DNA of 64,000 bases from Cordylochernes scorpioides (lineage: Eukaryota; Arthropoda; Arachnida; Pseudoscorpiones; Chernetidae), in assembly GCA_030710605.1 (NCBI GenBank), contig CP092865.1:26600947-26664946 (forward strand), in the 5' to 3' direction. The notes under the pieces were generated by a model. It was not told where the DNA came from and did not search any database. It saw only the letters and a list, made by a program, of their open reading frames with translations. The position numbers and the translations under genes were made by a program. This document shows, in pieces, positions 1 through 64,000 of this stretch (positions within the stretch are counted from its first letter, which is position 1; each line of letters begins with the position of its first letter).

Positions 1-46
1 CTTTATGGCAGATTGATAGTCCAACAATGGTTTATTCGGAAGAGTT

Positions 47-162
47 ACATAGCTACATCTCAACCAATTGTTTATTTAATTCCCTACGTTTCAATGATTC
101 GTTGTCACTCTTCTCAGGGGAACGCCGTGAATTAAATAAACAATTGTTTGATGTAGCTATGT
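47..162. repeat. Foldback hairpin, about 34-bp arms
   Basis: The arms 47-82 and 129-162 are reverse complements apart from a two-base indel and one or two mismatches. They begin ACATAGCTACATC and end GATGTAGCTATGT, with a 46-base spacer. This looks like a short MITE or foldback element. No open frame is present and I do not recognise the family. Confidence 0.75.
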
Positions 163-240
163 ATTTTCTAATTAAACTTCAAACTAACAAATGATCTTTA
201 AAACAATATCTTTCAGTTACTTAAATTTCAATCAATAGAT

Positions 241-1312
241 GACACACTCCAATATGTTGTATCTTGCTTGACAGTTGCCTATTTGGAATTTATCTGTGGA
301 AGAGCATTGCTTGTGTGTGGACACTCTAATTTGTTGAATCTTGCTTGACAGTTGACTATTTGGAATTTATCTGTGGAAGAGCATTGCTTGTGTGTGGACA
401 CTCTAATTTGTTGAATCTTGCTTGACAGTTGCCTATTTGGAATTTATCTGTGGAAGAGCATTGCTTGTGTGTGGACACTCTAATTTGTTGAATCTTGCTT
501 GACAGTTGACTATTTGGAATTTATCTGTGGAAGAGCATTGCTTGTGTGTGGACACTCTAATTTGTTGAATCTTGCTTGACAGTTGACTATTTGGAATTTA
601 TCTGTGGAAGAGCATTGCTTGTGTGTGGACACTCTAATTTGTTGAATCTTGCTTGACAGTTGACTATTTGGAATTTATCTGTGGAAGAGCATTGCTTGTG
701 TGTGGACACTCTAATTTGTTGAATCTTGCTTGACAGTTGACTATTTGGGATTTATCTGTGGAAGAGCATCGCTTGTGTGTGGACACTCTAATTTGTTTAA
801 TCTTGCTTGACAGTTGACTATTTGGGATTTATCTGTGGAAGAGCATTGCTTGTGTGTGGACACTCTAATTTGTTGAATCTTGCTTGACAGTTGACTATTT
901 GGGATTTATCTGTGGAAGAGCATTGCTTGTGTGTGGACACTCTAATTTGTTGAATCTTGCTTGACAGTTGACTATTTGGAATTTATCTGTGGAAGAGCAT
1001 TGCTTGTGTGTGGACACTCTAATTTGTTGAATCTTGCTTGACAGTTGACTATTTGGAATTTATCTGTGGAAGAGCATTGCTTGTGTGTGGACACTCTAAT
1101 TTGTTGAATCTTGCTTGACAGTTGACTATTTGGGATTTATCTGTGGAAGAGCATTGCTTGTGTGTGGACACTCTAATTTGTTGAATCTTGCTTGACAGTT
1201 GACTATTTGGGATTTATCTGTGGAAGAGCATTGCTTGTGTGTGGACACTCTGTTGAATCTTGCTTGACAGTTGACTATTTGGGATTTATCTGTGGTAGGG
1301 TATTACTTGTAT
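241..1312. repeat. 77-bp minisatellite, about 14 units
   Basis: Successive units start 77 bp apart (for example GAAGAGCATTGCTTG near 300 and again near 377). Units are nearly identical; the main variation is TTTGGAATT versus TTTGGGATT and GACTATT versus GCCTATT. The last units are degraded: one lacks an internal segment near 1250 and the final one drifts after 1290. Short frames here are repeat artefacts. The GAAGAGCATTGCT core also occurs in dispersed family Z repeats (35.65 and 48.19 kb). Confidence 0.95.
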
Positions 1313-1349
1313 TGTGTGCTGTGTATGGTATAGTCATTAATATAAATAT

Positions 1350-1508
1350 TATATGCCATCTATCGATAAAATATTAACTATTAAATTTATTCGAAATTTG
1401 TTTCTTTTCAATAATATCATCTAATTTTATCTCTACAGACAATGATATAAGTTATTAAATGAGAGGACTCGGCTCATCAGTGGTGAAGCATCTCAGCGGT
1501 TTCACCAA
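1350..1508 (-). repeat. Family Z fragment with hammerhead segments
   Basis: On the minus strand 1458-1507 reads GAAACCGCT, then TTCACCA, CTGATGA and GCCGA, matching the last two segments of the family Z ribozyme-like region. The outer part has TGCCATCTATCGATAAAAT and CTCTACAGAC, shared with the repeats at 9.7 and 29.5 kb. The first ribozyme segment is absent. Confidence 0.6.
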
Positions 1509-1972
1509 ATATGCACTTATGTAGTTTTGTACAGTTGTGTGCACAGGACCATCATAGTTGCCCCAAATATCCTGACTATACATTTCTGTCAATTGCTCGC
1601 TATAAGCCCAGTACACAAATACCTGGTGTAGATTTACTGCCGCTTGGAAGGTTAGTCAGGCCAAGATATTCTCTCCGCAGCACAAACTGTTGAAAGTAAC
1701 GTAAAATACTTTATATCACACTTCATAGATGAGAGTACTGAATTGATCTATTTTGATTCCTATCTTTTGTATGGTCATCTTTTACTTGGAACCTGTCATT
1801 TGGGAAGAGGGAAGGAAAGAATTATAATCTCACAAGCACGCATATATTCCGGAAAGTGTATTTTATACTTATTGTTTAGGTTTGAATTCTGTTTTCTGTG
1901 GAAAAAGTCGCTTCTAAACACTGAGCCATTGAACTAATCACAAGTTCAAATGTCCAAATTAAGTGAAATCTC

Positions 1973-2100
1973 CGTGAAACCTCCAGGTGGGCGTTCTGAA
2001 ATATTTAATGCTGGTGTTGTCAACGACCCGAGTCTGCTCGATTACAGAGGCTGTCAATAGAAGGCGTGTAGTTTTGAGTCTATTTTGACGGGAGAGGTTG
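1973..2100 (+). repeat. Family Y fragment, truncated inside the hammerhead
   Basis: It starts GTGAAACCTCCAGGTGGGC, the 3' part of the family Y hammerhead (GAAA, helix III, 3' strand of helix I). It continues with GCTGGTGTTGTCAACGAC, CAATAGAAGGCG and TTTTGACGGGAGAGG, as in the 54.4 and 60.3 kb copies. The CUGAUGA half is missing, so this copy cannot form the ribozyme. Confidence 0.6.
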
Positions 2101-2613
2101 TTTTTATCTTTTTGTTAATTTTAAAAACACTTGTGATATTAAACCTGATAAGCATCACAATATAGTTAATGCCACACATCTATTGGATCACATATAAACT
2201 AAACCTTTTTATATGGGAATAAAAAGATTCATCAGAGGATAAGGTTTGTGTGTCCAACATTTCTAAATTAAAGATAAACTAACGTTTGATGGTTGACATT
2301 TATTCTGCACTTATCTATAAACGATTAGTTTCACAATGATCAAGGAATATATTTGTAATCACTTTACATTTTCCCGTGATTATATATTTAGTTATATATT
2401 TGATTATTTATGATTGCTATAAGTTCTGAAGAAACTAACACACAATGGGAAATATATAGATTAACAATGGTATCTTTATTTTAAAAGGCAAGCTCTCTCT
2501 AACGTATATAAATCGTCCTACTTCTGATCTAAAGGTTATATCTAGGCCTGTAGAAGGAGGTCTTAGCTTGCCTCTGTTAAGATATAATTTAGACTTTGAT
2601 GAGATATAATGTA

Positions 2614-2761
2614 CTTTCAGTGATACGCTAACCTATGTACGATGGATTCTGTGTCCACAGTCGGACCTGGAGGCTGTTGTTGGATTCTACTCTAACTGGA
2701 GAATAGGATCTATGCCTCCTTCCTGTGATGAATCTGTATAAGACCTGTGGTCTTAATAAAG
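2614..2761 (+). repeat. Dispersed repeat ending in AATAAA, copy 1
   Basis: It is similar over its length to 7821-7985. Both start TTTCAGTGATACGCTAACC and end with a small hairpin (AAGACC and GGTCTT) followed by AATAAAG. A hairpin next to a polyadenylation signal at a repeat end suggests an LTR or retroposon end, but no partner features fix the class. Confidence 0.55.
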
Positions 2762-2853
2762 ATGTATGTGTATTGGTAGTGTGTTCAGGTACCTATATTG
2801 ACTTCCTACAGTAGAGTGACGTAGTGCTCTACCACACAGACTCCACAACTCAC

Positions 2854-3135
2854 CCAGCACCAGGAGATCCTGGCTGGCCGAGACATCCCCGTAGGTGTTC
2901 CTGGCGTGGCAGGTGTAGGTGCCGTTGTCGGTGCGGTTGACGTGGGGCAGGTAGAGTGTGGCCAGCAGTGTGTGGTTGCCCAGCTCGGTGACGTTGGACG
3001 GGGGCAGCTCCGTGCCGTCGTCCCGCACCCAGCGGACCTCGGCCGGGGGGTGGGCGGTCACCCGACACTCCAGCTCTGCCGCGGCCCCCACGTCCAGGGC
3101 AGTGGTGTTGTCTTCTACGGAGATGGAGATGGGCA
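2854..3135 (-). CDS. Immunoglobulin (I-set-like) domain exon
   Basis: This is a complete internal exon of 282 bp, much more GC-rich than its surroundings. On the minus strand it follows a TGTGTGCAG acceptor and is followed by a GTGAGT donor. It is phase 1 at both ends, as usual for Ig-domain exons. The 93 complete codons give one Ig domain: Cys at about residue 23 (LECRV), Trp at 35 (VRW) and a DNGTYTC motif with Cys at 75. There are five N-glycosylation sequons (NTT, NVT, NHT, NRT, NGT), so the domain is very likely extracellular in a cell-adhesion or receptor protein. No signal peptide, membrane segment or second Ig exon is visible, so the parent gene cannot be named. Neighbouring exons must lie across long introns or outside the window. 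An open frame continues past both splice sites but loses domain character there. Confidence 0.85.
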
Positions 3136-3415
3136 CTGCACACACCGACCGTTGCATTACCCGGGGAAGATATGTTAATGATACCAATGAAGAATCCTGT
3201 TCAACATGCCGTTGTGTGAAACATATATATGGAACACTCAAGAGGGAAAGAGAGATTGAGATTGAAACTATTAAAAACTCCATATGAGGTGTTATATAAG
3301 GTTAAATATTAAATTAAATAAAGAAGGATAAATAAGACTAAATAATGATTAATATATAGATGAAACGAATATATATAAAATAATTGATGAATTTACATAT
3401 AATATATATACAAAA

Positions 3416-3510
3416 TTTTTATCGGTGGCGCCCACCGCGGGAAAGACTCTGCCACCGATGGACTGCAAGAGTTCTTTCCCACAGAGTGGGCAGGTCGATG
3501 GGATGGCTGG
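3416..3510 (-). other. GC-rich patch, possible exon relic
   Basis: A short GC-rich patch stands out from AT-rich flanks. On the minus strand it reads in frame with a CPLCGKELLQSIGG stretch, reminiscent of half a zinc-binding CxxC knuckle, but there is no second cysteine pair. No convincing splice sites were found. It may be a fragment of a dispersed element. Confidence 0.2.
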
Positions 3511-4084
3511 CGTTAGCCACCTTAAAAACAAGATATGGTACTTGCAGCGATGGTAACAGTGGCTGTTTTCACTGTAAGTTTACATCGCATGTTTGCACAC
3601 GTAGACAACCTTTGCACTTACATGGTACCGTTTGTACGCACTGGTAGGTTGTGTCCCACTCCCTCACTGGCATAGAACCAAAGAGAGCCCAGCACTACAA
3701 AGACCTAACCAGAAAGAAGTCAACAGTTTCAAGACTGAGCACCTTTCATATTTATCGGCAACATCACAACAAGATATTCTTTTCATTTACCAACTGGAAA
3801 AAACAATAGCGTCAGTCTATGAAATATTCCCCCTTGATTACCCCCCAAAAAATCTTGGAAAAACATACTGTAAAAATAAATCTCCTGCAGGCCTAAATAC
3901 ATTTACTAGAAAACAATTCCCTGTTCCTATGAAAGACAATCGACCGGAATATGAGAAAGTACGATATAATCATTTCAATTTGTTAATAACTTAGCTAGTT
4001 AACACACACACAACAGATACTAAAATCCAGATGAATATTTTTGTATAAACAAAATTTGATCATGTTTGTCGATTGATAGCCTAG

Positions 4085-6526
4085 CGTAATATGTATCTGA
4101 GCAGAGAAAGTAAATTTAACAACATTTGAATGTTAGATGATTGACAGTTTAACCTGGTACAATATGTATCTGAAAAGAGAAAGGAAATTTAACAACATTT
4201 GAATGTTAGATGATTGACAGTTTAACCTGGTACAATATGTATCTGAGCAGAGAAAGGAAATTTAACAACATTTGAATGTTAGATGATTGACAGTTTAACC
4301 TGGTACAATATGTATCTGAGCAGAGAAAGGAAATTTAACAACATTTGAATGTTAGATGATTGACAGTTTAACCTGGTACAATATGTATCTGAGCAGAGAA
4401 AGGAAATTTAACAACATTTGAATGTTAGATGATTGACAGTTTAACCTGGTACAATATGTATCTGAGCAGAGAAAGTAAATTTAACAACATTTGAATGTTA
4501 GATGATTGACAGTTTAACCTGGTACAATATGTATCTGAGCAGAGAAAGGAAATTTAACAACATTTGAATGTTAGATGATTGACAGTTTAACCTGGTACAA
4601 TATGTATCTGAGCAGAGAAAGTAAATTTAACAACATTTGAATGTTAGATGATTGATAGTTTAACCTTGTACAATATGTATCTGAGCAGAGAAAGTAAATT
4701 TAACAACATTTGAATGTTAGATGATTGACAGTTTAACCTGGTACACTATGTATCTGAGCAGAGAAAGGAAATTTAACAACATTTGAATGTTAGATGATTG
4801 ACAGTTTAACCTGGTACACTATGTATCTGAGCAGAGAAAGGAAATTTAACAACATTTGAATGTTAGATGATTGACAGTTTAACCTGGTACACTATGTATC
4901 TGAGCAGAGAAAGGAAATTTAACAACATTTGAATGTTAGATGATTGACAGTTTAACCTGGTACACTATGTATCTGAGCAGAGAAAGGAAATTTAACAACA
5001 TTTGAATGTTAGATGATTGACAGTTTAACCTGGTACAATATGTATCTGAGCAGAGAAAGGAAATTTAACAACATTTGAATGTTAGATGATTGACAGTTTA
5101 ACCTGGTACAATATGTATCTGAGCAGAGAAAGGAAATTTAACAACATTTGAATGTTAGATGATTGACAGTTTAACCTGGTACAATATGTATCTGAGCAGA
5201 GAAAGGAAATTTAACAACATGTGAATGTTAGTTGATTGACAGTTTAACATGGTACAATATGTATCTGAGCAGAGAAAGGAAATTTAACAACATGTGAATG
5301 TTAGTTGATTGACAGTTTAACCTGGTACAATATGTATCTGAGCAGAGAAAGGAAATTTAACAACATTTGAATGTTAGATGATTGACAGTTTAACCTGGTA
5401 CACTATGTATCTGAGCAGAGAAAGGAAATTTAACAACATTTGAATGTTAGATGATTGACAGTTTAACCTGGTACACTATGTATCTGAGCAGAGAAAGGAA
5501 ATTTAACAACATTTGAATGTTAGATGATTGACAGTTTAACCTGGTACACTATGTATCTGAGCAGAGAAAGGAAATTTAACAACATTTGAATGTTAGATGA
5601 TTGACAGTTTAACCTGGTACAATATGTATCTGAGCAGAGAAAGGAAATTTAACAACATTTGAATGTTAGATGATTGACAGTTTAACCTGGTACACTATGT
5701 ATCTGAGCAGAGAAAGGAAATTTAACAACATTTGAATGTTAGATGATTGACAGTTTAACCTGGTACAATATGTATCTGAGCAGAGAAAGGAAATTTAACA
5801 ACATGTGAATGTTAGTTGATTGACAGTTTAACCTGGTACAATATGTATCTGAGCAGAGAAAGGAAATTTAACAACATGTGAATGTTAGTTGATTGACAGT
5901 TTAACCTGGTACAATATGTATCTGAGCAGAGAAAGGAAATTTAACAACATTTGAATGTTAGATCATTGACAGTTTAACCTGGTACAATATGTATCTGAGC
6001 AGAGAAAGGAAATTTAACAACATTTGAATGTTAGATGATTGACAGTTTAACCTGGTACACTATGTATCTGAGCAGAGAAAGGAAATTTAACAACATTTGA
6101 ATGTTAGATGATTGACAGTTTAACCTGGTACACTATGTATCTGAGCAGAGAAAGGGAAATTTAACAACATTTGAATGTTAGATGATTGACAGTTTAACCT
6201 GGTACAATATGTATCTGAGCAGAGAAAGGAAATTTAACAACATTTGAATGTTAGATGATTGACAGTTTAACCTGGTACAATATGTATCTGAGCAGAGAAA
6301 GTAAATTTAACAACATTTGAATGTTAGATGATTGACAGTTTAACCTGGTACAATATGTATCTGAGCAGAGAAAGTAAATTTAACAACATTTGAATGTTAG
6401 ATGATTGACAGTTTAACCTTGTACAATATGTATCTGAGCAGAGAAAGGAAATTTAACAACATTTGAATGTTAGATGATTGACAGTTTAACCTGGTACAAT
6501 ATGTATCTGAGCAGAGAAAGGGAAAT
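4085..6526. repeat. 73-bp minisatellite, about 33 units
   Basis: Units recur every 73 bp (GAGCAGAGAAAGG at 4099 and GAAAAGAGAAAGG at 4172). The unit includes ATTTAACAACATTTGAATG, GATGATTGACAGTTTAACC and TGGTACAATATGTATCT. Variant classes (ACAATATG or ACACTATG; CATTTGAA or CATGTGAA; AAAGTAAA or AAAGGAAA) run in blocks, showing local duplication of several units at once. The array ends abruptly near 6526, just beyond a candidate exon. Confidence 0.97.
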
Positions 6527-6588
6527 TTTCCAAAGACTCCCCGTTCTATGAAGAAATAAAAGAGCGTATAAACGTTTCTTATTTACCA

Positions 6589-6738
6589 TCAGCCGCCATA
6601 ATCCACAGGTCCACAAAGGAGATCATCAGCCAGGTTGTTAAAGTCCAAATTTGAATAGCTCTGGTCGATGGACTCACTGCTGAGTCCATTAGGACCGCTG
6701 CAGTCCGGGGGAAGGAAGACGTCGTTGGCCCCAATCTT
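6589..6738 (-). CDS. Probable terminal coding exon, product unknown
   Basis: On the minus strand, about 48 codons are open from near 6738 (after TGATAG or AGAAG acceptor candidates) to a TGA at 6589-6591. The product includes NDVFLPPDCSGPNGLSSES and NLADDLLCGPVDYGG. It is acidic and Ser/Asn-rich, like the cytoplasmic or disordered C-terminus of a regulatory protein. GC content and codon choice differ sharply from the flanks. A second frame is also open and meets a possible GTAAAT donor, so the frame is not certain. The acceptor lacks a strong pyrimidine tract. It lies upstream of the Ig exon on the same strand but ends in a stop, so the two are not joined simply. Confidence 0.4.
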   Translation of the reverse strand, partial: KIGANDVFLPPDCSGPNGLSSESIDQSYSNLDFNNLADDLLCGPVDYGG

Positions 6739-6857
6739 CTATCATTGCATAAACCCATAGCTTGCTTACAAATCCACTTTCCATTAATACAGAAATAGTA
6801 TTATATGACAATATATTTGGCAAATGAATATAACATCTTCCCAAAAAATTGGAGCGA

Positions 6858-7017
6858 ACATCTTCTTCATCTAAAATTGTCTTTTGATAGATTAGGCCTC
6901 CAATTTATCATGATTCTTTCTATAAATTTCTAAAAATCCGTAGGGTCCATAGCTCGAGTTTATGGTACTGAATAGGTTGGTTTTGATTAGTTCCTGTAGT
7001 CTATTAACTGATTGAAG
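6858..7017 (+). repeat. Direct duplication, copy 1
   Basis: It is similar to 7272-7430. Shared anchors are CATCTAAAATT, TATCATGATTCTTT, CCATAGCTCG, CTGAATAGGTTGG and GTTCCTGTAGTCTATTAACT. The copies are 414 bp apart and noticeably diverged. Neither has an open frame. Confidence 0.8.
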
Positions 7018-7271
7018 TCAGTGGATTGAGGGTAGGATAAAATCTAGAAAATGGATTGTCTTTATGCATTTTAAAATAATATAAGTAACGCTGTTAAGAA
7101 ATGACTATGAATCTTAACATAACCTTTAACATATAAAAATAATGGCATTTTTTCTCCATTAGAATGAACGCAGCATAGTCTAACAACCATTCCTGTGAAC
7201 GATCAGAATCAGGGAAGATGTTGCAACGTCATTTTTCCAGAAATATTTACATTTTCGTTGATATCAGCATT

Positions 7272-7430
7272 ACATCTTCTCCATCTAAAATTCCTCTTGA
7301 TATATTAGGCCAATATTATCATGATTCTTTTTGTAAATTGTCAACATTTCGTAGGGGCCATAGCTCGGGATTATGGTGCTGAATAGGTTGGCTTTGAATA
7401 GTTCCTGTAGTCTATTAACTGATTTAAGTT
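7272..7430 (+). repeat. Direct duplication, copy 2
   Basis: This is the partner of 6858-7017, carrying the same ordered anchors with scattered substitutions and small indels. It is consistent with a local duplication or two insertions of one repeat. Confidence 0.8.
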
Positions 7431-7820
7431 ATTACCGGTCATTTCCTGATAATTTTTGGTAATCTCTAGACTGGCTTGAATTGCCATTACAACGGCAATG
7501 GCGGAGTGATGTCTAACCACTAGGCTGACCAGACATTTAAAGTAAATGGTTGGGAAGGGAAATGTAGGTTAATGTAGTACACACACAAAGGTAATGGGAA
7601 TTGTGGCGAGATTATGAAATAAAGAGATAATAAGATATCGTTTTAAACTTCGACTGTAGATACCTTGAGATAAACCCTCTTATTCTTACCATTGATCTAT
7701 TTTAACCCATTGTAACTACCCAACCTCATGTCTATATGTAGCAGATCTACTCTATATGGAAATTTTCCATTTGGACGAGGAAAGCAAAGACTAAAACGCG
7801 GCAGATTCTACACTCGTTTT

Positions 7821-7985
7821 TTTCAGTGATACGCTAACCTATGCACGGTAGATTCTGTGGCCACTGGACATGCGTCGGACCTGGAGGGTGTTGTTGGGTT
7901 TTGCGCTGCCTAGAGTACAGTAGCTCCATCTATGCTTCCTTTCCTCCTGTGGTGAATCTGTATAAGATCGGTGGTCTTAATAAAG
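7821..7985 (+). repeat. Dispersed repeat ending in AATAAA, copy 2
   Basis: It matches 2614-2761 from TTTCAGTGATACGCTAACC to TATAAGATCGGTGGTCTT and AATAAAG. The two copies lie in direct orientation on either side of the Ig exon and the 73-bp array. Confidence 0.55.
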
Positions 7986-8308
7986 CTCTACGTGCATGTG
8001 TATAGAAATTTCGTTAATTCAGGCGAGTCCAACCATTCTGGTGGGTTTACCAAATTGACCAATGTGGATTCTTTGAAACTGTACTGATCCGAGTATTGCA
8101 ATGATGTCGAATAGACGTAAGAAGAGCCTTTGTATTTATTTTTATAGGAGAGAAGTTTTAAACTTAATTTCCCTAGGCGCAAATGTTTCTCTTCTTATAA
8201 TCTTCATTTATGTAGATAATCTATTTTTACAGGCATATATAAACACTGTTGTTATTGAAAAAATAATACAAATGTGAAATTGTACTGGTATAAAGTTGAT
8301 AAATTAAT

Positions 8309-8490
8309 AAAAAGCGTCTCCTTATCGTGCAACTGAAAGTTGCTGATGGCTTGCGCCTTGATTAATCAAGTATGGGTATTTGGTCAATTCTGGAATAATT
8401 TAAAAAATTAACGAATAGTTAATATTCATTACGATAGATGGCGCAAGCTAGCAGCAACTTTCAGTTGCACGATAAGGAGATTCCTTTTTC
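8309..8490. mobile_element. Foldback MITE, family X
   Basis: Inverted arms of about 48 bp are almost identical. The left arm starts AAAAGCGTCTCCTTATCGTG; the right arm ends GATAAGGAGATTCCTTTTT. Both contain GCAACTTTCAGTTGCACG next to GGCGCAAGC. The centre has GGAATAATTTAAAAAATTAA. Related arms occur at 9.3, 36.9, 41.2, 41.7, 58.6 and 63.4 kb. This copy lacks the ribozyme present in the 9.2 kb copy. Confidence 0.85.
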
Positions 8491-8974
8491 TTAACTGTTG
8501 TTATTGTTGTTGCTATCTGCTATCAAGTAGAAGATGACATCTAGTGACAACATACATTCCTTTCCTTTACATGTCTCCAAGTGGAATTAACCTTTCTCTC
8601 TCTAGAATTCTTACGAAGTTAGTTTAAAAAATATTTTCTTAAAACCTCGTCTTCATTGTATTGATTGCTTAAACAAAAGCAAGATGATTAATTATTCTAT
8701 TGTAGCTCAAATATTAATGGCCATACAATTAGCAATAAAACTTCCCAGTATTTTATTGAAGCTAATTCATTGATCTTTCTAAAATTGATAAGATAAACAT
8801 ATCGACAGAGTTAACGTATCATTGAATATTAGACTTTGTACACACATATTTATTCAGTTCTTATTTCTTGCGAAGTTGAGTTTCTCTGAAGGAATTTGCT
8901 TACATTTTGTCAATTTTATTTTAAAGTTGTGTTACAGAATTGTAAAACTATTTTCGAATTGATAAACACATAAG

Positions 8975-9016
8975 TGTTCCGACAGATGGCGCAAGCCTAT
9001 CACGAGATGCCTATTT
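8975..9016 (+). repeat. Family X end fragment
   Basis: TTCCGACAGATGGCGCAAGCC followed by GAGATGCC matches the 3' end of family X, with part of the GCAACTTTTAGTTGCACG segment deleted. Confidence 0.6.
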
Positions 9017-9179
9017 ATTAATGTATTCACCTGACTATTTCTTAATTAATTCACCTGATATCAGTACATTTTCACTTTTGTCCAATTTTTTTTTTCACAT
9101 TGTGTAGCGTTCTCATTCAATTCTGGCATTAACTACCCGTTTCATGATTTTTCAGGATGCCTGAATAACCAGGTTTTTG

Positions 9180-9384
9180 GTCGTTGAGGTACAGCTTGCA
9201 CCACGCTGACGAGGGCCAACAGCCCGAAAAGCGTACGTGGCTAGCTTTTCTTGATTAAACAAGAGTGACTATTTGGCCAAATCTGGAATAATTAAAATTC
9301 ATCCAATAGTTGATATTTATTCCGACAGATGGCGCAGGTCATCAACAACTTTTAATTGCACGATCAGTAGATGCCTTTTCCTTA
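9180..9384 (+). mobile_element. Family X retroposon-like repeat with hammerhead
   Basis: The order of parts is: a hammerhead ribozyme (9199-9240), GCTTTTCTTGATTAA, a CTGGAATAATTAAAATT segment, TTGATATTTATTCCGACAG, ATGGCGCAGGTC and finally TTTTAATTGCACGATCAGTAG. The same order recurs at 36.75-36.92 kb. A hammerhead in a short non-coding repeat is the hallmark of Penelope-like element LTRs and metazoan retrozymes; assignment to either is inference. Confidence 0.65.
9199..9240 (+). ncRNA. Type I-like hammerhead ribozyme, family X
   Basis: Helix I is CCACG (9201-9205) with CGTGG (9236-9240). The core CTGACGA is at 9206-9212. Helix II is GGGC and GCCC closing a CAACA loop (9213-9225). GAA is at 9226-9228. 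A15.1 at 9229 pairs with U16.1 at 9234, and the cleavage triplet is GUA with the expected cut after 9235. All invariant core bases are present. Helix III is a single pair, in line with the minimal helix III reported for Penelope-like and retrozyme hammerheads. Activity is untested. Confidence 0.7.
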
Positions 9385-9666
9385 ATTTATCCATCTGATC
9401 CCAATACAACTTCACTTTTGTATTATTTTTCACAAACACATAAGTGTCATTTATTGAATCGAATAGTATAGGAGCAGATACACACATAGATCCAATCATT
9501 CTTTAATCTTTGATTGCCTTACAGTTGATTCCAGGTGAATTAGACATCTTTTATACGAATCTGATTTTTACTGATGCAAATATTAAAAAATATACTCAAA
9601 TATAATAATATGGCATTTAACAAATAGTATAATAGATTTATCAAATTTTTAATATACTTATATTTG

Positions 9667-9848
9667 ACAATGTCTTTCTTTTTCGCATATAAAATATTAT
9701 CTCTACAGATCTTACTTTGTATGTGCAAAATAAAAGTTATTAAATGAGAGGGCTTGGCTCATCAGTGGGGATTCCTCCCATTCAATAACTTTTTCAGTAA
9801 AGTCTGTAGAGATAATATTTGACATGTGAAAAATAAATACATTGCCAA
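9667..9848. repeat. Foldback repeat related to family Z
   Basis: The left arm 9667-9751 and right arm 9772-9848 are inverted copies containing ATTATCTCTACAGA and AATAACTTTT. On the minus strand the centre still reads CACTGATGA GCCAAGCCC, the third segment of the family Z ribozyme region. Just beyond the right arm comes CGATAGATGGCAATTG, the AGATGGC motif seen at the ends of other families. Confidence 0.7.
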
Positions 9849-10187
9849 AAATAATTACTACAAATTTTAACGATAGATGGCAATTGAATTTTAAATATAA
9901 TAGATTTATATTTCAAATTTTTGCATTGTTTAATCCCAATATAGCTGCTGTTCCTGGTGTTTCAATTACAAGAAAGCCTTTGCATATTGGACTGGTTTTA
10001 AAGAGCAAATTTGCTTTTTTATATATTGGCCTGAGAGCTAGGTAGGAAATGAAGAAGAGAGCCAATGGTTCATCGCTACCATGCAGTAAGAGGTCAGGCG
10101 ACGTGTCAAGCTGTCACACCGCTCCACTTGTAGAGCACGACAGGGATTAGGACGCTAATTACTCGCTTCACAAGCCAAGCTTGGGGA

Positions 10188-13100
10188 TTCCCTCTGGACT
10201 GTATACCTACACGGCTGGACCCCCCTCTGGACTGTATACCTACACGACTGGACCTCCCCTCTGGACTGTATACCTACACGACTGGACCCCCCTCTGGACT
10301 GTATACCTACACGGCTGGACCCCCCTCTGGACTGTATACCTACACGACTGGACCCCCCTCTGGACTGTATACCTACACGACTGGACCTCCCTCTTGACTG
10401 TATACCTACACGACTGGACCTCCCCTCTGGACTGTATACCTACACGACTGGACCCCCCTCTTGACTGTATACCTACACGACTGGACCCCCCTCTGGACTG
10501 TATACCTACACGACTGGACCTCCCTCTTGACTGTATACCTACACGACTGGACCTCCCTCTTGACTGTATACCTACACGACTGGACCTCCCCTCTGGACTG
10601 TATACCTACACGACTGGACCCCCCTCTTGACTGTATACCTACACGACTGGACCTCCCTCTTGACTGTATACCTACACGACTGGACCTCCCCTCTGGACTG
10701 TATACCTACACGACTGGACCCCCCTCTTGACTGTATACCTACACGACTGGACCTCCCTCTTGACTGTATACCTACACGACTGGACCTCCCCTCTGGACTG
10801 TATACCTACACGACTGGACCTCCCCTCTGGACTGTATACCTACACGACTGGACCTCCCTCTTAACTGTATACCTACACGACTGGACCTCCCCTCTGGACT
10901 GTATACCTACACGACTGGACCTCCCCTCTGGACTGTATACCTACACGACTGGACCTCCCTCTTAACTGTATACCTACACGACTGGACCTCCCCTCTGGAC
11001 TGTATACCTACACGACTGGACCTCCCCTCTGGACTGTATACCTACACGACTGGACTTCCCTCTTAACTGTATACCTACACGACTGGACCTCCCTCTTAAC
11101 TGTATACCTACACGACTGGACCTCCCCTCTGGACTGTATACCTACACGACTGGACCCCCCTCTGGACTGTATACCTACACGACTGGACCCCCCTCTGGAC
11201 TGTATACCTACACGACTGGACCCCCCCCTCTGGACTGTATACCTACACGACTGGACCCCCCTCTGGACTGTATACCTACACGACTGGACCCCCCTCTGGA
11301 CTGTATACCTACACGACTGGACCCCCCTCTGGACTGTATACCTACACGACTGGACCCCCCTCTGGACTGTATACCTACACGACTGGACCCCCCTCTGGAC
11401 TGTATACCTACACGACTGGACCTCCCCTCTGGACTGTATACCTACACGACTGGACCCCCTCTGGACTGTATACCTACACGACTGGACCCCCCTCTGGACT
11501 GTATACCTACACGACTGGACCTCCCTCTTAACTGTATACCTACACGACTGGACCTCCCCTCTGGACTGTATACCTACACGACTGGACCTCCCCTCTGGAC
11601 TGTATACCTACACGACTGGACCCCCCTCTGGACTGTATACCTACACGACTGGACCTCCCCTCTGGACTGTATACCTACACGACTGGACCCCCCTCTGGAC
11701 TGTATACCTACACGACTGGACCCCCCTCTGGACTGTATACCTACACGACTGGACCTCCCCTCTGGACTGTATACCTACACGACTGGACTCTCTGGACGTG
11801 TATACCTACACGACTGGACCCCCCTCTGGACTGTATACCTACACGACTGGACCCCCCTCTGGACTGTATACCTACACGGCTGGACCCCCCTCTGGACTGT
11901 ATACCTACACGACTGGACCTCCCTCTTAACTGTATACCTACACGACTGGACCCCCCTCTGGACTGTATACCTACACGACTGGACCTCCCCTCTGGACTGT
12001 ATACCTACACGACTGGACCCCCCTCTTGACTGTATACCTACACGACTGGACCCCCCTCTGGACTGTATACCTACACGGCTGGACCCCCCTCTGGACTGTA
12101 TACCTACACGACTGGACCTCCCTCTTAACTGTATACCTTACACGGCTGGACCCCCCTCTGGACTGTATACCTACACGACTGGACCCCCCTCTGGACTGTA
12201 TACCTACACGACTGGACCCCCCTCTGGACTGTATACCTACACGACTGGACCTCCCCTCTGGACTGTATACCTACACGACTGGACCTCCCTCTGGACTGTA
12301 TACCTACACGACTGGACCCCCCTCTGGACTGTATACCTACACGACTGGACCCCCCTCTGGACTGTATACCTACACGACTGGACCCCCCTCTGGACTGTAT
12401 ACCTACACGACTGGACCTCCCCTCTTGACTGTATACCTACACGACTGGACCTCCCTCTTGACTGTATACCTACACGACTGGACCCCCCTCTGGACTGTAT
12501 ACCTACACGACTGGACCTCCCCTCTGGACTGTATACCTACACGACTGGACCCCCCTCTGGACTGTATACCTACACGACTGGACCTCCCCTCTTGACTGTA
12601 TACCTACACGACTGGACCTCCCTCTTGACTGTATACCTACACGACTGGACCCCCCTCTGGACTGTATACCTACACGACTGGACCCCCCTCTGGACTGTAT
12701 ACCTACACGACTGGACCCCCCTCTGGACTGTATACCTACACGACTGGACCCCCCTCTGGACTGTATACCTACACGACTGGACCCCCCTCTGGACTGTATA
12801 CCTACACGACTGGACCCCCCTCTGGACTGTATACCTACACGACTGGACCCCCCTCTGGACTGTATACCTACACGGCTGGACCTCCCCTCTGGACTGTATA
12901 CCTACACGACTGGACCCCCCTCTGGACTGTATACCTACACGACTGGACCCCCCTCTGGACTGTATACCTACACGACTGGACCCCCCTCTGGACTGTATAC
13001 CTACACGACTGGACCCCCCTCTGGACTGTATACCTACACGACTGGACCTCCCTCTTGACTGTATACCTACACGACTGGACCCCCCTCTGGACTGTATACC

Positions 13101-15088
13101 TACACGACTGGACCTCCCTCTTGACTGTATACCTACACGACTGGACCCCCCTCTGGACTGTATACCTACACGACTGGACCTCCCCTCTGGACTGTATACC
13201 TACACGACTGGACCCCCCTCTTAACTGTATACCTACACGACTGGACCCCCCTCTGGACTGTATACCTACACGACTGGACCCCCCTCTGGACTGTATACCT
13301 ACACGACTGGACCTCCCTCTTAACTGTATACCTACACGACTGGACCTCCCTCTTGACTGTATACCTACACGACTGGACCCCCCTCTGGACTGTATACCTA
13401 CACGACTGGACCCCCCCCTCTGGACTGTATACCTACACGACTGGACCTCCCTCTTAACTGTATACCTACACGACTGGACCCCCCCCTCTGGACTGTATAC
13501 CTACACGACTGGACCCCCCTCTGGACTGTATACCTACACGACTGGACCTCCCCTCTGGACTGTATACCTACACGACTGGACCCCCCTCTGGACTGTATAC
13601 CTACACGACTGGACCCCCCTCTGGACTGTATACCTACACGACTGGACCTCCCTCTTAACTGTATACCTACACGACTGGACCCCCCTCTGGACTGTATACC
13701 TACACGACTGGACCCCCCTCTGGACTGTATACCTACACGACTGGACCCCCCTCTGGACTGTATACCTACACGACTGGACCCCCCTCTTGACTGTATACCT
13801 ACACGACTGGACCCCCCTCTGGACTGTATACCTACACGACTGGACCTCCCTCTTAACTGTATACCTACACGACTGGACCCCCCTCTGGACTGTATACCTA
13901 CACGACTGGACCCCCCTCTGGACTGTATACCTACACGACTGGACCCCCCCTCTGGACTGTATACCTACACGACTGGACCCCCCTCTGGACTGTATACCTA
14001 CACGACTGGACCCCCCTCTTGACTGTATACCTACACGACTGGACCCCCCTCTGGACTGTATACCTACACGACTGGACCTCCCTCTTAACTGTATACCTAC
14101 ACGACTGGACCCCCCTCTGGACTGTATACCTACACGACTGGACCCCCCTCTGGACTGTATACCTACACGACTGGACCCCCCTCTGGACTGTATACCTACA
14201 CGACTGGACCCCCCTCTTGACTGTATACCTACACGACTGGACCCCCCTCTGGACTGTATACCTACACGACTGGACCTCCCTCTTAACTGTATACCTACAC
14301 GACTGGACCTCCCCTCTGGACTGTATACCTACACGACTGGACCCCCCTCTGGACTGTATACCTACACGACTGGACCCCCCTCTGGACTGTATACCTACAC
14401 GACTGGACCCCCCTCTGGACTGTATACCTACACGACTGGACCCCCCTCTGGACTGTATACCTACACGACTGGACCCCCCTCTTGACTGTATACCTACACG
14501 ACTGGACCCCCCTCTTGACTGTATACCTACACGACTGGACCCCCCTCTGGACTGTATACCTACACGACTGGACCCCCCTCTGGACTGTATACCTACACGA
14601 CTGGACCTCCCCTCTGGACTGTATACCTACACGACTGGACCCCCCTCTGGACTGTATACCTACACGACTGGACCCCCCTCTGGACTGTATACCTACACGA
14701 CTGGACCTCCCCTCTGGACTGTATACCTACACGACTGGACCCCCCTCTGGACTGTATACCTACACGACTGGACCTCCCCTCTGGACTGTATACCTACACG
14801 ACTGGACCTCCCCTCTGGACTGTATACCTACACGACTGGACCCCCCTCTGGACTGTATACCTACACGACTGGACCCCCCTCTGGACTGTATACCTACACG
14901 ACTGGAACTCCCTCTTGACTGTATACCTACACGACTGGACCCCCCTCTGGACTGTATACCTACACGACTGGACCCCCCTCTGGACTGTATACCTACACGA
15001 CTGGACCCCCCTCTGGACTGTATACCTACACGACTGGACTCTCTGGACGTGTATACCTACACGACTGGACCCCCCTGGATGTATACTA
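10188..15088. repeat. 33-bp minisatellite, about 150 units
   Basis: The unit combines GACTGTATACCTACACGACTG with a C-rich stretch (CCCCCTCTG, CCTCCCCTCTG or CCTCCCTCTT). Most units are 33 bp; CCTCCCCTCT units are 34 bp and CCCCCCCTCT units longer. Because 33 is a multiple of three and no plus frame contains a stop, the array reads open for hundreds of codons (such as TPLWTVYLHDW repeats), with 34-bp units shifting the frame. No flanking start context, splice signal or domain suggests translation. The last two units carry a CTCTCTGGACGTG variant also seen at 11789, evidence of internal exchange. Confidence 0.97.
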
Positions 15089-15108
15089 TATGAAAATATA
15101 TATACCTG

Positions 15109-15418
15109 GGGGTCGGTGGAAGGGTGGTCTAAACCGTTGGTTTTCGACTGCTACGACCCGGGATCGAATCCCGCATTGGGCACTTTTTCTAATTAAAAAA
15201 AAAAAAGCTCTAATGTCCACTGATTCTTGCAAAAGTTCAACCCCACCAGCGAGTGCAAATAAACAAACGAGGCTCTGGCATATTTGTAAGTGCAAAAGTC
15301 GAACTGCTTTTCACAGGTGTAGACATGTGGTGCACTTAGAGAAGAAGCAGTTGCCAACTTCTTAACCACCATGATAATCATGGCCTGTACCACGTGTACT
15401 AGGTATATTAATATATAT
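15109..15418 (+). mobile_element. tRNA-derived SINE, copy 1
   Basis: The 5' head (GGTCGGTGGAAGG to CGGGATCGAATCCCGC) has a B box and a plausible A box (GGTCTAAACCGTTGG) of RNA polymerase III promoters, ending in GCATTGGGCACTTTTT. An internal A-run follows, then a body with AACCCCACCAGCGAGTGCAA and GTACCACGTGTACTAG. The flanking direct repeat ATATATATACCTG (15096-15108 and 15419-15431) fits a target-site duplication, though its AT part is low-complexity. It inserted at the edge of the 33-bp array. Confidence 0.8.
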
Positions 15419-15431
15419 ATATATATACCTG

Positions 15432-16134
15432 TATTACATCACAACCTCAGGCTGGGTTCCAATACCTCCACCAACATCAACAATCTGAAGCGTCCCTACT
15501 ATTATATTTGCAATACTGGCTGGCTGACTTGAGAACAGATCGAGTATACAAAATGAAAACAAATATTTCTTTCGTTGCTTCAAAATTGCTTCCATCCTTG
15601 TGAAGATTGGGTTACAATAAACGACGTGCTACAATAGTTCGCTAGACAGCATCGTCAGCTCATTTTAGCCACTGGTGAACGAAAATTTCGGTCTTTTTAT
15701 TTTACAATTCTGTCTTTTATTTCCTTCTACTAAGTTCTTCTATCCCTATGGCAAATCTATTTTTTTTTCTTGAGACTATACTGTCTCCCCTAAACTAGTT
15801 TTTTTGGCTTCTAAATCGAGAAAGGTTTGGTCTATCTTCCATTTTAGTAATATTCCTAGCCCATCTCTCCATCCAATTATATTATTGGAAAGTACAAATT
15901 TCTCCACTTATAGATAGGAAACCACAAAAATTATAACTTGTCGACATTGACAGAAATCTGAGCCAAAATATTTGTGAATAACCAATTTAATATTTAGAAT
16001 AATATTTTAAAGTCATTAGGAAACGGCTGATATCTAGGCAAGGAATCTGCTAATACATGTACATACAATGAACAACACCATCTACATACAATATTACGAG
16101 AGGCAAAACAAAGTAACCATAACTTTGAGCGAAA
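15432..16134. other. AT-rich DNA, nothing recognised
   Basis: No coding stretch with exon character, no clear repeat and no RNA gene were seen here. Confidence 0.5.
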
Positions 16135-17879
16135 CTGTATATGAAGACCATCATTTTGAAGTGAAGCCAAATATAGAAAACCATTATCTTAAAATAAAGC
16201 CATATATGAAGAACATAATCCTGGAGTGAAGACATATGAAGACCATCTTCATGAAGTGAAGTTATATATGAAGACCGTCATCATGAAGTGAAGTCATATA
16301 TGAAGACCATCTTCATGAAGTGAAGCCATATATGAAGACCATCTTCATGAAGTGAAGCCATATATGAAGACCATCTTCATGAATTGAAGCCATATATGAA
16401 GACCATCTTCATGAAGTGAGGCCATATATGAAGACCGTCTTCATGAAGTGAAGCCATATATGAAGACCATCTTCATGAAGTGAAGCCATATATGAAGACC
16501 ATCTTCATGAAGTGAGGCCATATATAAAGACCATCGTCATGAAGTGAAGCCATATATGAAGACCATCTTAATGAAGTGAAGCCATATATGAAGACCATCT
16601 TCATGAAGTGAAGCCATATATGAAGACCATCTTCATGAAGTGAAGCCATATATGAAGAACATAATTCTGAAGTGAAGACATATAAAGACCATCTTCATGA
16701 AGTGAAGCCATATATGAAGACCATCTTAATCAAGTGAAGCCATATATGAAGACCATCTTAATCAAGTGAAGCCATATATGAAGACCATCTTCATGAAGTG
16801 AAACCATATATGAAGTCCATCTTCATGAAGTGAAACCATATATGAAGACCATATTCATGAAGTGAAGGCATATAAAGACCATCTTCATGAAGTGAAGCCA
16901 TATATGAAGACCATCTTAATCAAGTGAAGCCATATATGAAGACCATCTTAATCAAGTGAAGCCATATATGAAGACCATCTTAATCAAGTGAAGCCATATA
17001 TGAAGACCATCTTCATGAAGTGAAACCATATATGAAGTCCATCTTCATGAAGTGAAGCCATATATGAAGACCATCTTAATGAAGTGAAGCCATATATGAA
17101 GACCATCTACATTAAGTGAAGCCATATATGAAGACCATATTCATGAAGTGAAGGCACATAAAGACCATCTTCATGAAGTGAAGCCATATATGAAGACCAT
17201 CTTAATCAAGTGAAGCCATATATGAAGACCATCTTCATGAAGTGAAACCATATATGAAGTCCATCTTCATGAAGTGAAACCATATATGAAGACCATCTTC
17301 ATGAAGTGAAACCATATATGAAGACCATATTCATGAAGTGAAACTATATATGAAGACCATCTTAATGAAGTGAAACTATATATGAAGACCATCTTCATGA
17401 AGTGAAACCATATATGAAGACCATATTCATGAAGTGAAGGCATATAAAGACCATCTTCATGAAGTGAAGCCATATATGAAGACCATCTTCATGAAGTGAA
17501 ACCATATATGATGACCATCTTCATGAAGTGAAACCATATATGAAGACCATCTTCATGAAGTGAAACCATATATGAAGACCATCTTCATGAAGTGAAACCA
17601 TATATGAAGACCATCTTCATGAAGTGAAGCTATATATGAAGACCATCTTCATGAAGTGAAACTATATATAAAGACCATCTTCATGAAGTGAAATCATATA
17701 TAAAGACCATCTTCATGAAGTGAAACCATATATAAAGACCATCTTCATGAAGTGAAACTATATATAAAGACCATCTTCATGAAGTGAAACCATATATGAA
17801 TACCATCTTCATGAAGTGAACCTATATATAAAGACCATCTTCATGAAGTGAAACCATATATGAAGACCATCTTCATGAA
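16135..17879. repeat. 32-bp minisatellite, left block
   Basis: The unit is GAAGTGAAGCCATATATGAA followed by GACCATCTTCAT, about 53 copies. Shortened units (GGCATATAAAGACC) recur at about 16675, 16865, 17153 and 17425, showing a loose higher-order pattern. The array is interrupted by a retrotransposon at 17880 and resumes in phase at 19313. Edge units are the most diverged. Confidence 0.97.
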
Positions 17880-19312
17880 TAATGTAGCTGCTGTATTGTC
17901 CGTGAGGTCAAGAGACGTACGGACCTCTATGGTGTTGATCTCTTGGCGGAACGACTTGGCAGTCGGACTCGGGCCCCCCCACTACGGCAAAGTGGATCAA
18001 CTGTGTGTGGATCAACTGTGGATCACCCAGGAAATTCACAGTATACCTTAACTCTAAATCTAGCAAGGAATATACTATATATAATGGCCTCCCACAGTGA
18101 TCAGTCTTGTCTCCACTTCTTTATAACTGGTACACCCATGATATTCCCCAAACAACTTCAAAGAAATTTATTTACGCAGATGATACAGCCATTCTAGCCC
18201 AAGCAAAGACTTTCGAGGAACTGGAAATTCAACTGAATAAAGATCTTGAAACTCTACATAATTACTTTGAAAACTGGTCTCTGAGGCTTAATCCTGCAAA
18301 ATCTGTACATTGCTGTTTCCATCTTAACAATCACAGAGCTGAAAGAAAACTCAAACTATTTATCAATAACTCTCAGATAACTCATAGCGAACATCCCAAA
18401 TACCTGGGCATTCATCTTGATCGCACTCTCACCTTCAAAACTCATCTCACCAAGTTAAAGGGGAAACTATCATCACGTAACAATATCCTCCATAAGCTGG
18501 CCGGCTCTTCCTGGGGCAGTGATGCCAACACCCTGCGTACTTCTGCCTTGGCATTGATCTTCTCCACGGCTGAGTATTGTGCTCCAGTATGGGAGGGGAG
18601 CTGCCACACGAAGCTAATAGACACACAACTAAATTCTACCTTACGAATTATAACAGGGGTTTGCCAACCTACAAGAATCGACTGGCTTCCAGTTCTTGCT
18701 CACATCTCTCCGCCTGAGCTACGCAGAAAGGAAGCCACCAAGAAAATGTACCAAAAACTCTTGGATTCACCCGACCTCGAAATTAACCCAATCCTACAGT
18801 CTCCCCCAAAACATAGACTAAAATCAAGGAATCCGATATGGTCCAGAGGAAACCAACTTCTCTCCCAAAATTTTAATATCTCAGAAGCATGGACAAATTC
18901 CTGGATCAGCTCCGATATCCCAAACAAGAACCTCGTCACAAGCCCAAGTGTCAAGATCCCAGGTTTTTCCCTCCCTCGACGAGAATGGGTGCTGCTAAAC
19001 CGCTTTAGGACAGGACAGGGAAGGTGTGCAGAGCTGATGAAGTTATGGGGCTACACCAAAGATCCAAATTGTGCCTGCAACGTCCCACAATCAATGTCCC
19101 ATATACTAGATGACTGTCCGCTGTACAAATTCAATGGAGGAATCTCCAATCTCCACTCAGTCACCCCGGAAGCCCTGAACTGGCTGAAGGCCTTGCCTCT
19201 CAGACTTTAATGACCGAGATGTCCTCACTTCTTTTTTCTAGATTTGATTCATTTTGTCTCCTCTTTAATTGTAAAGACGTTGCTGTATCACCTCATAAGC
19301 ATAAATAAATAA
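17880..19312 (+). mobile_element. 5'-truncated non-LTR retrotransposon
   Basis: It splits the 32-bp array. ATCTTCATGAA occurs on both sides (17869-17879 and 19313-19323), as expected for target-primed insertion, although the host array would itself supply this sequence. The 3' end is a short TAAA-type repeat (ATAAATAAATAA) with no long poly(A). The interior encodes the reverse transcriptase remnant below. The first 140 bp (17880 to about 18020), including GGCGGAACGACTTGGCAG, do not read as reverse transcriptase and may be a chimeric 5' end or another repeat. Confidence 0.85.
18020..19210 (+). pseudogene. Reverse transcriptase fragment (Jockey-like LINE)
   Basis: The frame reads RKFTVYL, then NGLPQ, a TGA stop (18098-18100), then SVLSPLLYNWYTHDI. 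In this family the motif is GLPQGSVLSP, so the catalytic-domain glycine codon is now a stop. After the stop the frame runs to 19210 and includes FIYADDT (catalytic Asp pair 18179-18184), the thumb region and a C-terminal zinc-knuckle-like CACNVPQSMSHILDDC segment ending in a PEALNWL motif. Fingers and endonuclease are missing by 5' truncation. Length and motifs fit the 3' half of a Jockey or CR1-type ORF2. It is non-functional by truncation and the stop, but little decayed, so the insertion is fairly young. Confidence 0.88.
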
Positions 19313-19770
19313 ATCTTCATGAAGTGAAACCATATATGAAGACCATCTTCATGAAGTGAAACTATATATAAAGACCATCTTCATGAAGTGAAGCTATATA
19401 TGAAGACCATCTTCATGAAGTGAATCCATATATGAAGACCATCTTCATGAAGTGAAACCATATATGAAGACCATCTTCACGAAGTGAAACCATATATGAA
19501 GACCATCTTCACGAAGTGAAACCATGAAGACCATCTTCATGAAGTGAAACCATATAAATAACAACATCCTGAAGTGAAACCATATAAATAACATCATCCT
19601 GAAGTGAAACCAAATATAAAACCATTATCTTAAAATAAAGCCATATATGAAGACCATCACTCACAAAGACCCATTATTCTGAAGTGAGCCAAATATGAAA
19701 ATCATTATCTTGAGGTCATAAATGAGAACAATCATCTTGAAATGAAGCTATAGCTGAAACCATCATCCTC
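19313..19770. repeat. 32-bp minisatellite, right block
   Basis: This continues the array at 16135-17879 after the retrotransposon, with about 11 good units and then diverged ones to about 19770. The diverged edge contains CCATTATCTTAAAATAAAGC, which also occurs in the diverged left edge near 16185. Confidence 0.93.
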
Positions 19771-20528
19771 AATATTTAAACCGACTCGACACCATAAAAA
19801 ATATGTAAATATAGTGATGATTCAATTCATTAAGCCACATCAATTCCTGGCACGTACAAATGTCGTCAATTATGGGAGGAAATGTGAAGTAAACAAGATC
19901 AAATCTTCAGAACATTAAACACGAGTTTCTACATCAGATGTTGTTACATCCTTCCAGGTAACAATCGGAAATTCTACTGAGGATTATAGTCTGGCATTTA
20001 CTTATTGCAGAATCTGCATCATGCATCTCAGGCAAGACACCGGTTTGTTCAGGCTTTCTCCATGTAGATGACCCAATGTAAAATCCTAAATTGACATTAT
20101 AAACTGACATAATTGAAACTATTTTGGAGATCGAGAGAGCAAACCCTATTAATATTTCTAAATATGCTCTAAGCATATACTCGTATATTGGATTTGGATT
20201 AAAATTTACTTCCCCACATTTTTCGAAGGGCAACTTATCTCTTTTTATCCATTTTGTATGTGTGATTTAAACTAAATCACGTAAACACATGTGAGGTTCT
20301 CTCTCTCTATATATATAAAAGAACAAGCAGTATAATGATGTTAGTTTCTTACTTTTTTATAAGGGCGGGTAGCTAACCTGCTCACGTGATTTAGTTGAAA
20401 TCCCAAACAACCTCGATAAAAAAAGAGACTAATTGGCCTTCGAAATACTAGAATTCTTAGAGTATATTTATAAATCATCGGAACTATTTTGTGCGACTCT
20501 TTTTTCTTCTTTCAATTGAAACAATTTC
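19771..20528. other. Nothing recognised
   Basis: AT-rich sequence without supported genes or clear repeats. Confidence 0.5.
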
Positions 20529-20630
20529 CTACTGTTTTTACTGCGATGAAAGATGGTGGGAGTATCTGACTGGTGAATCCTCACAGTGGCTTCGTTAGTT
20601 TAACCAAACCAGTTCAAATCTTATAAAACA
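20529..20630 (-). repeat. Degenerate family Z fragment
   Basis: On the minus strand it has TTAAACTAACGAAGCC, then GAGGATTCACCAGTC, and TTTCATCGCAGTAAA, the order seen in better family Z copies. The ribozyme core is too damaged to form. Confidence 0.45.
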
Positions 20631-20756
20631 GATGATCCGCTAATCCATTCTATATAATTAATACCTAACCTACTTATATGTGAAATGTTTGAGAAAGAGC
20701 ATTGCTTCATGCATGTAAAAGTACATATTTGTATAAATTCTTATTGTCCCCTCACA

Positions 20757-20910
20757 TAAAGCTAATCTTTTAAATACATTTGCCAAAATATTTCCTCAAC
20801 AGTGCCGCCGGATATCTGAACAACACAGACCCATGCAATATTTGAGTGGTCTGGTAGATGAACTGTCGACACCGCTAGCAGGTTTGATGAGCCTGATCCT
20901 TCCCAATAAA
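20757..20910 (+). repeat. Family Z copy, variant 5' half
   Basis: It shares a long stretch with 25309-25480 (AAAGCTAATC, AACAGTGCCGCCGGATATC, CCCATGCAATATTTGAG). The ribozyme-like region has AGTGGTC TGGTAGA and ACCGCT, but the third segment is reduced to TTTGATGAGCCTG, losing the helix I strand. Confidence 0.65.
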
Positions 20911-22057
20911 AAAATCGCTTTAAGAACAGTAAGAAGATGTTTTTGTTTGTGAAAAGATTTACGCCAAATAGTTCCATGCATAATATACCGATGGCACATC
21001 CACGATATGTCAAACAAACACCACAGGTTTCTGGAGATGAGTTTCCTTTTTGTATTGCAATATGTAATTAACACATAACACAACGAGAAACTGCTAGAGT
21101 GGAGAATATTTATGTTTTAAATAGTTTCCCTCCCTCTATATTTCATGGTAGGTTTTACCATCTCTATCCCATTATCATACCAATTGCATATTGTCATTAC
21201 AGATCTTATATAGCGTGAAGGCCTATCAAACAATTAATGACAATTCTCAAAGTACGAAATGTTCTTGAATATTTCAAATAACATTTTTTAGTTGAAAATG
21301 TGCCTATATAAAGTTTAAAATAAATCTATTAATAGTATTGATGTTTTCAAACGCTCCTCTTGTGTTTATTGTTATTCATTTTTTTAATGATAAGGTTTTT
21401 TGAATTACATTTTGGGTTATTTTTATATAATCTCATATTGTAACCTGTATGTTGTTTATATGAAGCTAGTTCTGAACCTGGAACATTACCCCATACTAGA
21501 TGTTTTCAGTGAATCTACACACAAACGAAATGAGAGAATGAAACATTTAAAATGCAGGAATCTCCCAGTGAGAGAACACACTAAGCTTGTAGATGCGTCA
21601 TGTTGGGTGTGAGTTAAAGAACAATAGGACACATGTGGCAGTCAAATGCACAAGTTGGCCAAGGACATGGGGAAAGTAATTTCACCTTGTTTGGGAAACA
21701 AAGTAGCCTTAATTCGCGGGAAACTGTGGGAGAGATGGAAATATATTGAGCCTTCAAGCATAAATGCCATTTTTCATTTAAAAAAATCAATGAGTAACAT
21801 AATTAAATAGAAATGCGAAATTTTGATGGAAGTTTCAGCAAAATAATTGTTATCATTCAAACAAAGTTGATGGATAATTAGGAATTATGCCCAGGATCAA
21901 GGGAATAGAGATTGGCCTTTTGATAGGTTATAATCATATCTATATAAAAACACAGCTGTGTCTCATTGAGAGACTAGCTTCAATAAAGGGGTTCTAATAT
22001 ATTTCCCATCATAAATTAGATTTATATAAAATACATTATGTTTACATCAAATTGTTT
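20911..22057. other. AT-rich DNA, nothing recognised
   Basis: No supported gene, tandem repeat or transposon end was seen. Confidence 0.5.
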
Positions 22058-22069
22058 CTATAATACGCT

Positions 22070-22335
22070 ACAATAATTTCTGAGATCCCATCCTTCAGTG
22101 CTGCGTATATAAACAGAATCGTCCAATACAGTATTAGAGCTCTGAGAAGCGGTCTGGTGGATTAAATTAGCGAAACCGCTGGGATGGTTCACCACTGATG
22201 AGCCAAGCCCTCCCAATATACATATTTTTTTCATCGCAGTAAGGGCAGTAGAAGTTTGTATTATGTATAAAAGAAACATTCGTGCTTTTAAATCCTTTCG
22301 TTTTATATGTATAGATGGCGCGTTATTGCTTTGTG
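22070..22335 (+). mobile_element. Family Z repeat, best-preserved copy
   Basis: The order is: GAGATCCCATCCTTCAGTG, TATATAAACAGAATCGTCCA, the ribozyme-like region (22148-22215), CATCGCAGTAAGGGCAG, TAAAAGAAACATTCGTG, ending at ATAGATGGCGCGTTATTGC. The same order occurs at 35.7, 46.3 and, in part, 48.2 kb. There is no open frame of note, so it is a non-autonomous repeat. A Penelope-like or retrozyme origin is inferred from the ribozyme parts. Confidence 0.75.
22148..22215 (+). ncRNA. Rewired hammerhead-like ribozyme region, family Z
   Basis: Three segments occur in order. First, AGCGGT C TGGTGGA (22148-22161). Second, TTAGC GAA ACCGCT (22167-22180). Third, TTCACCA CTGATGA GCCAA (22188-22206). 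AGCGGT pairs with ACCGCT as helix III, TGGTGGA with TTCACCA as helix I, and GCCAA with TTAGC as helix II (one A-C mismatch). Every helix abuts the hammerhead core exactly: GUC cleavage triplet, CUGAUGA, GAA and the A15.1-U16.1 pair. The segment order makes the helices interleave (1-4, 2-5, 3-6), so a single RNA could form it only as a pseudoknot. GGGATGG and CCCTCCC around the third segment would make it a hairpin loop, giving two kissing hairpins. The fold and any activity are inference. Confidence 0.55.
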
Positions 22336-22477
22336 TTAAAGTCTTCCATAATTAATCTACTAATATCATGGTTTAACCAAGTCATTACGGGTTTCTTCAA
22401 GACTTGGCATGACATGACAGAATCTCTGATTAGAGACCACCTCCAGAATAGACCAGGTATAGCCTTGAATTGAGGCA

Positions 22478-22600
22478 GACTATCATGGGACTATCATGGA
22501 ACTATCATGGGGACTATCATGGGACTATCATGGGACTATCATGGGACTATCATGGGACTATCATGGGGGCTATCATGGGACTATCATGGGACTATCATGG
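22478..22600. repeat. 11-bp tandem repeat, about 11 units
   Basis: The unit is GGGACTATCAT, with length variants GGGG and GGGGGC. It lies 65 bp outside the Tc1-like element. Confidence 0.95.
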
Positions 22601-22664
22601 AAACACTACCGTAGTATATTATAGAAGCAAACATTAATTTAAGCATAATATACATTTTTATATA

Positions 22665-24083
22665 CACTGCGTGACATTGAAACTGGAACACCAAGAAATA
22701 GTGGCCAGAAAGTGATGAAACTCGGCAGACAGAGAGAGACAGGGACGAACAATAAGTGATCTTTATTTCAAAATGATAGTCATAATACAGAGCGAGAACG
22801 GCGTCGGCTTAGTAGCAAGTAGGACCACCGCGGACGGCGATGCACGCAGCAACACGTCTAGGTAGAGAGTCAATCAGAGTACGGATGGCGTCCTGAGGGA
22901 TGGCTCTCCATTCCCTCTCAACCATTTGCCACAGTTCGTCTTCTGAACGCGGCTGTGGCAAGGCATGCAAACGGCGTCCAATGATGCCCCAGACGTGCTC
23001 GATTGGTGAGAGATCAGGAGAGTACGGTGGCCAGGGAAGCATCTGTACATCTTGCAGAGCTTGTTGGCTAATGCGAGCAGTGTGCGGTCGGGCGCTATCC
23101 TGCTGATAAAGGGCATTGGGTACCCCCTGAAGGTAGGGGAGTGTCACCGGTCGCAGCACATCATCAACGTATCGTTGGGCCGTCATAGTGCCCTGAATAC
23201 GAAGTAAAGGTGACCTGGAATCATACGCGATTGCGCCCCAAACCATGATTCCACGTTGTCGCACGGTGGGGCGTTCCACAATTGCTGCCGGATTGGACCT
23301 TTCTCCACGTCGACGCCACACGCGTACACGGCGACTATCACTGGACAAGCAGAAACGCGACTCATCTGAGAACACGACCCTGTGCCATTCCGTCATCCAC
23401 GTCGATCTAGCCCGGCACCATTCCAAACGTTGGCGCCTATTCGGTGGGGTCAATGGCAGTCTTCTTAGCGGACGGCATGAGTGCAAGCCATTAGCAACCA
23501 ATCGACGGGAAATGGTTCTGGTCGAGATGGAATGATCTAGGGTGTCTTGCACATGTTGCAGGATGGCGGTACAAGTGGCTTGTGGGGCCGCCACTGCTTG
23601 TCGAAGGATACGCCGATCCACACGTGCTGACGTCACTCTGGTTGCACCGACATTCCTATAAATTGCCACATTTCCTTGTTCCAACCATCTTCTCCACAGT
23701 CTGTGCACCGTGGACGCACCAAGGTGTGTATCAGATGCGATTTGACGTATGGACCAACCTGGCCTTTTCAGTCCGATCACCATGCCCCTCGTAAAAGCGT
23801 CTGTCTGCTTGAACTGCCTCCATTTACGATGACCTGGCATTCTCTGTTATTACACGTGTCTTTTGACACAAGAACAAAATTTCTACAATGATTTTCCTTG
23901 AAGAAATAACGACCCGAATACTGTCCTTTCTGCAAGTTCCTTCCCTTATATCTTACTCCATGTGCGCACGAGAGCCGCGCATTTTACATCATTTGCATAA
24001 CTCGGTTAGGCGCGTCTACCCTGAAATTTGCATAATTTTCTGGCCACTATTTCTTGGTGTTCCATTTTCAATGTCACGCAGTG
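22665..24083 (-). mobile_element. Full-length Tc1-like transposon
   Basis: It is bounded by terminal inverted repeats of 47 bp with one mismatch, both ending CACTGCGTGACATTGAAA when read inward. A TA dinucleotide flanks each end (22663-22664 and 24084-24085), the standard Tc1/mariner target duplication. Total length is 1419 bp with one uninterrupted transposase gene on the minus strand. Intact ends and frame suggest recent insertion and possible mobility. Confidence 0.95.
22809..23840 (-). CDS. Tc1-like DDE transposase, intact
   Basis: The 343-residue protein excises and inserts the surrounding element at TA sites after nuclear import. Residues about 16-56 form a paired-type helix-turn-helix (GWSIRQIASDTHLGASTVHRLW) and about 100-146 a second DNA-binding region. 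The catalytic triad is visible: D159 in FSDESRF, D248 in QQDSARPHT and E281 in SPDLSPIEHVWG. There are 32 residues between the last two, against 34 in classic Tc1. The length matches the family, the ATG starts MPGHRKWRQF and the stop follows GGPTCY. No frameshift or internal stop occurs. Base composition is far more GC-rich than the surroundings, consistent with a horizontally spread element. Closest relatives are probably arthropod or other invertebrate Tc1 families. Confidence 0.95.
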   Translation of the reverse strand: MPGHRKWRQFKQTDAFTRGMVIGLKRPGWSIRQIASDTHLGASTVHRLWRRWLEQGNVAIYRNVGATRVTSARVDRRILRQAVAAPQATCTAILQHVQDTLDHSISTRTISRRLVANGLHSCRPLRRLPLTPPNRRQRLEWCRARSTWMTEWHRVVFSDESRFCLSSDSRRVRVWRRRGERSNPAAIVERPTVRQRGIMVWGAIAYDSRSPLLRIQGTMTAQRYVDDVLRPVTLPYLQGVPNALYQQDSARPHTARISQQALQDVQMLPWPPYSPDLSPIEHVWGIIGRRLHALPQPRSEDELWQMVEREWRAIPQDAIRTLIDSLPRRVAACIAVRGGPTCY

Positions 24084-24089
24084 TATCTT

Positions 24090-25308
24090 ATTATATAAAA
24101 GGGTATATTAATATTGGTATTAAAATTTATTAATATCAATATACTGAATATATAGAAATATATAATTTTTATATTTTACTAAAAATAGGTAAATTTGTAT
24201 AATAATATAATTACATCACCAAGTAAAAAAATTGTCCAAAATCTTTCTGTAGCTATAGAAAATACTTAAACTATTTTTAATGGCTTTACAGGTGTTAAAT
24301 TTAGAGAGGAAGTAAAATGGAAAATTTTCCCTAATTTTTTTCCTCCACCTTCCTAAAAAATTAATAAATGCGATTAAAAAGTTATCTAGGGTTGAAAGTT
24401 TTTTTTTTCTTTGAATATTTATATTTTACAAAGACGTGAAGGTATATAGGAACAATTAGCTAATATAGTTTTCTGGCGAGATTTGTACATACATTTATAA
24501 ATATTTAAATTTATAAATTAATTGCCATCTATTGATAACATTTATACCAATTAAATTTACTGACAATGTGTTTATTTTTAACAGAGATGGTAGATAGAGA
24601 CAGTTGTGTATTTAGGGTTACCTCGTCGTTGTTAGCAAATTATTGTAACTCGCATTAATCCTTTTATGTATGTATTTATTTAGACAAACTTAATAGTATT
24701 TAATATATAGTATTTATTATAGTATTATATTTAATATAGTATATATTTAATAGTAACAAATTTAAATATAAAGTCTAACTAACGACGTGGTCATTATTTA
24801 CCGAAAGCGAGAAACAAAGATGTAGGAAGATGATGATGAAAAGAATAAATATATATTGATCGGTTATTATTTAAATTATATATAATATTGACCAGTCATA
24901 TGAAATATCTATCAGAGACAATAATAAATAATATAATAATAAATAATTTAAGAAGAGGGATAATATTAGATGATATATATTTTTTTATATTAAAAAGAAA
25001 CACATTGCGCCAGTATGTAAATTTAATTGTTATACAAATTTATTTATAAATATATATTTGTTGTATTTTACTAAATATAATATTATACCATGATAAAACT
25101 AATTTGGAGGGCGGTAAAAAATCCTAGTTTTATCATTTTGTAAAATAGATTTTTTTTTTCACAATATCAAAATAATTCTTCCAAAATTAAACGTATTTTT
25201 GTCTAAAATTGGCAGTACAAGTTCACTTGTAAGATTAACCTTCTTTTGACAGATTTTGGTGATCATCTTTGTAATATAATTATAGATATTTAGAGTTTTA
25301 CCAATGAG
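24090..25308. other. AT-rich DNA with one repeat fragment
   Basis: Near 24518-24580 there is TTGCCATCTATTGATAACAT and AAATTTACTGACAATGTG, matching an arm of the palindrome at 29.5 kb. The remainder is very AT-rich with no supported features. Confidence 0.5.
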
Positions 25309-25480
25309 GGCCTCCTTACATAAAGCTAATCTATTAAATACATTTTCCAAAATATCTCCTCAACAGTGCCGCCGGATATCTGAGCAACACAGACCCATGC
25401 AATATTTGAGCGGTCTGGTAGATGAACTGCCGACCGCTAGGAGGGTTCACCATTGATGAGCCAGAACCCTCTCAATGTGC
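25309..25480 (+). repeat. Family Z copy, variant 5' half
   Basis: It pairs with 20757-20910 in its 5' part. The ribozyme-like region (25409-25473) has AGCGGTC TGGTAGA, TGCC GACCGCT and TTCACCA TTGATGA GCCAG, with flanking GAGGG and CCCTC. The core is damaged (C3 to U; GAAA reduced to GA). GCCAG instead of GCCAA is shared with the 47.6 kb copy. Confidence 0.65.
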
Positions 25481-25810
25481 CATTTTGTCAAATTTAAGAA
25501 AATAAGTAGTGTGTAAAACTATGCTGATACAAATTTGCACAGTTTATAATTTATATAGAAATAAATTATGATGTTTTTGTATTTTTTATAATGAGAGAGA
25601 TGTGGACATTGCTCTTTTCTGGTTTGTAAAATATGACAAGAGAGTAACCTGGAATATAGGTGTTATAGAATATGGCGCTACATAGAAAGCATTCAATAAG
25701 GGAGGATCATCATAGATCTATTTGAATATATAAATCCATATTCACATAGATCCAAGATGCCCCTTTTTATTGAAAGTATATCTATAAATCACGATATGTT
25801 TAGAAAAAAA

Positions 25811-26053
25811 ATCTTTCAAATATTAACTTAGATATATCTAGCGTTGAATTTTGGTACAATATTTAACGTTATTTATCATTTTAATGTAATTAAAAACCTT
25901 TTTTTCTACAAATAATTTTCTGCAATATATATATAACTTTCAAATATCAACTTAGACCTATCTAGTGTTGAATATTGGTACAATATTTAACGTTATTTAT
26001 TCTTTTAGTATAATTAAAAACCTTTTTTTTTCTACAAATATCATATTTTCTAC
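25811..26053. repeat. Tandem duplication of about 125 bp
   Basis: Two consecutive similar units share CTTTCAAATAT, TAACGTTATTTAT, TGGTACAATATT and TAATTAAAAACC. They have diverged slightly. No gene is associated. Confidence 0.85.
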
Positions 26054-26405
26054 AGATTTCCAAAAAATATCCATACCCCTTCCCTCTTTTAAAAAATTTT
26101 AATCATCAGTATAAGTTCGTAATAGAATAGTTTTTAATTATATATTGTAAAAATAGCGTTAAAAATCGCATCAAAATTTTCATATATATGAGACAAACTC
26201 TATAGATAAATCGAACAGATTTTCAGAAAAATCGTCCTATCAGAAAATAAGACGTATTAAATAAATCAATTCCATATTCAGCGTTGGTATAGTGAATGTA
26301 TTATCTTCAATATGAAGTGAGTTTATCTTGATCCACATTATCGATGTTTTAAAGATATTTATTTATATCTTGCAATAACGCCCAAGCAGCAAAGCATTAT
26401 ATATA

Positions 26406-26568
26406 CAGTTAAACCTGTCTATAGCACCCCCTCTAAATAGCGCCCGATTTTAAATACGTAGTACGATACGATTTACATTAAAAGTGAACTGTCTATAGCA
26501 CTCCCTCTCTATAGCACCCTATTTTGGTGAGTCCCAAGAGGGGGCAATATAGACTATAGGTTTAATTG
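26406..26568. mobile_element. Small MITE, Tc1/pogo-type ends
   Basis: Inverted ends CAGTTAAACCTGTCTATAG and CTATAGGTTTAATTG are flanked by TA. The interior repeats CTGTCTATAGCAC. It is 163 bp with no coding capacity, so it depends on a transposase elsewhere. Confidence 0.7.
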
Positions 26569-26741
26569 TATTTATATTAGGACTCTATATAACTTTATTT
26601 AAATGTAATTCTACTGTCCTCAAAGCTTATGTCCATAGTTTGCTTAAAACCATTTCGAGGATTCCGCCCTTTAGTGTAGCATATATAAGCAGAATGATCC
26701 AATACCTCCAATACTGTATATCTCTCTTATTCATTTATATA

Positions 26742-26814
26742 AGGTTGTCCCAAAAGTTCGTTAACATATTATGATTTATATTTTCCAAGTGTTTACAAAC
26801 CTTTGGGACAACCT
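26742..26814. mobile_element. Mariner-type mini-MITE, copy 1
   Basis: The inverted ends AGGTTGTCCCAAAAGTTCGT and the matching GGGACAACCT are of mariner type. The element is only 73 bp, with TA on the left. Confidence 0.75.
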
Positions 26815-26936
26815 TGGTAATATTGGTAACCTTTGTAAAATTATAACAGAATTTCTCATATAAGAATGATTTAATATCTGATGTTCTATATCAAGGGTGT
26901 GACCAATCAGCAGTTGGGCCAAGTTTCAGAATCGCA

Positions 26937-27014
26937 AAGTTGTCCCAAAAGTTCGTAAACACTTGCAAAATATAAATTATAATCATAATATGTTTACGAA
27001 CCTTTGAGACAACT
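26937..27014. mobile_element. Mariner-type mini-MITE, copy 2
   Basis: It has the same ends as 26742-26814 (AGTTGTCCCAAAAGTTCGTA and GAGACAACTT). Its centre is the reverse complement of that of copy 1, so the two lie in opposite orientations 120 bp apart. Confidence 0.75.
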
Positions 27015-27078
27015 TTATTTTTTCATTTATTTTATATTTAATTTTATTTTAAAAATAGAGCAATCCAAACTTAAATCA

Positions 27079-27242
27079 TTAGATAGTAAAAAGGCATATA
27101 TTGGATTGAATAAAACGCGCTTCGCCTAGCAAGAACAATGGAAAGGATTAGACTTTCTATCAACAGCTGGAAATTACACTTACATTTTAATTTGCAAATA
27201 GATCTTTTATTCAATCCAATATATGCCTTTTAACTATCTAAT
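27079..27242. mobile_element. Foldback element, family V
   Basis: Inverted ends TTAGATAGTAAAAAGGCATA and ATATGCCTTTTAACTATCTAA enclose TATTGGATTGAATAAAA and its complement. The same ends occur at 41.86-42.14 and 55.78-55.97 kb. The interior lacks the hammerhead-like motif of those copies. Confidence 0.8.
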
Positions 27243-27415
27243 TTAATTTTATATACTCCCATATGAAAGATACAATAAAAGTAGTTTCAATCTCAATCTC
27301 TCTCTCATTTGATATATTTCCAATATTTAGCAATAACTCTGAAGTAGAATAGCTGTGTGACAATTGGTGATAATCAATAAGTAGGTTCACCGTCAGAGTA
27401 CATTTTCCTCCAATT

Positions 27416-27676
27416 ATGCTCAAGGGAGATCCCAATATCCATCTCCGTCATCAACTACATCCAATCTACCCGATGGATCCTCCACAGCTCAATCTTCCCG
27501 CCATTTCTGATCACTTCGATTATTTCTCTCTACTTCTGAATCCAACATTCTTCTATGTAACCCACAGTGGAATTCTGGGGGAATCTCTCCTTTTGGCATA
27601 TAGCGTTCCTATCGCGGCAAGAGGGCTTGCTACAGAAAGGGCTTTGTCCACCTCTGGTCATTTCTGTCTGTTGTAA
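27416..27676 (+). pseudogene. Possible hAT transposase C-terminal relic
   Basis: A short open frame contains LLLAYSVPIAARGLATERALSTSG, resembling the hAT dimerisation motif (a Ser/Pro-rich run, then SER.FS..G). Nothing else of a hAT transposase was identified and no terminal repeats or 8-bp duplication were found. Chance similarity is possible. Confidence 0.3.
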
Positions 27677-27679
27677 GCA

Positions 27680-28786
27680 CAGGCGGTCTCCTCTCCATGT
27701 TTTTCTATTTGTGTTTTGTGCAGATGTAACGTTACGTTGAGGTAAAAAGACCAAACAAGAACATTATCAGCGACGGATTGGTATCATCATTATTTAACAT
27801 TATCCCATCTAAATCCATTGAATTTATTAACGAAGAACCTATTGTGTGTGTTTAGATATTTTATATAAAGTCTTTGTATCTTCTCATAGTTTTATATTAT
27901 AGAGTCAATCTCTATATTTTTGTTCAATATATCGCTACCTTCAAACCCTATAAAGAATATATTTTCTACCTCCAATATAACTTATATTTCATCATTTATA
28001 AATATAATATGAGAGAGTTTGAAAATAAGAGATAAAAGATAAAGTTTGAGAGACAGGTTGTATGCATTCATATTTATAAATAAGTCCGTTGAAAAGACTT
28101 AAATTGAAAGCTTGTCAAATCTAAATAAATAAATAATTTCAAAGCTGAGAGTTTTAGACTTTTTATATACCAAAATATATCCTCTTTCAATAATATATTT
28201 TGAATTTCTAAATACTAGGAGAATATAGACGATATTTTTGTCACACCAGCAACACAAACGTAACAGTTGTTGTATTATTAACTGATATTTTACAAATAAA
28301 TTATACAGTGAGACACGCTAACACACAACACGCAACAATAAACTCTAAACTAAACTACACCAAATTACAATAGTATTATACGAAACTAAATATAGATAAA
28401 AAAAGATGTAAACACCCCCTGTCAGTGCGGTAGGCCCATATCTCCCAGCTGTATCGATTATCGATTTGTTTGATTATTATTGGTGATCGGTTTTCTTTAT
28501 TGGAGACAGTCGCCAGCTGCAATTAGTGGCTACAGGTGGAGCGCTTCCATAGCAAGGTATCATGGTCTTCATAACCAGAATATAAGACGTTCAGCCAAGA
28601 GTCCTATGGAATACTGGGATAACTACATACCAGTCAACTAACAGTTAACCATTAGATTGAATGGTTAATAAGAAATTAAAGAATTTCATCATTATTTTTT
28701 TTTCTATTAAAAAAGAAACTCTATCCTTTCATTCTTATACTTCCTGTGATGCTCTATATCAGAGTTTCCAAAAAGGTATGTTACCA
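27680..28786. other. AT-rich DNA, nothing recognised
   Basis: A moderately GC-rich patch near 28420-28570 shows no open frame of note. Confidence 0.45.
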
Positions 28787-28872
28787 ACATAGTAATAGAG
28801 GACATTGCTGCTACTGTGATAGAGATGCATGGAGACATCTGAAGTTCTTCATTGGACACGACAACAACAACA
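28787..28872 (+). repeat. Single unit of the 118-bp minisatellite
   Basis: AATAGAGGACATTGCTGC, TGTGATAGAGATGCATGG and TCTTCATTGGACACGACAAC match the tandem unit at 56.1-56.9 kb, 27 kb away. A lone dispersed unit implies the sequence existed before amplification, or that units move. Confidence 0.8.
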
Positions 28873-29487
28873 ACCAACATATCAAATGATATGTTCAAAA
28901 TTGATTTAGAAAAATCAAATTAACTTTTTTAAGCCGTATTTTGAAATTATATCAGGTCTTAGGGATAGATAAGGTCTTATTTTCTTATAGCTATAATCTA
29001 TAATCCAAATTGTGCTATATCAACAACCTAAGATGCTTTTAAAGACATTTCGTATCGTTATGTAGAATCGTCCTCCTGTGTGTGTGAGAGTCCAAAGGGG
29101 AAAACAAGCAAATAATGGGGCCCCTTGTCAATGCGTAAATAGGTAATTAGCAACAATACAGCTTGGTGGCATTGGCTGGATTCTTGTTAGCTTCATCGAC
29201 ATTCAGATCTTTTTCTGCTGAACTGTGAAGCTAATTGTGTACAAGGCGACAAGGTTCTAGGTCTCCAATGGGAAAAAAACTGTAAATATTTGACTCTCTC
29301 TTATTAAGTTGCTAAGTCTATGAAATATTATATTAGAAATTATGAAGTAAAAAAGGTAAGATGATGTAAGCTTTATATCATGTACCTTTATAAAATTTGG
29401 TAAATGTCATATTTGTAAGTTGGTAATATAATTGATATATATAAAGGAATATTAGTAAATTAAATTTTATTGCCCTCTATCGTTAAA

Positions 29488-29643
29488 ATTTTACACAAAT
29501 AAATTTACTGGCAATGCGTTTCTTTTTTTTTATTTAAATCTCTACAGACCTTACTGCAATGAGGAGACCTCATTGCAGTAAGGTCTGTAGAGATTTAAAT
29601 AAAAAAAAGAAACGCATTGCCAGTAAATTTATTTGTGTAAAAT
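29488..29643. repeat. Near-perfect 156-bp palindrome
   Basis: Arms of 77 and 76 bp (29488-29564 and 29568-29643) are identical except for one T/A in a homopolymer, with a three-base centre (AGA). The arms contain AATTTACTGGCAATGCGTTT, CTCTACAGACC and TTACTGCAATGAGG, related to family Z arms. CCCTCTATCGTTAAAAT lies just outside. Such a short-loop palindrome extrudes easily and is normally lost or eroded, so it must be young. Confidence 0.95.
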
Positions 29644-32539
29644 AAAGGAATATCTTCAACATTTTGAAATAATTGATATGTCTAATGTTTCGTAGACCCG
29701 CTGTGTTCAAGGAAAACTGCTATTGTTTACTTTGTGTTTGAATTCTGACTGAACTGATATTTGAAAGTGTGGAACATCTTGATACTCCAACGAAAACTAA
29801 ATAAAGACAAAGAAATCAATATAATAATGTGAAAATATAGAAAAAACTTAAGGAGGTTGTACCTTTTCGCATATATATCGGGATTTAAACAATAACTCTG
29901 AAAGATATTACAGTGACCTTTATTGAAGACACACGAGATAACCAAGTATGAACAAAATTGTCTCAGTCTCCTTAAAAGAATAGAAGATCAGCGACATCAA
30001 AGACTTTCCACTTCATTGTATTTTGTTGTTATTTTCAAAAAAATGAAATAATATATATAAAAAAAGGTTGAACATATTCCTTTATAAAATATGGCATATA
30101 AAGAAATTATTTTTACAAATTTTAAAATTTCAAATAGCCGCAATCCCTAACTACTATTATTATTATCATCGCATAACAATACAAGTAATAGTTAAGAAAA
30201 AGGAAAATACATTTTGAATATATATTTAGAAGAGAACAATTAAAATGTTATTACAATATTGATCACATTGATTTACACACAATAATAAACGAAACATATT
30301 TTTAACAACCTACACAAAAATACATCAATCTAAATGAAAGCTATACATTCTTCCTATATAAAACTAATTTATATATAAATACGTATTATATATTTTACAA
30401 ACAAACTTCTAGACTATTTATATTTAATGGAAAAGTGATTTAAGTTTGTTTGCATGTATTTATTACATGTTTTATTATACGTCCGTTTAATAGGATTCTA
30501 TTCTTCCATATAACACATTCAAGTTATCATTACATTGTATATTTGAGAGATTTATTTAGTTATTATCATCAAATCAGATATCCCCACAAGGGATGCTTGT
30601 GTCAAGAAACAACACTAAATTCAGAGACTATTTTACATACACAATTGATTAATTACAAGGTTTGAGTAGAAGTTTAAAGAAGTGTTATGTACATTTCTAC
30701 CTAATGTTCAATAATCCTAGGTAGTGTAGTTTCTATTAAAAGAGATTGTATGCTACTGAAAAGTTATATATTTGCATAATATTTTATTATTACAGAATTA
30801 TCATAAGAACTAAAAACATGAATATCTCACGCCATATATTGATTACATCACGCAACAACAACCAAGTCCTTGGTCAAAACCACATAAACATTTTATATAT
30901 TACAAAAAGAAAAGCCATTAAAATCATTTTTGATTCCACATCCTACCTAGGAACAACCGATGAAATAAATACAAATATATATAGTTGGGAGATGGTTAAA
31001 ATGAATATTTAGAACAATAAGAGGTATTGCCCTAAACTTCGAAGGAAATAAATACTTTGTGCGGAGTTTGCTAAGAAGAGCTTAGATCTTTTTCCTTCAA
31101 AGATAGATTTTCTACTACACGAAACAATGAAAAATAGAAAAGTTGGTGGTAAAAGTTTCACCAGACAGCTTGCCAACTGTGGTGTGTGTAGAAAAAATCA
31201 GGTTTCCCACACAGAACGGACAACCTCAACAAATATTTAATGGGAAGAAGGATCTTTTTACTGTGTTTGCTACAAACCTAACTGAGTATAGAGATAAAAA
31301 CTTATTCCCCTATATATGAATGTTTTATTCCTATAATATATATATATTTAAATTAACTATAATAAATGTTCGAAATTTGAATGTATATTTAAGTGCATAT
31401 GATATATATTATTGAATTTTTAATTACTTGTTGAATGTATAAATTAAGGATAAATAATTTGGCGATACCGCTAAGAGGGTTCATGATGAGAGAGAGAGAG
31501 AGAGCTAAGAGTTCTTTAATTACAGTGAGATGGTCTGCAGAGGTAATTTTTTATTATTTATATATATTTATATCTATTTAAGAAAACGTAATGCCAAAGC
31601 TTATCGATTGTGAAAATGTAATTTTAAATGATGAAATTACTATATGGAGTCATTTAAATGATAAATAATATATATAGTGATATATGTGTGTATATATGAT
31701 TGACATTCATATGCAACTTAATTGTAATTGGTGTAGAATTAATTGTTGAAATTTAGGTTTTTGCGTGTTCCCGTGTTATCACACAGACAACGATCTTATT
31801 TCTTATCAGATATAAGAATTTGATTATATTTTATGTTATTGAAATAAATAAAATATATTTACCATCGATTGTTTTAGTGATGAGGTATAGCGGCTATTCA
31901 TCAAAGTCCCGCATGGAGTCAGTTTCTACACTGCCATGGTTGAAATGCCCGTAGTTGAGATATTAGATCTGAATTAAACCTTATACTTGGCTAAATAAAG
32001 ACAGATACCAAGTTTTCAACGATTTAGCATTCGCTTATTCTACTCTGTGGATTTATTCTATGCCTTTATTACTGAAAAAAAGAGTAACAGAACTATTTGA
32101 TACATGGTATAACTCGAAAATCCAGTTTTATAATGCATGGCGTTGTTTGGCACTCACAACATACAGCAACTGCTCCTCGCTGTTGCTAGTTATCAACTTC
32201 ATAACAATTTCTTTTCTTTCTTTGATGCAATCTCTTGATATAATTTTAGCTTAAAGGTTTCATCAATTATATATTAACTACATTCTATAGTTCACATCTA
32301 AATGTCTACGTGTGAATGGGCCTCATCAATATAGTTATCATCACTCATGGCTTACTAGAGAAGTACTGCAATAACGTGAGTGTAACATATAAATAACTGA
32401 ATATCTACGCTATATTTAAGGAGAAAATCAAGAATACGTATTGTACTTGAGTTATAGTTTTTTTTCAAAAACCTCATTTAGGCACAAACTATTGTTGAAT
32501 TTAATTTGTAAATGTAAATTTTTCCGAATTGACCTTTAA
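29644..32539. other. AT-rich DNA, nothing firm
   Basis: A GA microsatellite sits at 31484-31503, next to GGCGATACCGCTAAGAGGG, a possible family Z scrap. Open frames in this stretch are short, AT-driven and without domain character. Confidence 0.45.
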
Positions 32540-32559
32540 AAGGCAAGCTCACCTATCCC

Positions 32560-32800
32560 CTCTACTGGACACAAATCTATGCGCTATCCCCTCGACTGTG
32601 TGTGCCAAACTAACGGACTCGGATAAGTGACAAATCCACAACACTAATTCTGATAAATTCAGAACGATCTATGGATTCGAGCCCACGTCAGTCCAGGACG
32701 GGCTTTGATATTATAGTATCTACAAGGAATTTTCAAGAAAATCTTCAGAAGTTGCCAAAGTGGTGTTTAGCTCTATGTCTAAAATGAATGGAAATGTCGC
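32560..32800 (-). repeat. Degenerate family Y copy
   Basis: On the minus strand it reads AAAGCCCGTCCTGGACTGACG, GTGGGCTCGAATCC, then AGTGTTGTGGATTTGTCAC and TCCGTTAGTTTGG. This is the order of the 60.3 kb copy. Helix II and its loop are lost, so no hammerhead can form. Confidence 0.55.
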
Positions 32801-34678
32801 CAGGAGGATACTGTGATGTATAAAAGGAAAGGTTTAAACCACTCCCGTGTCAAAACGACGCTAGAACTGTGCGCCATGTCTGGCTTTGTCCCCACCGACC
32901 TGAATCTGTCGGATCAGAGAATGACGCCATTATGACTTTTTTTCCCTACGTTTCATTTTTAGGTTATCGATGACCGAGTTAAGTGATAGCCCTCACTATC
33001 AGAGCTCCAAAGTGGCAGTTTTCTCTCTCATTTGCATAGAACTTCTTTCCTTGAAAGTGAGACGGACTATGTTTTTCTTATCTTGTTCTACAAATAAAAT
33101 TGAGATCTTGGAAATATTGTAACTTTCCTTCTTTGTAGCTATATTTGTGTCATAGTCTCGTGGGTCTTCATATTTAATATATATTTTTTAATAACAAATG
33201 TAAAGTTCGACACTATAACACAAGTAAAGCTGCAAAAAAAGGGAAGTTCCAATAAATTTCCAAGTTTGATAAAATAGTTAGGTTTTATCTAGAGTGTCCT
33301 TACTTCACGAGTCTTCTATTCCAGATGAGATTCAGCTGATGTACTCAGTGGCTTCGCCAAAATTCACATTTTTGTTTTATTTGTGTGTGGTGTGGGCGTC
33401 GGTTTTATATTACCGTCTTTAATCTTTTCATTTCAGGATGTTGGTTTTGATATTGTATTACATTCAATTTATTTATCGATGAATTATTCATTTTTCTTTA
33501 GATACAACGATTACGATATTGTTAAGGCTTTGGAAAAAAATAACTGTTGTTTAATTTGTGAATAAACATACGAGAAAGGATAAGCCTTCACCATATAACC
33601 TCACAATACATTCATCACTGATTATACATGATGTTCTTACAATACTCACATTAACCTACTCAGTAATTGTAAAAATTTGTCTTTTAAATAATTCAAATAA
33701 AAATTTATTCCAATCTTTAATGTGGCATTTATACTACGCATTCAATCGAGTGTAAAGAATCAAAAGGTTAACCACAAAACCTACATCAATTTCCAATACC
33801 TCTCATCAAAGAGCTATTCGTACCTTACAATAAGTCAATTAGTAAAACTTCCAGAAAAAGAAGGACTCCTATTAAGAATAAAACCAGCTGATTCACTGGA
33901 ATTTAAATTGGAATTCCATCTGTTTGGAATTGGAAGGGTCATCAGAAATTTTCGCTACATCTTCTAAATGTCAATTGAAAAAAAAAATTCCAATTAATAT
34001 AGATATATTTTACATCTTGTTAGTCTTGATAATTTTTTTTAACCTTTTCCACTTTCTCGTATTAAAAGACAAATTAGTTAACACGTATTCATTTGAATTG
34101 GAAAATAGTTTCGTTAATTATTTTGGTTAATTTGAAATTTCAAAAAGAAATCGAAAGAGTTTCATTAAATAAATTTGAGATTGTGAATGGAATGAAGATG
34201 TTTTGCGCTTATACACAAAAGAATAAATTCTCTATTTATGACCTTTGTTTGAATAAATAAGAAAATACAGAATTTATTCACAAGCATTCTCTAAATACCT
34301 TTTATATAGAAATAAACACCATATATAACATAGAACAGCTTTTTTATCTTTGTATATTAACAATTAATTTTTATTTTCGTTGCCTATTCATATATCAAAT
34401 ACTATATATTTTTACTTTCTTTTCAAATAATATACATATATTATATGTGTGTGCATCATTAAAAATATATATTCTTTATTTTCTAATTCATGCATAATTA
34501 TAAATTTTGACCATAATTATAAAAAGACGCTATCTAATTTTGCTGTAAATATGCGTATTTAATTTACATATTTTATAAATCACTAAAAAGGATTAATTTA
34601 ATATATCTTATATAACTGTGAAATATTGTATTGTCAATCTACCTCAAATAATATACTCAAGTAATTGAAAATAAACTA
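32801..34678. other. AT-rich DNA, nothing recognised
   Basis: No supported exon, repeat or RNA gene. Open frames near 33.4-34.1 kb lack recognisable domains. Confidence 0.45.
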
Positions 34679-35532
34679 CTTGATAATGAATAATCTTTTT
34701 TTAAATCAAACGACTGCCCTATTGCGAATGCGCTATTACGAAAATTCATAATTTATATATATGTATAATCATCCCATTATATATAGATAGAGTTGGAATT
34801 ATAAAAGATTTCAAGGAACACACCACCACACCAAAAAATAAATATTTGATTTAAATAAACGTGTGCCGATTGGATAGATGGCAAGCCTGAGTGGCATATA
34901 TTTAAAGATTAGAACCAATCAAGTAGCGGGAATAGACGTTAGATCCAATCAAGTGAGAGGAATTCTGCAGAGTATTCCCCAGTGATGGGTCCAGAAGACC
35001 AATCAGAAGCCAGAGGTAATGGCCACCCAATGGTACCAACATCCCTAGGGTACACTCACAGGCTACAATTTTCTTCTTTTGGAACAGGACCGTGCTTGTT
35101 CATCTACACTATGTCTTACGACTACTAGGGTAGTCAACTTTGCTTATGTAAATAGTTTTGTGAAAAAAAGACAAGTATGTAAATTTGTTTTTTTTTTTTT
35201 CGCCCAATGACTACATGTCTTGGATTGTATAAATTAACCGTGTTGTTCAATAAAAAGATTTAGGATGAGTGATAGTCTTCCTTTATTACATTATAGCATC
35301 TTCCTTGGAGTCACCGAGCTGAAGGTGGCTGGACTATCCAATCGGCACACGTTTATTTAAATCAAATATTTATTTTTTGGTGTGGTGGTGTGTTCCTTGA
35401 AATCTTTTATAATTCCAACTCTATCTATATATAATGGGATGATTATACATATATATAAATTATGAATTTTCGTAATAGCGCATTCGCAATAGGGCAGTCG
35501 TTTGATTTAAAAATAGATTATTTATTATCAAG
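34679..35532. mobile_element. 854-bp foldback element, about 199-bp arms
   Basis: The arms 34679-34877 and 35334-35532 are inverted copies with few differences, including GAATGCGCTATTACGAAAAT and CACCACACCAAAAAATAAAT. The 456-bp interior is less AT-rich. It has a TATAAAT box (near 35227), AATAAA (near 35250) and CCAATCA motifs, resembling an LTR or promoter segment rather than a transposase gene. The class is unknown. Confidence 0.85.
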
Positions 35533-35639
35533 TTTGTTTTTATGTTTAAAAGAAACATTCGTGTATAAATGCTTCCATTTCTTATATATAGATGTCATGT
35601 TGTCACCTTATAATTAATTATGACTATAGCCATATGTAC

Positions 35640-35965
35640 TTATTGTTTGCGGAAGAGCATTGCTCGATGCAAATATCTATATATAATTCTACTGTCCTAA
35701 AAGCTTATGTCCAAAGTTTTCTTGAATATCATTTCTAAGATTCCACCCTTCATTGCAGCATATATAAGCAGAATCGTCCAATACAGTAAAAGAGCTATAA
35801 GAAGCGATCTGGTGGATTAAATTGGCGAAACCGCTTGGAGGTTTCACCATTGATAAGCCAAGCCCTCCCAATATATTTGATTCATCGCAGTAAGAACAGT
35901 AGAAGTTTGTTTTATATTTAAAAGAAACATTCGTGTTTGAATGCTTTAAATTTCTTATATGTATA
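35640..35965 (+). mobile_element. Family Z repeat
   Basis: It begins GTTTGCGGAAGAGCATTGCTC and continues through AAAGCTTATGTCC, AAGATTCCACCCTTCATTGC and the ribozyme-like region (35813-35870) to CATCGCAGTAAGAACAG and AAAGAAACATTCGTG. Helices I and II are perfect and III has one mismatch, but the core reads TTGATAA instead of CTGATGA, so this copy should be inactive. It lies just outside the 854-bp foldback. Confidence 0.75.
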
Positions 35966-36574
35966 TATGTTACTTTTAGAATCCTTTACACAGTCCGGTA
36001 CATCATCTAAATAGGAACTCGTACAGGAATATCATTTATTGCATGACTCTTTTAAAATCATTTATACTAATTCTTTATCTGAGTCTGAACTTGCACAAGA
36101 ATTCCATTTAAAGTAGCACTAAGCTGTTTTTAGAATCAGCTATTTCTTTTTCCTAATAATCAACGAATTTATACATAAAATAGCATTTTATTTATGTGTA
36201 TAAAGATATCATCATTTACTTCGAATAAACAATTTTCAATATATATTAATTTTGCGAAAATAAAAGATTAATCAAAACACGACCTTTTGTAAGTTCGGAA
36301 AAGTCAACCTTCATACCATGCTATGGTCCTCATCAATGCAGCCATGAGTTTAGTAATATCACGAAGGTTGAATCTCACAAGCTGACAAAGTTATCTATTT
36401 ATATAATGGTTTATTTGAATTTTGTGTACGTATTCTCCTTTGACCGCTATCAAGTCATAGGTATCGCATAGAGCGCTATCTAAATATATAACTCTGCGAA
36501 AATAATACAAAAATAAAATGATAAATAATACAAAACGAGATAAATTAAGAAAAAAGGAATATATTTATTGTGAA

Positions 36575-36915
36575 ACTAATAGTTGTTGGCTTGCACACAC
36601 TATCTGTGGTAATAAATATCAAATAATCGTTGTTTTTTCAAATTCCAGAATTAGTCAAATACCCTTTCTTTATCAGTAAAGAAAATCTAACTACACCAGA
36701 ATTTTCAGAATGCCCCCAAAGATCAGCTATTTTAGTCGTAGACTTACAGCTGCATACACCACGCTGATGAGGCCCAACAGCCCGACTTTATTAATTAAAA
36801 TTGGCTATTGGCCACAATTATGGAATAATTAAAATTAAATATTAGTTGATATTTATTCCGACAGATGGTGCAAGCCATCATAAAATTTTAGTTGCATGAT
36901 CAGGAGATGCCTTTT
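36575..36915 (+). mobile_element. Family X foldback with half hammerhead
   Basis: The left arm (GTTGGCTTGCACACACTATC, minus orientation) and the right arm (GATATTTATTCCGACAGATG) are inverted copies. Between them CACCACG CTGATGA GGCC CAACA GCCCGA (36757-36785) is the 5' part of the family X hammerhead. The 3' part (GAAA, cleavage triplet and helix I strand) is deleted. Confidence 0.7.
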
Positions 36916-37019
36916 TTCTTTATATATATAAATTTCTCTATTAAGAAACATAACTATTCTAAAATATCTTTAGAATTTGTATTTTAAAATTGCAGATCGC
37001 AAGAAGATAATATAAATGA

Positions 37020-37072
37020 TAAACCTGGCTCATCACTAGTGAACCTTTCCAGAGGTTTCATCAGTTTTTTCT
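37020..37072 (-). repeat. Degenerate family Z fragment
   Basis: The minus strand reads AAGGTTCACTAGTGATGAGCC, matching the third ribozyme segment with C3 changed. Confidence 0.4.
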
Positions 37073-37208
37073 TATTGTAAAATAACAAATACAAAAACTA
37101 TTTCCACTTCCGATATATAAATGACAATTTGTGTTAAATAAATAACATTCTATATCAATGTAAATAAATGATTAATCTTATTCTTTATCAACAAACTATC
37201 CAGTTCAG

Positions 37209-37250
37209 AAGTCCTCCTCCACGTGGCGGCGGGCGGGAGAAGCACCACAA
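37209..37250 (+). other. Candidate 42-bp micro-exon
   Basis: A GC-rich 42-bp stretch lies between a CAGTTCAG acceptor and a GTAAGG donor on the plus strand. One frame gives SPPPRGGGREKHH, a low-complexity basic peptide typical of regulated micro-exons; another gives KSSSTWRRAGEAPQ. GC-rich sequence continues past the donor to 37330, followed by 13 consecutive C residues (37343-37355). No neighbouring exon supports it. Confidence 0.25.
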
Positions 37251-38381
37251 GTAAGGGACTGCCCTGTAGTACGGTGTCGTGGGCCGCTACGGTAACCGTG
37301 AACAGGAAACTCTGAAATATGGCTGACTAACGGGCAATGGAACCCCCCCCCCCCCTTTCCATGGAGTGGACAAGACACCACCACATCAACAAATTATCAA
37401 TATAAACCATTATAATACAAAACCGATAACACGCCATTCATATTTTTTCATCGCAGTAAGAACAGTAGAAGTTTGATTTATTTGTGAAAAGAAACATTCG
37501 CGTCTTAATGCCTTCATTTGTTAAAAAGCATTATGTTTTTTATAGAAAATATATACATTTCATATTAATAGATTATAAAAAGGGGGCATACATTGGATTT
37601 ATATTGGATTTATTATATTTTTAGATATATTAAGATATGTGGATATATATTTTTCTATTTTCAGAACAATAATTTATATCAAATATAATACACACAACAC
37701 ACACAATCTAGATAAATAGAGATAAATTGTTGCAGGTCACCAAAAATGATAAAGAATGATAAACAGAATTAGCTAATAAATGAAGTAATGAATAAAATAT
37801 CATTAATATATATCGTGTGGTTCTCCATTCTATAAATAATTCTTCCAATCTAATAATTTCATTAATATTTCATTAGACATTGCTGTCACAAGTACTTATT
37901 GCTGTTTGGATGGGGCCAACACATCGTTAACTAGCATTGGTTAAGCTAACTATTAGTTAACTATAAGATTGGGTTAGATAATTCAGATAGAGTAAAAACC
38001 TGTATAGTAAATGGAAAATAAATATTTATTAAATTAAATGTTGTAATAAAATATCCCCTAAAGCTCTTTTCTTAATTTACCTTTAAATATTTCGAACAGG
38101 TTGGTTTTTGTTTAAAATTGATTTTTAAAGTAAATCGGGGGTTTTATTGTTTTAATTGTTTGTGTTGTGTAGGAGAGAGGGGGAATGGAATTGAGGAATT
38201 TATAAGCCTGAACATAAGTATTTTGTATAATGATTATTATGTGTTTTATTTTCCATGATTCTCATATCAATTTTTCAATTGTGAATTATTTGACAATGTC
38301 CTTAGTAATTAATTCTACTTCTCGTGTAAATCGTCAAAATCTACTTCAGAAAACCTTATTTTGATGCTATAAAATTAGAAG

Positions 38382-38530
38382 TATTGGTTCATCAAACCCT
38401 CTCTCGGCGGTTTCTCCAAATAAATCTCCAAGACACCTCTTCATCAACCATTCAATAATCTTCAGTGAGAGGGTTCGACACTGATGAGCCAAGCCCTCTC
38501 ATCTAAATTTATTATCATATGGCACTAAGG
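38382..38530. repeat. Foldback family Z fragment
   Basis: The left part (minus strand GAAACCGCCGAGAGAGGG) and the right part (plus strand GAGAGGG TTCGACACTGATGAGCC AAGCCCTCTC) face each other. The hairpin stem here is GAGAGGG with CCCTCTC, against GGGAGGG with CCCTCCC elsewhere, a compensatory change. Confidence 0.6.
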
Positions 38531-38701
38531 TAGATAGAAGTGTTTTTTGATGATTTATTCGAAAAGACATTGATGTCATAAATGATCAAAATTCATTCGA
38601 TAGATGGCATTTTAAATATTCAATTTGCTGTTTATAAAGGTGATTTATTTACGAAGTAAAATCACTGTTATTTACACATTTAGACATTGTTACACACCTT
38701 A

Positions 38702-39537
38702 CAGTAAAACTCTAATATAACAAGAAAAACAATAGTACTGACTTAGTTCACTATAGCGCCATGGTTGTGGTGTCACTAATACAGTCGATTCTCGATATGA
38801 TATTTGATGTTAATTTGAATCTCTCGATAATTTGAAAAAAAAAATTCCAGTCCCTTGAAAAACACTCGATAAGTTGAATAAAATCAATATTAATTGGTCC
38901 ACTCGGTAATTTGAAGTAGAATGAATAGTATCTTACCACAAATGAACTTTGTGAATAACTCTACAAATGTTTAAAATCATAAATCACGAATTTTGAGATC
39001 AAATTCTTGTTCACTTGATTATTTCCCCCTCTCCCTCTTAGTTGTTTAAACTCCTGTTATTTTGAACTCTTGATAAATTGAAAATTTTCTCTGGTCCCTT
39101 GAGTTTCAAATTATCGAGAGCCGACTGTATTGTTTAATGTTCGTTATAAGCTCGCAAATCCTGGTTTAGCGAGGTATACTTGTAGTTCGTCACGCCTTAA
39201 TACTAACAATACCCTATTTACATACTTTAATGTAGAATATTTGTTTTTAGACAGTCTAAAATAGGATACATTCAAACATTTTACCTAACTCTTATATTTG
39301 CACAGGTTTGTCAAATTCCTAGTAAACCTTTCTACCTTGCACAGTCACAGCAAGTAATCTCTCGTGAGTCACCAAAGGTCGAACTTGATGGGCGCTAACA
39401 ACAGCAATATCTCGGTATACCTAGCCGCAATGGCACTTTAGTTTACTACAGTCATCATTCACTATATGATATCATTAATATTAGAGATAGTTTTAGGTTC
39501 GTTATAGTATCTAGTTCATTATAGCGAGGTTCTACTG
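38702..39537. mobile_element. Pogo/Tigger-like MITE, outer element
   Basis: Ends CAGTAAAACTCTAATATAAC and the inverted GCGAGGTTCTACTG are flanked by TA (38700-38701 and 39538-39539). The CAGTA..ACCTCGCTATA end type is typical of pogo/Tigger-related elements. It is interrupted by the inner element at 38782. Confidence 0.65.
38782..39127. mobile_element. Pogo/Tigger-like MITE, nested
   Basis: Ends CAGTCGATTCTCGATA and TATCGAGAGCCGACTG with flanking TA (38780-38781 and 39128-39129). It is 346 bp, non-coding, with internal CTCGATAATTTGAA repeats. It is inserted in the outer element, so it is younger. Confidence 0.8.
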
Positions 39538-39539
39538 TA

Positions 39540-41140
39540 AATTAGGTCTTAGATAATGACGATGATTCCATCGTAGACTTCTTGAGCAGGTTTCGAGCCA
39601 GCTAGTCTGGGATGTTAATATCAAAGACTGCAGTAATAAAGTTGTACTTGTCTAGATGGCGTTATAATAGATTAGGGCCTCAAGAAGTATATACATAGCG
39701 GAATTTAGTGCACACACACAATCCATAGGTTGAAATGATCAATATAATAAGATGTATTTTGTATTTTAATGAAAAATTTCATTTATAGCTATACATGAAC
39801 ACAATATTTCGAGTGGCAAAACGGGTCTCTTTTTAAAGCGAGTAATCACGAGTTGGATGCACGTCTTTGTAGTGCTGCCGAAGTGGAGAGCTAGTGAGTT
39901 TTTCTGGTGCCGGATTCTATGAATCGTATTGAACATACACCTTTCAATCGGGTACGCTCTATTATTAGTAAAATAAATCCTTAATTATTTGATATTATTT
40001 CACTTCAAAATGTAAAATCAATAAAAATCTGGGTAAAAATATCTACAGTCCTTGTGATTTTACATAATGGATTGGAAAACATAAAATCCTAGAGCCCTTT
40101 AGTATAAATACACATGGAACTGACATGGTCACATTTCTAAAAAATTGATTAATTGATATCACTGTGTACACTTTCCTCTGTTTAACTCCAATGTCTTCAT
40201 CCTCCATTGATATAACCAACGGACGTCGAAGAAAGATGGAAAAAGTTCAATAATGGGTTTGGAACTCGCGTGTAAAATGCTTGATAAAAAGATGCCGTTC
40301 AACTTTAAAGAAACTTTCTATTTGTCAATATTTTTAAAATCTTATTTGAAAATCGAAGCTTTTGGCGAGCCTTTTATAAATGACTGTAGAAATCTAATTC
40401 CCCAGACTTTGGCTTAGAGAATCCTCAACCCGCTCTGCTTTCAACGGGATGAATGGGGGATTAGCCGTCGAAATTTTCTCGCTAGATTTTTTTTAAAATG
40501 GACTTTTATATGACCATAGGGCTTTAAATAAAAACTACTTTGTGCCAAATACTATTTTATCGGATGGTTTACTTTTATATGGACATCTATATTGTAAGAT
40601 AAAAGATACCTCTCCCTTTTAAAAGGCAAAGAGCGCAGATTGATGCGGTAAATATGCTACTCTGGAAAATTAGGTCCAAAGTAATAACTTCAGTAGCAAC
40701 ATGTCACTTCGGATTATATATTTTTCTTTTCTTTGAAACATGGAGCAACTGCTTATAAACACTTAGCTAGTGAGGTCGCTCACATGTCCCACCGACCAAT
40801 CTGTAAGAACAGGTGTACCTTACCCTTAGAGGGCGACTTTGTGTGAAATAAACGTTCGACTGTCTGCAGATGTGGTGACAGAAAGTGAATGAAATGAGCA
40901 TGCGTCACTTTTTTGATGGCGCTGGGAAGTAGAAGAGAGTCAATCAGCGAGAAACTAACACGGACAGACCGTATATATATAAAAACATATTAAGAATAAA
41001 AAAAAGCATCTCCTTTATTTATTTTATTTCAACACACAAAACGCGATATCCCGGCTAGGGATAATTGCGTCGATTTACATTTTTTTCAAAACAGAAACAG
41101 TTATAAACATATTATACAAGAAAAAGTAATCAAAATAAAA
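39540..41140. other. Mostly unannotated; one family Y relic
   Basis: Near 39588-39620, minus strand, there is a decayed family Y hammerhead (TCGAAACCTGCTC and CCCAGACTAG). At about 40888-40910, GAATGAAATGAGCATGCGTC resembles sequences at 49.63 and 53.60 kb. The remainder shows nothing. Confidence 0.4.
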
Positions 41141-41147
41141 GTTGCTT

Positions 41148-41205
41148 ATGGCTTACTCCCTCTATTGGAAGCAAATTTCAGTTGCACGATAAGGAGATGC
41201 TTTTT
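41148..41205 (+). repeat. Family X fragment
   Basis: TTTCAGTTGCACGATAAGGA and GATGC followed by a T-run match the 3' end of family X. Confidence 0.55.
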
Positions 41206-41637
41206 TTTTTACTTAATTTATGCACCTCATCCAAGTTCAATGTCAAATTTTAAATAATTTTCCATATTAAGGATGTTTATATTATTGGTGTTTTGGTATG
41301 TAGATGGGACTAGAAGGTCATACCATTTGGACAATCAGTCGTGAACACAGGCAGGCAGTTAGCATGGAGAGAATGGTGCATGTGGGGTGACGTGATTATT
41401 ACTGTAAGTATGGGAGAACCTTACCAAAGATTTTGTCAGTTTGTTTAATCCACAATATCTAGCTATAACTATTATATGGATGCCTGTATATAGTCAACAT
41501 TTCATATTCAACAATTTCACATAGCATTGATTGTATTCAGGTATAAGTTCTGGCTGAGTCATACCTCAAACTTCACAGCAGTTTACTTACTTTTACCAAA
41601 ACAAGTTTAACAATTAATTGAAAAAAAAAATTATAAT

Positions 41638-41700
41638 CATGTGCAACTGAAAGTTGCTGATGGCTTGCGCCATCTGTCGGAATAAATATAAACAAAAAAA
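41638..41700 (-). repeat. Family X fragment
   Basis: GTGCAACTGAAAGTTGCTGA, GGCTTGCGCCATCTGTCGG and AATAAATAT are the reverse complement of the family X end. An A-rich tract follows. Confidence 0.65.
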
Positions 41701-41854
41701 AAAAAAGAAAAAAAAACGAATCCCTGATAGCCTGATGTTTTCACCTTTTTTAATATAAACTAACCGTTTATTTATTCCAGAATATTGGTCAAATACCCTT
41801 TATCATCACTCTTTTACAATATCTTCATAAAGTTTAACAACATTTTATTCTATG

Positions 41855-42142
41855 AATAAAAATGCATATATTGGATCAAAATATCATTTATTTTACTAAT
41901 ATTTCAGTTGGCCGAATGCCAACCTTTATCAAGGTATTATAACATTTTAAAGTGTGTCAACAACAAACTCAGCGCCACATATAACGTCAATAGAATTAAG
42001 TTTTAAAATATTTTTATGTGGCGCTGAGTTTGTTGTTGACACACTTTAAAATATTATAACACCTTGATAAAGGTTGGCATTCAGCCAACTGAAATATTGG
42101 TAAAATAAATGATATTTTGATACAATATATGCCTTTTTATTT
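41855..42142. mobile_element. 288-bp foldback, family V, 128-bp arms
   Basis: The arms 41855-41982 and 42015-42142 are inverted copies with only a few mismatches. Each carries GGCATATATTG-type ends, ATTTCAGTTGGC, CTTTATCAAGGT and AACTCAGCGCCACATA. Reading outward from the centre, each arm has CTTGATAAAGGTTGGC then GCCAACTGAAATATTGG, a hammerhead-like pair (see findings). Confidence 0.92.
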
Positions 42143-42606
42143 AAATATTTAATTATGGATTGCTCCATTTTCAAAATTTCAGTCTATATATCCTCGATCT
42201 AACGGTCGTATATTGAGATAGAAAGTAAAATAAATAAAAGTTGGAACAAATTCCTTTAAGAAACTCTCCAAGAAGACCTTATCAATCCTGATGTGGAATC
42301 AGCCTGACAAATCACTAATTATAATTAAGTATTAATTGAATTGTGTCACAAGAAACTTCGTTTTTCTTTCTTTACCGTCATGATTAACTCTAAACACAAT
42401 TGTCAATCACAATACTACAGTACCTAAATTTACGCTCTTATTGTAAACAGTACAACAATAAAATAAGTTAATGATTAGTTAAAATTGGATTTAATATTCA
42501 GTCGTTTTTAATGAAATTGATGGGACTGTTAAAAATGGGAGAATATAAATTATTCTAGGAAAGTGAAAATATATCGAGATTTATTGAAGATTCCGATTGT
42601 TCAACA

Positions 42607-42790
42607 CATAGCGAGTTTTTCGGCTTAAAGAGAAGCAATACATGTGAGTTTTCGTTAACGTAACCGAAAAGTGTTCGTCATAGGGAGGTTTTCGTTATAA
42701 AAGAGAAACAATACATGTGAGGTTTCGTTGACGTTTCTGAAAAGTGTTCGTCATAGAGAGGTTTTGTTACAATAGAAACAATACATAGTT
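42607..42790. repeat. Tandem repeat of about 72-76 bp, 2.5 units
   Basis: Units share GAGAAACAATACATGTGAG, TTTTCGTT, CGAAAAGTGTTCGTCATAG and GAGGTTTT. Confidence 0.8.
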
Positions 42791-42822
42791 TCTATTGGCG
42801 CGCTAAACAATTTATTTTTGCA

Positions 42823-43098
42823 TTTCGACCACTACGACCCGGGTTCGATTCCCGCATTGGGAACTTTTTTTCTGTTAAAAAAAATATGCTCCAATGGCCC
42901 CCGATTCTTATAAAAGTCCAACCCCACCAGCGAGTGCAAGTTATCAAACGGGGCTCTGGCATATTTGTAAGTGAAAAGTCGAACTGCCTTTCACATGTGT
43001 AGACATGAGGTGCACTTACAGCAAAAGCAGTCGTCTTCTTCTACCCATCATGATTACCATGGCCTGTACCACGTGTACTAGGGATAAGCAAAAAAAAA
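42823..43098 (+). mobile_element. tRNA-derived SINE, copy 2 (5'-truncated)
   Basis: It starts in the tRNA-like head (TTTCGACCACTACGACCC, then B box GGTTCGATTCC). An A-run, the body with CCACCAGCGAGTGCAA, GTACCACGTGTACTAGGG and a terminal A-tail follow. The A-box part is missing. Confidence 0.85.
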
Positions 43099-43102
43099 CT
43101 CC

Positions 43103-44035
43103 TCCATTCGTCTGCAATGTCGAAAAGTCGGCCCCTTCCACGATTGGCTCTGACGTCAAATAATGCTGGGAAGCTGGAGTTAGCCAATGAGAGAACGCCC
43201 TCACCATATATTCCAATAGATTAACACTACTGTTCCATTCGTCTGCAATGTCGAAAAGTCGGCCCCTTCCACGATTGGCTCCTAATTCTGACGTCAAAAA
43301 TTGCTGGGAAGCTAAAGTTAGCCAATGAGAGAACGTCCTTACCATATATTCCAATAGATTAATACTACTCTTACATTCATCTGCAATGTCGGAATGTCAG
43401 CTCCTTGCAAGATTGGCTCTTAAGGCTGACGTCAAATGACGCTGGAAAGCTGGAATTAGCCAATGAGAGAACGCCCTCACCGTATATTCCAATAGATTGG
43501 CACTACTGTTCCATTCATCTGCAATGTCGAAAAGTCAGCCCCTTACACGATTGGCTCTTAAGGCTGACGTCAAATAATGCTGGTATGTTAGAGATAGCCA
43601 ATGAGAGAACGCCCTCACTATATATTCCAATAGATTGATACTAATGTTCCATTCGTCTGCAATGTCGGAAAGTCAGCCTCTTCCACGATTGGCTCTGGTG
43701 TCAAATAATGCTGGGAAGTTGGAGTTAACCAATAAGAGAACGACCTCACCATATATTCCAATAGATTGATACTACTGTTCCATTCGTCTGCAATGTCGGA
43801 AAGTCAGCCTCTTCCACGATTGGCTCTGGTGTCAAATAATGCTGGGAAGCTGGAGTTAGCCAATGAGAGAACGCCCTCACCATATATTCCAATAGATTAT
43901 CACTACTGTTCCATTCGCCTGCAATGTCGAAAAGTCAGCCCCTTCCACGATTGGCTCTTAAGGCTGACGTCAAATAATGCTAGGAAGCTGTAAAATAGCC
44001 AATGAGAGAACGCCCTCACCATATATTCCAATAGG
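43103..44035. repeat. Tandem array of about 135-bp units, 7 copies
   Basis: Each unit has CATTCGTCTGCAATGTCG, an inverted CCAAT box (CGATTGGCTC), usually TGACGTCA, a direct CCAAT box (TTAGCCAATGAGAGAACG) and CCATATATTCCAATAGATT. TGACGTCA, a palindromic CRE, is intact in units 1-4 and 7 and is TGGTGTCA in units 5 and 6. Unit lengths vary because of small indels. Frames such as LELANERTPSPYIPID arise from the repeat. Regulatory function is inferred only from the motif content. Confidence 0.9.
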
Positions 44036-44130
44036 TTAACCAATCAGAATGCGCAGTGTAATTCCCTCTGCATTCATTAAACGAATATATTCTGTGCTGC
44101 CGCGGTGTTTATTCAGCGCAATCATAATAA
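44036..44130. promoter_or_regulatory. Promoter-like patch after the CCAAT array
   Basis: AACCAATCAGAATGCGCAGTG follows the last array unit, with CTGCCGCGGTG and further CpGs nearby. CCAAT plus an NRF1-like GCGCA motif is common in animal housekeeping promoters. No transcript or first exon can be shown, so this is suggestive only. Confidence 0.2.
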
Positions 44131-44394
44131 AACGTGAAAACAAAGAGAATGGCCTCTCTCTCTCTCTAATTAAATAATTAACAATTTGGTCAATATCAAA
44201 GTGAGAATAACATCATTCTAATTTCATGCAATTACATAATAGAACGTAATTGCTAATTACCATAATATATTCCGTTTAATTAAGTGCATGCGCTGGGCAT
44301 AAATTACCGCTTACAGTTATGTATTTGAATGATTTCATTGTAATATGGGGACATTATAACAAGCCATATAGTCGGCCTTTAATTAGCTCTGATA

Positions 44395-44465
44395 GCTCCG
44401 CCTGCACCAAGAGAGCCAACAGGCTAAAGAATTAAGCGTTTAGCTTTTCTTGTTAATTCAATCGA
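44395..44465 (+). repeat. Family X hammerhead relic
   Basis: CCTGCACCAAGAGAGCCAAC, AGGCTAAAG and TTTAGCTTTTCTTGTTAATT align with the 9.2 kb copy. The CUGAUGA core is lost. Confidence 0.45.
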
Positions 44466-44486
44466 GTTTTTTCTACTAAATCAATT

Positions 44487-44545
44487 TCTTTCTGGAAGGG
44501 TTCACCACTGATGAGCCAGGCGCTCCAAATATTTTCTTATTGCAT
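44487..44545 (+). repeat. Family Z fragment, third segment only
   Basis: CTGGAAGGG TTCACCA CTGATGA GCCAG GCGCTCCA retains the third ribozyme segment and its hairpin. It abuts a SINE tail. Confidence 0.6.
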
Positions 44546-44553
44546 TTTTTTTT

Positions 44554-44820
44554 TGTATCCCTAGTACACGTGGTACAGACCATGATAATCTTGGTGGGTA
44601 GAAGTAGGCAACTACTTTTTACTGTAAGTGCACCACATGTCTACACATGTGAAAAGCAGTTCGACTTTGCACTTACAAATGTGCCAGAGTCCCGTTTGGT
44701 TATTTGCACTCGCTGGTGGGGTTGTACTTTTGCAAGAATCGGGGGGCATTGGAGCATTTTATTTTATTAGGAAAAAAGTGCCCAATGCAGGATTTGATCC
44801 TGGGTCGTAGCGGTCGAAAA
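44554..44820 (-). mobile_element. tRNA-derived SINE, copy 3
   Basis: It is inverted relative to copy 2. A T-run (44546-44555) is the A-tail complement. The body and head follow, with a mutated B box (TTTGATCCTGGGTCGTAG). The 5' end is truncated near 44820. Confidence 0.85.
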
Positions 44821-45299
44821 TTATTGCAGTAAGGGCATACAGTGCGGGAATTTGTTTGAATTGAACACTAAAGAACCATAATTGCGCACTGAAGATTTTA
44901 TATTTCTAAATTAGTCAATCTCACATTTTTGAAGCATTACTTTTCTATAGAAGCAGTATATTACCATTGGAGTGCTAAACAATTTCTTTTTTTTTACATT
45001 TGAACCTATAGGAAATTATTTGCGTGATTTTTAGGTCAAGAAAATAAATTAAGAGTTATCCATAAATTATTGTAATAGACGAATTAATCGTTGTTCTGTC
45101 TGTTGCTATGACGTTTGGTTTCTATGAAATATATTTTCAGCCTTTGATGGTATTCACAAAGTTGAACATTTGACAGTAAATAGTTTTGTTTTCTAATTAG
45201 AAAATATTGATATTAACTTTGATTTGCTTATAAAAGGAAGAGTCATCTTTCACGTCAAAATAGACGCAAAATTACACCGTTAAAATAAATGCTCTCAAC

Positions 45300-45530
45300 A
45301 CCTCTTTGGCAAATTATGGGAATTTCATGAGACTCATTCGGATCACATGAAATCAAAATCCGTCCTGGACTGATTGACCATTTATCTATAGGAAGGCGTT
45401 CGGTATTTTCCAAGGCTGTTGTTGTGGAGTTGTCAACGACCCGATTCTTCCAGTTTGCGGAATTGGTCAATAGATGGCGTATATTTTTGCGTCTATTTTG
45501 ACGGGAGAGGTGACCTTTCTTTTTATAGAT
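45300..45530 (+). repeat. Family Y copy, hammerhead decayed
   Basis: GATCACATGAAATCAAAATC, CGTCCTGGACTGATTGACC, GGAAGGCGTTCGG, GGAGTTGTCAACGACCCG, GTCAATAGATGGCGTA and TTTTGACGGGAGAGG follow family Y order. The core reads CTGATTGA and helix II and GAAA are lost. Confidence 0.65.
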
Positions 45531-45539
45531 CAACATCTT

Positions 45540-46225
45540 TCCTGTATATTTTGATCAATACTTTGGTTGAATTATTTGTAGTTTTTTTAATGCAAAAAAA
45601 AAATTACCAATTTCTGAAAAACAAACTTTCAATTTTAATCGGAGATATACATGTAGATGAGAACTCAGAGATTTGTATTTAAAATATATTAACAAAGAAA
45701 TCCGAAATAGTTTACTTAAAACTAAATGAAATTGTATTCACCAAATCAAAATATCGAGAAAGAGATTTGATATAACACGTAATTAAAATGAAGCATGTAA
45801 TTGCTTTCTAAAATTTCAATTTATAGAAACAAAAATACCAAGTTTTCTAAGAGAATTAACAATATAAAGGAAATATAAAATTTCTAAACCCAATTAACAA
45901 AAAAAAAACTGTGTAAATTGAAGATGAAATTTTTGTCACAGAAAATTTTGAAATTTGATCTAATTTAAATTAATTAATTAGTTTCTACTCTTTAATTCTG
46001 TAAATTGAATCGAGTTATTTTAACAAAAAAAAATCGATTGAAAAAAAAAATCTGTTTCAATCATTAATTTGTTTAAAATAGTATGCAAATATAATAGATA
46101 CACTTTCTCTCTATTAATTGACTAGCACACTGGTCAAAAACATTTTTTATTTATTTATCTGTTGCCGGCATAGTAACAGCTGTTCTAGGTTTTGTGGGTG
46201 TGTTGATTTTAAATATGCAAACCCT
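45540..46225. other. AT-rich DNA, nothing recognised
   Basis: No supported feature. Confidence 0.45.
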
Positions 46226-46229
46226 ATCT

Positions 46230-46450
46230 CTCTAGAATGATTCAATACAGTATTAGAGGTCTAAAGAAGCGGACTGGTAGATTAAATTGGCGAAACCGCT
46301 GGAAGGGTTTACAACTGATGAGCCAAGCCTTCTCAATATTTTTTTCATCGCTGTAAGGTTAGTAGAAGTTTGTTTTATTAGTGAAAATGAATATTCGCGT
46401 CTTAATGTCTTCATTCGTTATAAATAGATGGCAGGTTATTGCTTTGTATT
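46230..46450 (+). mobile_element. Family Z repeat
   Basis: The ribozyme-like region at 46268-46335 reads AGCGGAC TGGTAGA, TTGGC GAA ACCGCT and TTTACAA CTGATGA GCCAA. In helix I a G-C pair has become A-U by changes on both strands (TGGTGGA to TGGTAGA; TTCACCA to TTTACAA), although a second change there gives a G-A mismatch. The triplet GAC in place of GUC should abolish cleavage. It ends ATAGATGGCAGGTTATTGC. Confidence 0.75.
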
Positions 46451-46639
46451 AATTTTCAAAGAGCAGTATTAACAACTTATGTGTTGAAGACGTTTTATCC
46501 CCTTTAGCCATGTTTCTATTCCAGTTGTAGGGTGTTCAACTTTTGTTTAAAATCACCCACAACGGTGACGAAGAAGAAAACGCTGTAGTGTCATCAGTGG
46601 TAAGTCAATCTTGATATTATCACGTGGAAAATTATGAAA

Positions 46640-46850
46640 GACAAACTTCGAGAGAGAGAGATTAGATTGAAACACTTTTTATTGACATCTTGTCAATTAG
46701 GTTTTACAAATTTAATAGAATAATGGGAATATTTACAGTGAATTATGAGTGAGGAAGGCTCCACCATCTGGATAAGGTCCTCCTCCAGACCAGGAGAGGG
46801 TCCTCTTGGACCCCGCAACTCCAGAGAGAGAGAGAGAGAGAAAGTATGGT
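46640..46850. other. GC-richer patch of unknown origin
   Basis: GGTCCTCCTCCAGACCAGG and a GA microsatellite (46823-46842) lie in a GC-richer block. On the minus strand it is open as LRGPRGPSPGLEEDLIQMVE, possibly a retroelement relic. No identification. Confidence 0.25.
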
Positions 46851-47495
46851 TTGATGGGCTACTAACCAATGTGTATGATTTTTGAACCCAAAAATGAATA
46901 TATCAAGCAGACAAACCGCAATGCACTGTTACAAAGTACCAAGGTGCTGCAAGTCACCAAGGTTGTTTCAAAAAGGTTAGATTCCCCAGGCCAGGGAAGA
47001 TCAAAGAAAGACAGGTGTTGTTTAGATAATAAGATTCGATAAAGCGTGAATGATTCAGAAACTGATGGGAAAAGATAGATTTTATTTTTGTAAAAATAAA
47101 TATATAAAAAGTTTTAGATTAAAAAAAAATTTAATTAAAAAAAACTTTGGTAATATATATATAATTTTTGAAAATTGGGATCTTATATCAAGGATTACTA
47201 GTGAGGGTACCAGTAACAAACTTCGAGATGACACAGCAATTTATTTAAGGCAAGAACAAACTATGAATGCTAAACAAAAGATAAGCAATGAGGGAAGTTT
47301 ACAGTAGCAAAATATAAACATCAAAAATGATACTCTGTATATAAAATAATAAATACTTCGCTACAATATTGGATGGAAATATTTCTCTAAAATATTTATT
47401 AAGGAAATAACCAATCATTTTAGAAGGCTTATTGATGCTAGGTAGAGTATGTAAATCTATTATATTATGATGCATTAGCGCGCCATCTGTTATCA

Positions 47496-47760
47496 AAATA
47501 CGAAACTATTATAGACGTTATAGACGCGTATGATTCTTTTAAAAATAAAACAATTTCTACTGCCTTTACTGCAATGGAAAAATTAATGGGAGGTCCTGGC
47601 TCATCAGTGGTGAACCCTCTGGTTTAAACTGGCGAAATCGCTGGGAGGGTTCACCACTGATGAGCCAGGCCCTCCCATTAATTTTTCCATTGCAGTAAGG
47701 TCAGTAGAAATTGTTTTATTTTTAAAAGAATCATACGCGTCTATAATAGTTTCGTATTTT
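47496..47760. mobile_element. Foldback family Z element
   Basis: The arms 47496-47618 and 47646-47760 are nearly identical inverted copies. Both carry the third ribozyme segment with its hairpin (GGGAGGG TTCACCA CTGATGA GCCAG GCCCTCCC in the right arm). The centre holds CTGGC GAA ATCGCT (47629-47642). CTGGC pairs with GCCAG, a compensatory version of TTGGC with GCCAA. AACAGATGGCGCGCTAATGC-type sequence lies outside the left arm. Confidence 0.85.
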
Positions 47761-47968
47761 TATATGTAAATCTCTAATGAGAGCTGATAGAGCAAAACGG
47801 ACATTTCTGGATTCTGCACATTAAAATCAGGAAGAAATAAGTCTAAAATACCCGGCAACAAATATGTACGGGCCAGTGTAATCCTAAACTCTGGTATATG
47901 AAACTAGTATTGATATATGTAAATATTGTTAATAGGTAAACAGCTTCTTTAACTATTCCTTTCATTAT

Positions 47969-48154
47969 TTATACAAAGCAATAACGCGTCATCTATAGAT
48001 AAGAAATTGAATCATTTAAGCGTGAAGGTTTCTTTTATACAGAGTATAAATTACATCGCAGTAAGGACAGTAGAAATTTATTCCGTGTATAAAAGAAACA
48101 TTCGCGCTTAAATGATTCAATTTCAATAGATGACGCGTAATTGCTTTGTATTAA
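47969..48154. mobile_element. Foldback of family Z 3' ends
   Basis: The arms 47969-48042 and 48084-48154 are inverted copies with ACAAAGCAATAACGCGTC, TTGAATCATTTAAGCG and TTTCTTTTATAC. The centre retains ACATCGCAGTAAGGACAG. Confidence 0.8.
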
Positions 48155-48159
48155 TTTAT

Positions 48160-48360
48160 GCCCATCTAGCTTGTCCTTATTGTTTGCGGAAGAGAATTGC
48201 TCAATGCAAATATTTATATGTAATTTTACTGTTCTAAAAAGCTTATGTCCATAGTTCGCTTGAATGCCATTTCTGAGATTCCACCCTTCAGTGTAGCATA
48301 TATAAGCAGAATTGTTCAATACAGTATTAGAACTCTAAGAAACGGTCTGGTTGATTTTTT
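48160..48360 (+). repeat. Family Z 5' portion with first segment
   Basis: GTTTGCGGAAGAGAATTGCTC, AAAGCTTATGTCC, GAGATTCCACCCTTCAGTG and AACGGTC TGGTTGA (48341-48354) give the 5' region and first ribozyme segment. The copy then stops. Confidence 0.65.
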
Positions 48361-48750
48361 GAAAAATTAACCAAAAATAGTTTCATTATAACATAATATG
48401 TTCAAGAACCATTACTTCTACTCATGTACACGAATTGAATTAGATTGCAGTGAGTGACTGAAACGTCGAGACAAAAATAAAATATTGTAAATTGGTTGAT
48501 GGGATGGTAGAGCTCTAATACCAAACGTCTTTAGATGATCTATAGGACATAGAGTTGCGGGAAGATGGCATTTGTATCCCAAAAGATGTACCTCTCTTTT
48601 TAAATACAAATTAAAACAATTTATTCTGTTTATCACCCCTGTACACAACGTATAGGTGGGTATAAGTATCAGTAAGCTTCAACATTCTACATGGGCAGTT
48701 ATGAAATAGGTCTAATTTGTAAAATATTGCCATATATATCATTTTTTAAT

Positions 48751-49221
48751 TGTTGAAAAAATAAGGCGATAGGAGAAGGAATTGATCACCGGAGGATTTT
48801 ATTGAACAAGGACTGTAGACTCAAAGAGTCACGGTAAACAAGCTCACACTAAAAGGAAGAGAGCACACACACTAACAAGCAAACAACATTATTTATATAC
48901 AGTAACAAACCACAGAGTAACAAGTCACTGGTCAAATAATAATTCTATTATTTTCATATTCAGAAATGTGCATGAATTGTCATTTCATCATATATATTTA
49001 GCAATATTCAACAAATTCTACCGATGTGAGGAGAATAAAATGTGACCACGAATTATAGGAACAGAAAATTACTATAAAAGGTGCTTACATTGAAGTTGCT
49101 GGATATTATCCCGCTAGGTTTGCCGAGAACTCGACCAGGAATTCTATAGGCAGAGAATCTGCCGAGTCACGGGGGCTGCAAGGGGATTTTCTGGTAGCTT
49201 GGAGAGCTTAGGTACACAACA
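48751..49221 (-). mobile_element. Probable solo LTR or LTR fragment
   Basis: On the minus strand a TATA box (ACTGTATATAAATA) is followed by a short leader, then TTGTTCAATAAAATCC, typical of LTR R-region polyadenylation. The outer ends approximate TGTTGTG and CAACA, but no matching 5-bp duplication was found, so the limits are approximate. No internal coding region is attached. Confidence 0.4.
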
Positions 49222-49519
49222 ACCAATCAGAATTCTCGGATTTATCAGCCAATAATATAGCAGCTATATTCTTCTACGAGTTCCATATATCCTTTATCTA
49301 TTGATATTAGGTATTTTTTTGTTATGTGATATTTTATCTTTAAGAATAAAATAAATAACAGTGAATGCTTCTTTGCCTAATATTTTGGATTAAATATTTA
49401 TTTTAATTTAACTCTTTAAAATATATGTGGCAAAACTTATATTGTTCGACGATCTTTAATGAAGCTATATTTATAATTGCTGGAAATATATTTTATAGCT
49501 ATAGGTATTGTACTCTATT

Positions 49520-49690
49520 CTTGGTTTGCGCATGCGTAATATCGACCAATCAGAAGCAGAAGAGATATATTGCCGTCCGCCGTTGGGACTCCTAACTTCA
49601 GCCTGGGTTCACGTAACGGTGGCAGGAATGAAATGAATTGCGCATGCGTCACTGGATGACTCTAAAAAGCAAGAGAATGGGCGGGAAAAT
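49520..49690. promoter_or_regulatory. Promoter-like cluster of NRF1, CCAAT and GC motifs
   Basis: TTGCGCATGCGTAA, GACCAATCAGAAG, ATTGCGCATGCGTCACTGG and ATGGGCGGGAAAATC occur within 170 bp in a locally CpG-rich patch. The combination suits an animal promoter, possibly bidirectional. Similar GAATGAAATGA..GCATGCG blocks at 40.9 and 53.6 kb suggest it may instead be part of a dispersed repeat. Confidence 0.25.
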
Positions 49691-50029
49691 CAACTGACAC
49701 CATAAAAACTAGGAATCACGTTATAAGATATATTTAAATATTTAGTGAATGTGGTATCACAATGGTAGAAACATGCATGTATGTTAGTGCAAGTGTCCCT
49801 AGAGGAACATAGCGCTTTAAATTGAAATGAAAATTACAAATAACTTAAACGTTAGATAGTCGCACATAAAAGTGGATTTTTTCATTGATTTATCCCTTAA
49901 TATGAAACTTAGATTACATATTTACATAGAGAATCTTTCGATTAATTTAAATATCCTGGACCCTAATTAAACAATTGAAAAGGTTTCTGGAGATGAATTT
50001 CTTCTTATTTTAAAACCGTTTCAAGTTTT

Positions 50030-50080
50030 CGGGCATCTCTGCCCTTCTACAGAAGAACTTTTATAACGAAAAGAGGATCT
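50030..50080 (-). repeat. Hammerhead-like motif, family W
   Basis: On the minus strand, TTCTGTAGAAGGGC, AGAGAT and GCCCGAAAACTTGAA form a strong helix II hairpin between CTGTAGA and GAAA. The core base A6 is U, so it is not a canonical hammerhead. The 61.98 kb copy shares this and the downstream TTTT..AATAAAAGAAA. Confidence 0.4.
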
Positions 50081-50426
50081 TTACTGAATCAGTCATCAGC
50101 CATCATCAGTACTTTTAGCAACCGTAACTCAATGACGGGATTAAAATTCAAATTTTAGGCTTCGCGCCATGTCATCCCTAAGATCGCCCTCATTTCATAC
50201 AAATATCAATCGTTGAAATAAGTTAAGAAAGGAAACTCCCAATTAGCTATTAAATATATATAGAGAGAGATAATCTGAAATTTTAAAATCAAAATTTGAA
50301 TTGCTTTCAACAAGCGTTTACATGTTTTAAAATAAGGTGAACTACACTACAGGGCATCGCAATCGTGTTTATGGCATGCTACAAACAGTTTTTAGGTGAG
50401 TTAAGTAAAAGATAAATGAATATTAT

Positions 50427-50749
50427 TTTATTATTATTATTTTTTTTTTTTGCTTATCCCTAGTACACGTGGTACAGGCCATGATAATCGTGGTGGGTAG
50501 TTAGCGACTGCTTTTTACTGTAAGCGCAACACATGTCTACACATGTGAAAGCAGTTCGACTTTGCTCTTACAAATGTGCCAGAGCCCCGTTTGGGTACTT
50601 GCACTCGCTGGTGGGGTTGGACTTTTGCAAGAATAGGGGGCCATTGGAGCATTTTTTTTTAAGAGAAAAAAAGTGTCCAATGCGGGGATCGAACCCGGGT
50701 CGTAGTGGTCGTAAACCAAACGGTTTAACCAGCCTTCCACCGACCCCCT
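50427..50749 (-). mobile_element. tRNA-derived SINE, copy 4 (complete)
   Basis: This is the best-defined copy. The target-site duplication ATGAATATTAT lies at 50416-50426 and 50750-50760. Read on the minus strand it starts GGGGGTCGGTGGAAGGCTGG, has B box GGTTCGATCCC (50685-50695), an internal A-run, the body and a poly(A) tail. It is about 320 bp with no coding capacity; it would use LINE enzymes. Confidence 0.92.
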
Positions 50750-51124
50750 ATGAATATTATGAGAAATATGAAAGGTGTTATAGATATAGAGTATATAATA
50801 CACTAGAGAATTGTTATAGCACATGCTATTCAACCAAAATGGTCATCTCAAAATAATCTTTGCGGTTCTAACAACCCCACAAACATCATCGAAGATTCTC
50901 TAAAATTATTTTTCCTGACCAAATATTTATCACTTCCACCAAATTTCCATCTTAAAATTGATGTATCTACATGAGAAGACGATATAGAAAGTCTAATGAA
51001 AGAAAGGAAAGGGTTGTCTTACCCGCCTAAAACTCTAACCTTGACCAAGTGCCATCTATAGGAGTATTTATTGATCGTTAATGATATTCATGAATGTCAG
51101 CAAATACCATTTCTAGATAAATCC

Positions 51125-51195
51125 AGAAAAACCGTTCACGTATTCGGGCTGTTGGCCAACTCCAGCTAGGCTGACCTCAACGAATTCCAAATTGA
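51125..51195 (-). repeat. Family X hammerhead relic
   Basis: The minus strand TCGTTGAGGTCAGCC, CTGGAGTTGGCCAACAGCCC and GAATACGTG parallels the 9.2 kb ribozyme. The core is CTGGAGT, so inactive. Confidence 0.5.
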
Positions 51196-51488
51196 CTTTA
51201 TTAGGTGGCACTAATCAAGAACAACCTAGGGTGGGTCGAATTGCTTACTTCTTAAATCATTTTTTGACAGGTTGTGTCGGATTGAAGCTATATACGGTGG
51301 GTTCTTTTTGGTGATGTGGTCATTTCAACTCTTTAGGAGGTCTTCCAGCCATTAGGATACTTCAACTTACTTCTCATTTCTACTATTGATATTACCCTGA
51401 ATTCACACAGTTGTCTAGGTCGGACTTAACGTCTAATGGAAGCGGTAGACATCCAGGTGATCAGATATCACTATACTGATTTATCAAA

Positions 51489-51665
51489 ATTCGAAACTAT
51501 TATAGACGAGTAAGATTCTTTTTTAAAAATAAACAATTTCTACTGTCCTTACTGCAATGGAAAAATTAATGGAAGGGCCTGGATCATCAGTGGTGAACCC
51601 TCCTTTAAAAATAATCATACCGGTCTATAATAGTTTCGAATTCTGATAACAGATGGCCCCCTAAT
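51489..51665. mobile_element. Foldback family Z element, centre deleted
   Basis: The left arm (AATTCGAAACTATTATAGACG to CCCTCC) is long, whereas the right arm is cut to AATAATCATACCGGTC and TATAATAGTTTCGAATT. AACAGATGGCCCCCTAATGC lies outside. On the minus strand TTCACCACTGATGATCCAGG retains a mutated third ribozyme segment. Confidence 0.7.
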
Positions 51666-51940
51666 GCATCATACTGATTTATAATTGGGAAGGTTCTTCA
51701 TGGATAAATGAACTTATGCAAAGTATTATATAAAATCTCTCGACCATCTTTTCTTGATGTCACCCGGACTTCTTTAGTGCCGCACAAAGTCACAAAATCT
51801 TCAACAAGAAAAAATCCTGGAGACTTCTTGATAAAACAGTGAAATTTTATTTTAATCGAATATGGGTAAGAACGTTTTAGAATCTAAAATATAAATGGAA
51901 AATAGAGAAGATGAGGAAGTCAAATGATGAAAAATACAAG

Positions 51941-52125
51941 GTTGTCCTAAAAGTTCGTAAACACTTGCAAAAAATTGAAATACCAATATTATTCGCCGTT
52001 ATGTATAATGTATTTGTATTATGTATAAAGTAATTGTATTATGTATTTGATGTAATATAGTTATTCGCCAAGTAATAAGAAAAACAACGTTTTAAGAAAA
52101 ACACAAACCTTTGGGATAACCTTAT
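51941..52125. mobile_element. Mariner-type MITE, diverged
   Basis: It begins AAGGTTGTCCTAAAAGTTCG and ends CAAACCTTTGGGATAACCTT, like the 26.7-27.0 kb mini-MITEs but with a longer interior. Confidence 0.65.
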
Positions 52126-52900
52126 AAAACCATTCAAATGAGCAATACCTCTAGCAAAGCGCCATCTATCAGTATAAATATAAACTAAAGGTTTATGTGT
52201 TCTGCTTCATTATATGTGTAAATAATAAAATTTGAAAAAGGAAGCTATAAAAGGTCGTTAACTAATCAATAGAAAATGTAATTATCTTGTTGAGTTTCCC
52301 TTGAGAGAGAGAAGGATGATATTTGTCTCATTAATTCCGTGCTTCTGTGAAGGGATTTAAAAAAAAAAAGAGAATCTAATTGACCATGGACCGAGAATGT
52401 ATATAATCAGTAGTGATAATTTGATTATAGGGCTGAGCTGGGATCTCATTTGGAAGTTCTGGAGGGTTGGTTAATTTATTGTGTTAATTAATGAGTTTGC
52501 CCTTGGTCAGTTTTAAACAAGCGATAATTGGGTAGGGGAAAAAGTGGTGGAAATTACAGTGTAAAATTATAACTGTCGGAGTTTTCATTCTTACAGTTCT
52601 TTTTGGATTGCCACAAGTTATGATTGCCAAATTACAGGCTATATTTTATCTGATGGAATACGTTTGAAAGCTACATATATGTGTGTGTGTTGAATCGCGT
52701 TAATTTCTTGAAGAGATGGAAATTACTTTTGGTTTGTTTTGAATAATCTGCCCTAATACTTTAATACATATTTACATATCTCTCTCAATTTAAATCTGAA
52801 ATACCTTTCAAATATATTTATATATTCTATAGTTGTTGATGATCATGATGGATTGAGAATAGTGATTGCTTGAACTATAAATAAACCATATATAGAGAGA
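52126..52900. other. AT-rich DNA, nothing recognised
   Basis: No supported feature. Confidence 0.45.
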
Positions 52901-52904
52901 CCTA

Positions 52905-53290
52905 TCACCCGGGAGGCCTTCAACATTATTCACTGACCACCCGACCAATGTCTCTATTTACAATTTCTTCCAACCTTTGCCGGTCCCAAGCCCGGATGAA
53001 AAGGGAGGAGGGGGAGTAGTAACAAGCTCACTAAAAAACCTGGGCTCAGCTGGCCCGGCTGTTAGCACCCTGTAAGGGCTCCTGATCCAGGGATACAGGA
53101 TGAGCAGCGTCAGTACTCCATTGTTAGGAGCGGCTGCACATGGTGTCTGTTCCTCATGTCAGAGACGGCCATTTCATTTGGATCTAAGTCGGCCTGCCAC
53201 TGGGTAGTGCTCCCAGTCTTAATGACAAAGGCAGATGCATTCTACTTCACCCAGTTTGGAGATAAGAAAGAAGAAGACAGGTTCTTCCTT
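52905..53290. other. GC-rich block, possible retroelement relic
   Basis: It contains CTTTGCCGGTCCCAAGCCC followed by GGATGAAAAGGG, and GGCCCGGCTGTTAGCACCC. This style resembles untranslated or terminal parts of invertebrate non-LTR elements, but no reverse transcriptase, tail or target duplication is visible. Stops occur in all frames. Confidence 0.3.
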
Positions 53291-54395
53291 AGCATTGAAG
53301 TGAAGGGGTGAACAAAGATCATCTCATTTTCTAGTATAAGATTATTCTTCGTTAGAGAGGAAGCCTTCCCAATTTTACTTAAATGTACATAGCCTCTTCT
53401 ATAGGTCCCCATTAATCTCTTTAATTAGATGTATTTGTTCCCTTTGATGGAGACGCCAATAAATTAATTTAAAATCTAAATAACAGAACATTAGCCCGTT
53501 ATACCCTTTGATGGAGTCCCTCGAGGATACTTCAAACGGAAATACCAAACGACCGCCTAATCTGAGGATCCCTTATCCATATGCTACAGCGTCAGAATGA
53601 AAATGAACTACGCATGCGCAAACAGGCAGCGATGAGAACAGGGAATGTGTGAACGGGAGTATAAAATGAACAATAAAAAACTTATAAATTCGTAAATGTA
53701 TACCGGTAGAACGATGTATGCCTAGGGAAAAATATCTATAAAAAAATTTATATGAATACTATATGAATAATATAATATTCTATTAGATATTAAATAACCT
53801 TTATGCGTTTTATTAATCTAAAATTTTCATTTTTTTCATGCACACACAAATATTCTACAATTCAAATGAAATCCATGGAAACATCGTAAATGGACGAATT
53901 GACATTAATCGATATTTATATATAAAGGTTTACAATTATATATGTTATGAATAAATTGTTTGTTGTTAGATAAAGGATTGATAAGACAAAGGATCGATAA
54001 GGGTTGAAAGTGCAGTCGTGATAAAAAAAAAGATAATTATTTACCATCAAGTAGCTTTTATTTTCAATTACTTGAGGAAATATTACACATTAGTTATTTT
54101 CACATTATATAGAATTTATATAGTTAATCCTATATTAGTGATTCAAAAATAGATATGTTAACTACGCATATTTACAACAAAACTGAAAGTTATTCTAAAA
54201 ACGATGATAACGAAAAAGTAGAAATATCAATGAATAAAAATAAAATATATACTTTTTTGAATATAGAAATATTTGAGTTTTTAGATTATATAACATATGG
54301 TATTTGCATATATAGGGTATTATGTAATATTTAAAATTCAATACACAATAAATGCTGATTTTTTTGTCAAATATATATATTAATAGAAGCATAGG
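53291..54395. other. AT-rich DNA, nothing firm
   Basis: GAATGAAAATGAACTACGCA followed by TGCGCAAAC near 53595 resembles blocks at 40.9 and 49.63 kb. Nothing else is supported. Confidence 0.4.
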
Positions 54396-54600
54396 ACGCC
54401 TCTCCCGTCAAAAACTGACGCCATCTATTGGCCGTCGCCGCAAACTAGCGGCCTCAGGTCGGTGACAAGCGACAACACCAGCTTTGGCAAACTAAGAAGC
54501 GTCCACCTAGAGACCATGGTTTCGGGCTAATGGCCCTCATCAGTCTAGGGCGGACTTTATTCCATGAGATCCACACGGGACCTATAATGGAATCTTCACA
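54395..54600 (-). mobile_element. Family Y retroposon-like repeat
   Basis: On the minus strand the order is: GTGGATCTCATGGAATAAAG, the hammerhead (54501-54555), AGTTTGCCAAAGCTGG, TGTTGTCGCTTGTCACCG, TAGTTTGCGGCGACGGCC, AATAGATGGCGTCAG, TTTTTGACGGGAGAGG. Other copies are at 2.0, 32.6, 45.4 and 60.4 kb. There is no open frame. A type I hammerhead in a short non-coding repeat suggests a retrozyme or Penelope-like element end. Confidence 0.75.
54501..54555 (-). ncRNA. Canonical type I hammerhead ribozyme, family Y
   Basis: On the minus strand, helix I is GTCCGCCCTAGA (54555-54544) with TCTAGGTGGAC (54511-54501), 11 pairs and one bulged C. The core CTGATGA is at 54543-54537. Helix II is GGGC and GCCC with a CATTA loop. 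GAA is at 54523-54521. A15.1 and U16.1 close a three-pair helix III (ACC with GGU) with an AT loop. The triplet is GUC, with cleavage expected after 54512. Every conserved position is present, so this copy is a strong candidate for self-cleavage if transcribed. Confidence 0.85.
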
Positions 54601-55770
54601 ATTTTCCATCTATATATATTAATATATAAATATTATAATAATATAAAATATATTAGATATATTATTATTTTGTAAACCTACTATATAAGTTCTCCTGTTA
54701 AAGGGCATGTTGGCACTAAAGCTAGAGAAATAAATAAATATATATATAATAATATTCAAAGAAACCTGGCCCTGTATTGCTTGTTGAGTTAAAAAAAACT
54801 ATACCTTATATAAATAGGGATATGTGGTTAATTTCATAAAATCATTTTAATAAATTATTCTGTGAGCCAATAGATTCATATCTATCTTTTAATATATAAG
54901 TTTTTTTTTAAATCTTCTCAGAAAAGGGAGATATCATTTTAAAAAAATGTATATATATATAAAATAATATATATATAATATATATAAAGCTAGATCAACA
55001 TGATTATATTTGATATATAAAGAAGCTAGTGGTTAATACCAGTGTAACTAACAGATAAAATGGCGGAAAGATGCCAGCTAAGCAGAATATAAGCGAAGCA
55101 GAAGAACAAATTAATTTGCCAAGCGACATTAAAACAAATCGAGGCAGTGATCAAAGATGTGCAGCCGATTCTTCTCCCACATAATAAACGGGCAGACGTG
55201 CACACAATTAACTGGATTGACTGACTATTTCATGTACAACGGCGCCATCTTTCTTTTATTATTATTCTCTCCATAAAACGAAGATTAACTTGACACCCCT
55301 GTACTGAATTGAAATTACTTTATTTGTATGGTTTTTATATTTGACAAACTTTTATCTGTGATAAGCGAGAAAAATATTTTATTTTAAAATGTTTTTTTAA
55401 ACAAATTTTTATATTTTAATATATATTTTAAAAGGTTATATAGAATTTATCATGAATATAGAATTTAAAAATATATTTTTTTATAGAGAGAAATTTTAGG
55501 AAATACTTTTTTATGGTTATGTTAAAAACGACAATTAATTAAACTTAATTTAGAATGACATAAACATATGTAAATAATATTAATTATGTATTACTTTAAA
55601 ATAAAAAATAAAGGTTTATAATATAATAAATAATTTTACAAGTATATGTTTCTATTCTAGTTTACAATGCAGAAGATAATTTGAATAATTAAGTCGTCTT
55701 TTGAAAATAAATAATGTATTATTTTTACATTTGATGTAAAACATTCAATTATATATCAACATAATCTCTT
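54601..55770. other. Very AT-rich DNA, nothing recognised
   Basis: TA-rich microsatellite-like runs near 54950-54990. No supported gene. Confidence 0.45.
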
Positions 55771-55774
55771 ATTA

Positions 55775-55975
55775 GATAATAAAAAGACATATATTGGATT
55801 TAAGAAGCGCGTCGATACCAAAATTATTTCAACTGTAATATTATAACACTATGCGGCGCTGAGTTTGTTTATACAAAAATGTAATGCCTTGATAAAGGTT
55901 GGCGTTCAGCCAACCGAAATATTGGCAAATAAAACTTTTATTAAATCCAATATATGCCTTTTTATTATCTAATGA
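55775..55975 (+). mobile_element. Family V repeat with hammerhead-like motif
   Basis: The ends ATTAGATAATAAAAAGACAT and ATATGCCTTTTTATTATCTA are inverted. Inside, CCTTGATAAA GGTTGGC GTTCA GCCAACC GAAA (about 55889-55922) has a perfect seven-pair helix II between a modified CUGAUGA (UUGAUAA) and GAAA. GCGGCGCTGAGTTTGTT upstream matches the 41.9-42.1 kb foldback. Confidence 0.7.
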
Positions 55976-56109
55976 ATTAAATATGGATTGGTCTATTTTC
56001 AAAACGATAATCTCTTATATTTATATATTACCTTTGCTATTTGATAAATAAATAAATTTCTGTCTTGGTGTGGAACTAACACCTACCCACATATTCTAAT
56101 GTCCATCAA

Positions 56110-56955
56110 TGGCCGCAGCCTTGCAGAAAATTGACATGGATCTAGTACAGCAGCTTTACACACCCAAGATAGAGGACATTGCGACTGCTGTGATAGAGAT
56201 GTATGGAGACATATGAGGCTCTTCATTGGACACGACAACAACAGAAAATTGACATGGACCCAGAGCAGCAGCTTTACACACCCAAGATAGAGGACATTGC
56301 GACTGCTGTGATAGAGATGCACGGGGACATATGAGGCTCTTCATTGGACACGACAACAACAGAAAATTGACATGGACCCAGAGCAGCAGCTTTACACACC
56401 CAAGATAGAGGACATTGCGACTGCTGTGATAGAGATGCACGGGGACATATGAGGCTCTTCATTGGACACGACAACAACAGAAAATTGACATGGACCCAGA
56501 GCAGCAGCTTCACACACCCAAGATAGAGGACATTGCGACTGCTGTGATAGAGATGCACGGGGACAGCTGAGGCTCTTCATTGGATACGACAACAACAGAA
56601 AATTGACATGGACCCAGAGCAGCAGCTTTACACACCCAAGATAGAGGACATTGCGACTGCCGTGATAGAGATGCAAGGGGACATCTGAGGCTCTTCATTG
56701 GACACGACAACAACAGAAAATTGACATGGACCCAGAGCAAGAGCTTTACACACCCAAGATAGAGGACATTGCGACTGCCGTGATAGAGATGCACGGGGAC
56801 ATCTGATGGCTCTTCATTGGACACGACAACAACAGAAAATTGACATGGACCCAGAACAGCAGCTTTACACATACAAGATAGAGGACATCGCGACTGCTGT
56901 GATAGAGATGTATGAAGACATCTGAGGCTCTTCATTGTGGATACGACAACAAAAA
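56110..56955. repeat. 118-bp minisatellite, about 7 units
   Basis: Units repeat every 118 bp: GAAAATTGACATGGACCCAG, AGCAGCAGCTTTACACACCC, AAGATAGAGGACATTGCGAC, GTGATAGAGATGCACGGGG and CTCTTCATTGGACACGACAA. Minus frames of 94-141 codons are repeat artefacts. On the plus strand one frame of each unit reads MDPEQQLYTPKIEDIATAVI-like before a stop, which might reflect an amplified exon fragment. A lone unit lies at 28.79 kb. Confidence 0.95.
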
Positions 56956-57420
56956 CAATAAATAAGTTATTTTCACAAGTTATTTTAATACATAAAAATT
57001 AGCTTTCTGATATTTAATAAAAGAAGCATAAAAAATAGTCGAACTTGATGGACACAAACAGAAAAATTAATTCGAAACAATATCGGGTCTAAATTTAACG
57101 AAGTAAATTTATTTTACCCCGAGGCAAATCAAAATATTTGTAATGTGGAGAGACTGTAGAAATCATTTAAAATACAATTATAGGGAAAAATTTTCGATGA
57201 GGTTGTTTTGGACAAATTATGTTTCTTATTTACCCACCGTGAAATTTATATTTGTGTTTTTTCAATTCAGAGAATTAAACATTTAAAGTATTTAAATTTA
57301 AATAATATATTTATTTTTAAAATGTCCAGAGAGACAGGTATGATAGGAATTTAAAAGCGAATTCCCATAATGAGCTTTTTTAAAATAGAATGATTATCTT
57401 TCATCTTTAATATAGGTTTT

Positions 57421-57685
57421 TGTTGAGTTCCGGATGTTTCTACGATACAATACACCTGTGTTTGCATAGAATTGCATAGTATTGTCTATGCAAATTGACA
57501 TCTCTTCCTATATAACGCAGCCATGTTGGATTGTTAGTAGGCTAGCGGTTAAGTGAATGGGGCAGCCGGCGTGAGTTGCTGATGTACATATAATTTGATC
57601 TCTTTGTCCTTCTTTTATTATTTTATACCTTTAAGTAATAAATGATATTTCTCTTCTTCTACGAATATATAATTTTCCCCCAACA
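57421..57685 (+). mobile_element. Solo LTR, 265 bp
   Basis: It begins TGTTGAGTTCCGG and ends CCCCCAACA, the TG..CA ends of an LTR with five-base inverted tips (TGTTG and CAACA). The flanking 5 bp are GTTTT and GTCTT, a target duplication with one mismatch. A TATA box (CCTATATAACGC) and AATAAA follow in LTR order. No internal region is attached, so it is a recombination product of a Gypsy or similar element. Confidence 0.7.
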
Positions 57686-58530
57686 GTCTTGTACTTTCAA
57701 GACAATATTTCCTCATTAATAACACAACATTTTATACTTTAATAATACCATTTTCCATTAAAAACTAGTGAAAATTAATTTAATAACTATGTTTTATAAA
57801 ATAGAAAACTTAAAATGAGAACATATTTTTCTATTAAAACTTTATCTATCTCTAGATGATATTGAATATAATAGATAAAATTGTAAATAAAATACGCAAA
57901 CACTTTCAAATGTAATTATTTGAAGGTAAAATATCGTTATTGTTGTCATTGAGGTGTAAAAAGTTGTAAAAGTGTAAAATCTATGTTTATTTTTATTATG
58001 AAAAAATAGAGCAAATCCATAATTATATTTTTATAGTTTTATTCCAGAACATTATTTCTCTTTGTCTTCAAACATAATAGGATACATTACTCAATTACAT
58101 CAACGCTCTCTTAAAAGATGATCACCTTCAAATCATCAAAAATGAAGTCATTTATTGCAAGCTTTGCGGAATAAAACTACAAAGGTCCCACTATCTATCA
58201 TATTGTATGTCTATGGAGGTGGAAAGGGAAACATAAAGGTCATTAACCAGATATATGTTGAACCAGTTCAACTGATTAAAATCAGAAAATAAAAACACAC
58301 ACATAGCTATAGAACTATATAACTATCATAAAGCGGTCTTGGGAAAAATATCCTCACAAAATAAAAGTCAAAACATGTATATATAAAACAAATCTCTTCA
58401 TATACCCTTAATTATGTAAATATTTGGTTAAATTTTCCTTTATGTATGGCGAATCATTAGAAGGCGTAATGCCTTAATAAAGCTTTTGTTGCAATTAAAC
58501 CTTGTATATATAAATATAAGAAAAAAGGCA

Positions 58531-58734
58531 TTTCCTGATCGTGCAACTAAAATTTGCTGATGGTTTGCGCCATCTATCGGAATAAATATGAACTAATCAT
58601 TGCTTTTTAATTATTCCAGAATTTACCAAATACCATAATTGGAATAATTAAAAATAAATGATTAGTTGATATTTATTCTGATATATGGTGCAAGCCATCA
58701 GCAACTTTTATTTCACGATCAGGTAATCCCTTTT
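58531..58734. mobile_element. Foldback MITE, family X
   Basis: Arms of about 100 bp are inverted copies: GGCATTTCCTGATCGTGCAA, GTTTGCGCCATCTATCGG and AATAAATATGAACTAATCAT on the left, with the complements on the right. The centre has AATACCATAATTGGAATAA. It contains no hammerhead. Confidence 0.85.
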
Positions 58735-58978
58735 TTATAAATTTATCCACCTGATCCAAGTACAAATTTACTTTTGTATTATTTTTCACATATAATTCAC
58801 AATTCTCTCTTAACACTTCATCCTATCATACTTAATCACTAAGGTTAAAAATAATCGTTATTTCTCCTTAAAATAAATTTCGAATTTTTGTTCAAAAGAA
58901 ACATTTGCGGTATAATTGTCAAATTTCATTCTACAATCATAAGCCGCATTATATTGTATTATATATAAATATGTTGAT

Positions 58979-59218
58979 GAATCCTAAACAGGACCAAGGG
59001 TGGTGTACAGAATGTCATCCACCTACATAGGATCAACAGGGAAGTCATTGAAGGAATAACACAGCACAAGTACACAATAATACTTTCCTTGCTAGTTGAG
59101 CATGCTATCATCAATAACATCCACATCCCAAACTGGCACAACAGTCAAATTATACCACATCCACCAGGAAAGATCAGTTCTGGAAAGTCGATTCTACGAT
59201 TGACAAGAACGACATAAA
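58979..59218 (+). pseudogene. Unidentified coding relic
   Basis: About 80 codons are open without an ATG, including GGVQNVIHLHRINREVIEGI and NIHIPNWHNSQIIPHPPGK. Base composition is higher in GC than the flanks. No domain was recognised; it may be a fragment of a retroelement polyprotein. Confidence 0.3.
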
Positions 59219-59372
59219 TCATGGGTCGGCAAACTGGGCTTGCAAGCCACATGCGGCTCTTTGGATGTAAAGCTGCGGCTCTTTATATAGTTCCATATGT
59301 AAATATTATTTATGCGAGTACTATTTATTGTTGGCAAGAAAAAATGTGTTGTGGTTCTTTAAAAACCTTTTA

Positions 59373-59677
59373 TTTTGCTTATCCCAAGTACACATGGTAC
59401 AGGCCATGATAATCATGGTGGGTAGAAATAGGCGACTGCTTTTACTGTAAGTGCACCACATGTCTACACATGTGAAAACCAGATTGTCTTTGCACTTACA
59501 AATGTGCCTGAGCCCCGTTTGGTTACTTGCACTCGTTGGTAGGGTTGGACTTTTGCAACAATCGAGGGCCATTGGAGCATTTTTTTTTTATCAGAAAAAA
59601 AGTGGCCAATGCGGGAATCGAACCCGGGTCAGAGCGGTCGAAAACCAAAGGTTTAGGCCATCCTTCCACCGACCCCT
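59373..59677 (-). mobile_element. tRNA-derived SINE, copy 5 (complete)
   Basis: On the minus strand it runs from the head (GGGGTCGGTGGAAGGATGG, B box GGTTCGATTCC) through the internal A-run and body to the tail. Near-duplicate flanks TTTAAAAACCTTTTA (59358-59372) and TTTAAAAACTTTTA (59678-59691) fit a target duplication. Confidence 0.9.
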
Positions 59678-59691
59678 TTTAAAAACTTTTA

Positions 59692-60235
59692 AATTTTGTA
59701 AATTGTAATTTTTGACTCTTCCGACTCAAAAGTTTGCCGACCTCTGGTGTAAATAGATGTCCTCGAGATTACTCGTACAATTCATATCCGGCCACACCAA
59801 CCATTCAACTCTGCTGCAGTAACATGGCAACCAACACGTGAATTGCTTGAATACACTGTCTATCGAAATATTGAGTTTATTTTTATCTCAATAAACCTTT
59901 CACTCAAATCCAAAATATGCCTTATTGCTGTAAACTGTATCATTATATAATGAAACATAAAAGTAAACACATTTCAAATATGTATAAAAAGAAATGTAAA
60001 TTCAACCAATGTGTGATTGCAGGATATTCTAAATATAATTTTGTATTTTAGGATTAGTTGGGACAATGTTTTAATAAATAGAAGTATTAAGAGTTTTCTA
60101 TAAATAACTACATGCCTTCTCTCTATATATGAATAAATGATGTATTTAGAAATTTGATAATTTGGATTAGAGAAAACTGGGATATTTGTCAACGAGAATT
60201 TGGTATAAAAAGGGCATTATTATTTTTAAAATGTC
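59692..60235. other. Mostly nothing; family V scrap
   Basis: CACTCAAATCCAAAATATGCC near 59890-59915 resembles a family V end. The remainder is AT-rich without features. Confidence 0.4.
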
Positions 60236-60239
60236 ACTT

Positions 60240-60480
60240 CTTCCGTCAAAATTGATGTTAAAACTCAGCGCCATCTATTGGCCGTCTCCGAAAACTAGCG
60301 GACTCGAAGACAAAGCCACAACACTAGCTTTGGCAAATTCAAAACGCCCACCTGGAAACAAAGGTTTCGGGCTAATGGACCTCGTCAGTCCAGGGAGGGC
60401 TTTGATTCCATGAGATCCACAAGGGATCAAACGAAATCTTCAGAATTTACCAAAGAAGTGTCTGGCTGAGATAAAATGCC
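60240..60480 (-). mobile_element. Family Y repeat
   Basis: It has the same order as 54395-54600 on the minus strand: GATCTCATGGAATCAAAGCC, hammerhead (60346-60400), TTTGCCAAAGCTAGTG, TTGTGGCTTTGTC, TAGTTTTCGGAGACGGCC, AATAGATGGCGCTGAG and the TTTTGACGGAAGAAG end. Confidence 0.75.
60346..60400 (-). ncRNA. Type I hammerhead, family Y, weakened
   Basis: The core CTGACGA, GAAA and a GUU triplet are present and helix I (CCCTCCCTGGA with TCCAGGTGGG) is long. Helix II is GGUC with GCCC, so one pair is lost to U-C, and helix III is two pairs with a CUUU loop. It has the same CATTA helix II loop as the 54.5 kb copy. Probably slow or inactive. Confidence 0.65.
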
Positions 60481-60869
60481 AAGAGACCAATTCTATGGCA
60501 AAACTTTAAATGTAAAATTTCGCCGGGAGAATATTGATATTGTCACAGTAGTAAGGAGTTGTTCGAATTACAATAAATATCGATTTTATAATAAAATAAG
60601 TGTCTATAAATTACTGTTTAAGATTTATTTACAATCAAAATGTTATTAAGCAAGTAAGCAAGGTGATTCACATTGTATCAAATTTAAAAAATGAATCAAA
60701 TACAAAAGTGGTAAAAAATGTAGTAACTATGTTAATGAGAAGATAAAAAAAAGAAAATCATACAGAATCCTTATAAAAACGATAAATATTATTTTCAAAA
60801 TTTAAGTAAGTGAGACGAATTTAATAAAAGATCGTATATATATAACGGCAAAGGGAGTAAATAATGATA

Positions 60870-61045
60870 AATATGGTAACTGGCGAAACCGCTGGGAAGG
60901 TTCACCACTGATGAGCAAGGCCCTCCCATAAATTTTTCCATTGCAGTAAGGACAGTAGAAATTATTTATCTTTAAAAAGAATCATACGCGTATATAATAG
61001 TTTCGAATTTTGATAACAGATGGCACGCTAATGCATCATGGTAAA
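60870..61045 (+). repeat. Family Z copy lacking its 5' half
   Basis: CTGGC GAA ACCGCT (60880-60893), then TTCACCA CTGATGA GCAAG (60901-60918), GGCCCTCCCAT and TTGCAGTAAGGACAG, ending AACAGATGGCACGCTAATGC. It shares the CTGGC subtype with the 47.6 kb foldback; helix II has one mismatch. The first segment is absent. Confidence 0.7.
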
Positions 61046-61955
61046 TAAGAGATTGTAAATAATAGTAATGAAAATATTTCAGGATCCAATAAAAGAGGAT
61101 TGGAATATATATAAGACAAACACGGGAGAGTCATTCCACATTTCCTAAATCCTTTAATCCAGGAGTTAAACAAAGAGGATTTCGATATTTATTTTCTCAA
61201 TAAATATAATCTTTAGTGGAGTAAACAAAACTGCCATTAAACTAAATGATGGCATTTATTAGAGCAATGAAAAAATTCAAATTGGAGAAAAATTCGATCG
61301 ACGAAGAAAATTTTCTATAAAGATAATATTATAACGTGAGAGAAAATAAAATTAGATTTTTTTTTCTTTTTATGAAGAGCAGAAAAAAATATCTTAACAT
61401 ATTTTAATTAAACTTTAAGCTGGGAAGTAAAAAAAATAGTTTGTGTGTGTTTTTTATAGGAAAAAATATGAATACGGATAAAATGTCTTTATTTGTTTTT
61501 AAATTGCTTATCTCAAGTTTAATTGGAATTAAATGAGATATTTAGTAAAAAGTAATATGATAAAAATTATCAAATTATGGAAATTACAATGCGAACATTA
61601 ATGATTAGCTTGCGTGATGTAATTACGTACTATTTAAATGTACGTAAAGTAGAGAGAACTACGAATAACCGAAATATCAATTTATCAAATTCTCGTTTAT
61701 CCGAATTGCTTTGTAGATTAATTTTTCTGACAGCGATGCAGTTTTTTTGAAATTCAAATTGAATTATTTTTGGTTTCGGTTTGATGTAAATAAATATTAG
61801 TTTCGGTTTATTTATACGTTATTTAGTCTCGTTTATAATGGGTATGTATATAAGGGTAAATATTGTTTGGAAGTTCCTATTGTCAATGATTCGATCATAA
61901 CTTCTCCCTGTACTGGTGAGTCAGGGCCATAGTCAGAAACTCCAGGCTGTTGTCT
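61046..61955. other. AT-rich DNA, nothing recognised
   Basis: No supported feature. Confidence 0.45.
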
Positions 61956-61959
61956 GAGG

Positions 61960-62045
61960 CTGTCAGAGTTCCATTATTCCTGTAGAAGGGCCGCTTGCGC
62001 CCGAAAGCTCGAATCGATTTTACCAATAAAAGAAACTCATCCTTT
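61960..62045 (+). repeat. Hammerhead-like motif, family W
   Basis: TCCTGTAGAAGGGC, CGCTTGC and GCCCGAAAGCTCGAATC form a helix II hairpin between CTGTAGA and GAAA, then TTTTACCAATAAAAG. This is the same altered core (A6 to U) as at 50.05 kb on the minus strand. Confidence 0.4.
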
Positions 62046-62235
62046 TTGATTCTATTCGAATTACAGGATGGATATATATACATGGTAACTCCCAATAGAC
62101 AATGTAAGAGATATCGACAAAGACGTGGAATATGGAGAAATGTCTTATAAGGAAGTTGAAATATGGATTGAAAGGAAGTTGAAATATGGATTGGTGGATG
62201 AGCGATATACACCGGCGCTTTTCTGACAACCACCA

Positions 62236-62430
62236 CCCTGGATCAAATTGCACATTGGGCACTTTTTTTTTTCTGAAAAAAAAATTGCTTTAATGACCCC
62301 GATTTTTGCATAGATCAACCTTAACAAGTGAGTGCAAAAGTCGCACTTCTTTCTAAATGTGTAAATATGTACAGCAAAAACAGTGGCTTACTGCCCACCA
62401 TGATTATCATGGAGTACTTGGAATAAGTGT
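62236..62430 (+). mobile_element. tRNA-derived SINE, copy 6 (degenerate)
   Basis: It begins in a decayed head (CTGGATCAAATTGCACATTG). GGCAC, a T-run, AAAATTGCTTTAATG, AAGTGAGTGCAAAAG and CACCATGATTATCATGG follow. It is the oldest-looking copy. Confidence 0.75.
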
Positions 62431-63200
62431 CACCAACACCATTGATATGTCTATGACTGTACGAACTTTACAGAAGTGAGACATCGATTGTACCCTGATC
62501 TAAATCATTTAACTCTCTTACATCTGCCACTTTGTATATACATTTCAAATTTGTTTCCTCTGTAATAGGCGTAAATATTTCAATATCGCGCCTGGTTGAT
62601 TTATAAAATGAAAAAAAAAAAAACATCATTAATATAGATTAGGACGAAAGGAATGTGTTAAATATAATATTATAGACTATAGACTCTGTATTTGTGATAT
62701 CATCTTTAAAATATTTCTTTGCTTGCTTGCTTAAGATACCCTAGCTGTAGATAGTTTTGCTGACTTGTTAATAATTGTCGACTCGTCGCGATGACGTTAT
62801 CAATAAATACTTTTACATCTTAGGATATTTCAAGGCTTGATTTCTACGCTACAATATAAAAAGGGAAATATCGGCATGATGATGAAGAGAGAAGAACCAT
62901 AGGCGGATATGTCAAGTTATTAACCGATAGATGGCAGTACTAGAGTGGAATATCCGGCTTGCTAAACTCAATATTTAGATTGTCAATGACCTCTGTAGAG
63001 GGGGGCGGGTACAACGAGGGCTACAAAAACATGGCTAATCCCCAAATATTGATTATAGCCAGCCATCCCAATACATTAACTATATAGAAATAGTTAAGTA
63101 TGTACGCTAATGTAACCATCATTTCCATAGATAAACTCTAATACACCGATATATTCAATAATCCCTTGTATTAGAGTTCAAATATCAGGCTCCCAGGAGA
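62431..63200. other. Mostly nothing recognised
   Basis: AACCGATAGATGGCAGTACT at about 62922 carries the AGATGGC motif common to families X, Y and Z, but no attached repeat was identified. Confidence 0.4.
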
Positions 63201-63214
63201 TTTTATGTAAATTA

Positions 63215-63420
63215 TTTTCTCCTGTGGAAGGGCTTTCGTACCCCTAAAGCAAGAGATTTCTCAATTAAAAATTAAAAAATAAACTTTTCCTTGGAATGTG
63301 AAAATTCTGGAAAAATTAAAAACCAATGAAAAGTTTATTTTCATTTCATAAGATGGCGCAAGCCATCATCAACTTTTAGTTGTCCGATATGAAGATGTCT
63401 TTTTTCTTCTCTTAATTTTC
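63215..63420 (+). repeat. Family X/W repeat
   Basis: TCCTGTGGAAGGGCTTTCG, a decayed hammerhead-like hairpin, is followed by TTTCTCAATTAAAAATT, TTCTGGAAAAATTAAAAACC, AAGATGGCGCAAGCCATC and TTTTAGTTGTCCGATATGAAG. W-type hairpin and X-type end are thus parts of one element here. Confidence 0.55.
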
Positions 63421-63589
63421 TCTGAAATCCTGATATTTTCACTTTAACACCAATATATTAACTTTTGGTAATGTGGCATTAGTAGACCTTCTGTAGAGAA
63501 GAAATGAAACGCTATTTAGAGAGGCGATATGTTTTCTGTCTCTAGTTGGCCGAACTACGATATCCAAGAATGGATCTACAATGATATAC

Positions 63590-63700
63590 AGCTCAATACA
63601 ACATTAGAGGTAGATGGAATAAATGTAGACACCGCTGATGTCACTCCCTTCCAATGTTTTACATCGCAGTAAGGAGAGAAGGAGGTTTGTTTGTAGAAAG
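63590..63700 (+). repeat. Family Z relic
   Basis: AATACAACATTAGAGGTAGA, AGACACCGCTGATGTCACTC and TTACATCGCAGTAAGGAGAG preserve the family Z order in short form. The ribozyme core is lost. Confidence 0.45.
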
Positions 63701-64000
63701 AAATCCCTGCCATATAGGGTGTGTTTGCATCATTTCTTGCTGATACTAAGTAATTGCGATAACACTGTGTTCTAATAAAAATAATAGTAAACTGATAAGA
63801 GTTAATAATTAAGGCCATAGTGTGTGTTGTCAAATATGATCAATTTTACTAATTAAACCTAACTGAAAAAAAAAAAGCTAAGAGGTTTATATATTATGAA
63901 GATACGAGTTATGATGAACGCATCTTCTAATGATGCAAAATACTTTGGTAAGAAATGAAAGCATTTAACACACGAATGTTTCTTTGGCGCATAAAACAAA

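What the first reader, a model, noticed from the sequence alone, without database searches (positions are those of the whole stretch)
22148..22215. Hammerhead ribozyme parts in an interleaved order (family Z)
Seen: the segments AGCGGT-C-TGGTGGA, TTAGC-GAA-ACCGCT and TTCACCA-CTGATGA-GCCAA contain every hammerhead core base. The three complementary strands (6, 7 and 5 bp; one mismatch here) lie exactly against the core. Known: natural hammerheads are nested types I, II or III. Here the order III'-GUC-I', II'-GAA-III, I-CUGAUGA-II makes all three helices cross, so a single RNA would need a pseudoknot. The third segment sits in its own GGGAGGG/CCCTCCC hairpin loop, so two kissing hairpins would build the catalytic core. 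Exact abutment of three stems on the core is hard to explain by chance. Inference: a rewired hammerhead, possibly one that cleaves only under certain folding or pairing conditions. No copy in this window is flawless; this one has an intact core and one A-C mismatch in helix II.
Basis: partly seen in the sequence, partly recalled or inferred. Interest (0 to 1): 0.9.

Follow-up and report, generated by a model that had tools for sequence, protein, structure and literature searches.

The report
Rewired hammerhead ribozyme in mobile DNA
The stretch is a decayed copy of a small self-cutting RNA (a hammerhead ribozyme) whose three pieces come in an unusual crossed order; that order was published in 2023 from environmental RNA, and here it sits in a dispersed, retrozyme-like mobile element of a eukaryotic, probably animal, genome.

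Summary
At 22148-22214 every hammerhead core base is present, in the order site block, GAAA block, CUGAUGA block, so the three stems cross. The order is known: Eckert et al. 2023 (PMC10085705) named it type SGC, predicted 583 examples and showed cleavage in vitro. They describe the same fourth helix tying the outer sides of stems I and II, and report no type SGC in genomes of known organisms.

The window holds 28 related stretches. The family consensus is flawless; 5 of 842,407 random CTGATGA sites matched its stem lengths, none as cleanly. The module is more alike than the downstream flank in 99 of 117 comparable copy pairs. Covariation is modest: one stem II pair is U-A in 4 and C-G in 6 of 10 copies, perhaps one event. 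Two loci show a head-to-tail unit, period 373 bp, the size of animal retrozymes, which carry type I hammerheads.

Best reading: a degenerate retrozyme-like family whose ribozyme is type SGC. No aligned copy is intact in core and all stems; cleavage is untested. The topology is known; its home in chromosomal mobile DNA appears new within the papers searched.

The parts
22148..22161 (+). Block S: III' AGCGGT, cleavage-site C17 (predicted cut after 22154), I' TGGTGGA
22162..22166 (+). Linker TTAAA joining the outer ends of I' and II' (5 nt; published type SGC typically 3 nt)
22167..22180 (+). Block G: II' TTAGC (one A-C mismatch), GAA, III ACCGCT
22181..22187 (+). 5' strand of helix IV (GGGATGG here, GGGAGGG in the consensus), corresponding to the published helix that ties stems I and II
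   Evidence: comparison with the text
22188..22206 (+). Block C: I TTCACCA, CTGATGA core, II GCCAA
22208..22214 (+). 3' strand of helix IV, CCCTCCC
22076..22337 (+). Extent of this family copy as found by the last profile; no preceding unit was found beside it
35530..35976 (+). Tandem copy: tail of one unit followed by a nearly whole unit (35530-35593 repeats as 35903-35966, period 373 bp); module at 35803-35869 with full stem II but one mismatch in stem III, two in helix IV and a damaged CTGATGA
48051..48356 (+). Second locus with the same head-to-tail unit junction (48086-48298 against 35543-35760, 78%); homology ends just after block S
46223..46450 (+). Copy with all three blocks; site triplet GAC instead of GUC; in stem I one G-C to A-U exchange and one G-A mismatch
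25344..25488 (+). Copy of a divergent subfamily with all three blocks (GUC kept, GAAA and CTGATGA damaged, one mismatch each in stems I and II)
20783..21000 (+). Second copy of the divergent subfamily; stem I strand of block C deleted
20465..20652 (-). Decayed copy on the minus strand, CTGATGA deleted
60878..61042 (+). Copy keeping blocks G and C only (C-G form of stem II, one mismatch)
47620..47769 (+). Copy keeping blocks G and C, perfect stem II and helix IV; head to head with a minus-strand copy 47465-47620
1351..1508 (-). Copy keeping blocks G and C; stem II held with two wobbles, helix IV with one G-C to A-U exchange and two mismatches
38466..38614 (+). Copy keeping block C and a fully paired helix IV with one G-C to A-U exchange

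Best explanation
The stretch is a degenerate genomic copy of a type-SGC (non-circularly permuted) hammerhead ribozyme. Hairpin III carries I' and II' in its loop, hairpin IV carries I-CUGAUGA-II in its loop, and the two loops kiss through stems I and II, which builds the ordinary hammerhead core and cuts after C22154. The ribozyme belongs to a small AT-rich retroelement with a 373-bp period that inserted as truncated or head-to-tail copies. By analogy with animal retrozymes, its function in source elements was to cut multimeric transcripts into unit-length RNAs that could be circularised and reverse-transcribed by another element's enzyme. Shown here: blocks, order, family, tandem unit, conservation. 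Shown elsewhere for type SGC: cleavage, and in one RNA the need for all four helices. Inferred: activity of ancestral copies, circular RNA stage, mobilising enzyme.
For: Every core base and all stems at the stated place. Published type SGC has the same block order, a short I'-II' linker and a helix joining the outer sides of stems I and II, with cleavage and rescue mutants. Family consensus unlikely by chance. Module more alike than downstream flank: 99 of 117 comparable pairs among all 28 stretches, pooled identity 0.760 against 0.666; 52 of 55 among 12 better copies. Outer stem II pair is U-A in 4 and C-G in 6 of 10 aligned copies (one base moved by hand); helix IV pair 45-77 is A-U in 2 of 14 rows with letters. 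Head-to-tail unit in two loci with the same junction; period 373 bp, within the 150-450 bp tandem repeats described for animal type I hammerheads. Consensus minimum-energy fold forms both hairpins.
Against: No aligned copy is intact in core and all stems; only 1 of 6 copies with all three blocks keeps every core base. Covariation beats shuffles only moderately: changed pairs reached by 44 of 500, changed cells by 9, covariation score by 34, percentage paired by 20, further pair types by 269 of 500; the slide of -3 gives as many changed pairs. The stem II switch may be one event: the tree is poorly supported, and in the alignment used there two of the six C-G rows read C-A because the G falls in an insert column. 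Stem III shows no two-sided change, stem I one. Of four copies folded singly, two (22148, 25409) form two hairpins, 46268 only the first in most of its length, 35803 neither; in 22148 a competing GGUUCA/UGAGCC pairing covers part of the core. The unit's low GC (33.8%) is no sign by itself, the window has 35.3%. No RNA data. Rfam gives no hammerhead there, which a model of nested order need not find.
Confidence: 0.75

Rival explanations
1. Chance resemblance: two ordinary hairpins in the untranslated end of a mobile element that happen to contain hammerhead-like words and short complementary loops.
For: Motif chosen after the fact; imperfect in every aligned copy; hairpins III and IV are the nested fold of the consensus anyway; covariation modest.
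Against: Exact abutment of three stems on the core in the family consensus: 5 of 842,407 random sites, none with fewer than three G-U; the module is better conserved than the downstream flank; the independently published motif has the same order plus the fourth helix.
Confidence: 0.08
2. A conserved non-catalytic double hairpin (for example a reverse-transcriptase recognition or terminal structure) descended from a type-SGC ribozyme but no longer needing cleavage, as in mobile elements whose hammerhead is dispensable.
For: Many copies keep block C but lack block S (9 of 15 rows); in a lizard Penelope-like element hammerhead cleavage was not needed for insertion in vitro, and no RNA reads began or ended at its cut site.
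Against: Loss of block S in those copies fits simple 5' truncation; the consensus keeps GUC and GAAA, which a pure binding hairpin would not need (inference).
Confidence: 0.15
3. The family is the terminal repeat (pseudo-LTR) of a Penelope-like element rather than a non-autonomous retrozyme.
For: Penelope-like elements come in tandem or partial tandem and carry hammerheads; copies here are tandem and 5'-truncated.
Against: Weak: the unit-to-unit junction is direct at two loci, but only 4 window ORFs were scanned for protein families, so a Penelope protein nearby is not excluded.
Confidence: 0.25

Closest known systems
Type-SGC hammerhead ribozyme (HRIMA-1 motif and variants), Eckert et al. 2023, PMC10085705 (text parts 1-6 of 8 read; supplement not readable)
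   Same: Block order S-G-C, all core bases in the consensus, three crossing stems, short I'-II' linker, a helix binding the outer sides of stems I and II
   Different: Published examples are from environmental sequence (the paper says its motifs are almost all exclusive to metatranscriptomes and found in no genome of a known organism, bar one candidate of another order); linker typically 3 nt against 5 here; only 3 of 583 published sequences deviate in the core, those here are decayed; sequences could not be compared
Animal non-LTR retrozymes, Cervera and de la Pena 2020, PMC7229834 (passages seen)
   Same: Small unit (373 bp against 150-450 bp), head-to-tail copies, one hammerhead per unit
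   Different: Known animal retrozymes carry type I hammerheads; here type SGC; no circular RNA shown; only two head-to-tail loci seen
Penelope-like elements with hammerheads (PMC11167929, passages seen; Cervera and de la Pena 2014 not held, known from citation)
   Same: Tandem or partial-tandem arrangement, hammerhead in the element
   Different: Minimal type I ribozyme as described; reverse transcriptase/GIY-YIG ORF, for which the surroundings were not searched here

Membership tests
Type-SGC hammerhead ribozyme | Blocks in the order S, G, C on one strand | tested here: met
Type-SGC hammerhead ribozyme | CUGAnGA, GAAA and an NUH site all present | tested here: met
   Met in the 22148 copy and the consensus; only 1 of 6 copies with all blocks keeps all
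Type-SGC hammerhead ribozyme | Stems I, II and III abutting the core | tested here: met
   Consensus complete with one G-U; 22148 has one mismatch in stem II
Type-SGC hammerhead ribozyme | Helix joining the outer sides of stems I and II | tested here: met
   GGGAGGG/CCCTCCC, 80.0% of cells paired, 3 of 7 pairs with two-sided changes
Type-SGC hammerhead ribozyme | Covariation in the stems | tested here: inconclusive
   Pairing far above slid controls, covariation only moderately above shuffles; number of independent events unresolved
Type-SGC hammerhead ribozyme | Self-cleavage after C17 | not testable with these tools
   needs RNA
Animal non-LTR retrozyme | Unit of about 150-450 bp, low GC, in tandem | tested here: met
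   Period 373 bp, 33.8% GC (window 35.3%), two head-to-tail loci
Animal non-LTR retrozyme | Type I hammerhead | tested here: not met
   The unit carries a type-SGC arrangement; hence 'works like', not filed as a member
Animal non-LTR retrozyme | Circular RNA of unit length | not testable with these tools
   no RNA data
Penelope-like element | Reverse transcriptase with GIY-YIG endonuclease | not tested
   Only 4 window ORFs scanned with Pfam; own genome not held
Nested hammerhead types I, II, III | Cyclic order with nested stems | tested here: not met
   Order is S-G-C; no Rfam hammerhead match in 22050-22345

The most novel reading that the evidence does not exclude
A whole family of chromosomal mobile elements in a eukaryote, probably an animal, replicates through RNA cut by a non-circularly permuted, kissing-hairpin hammerhead. 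This would be the first genomic and first retroelement home for type SGC, and would suggest that the metatranscriptomic type-SGC RNAs include, or share ancestry with, retrozyme-like RNAs.
Probability: 0.55. Interest if true: 0.75.

Novelty: new variant of a known kind. Interest (0 to 1): 0.62.

Why it matters
By the paper that described them, type-SGC ribozymes come from environmental RNA and from no genome of a known organism. A DNA-borne family with many copies would give them a host and a biological role, and old and young copies in which to study how a crossed order arises from, or beside, the nested ones. The same window also holds a type I hammerhead and a twister match, so permuted and nested ribozymes could be compared in one genome.

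Tried and rejected
Nested reading with the same CTGATGA: Rfam found no hammerhead in 22050-22345 even at E up to 10, only two weak C/D-box snoRNA matches on the other strand.

Copies elsewhere: three exact patterns in viral contigs, 0 matches; one pattern in genome contigs gave 4 matches in 4 bacterial records, where my own arithmetic expects about 2 by chance for 19 bases, and they were not read; phage records, none. No scan of metagenome contigs was allowed. Papers: 'type-SGC' occurs in 1 held paper; other searches gave listings of 3, 2 and 3 papers, of which passages of two were seen with no type SGC in them. The 22 papers on hammerheads and Penelope-like elements (20 listed) and the 17 on Schistosoma (15 listed) were seen as listings, with PMC10085705 read and passages of PMC7229834 and PMC11167929. 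Most subscription papers are not held, so absence from print is not established.

First idea of a schistosome host: not supported by anything found; dropped.

Coding end: an upstream frame ending in a stop inside the linker was read by eye; no tool tested it.

Rows dropped: of 28 stretches found at E up to 0.01, 15 went into alignment A2. The 13 left out lack block C or hold only part of it; one of them, 38434 minus, has the same kind of deletion as the kept 20845 row and could have been kept (its outer stem II pair reads U-A by eye). The conservation count used 12 rows I had picked; one search repeats it on all 28 (99 of 117 comparable of 378 pairs), on the 15 aligned rows (73 of 77 comparable of 105) and on 16 rows (85 of 90 comparable of 120). 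The alignment tool misplaces one base of the 25409 row; the hand-corrected table is, the uncorrected count.

Protein folding, promoter scans and covariance models were not used.

Full report
What is there. Stem III is 6 of 6, stem I 7 of 7 with one G-U, stem II 4 of 5. The hairpin that encloses the third strand is GGGATGG/CCCTCCC in this copy, with one mismatch; GGGAGGG is the family form.

A family. Iterated profile search finds 28 related stretches in the window at E up to 0.01; some are two parts of one copy. Fifteen keep the CUGAUGA block well enough to align. Six of these 15 keep all three blocks in part or whole; the other 9 are cut off upstream. CTGATGA is exact in 10 of 15 rows, GAAA in 7 of the 10 rows that hold the G block, and the site is NUH in 4 of the 6 rows that hold the S block (my count from the rows). 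Only the 22148 copy keeps all three core parts, and it has mismatches in stem II and helix IV, so no aligned copy is flawless. The majority sequence is flawless.

More than chance. With a first-order model of the window and CTGATGA implanted, 5 of 842,407 sequences had stems of at least 7, 5 and 6 pairs in any of six block orders; each of the 5 had at least three G-U pairs against one in the consensus, and none was in the present order. A looser summed score equal to that of the consensus or higher came up in 21 of 753,401. The window has 32 CTGANGA sites. The consensus was chosen after the fact; the null does not include helix IV, which would make the match rarer still. Against this, a contiguous-stem scan of the window at summed score 13 or more returns no Z copy, only a type I hammerhead.

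Selection. Among all 28 stretches, 117 of 378 pairs have enough letters in both module and downstream flank; the module is more alike in 99, pooled identity 0.760 against 0.666. In 12 better copies it is 52 of 55 comparable pairs, 0.819 against 0.683 downstream and 0.691 upstream. Pairing over the named structure is 83.2% of 220 cells against 39.0-54.5% with slid partners; two-sided changes occur at 5 pairs and 9 cells, reached by 44 and 9 of 500 shuffles; the covariation score is reached by 34, the percentage paired by 20 and the number of further pair types by 269; one slide also gives 5 pairs. After moving one misaligned base, the outer pair of stem II is U-A in 4 and C-G in 6 of 10 copies. 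The tree made without those two columns is poorly supported and does not show how often it switched; the profile alignment used for it puts the G of two C-G rows in an insert column, where they read C-A. I call this supportive, not decisive.

What it is. Eckert and co-workers (PMC10085705, text parts 1-6 of 8 read; supplement not readable) divide hammerheads into blocks S, G and C and report the order S-G-C in 583 predicted RNAs. Five tested RNAs expected to work cleaved, by fragment sizes at the predicted site; in one of them, disrupting stems I, II, III or the helix between stems I and II abolished cleavage, and compensating changes restored it. The order, the short linker between I' and II' and the fourth helix are the same here. 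They state that no RNAs were found in genomes of known organisms apart from one candidate of another order, and that nearly all their motifs are exclusive to metatranscriptomes.

Where it sits. At 35530-35976 the tail of one unit is followed head to tail by a nearly whole unit, period 373 bp; the same junction is found at 48051-48356, where 48086-48298 matches 35543-35760 at 78%. The unit has 33.8% GC, close to the 35.3% of the window. Animal type I hammerheads are described in tandem, low-GC units of 150-450 bp, expressed as circular RNAs and perhaps mobilised by Penelope-like elements (PMC7229834, passages). Penelope-like elements also stand in tandem and carry hammerheads, and in one of them cleavage was not needed for insertion in vitro (PMC11167929, passages). 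Copies here begin at various depths, and several tails stand head to head. I therefore infer a retrozyme-like element, mobilised by another element's enzyme. This is analogy, not proof. An ORF with Ig domains, a Tc-type transposase and a reverse transcriptase fit a eukaryote; 'probably an animal' is my inference.

How it would work. The consensus folds into hairpin III and hairpin IV. The loop of III holds I' and II'; the loop of IV holds I-CUGAUGA-II. Pairing of the loops, worth about -7.4 and -5.2 kcal/mol as free duplexes, would place GUC, GAAA and CUGAUGA in the usual junction, with the cut after C22154. Of four copies folded singly, 22148 and 25409 form two hairpins, 46268 mainly the first, 35803 neither; in 22148 the second hairpin extends over part of the core, which would compete.

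Verdict. The finding is real and is best filed as a decayed genomic type-SGC hammerhead. The topology is known; the mobile-element setting in a chromosome appears new within what could be searched. On checking, facts were mended but none required a change of the odds.

Noticed in passing
54492-54558 (-): Type I hammerhead resembling Rfam Hammerhead_HH9 (26.5 bits, gathering 52) with intact-looking core; 54411-54608 repeats at 60260-60452 (81%) and the region matches 45307-45540 on the other strand (63%).
   Followed up: partly
52967-53013 (+): Type-P1 twister ribozyme match, 32.5 bits (gathering 67.2), E 1.1e-5 in 181 bases. With the two hammerhead forms, three ribozyme kinds may lie in 64 kb.
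   Followed up: partly
47465-47769; 47967-48155; 51482-51673; 9675-9885; 29471-29614: Tails of the family stand head to head as palindromes with the join at the truncated ends. Two of them lie under sub-threshold miRNA-precursor matches in Rfam, 47584-47680 and 29521-29611.
   Followed up: partly
244-1310; 4088-6528; 10190-15076; 16138-17879; 56124-56952: Large tandem arrays with units of 77, 73, 33, 32 and 118 bases.
   Followed up: no
34678-34877 and 35334-35533: Inverted repeat arms of 200 bases, 99% complementary, ending where the tandem copy at 35530 begins.
   Followed up: no
36764-36771 (+): CTGATGAG followed by a short GGC..GCC stem, hammerhead-like by eye; no Rfam match at E up to 1 in 36700-36960.
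   Followed up: partly
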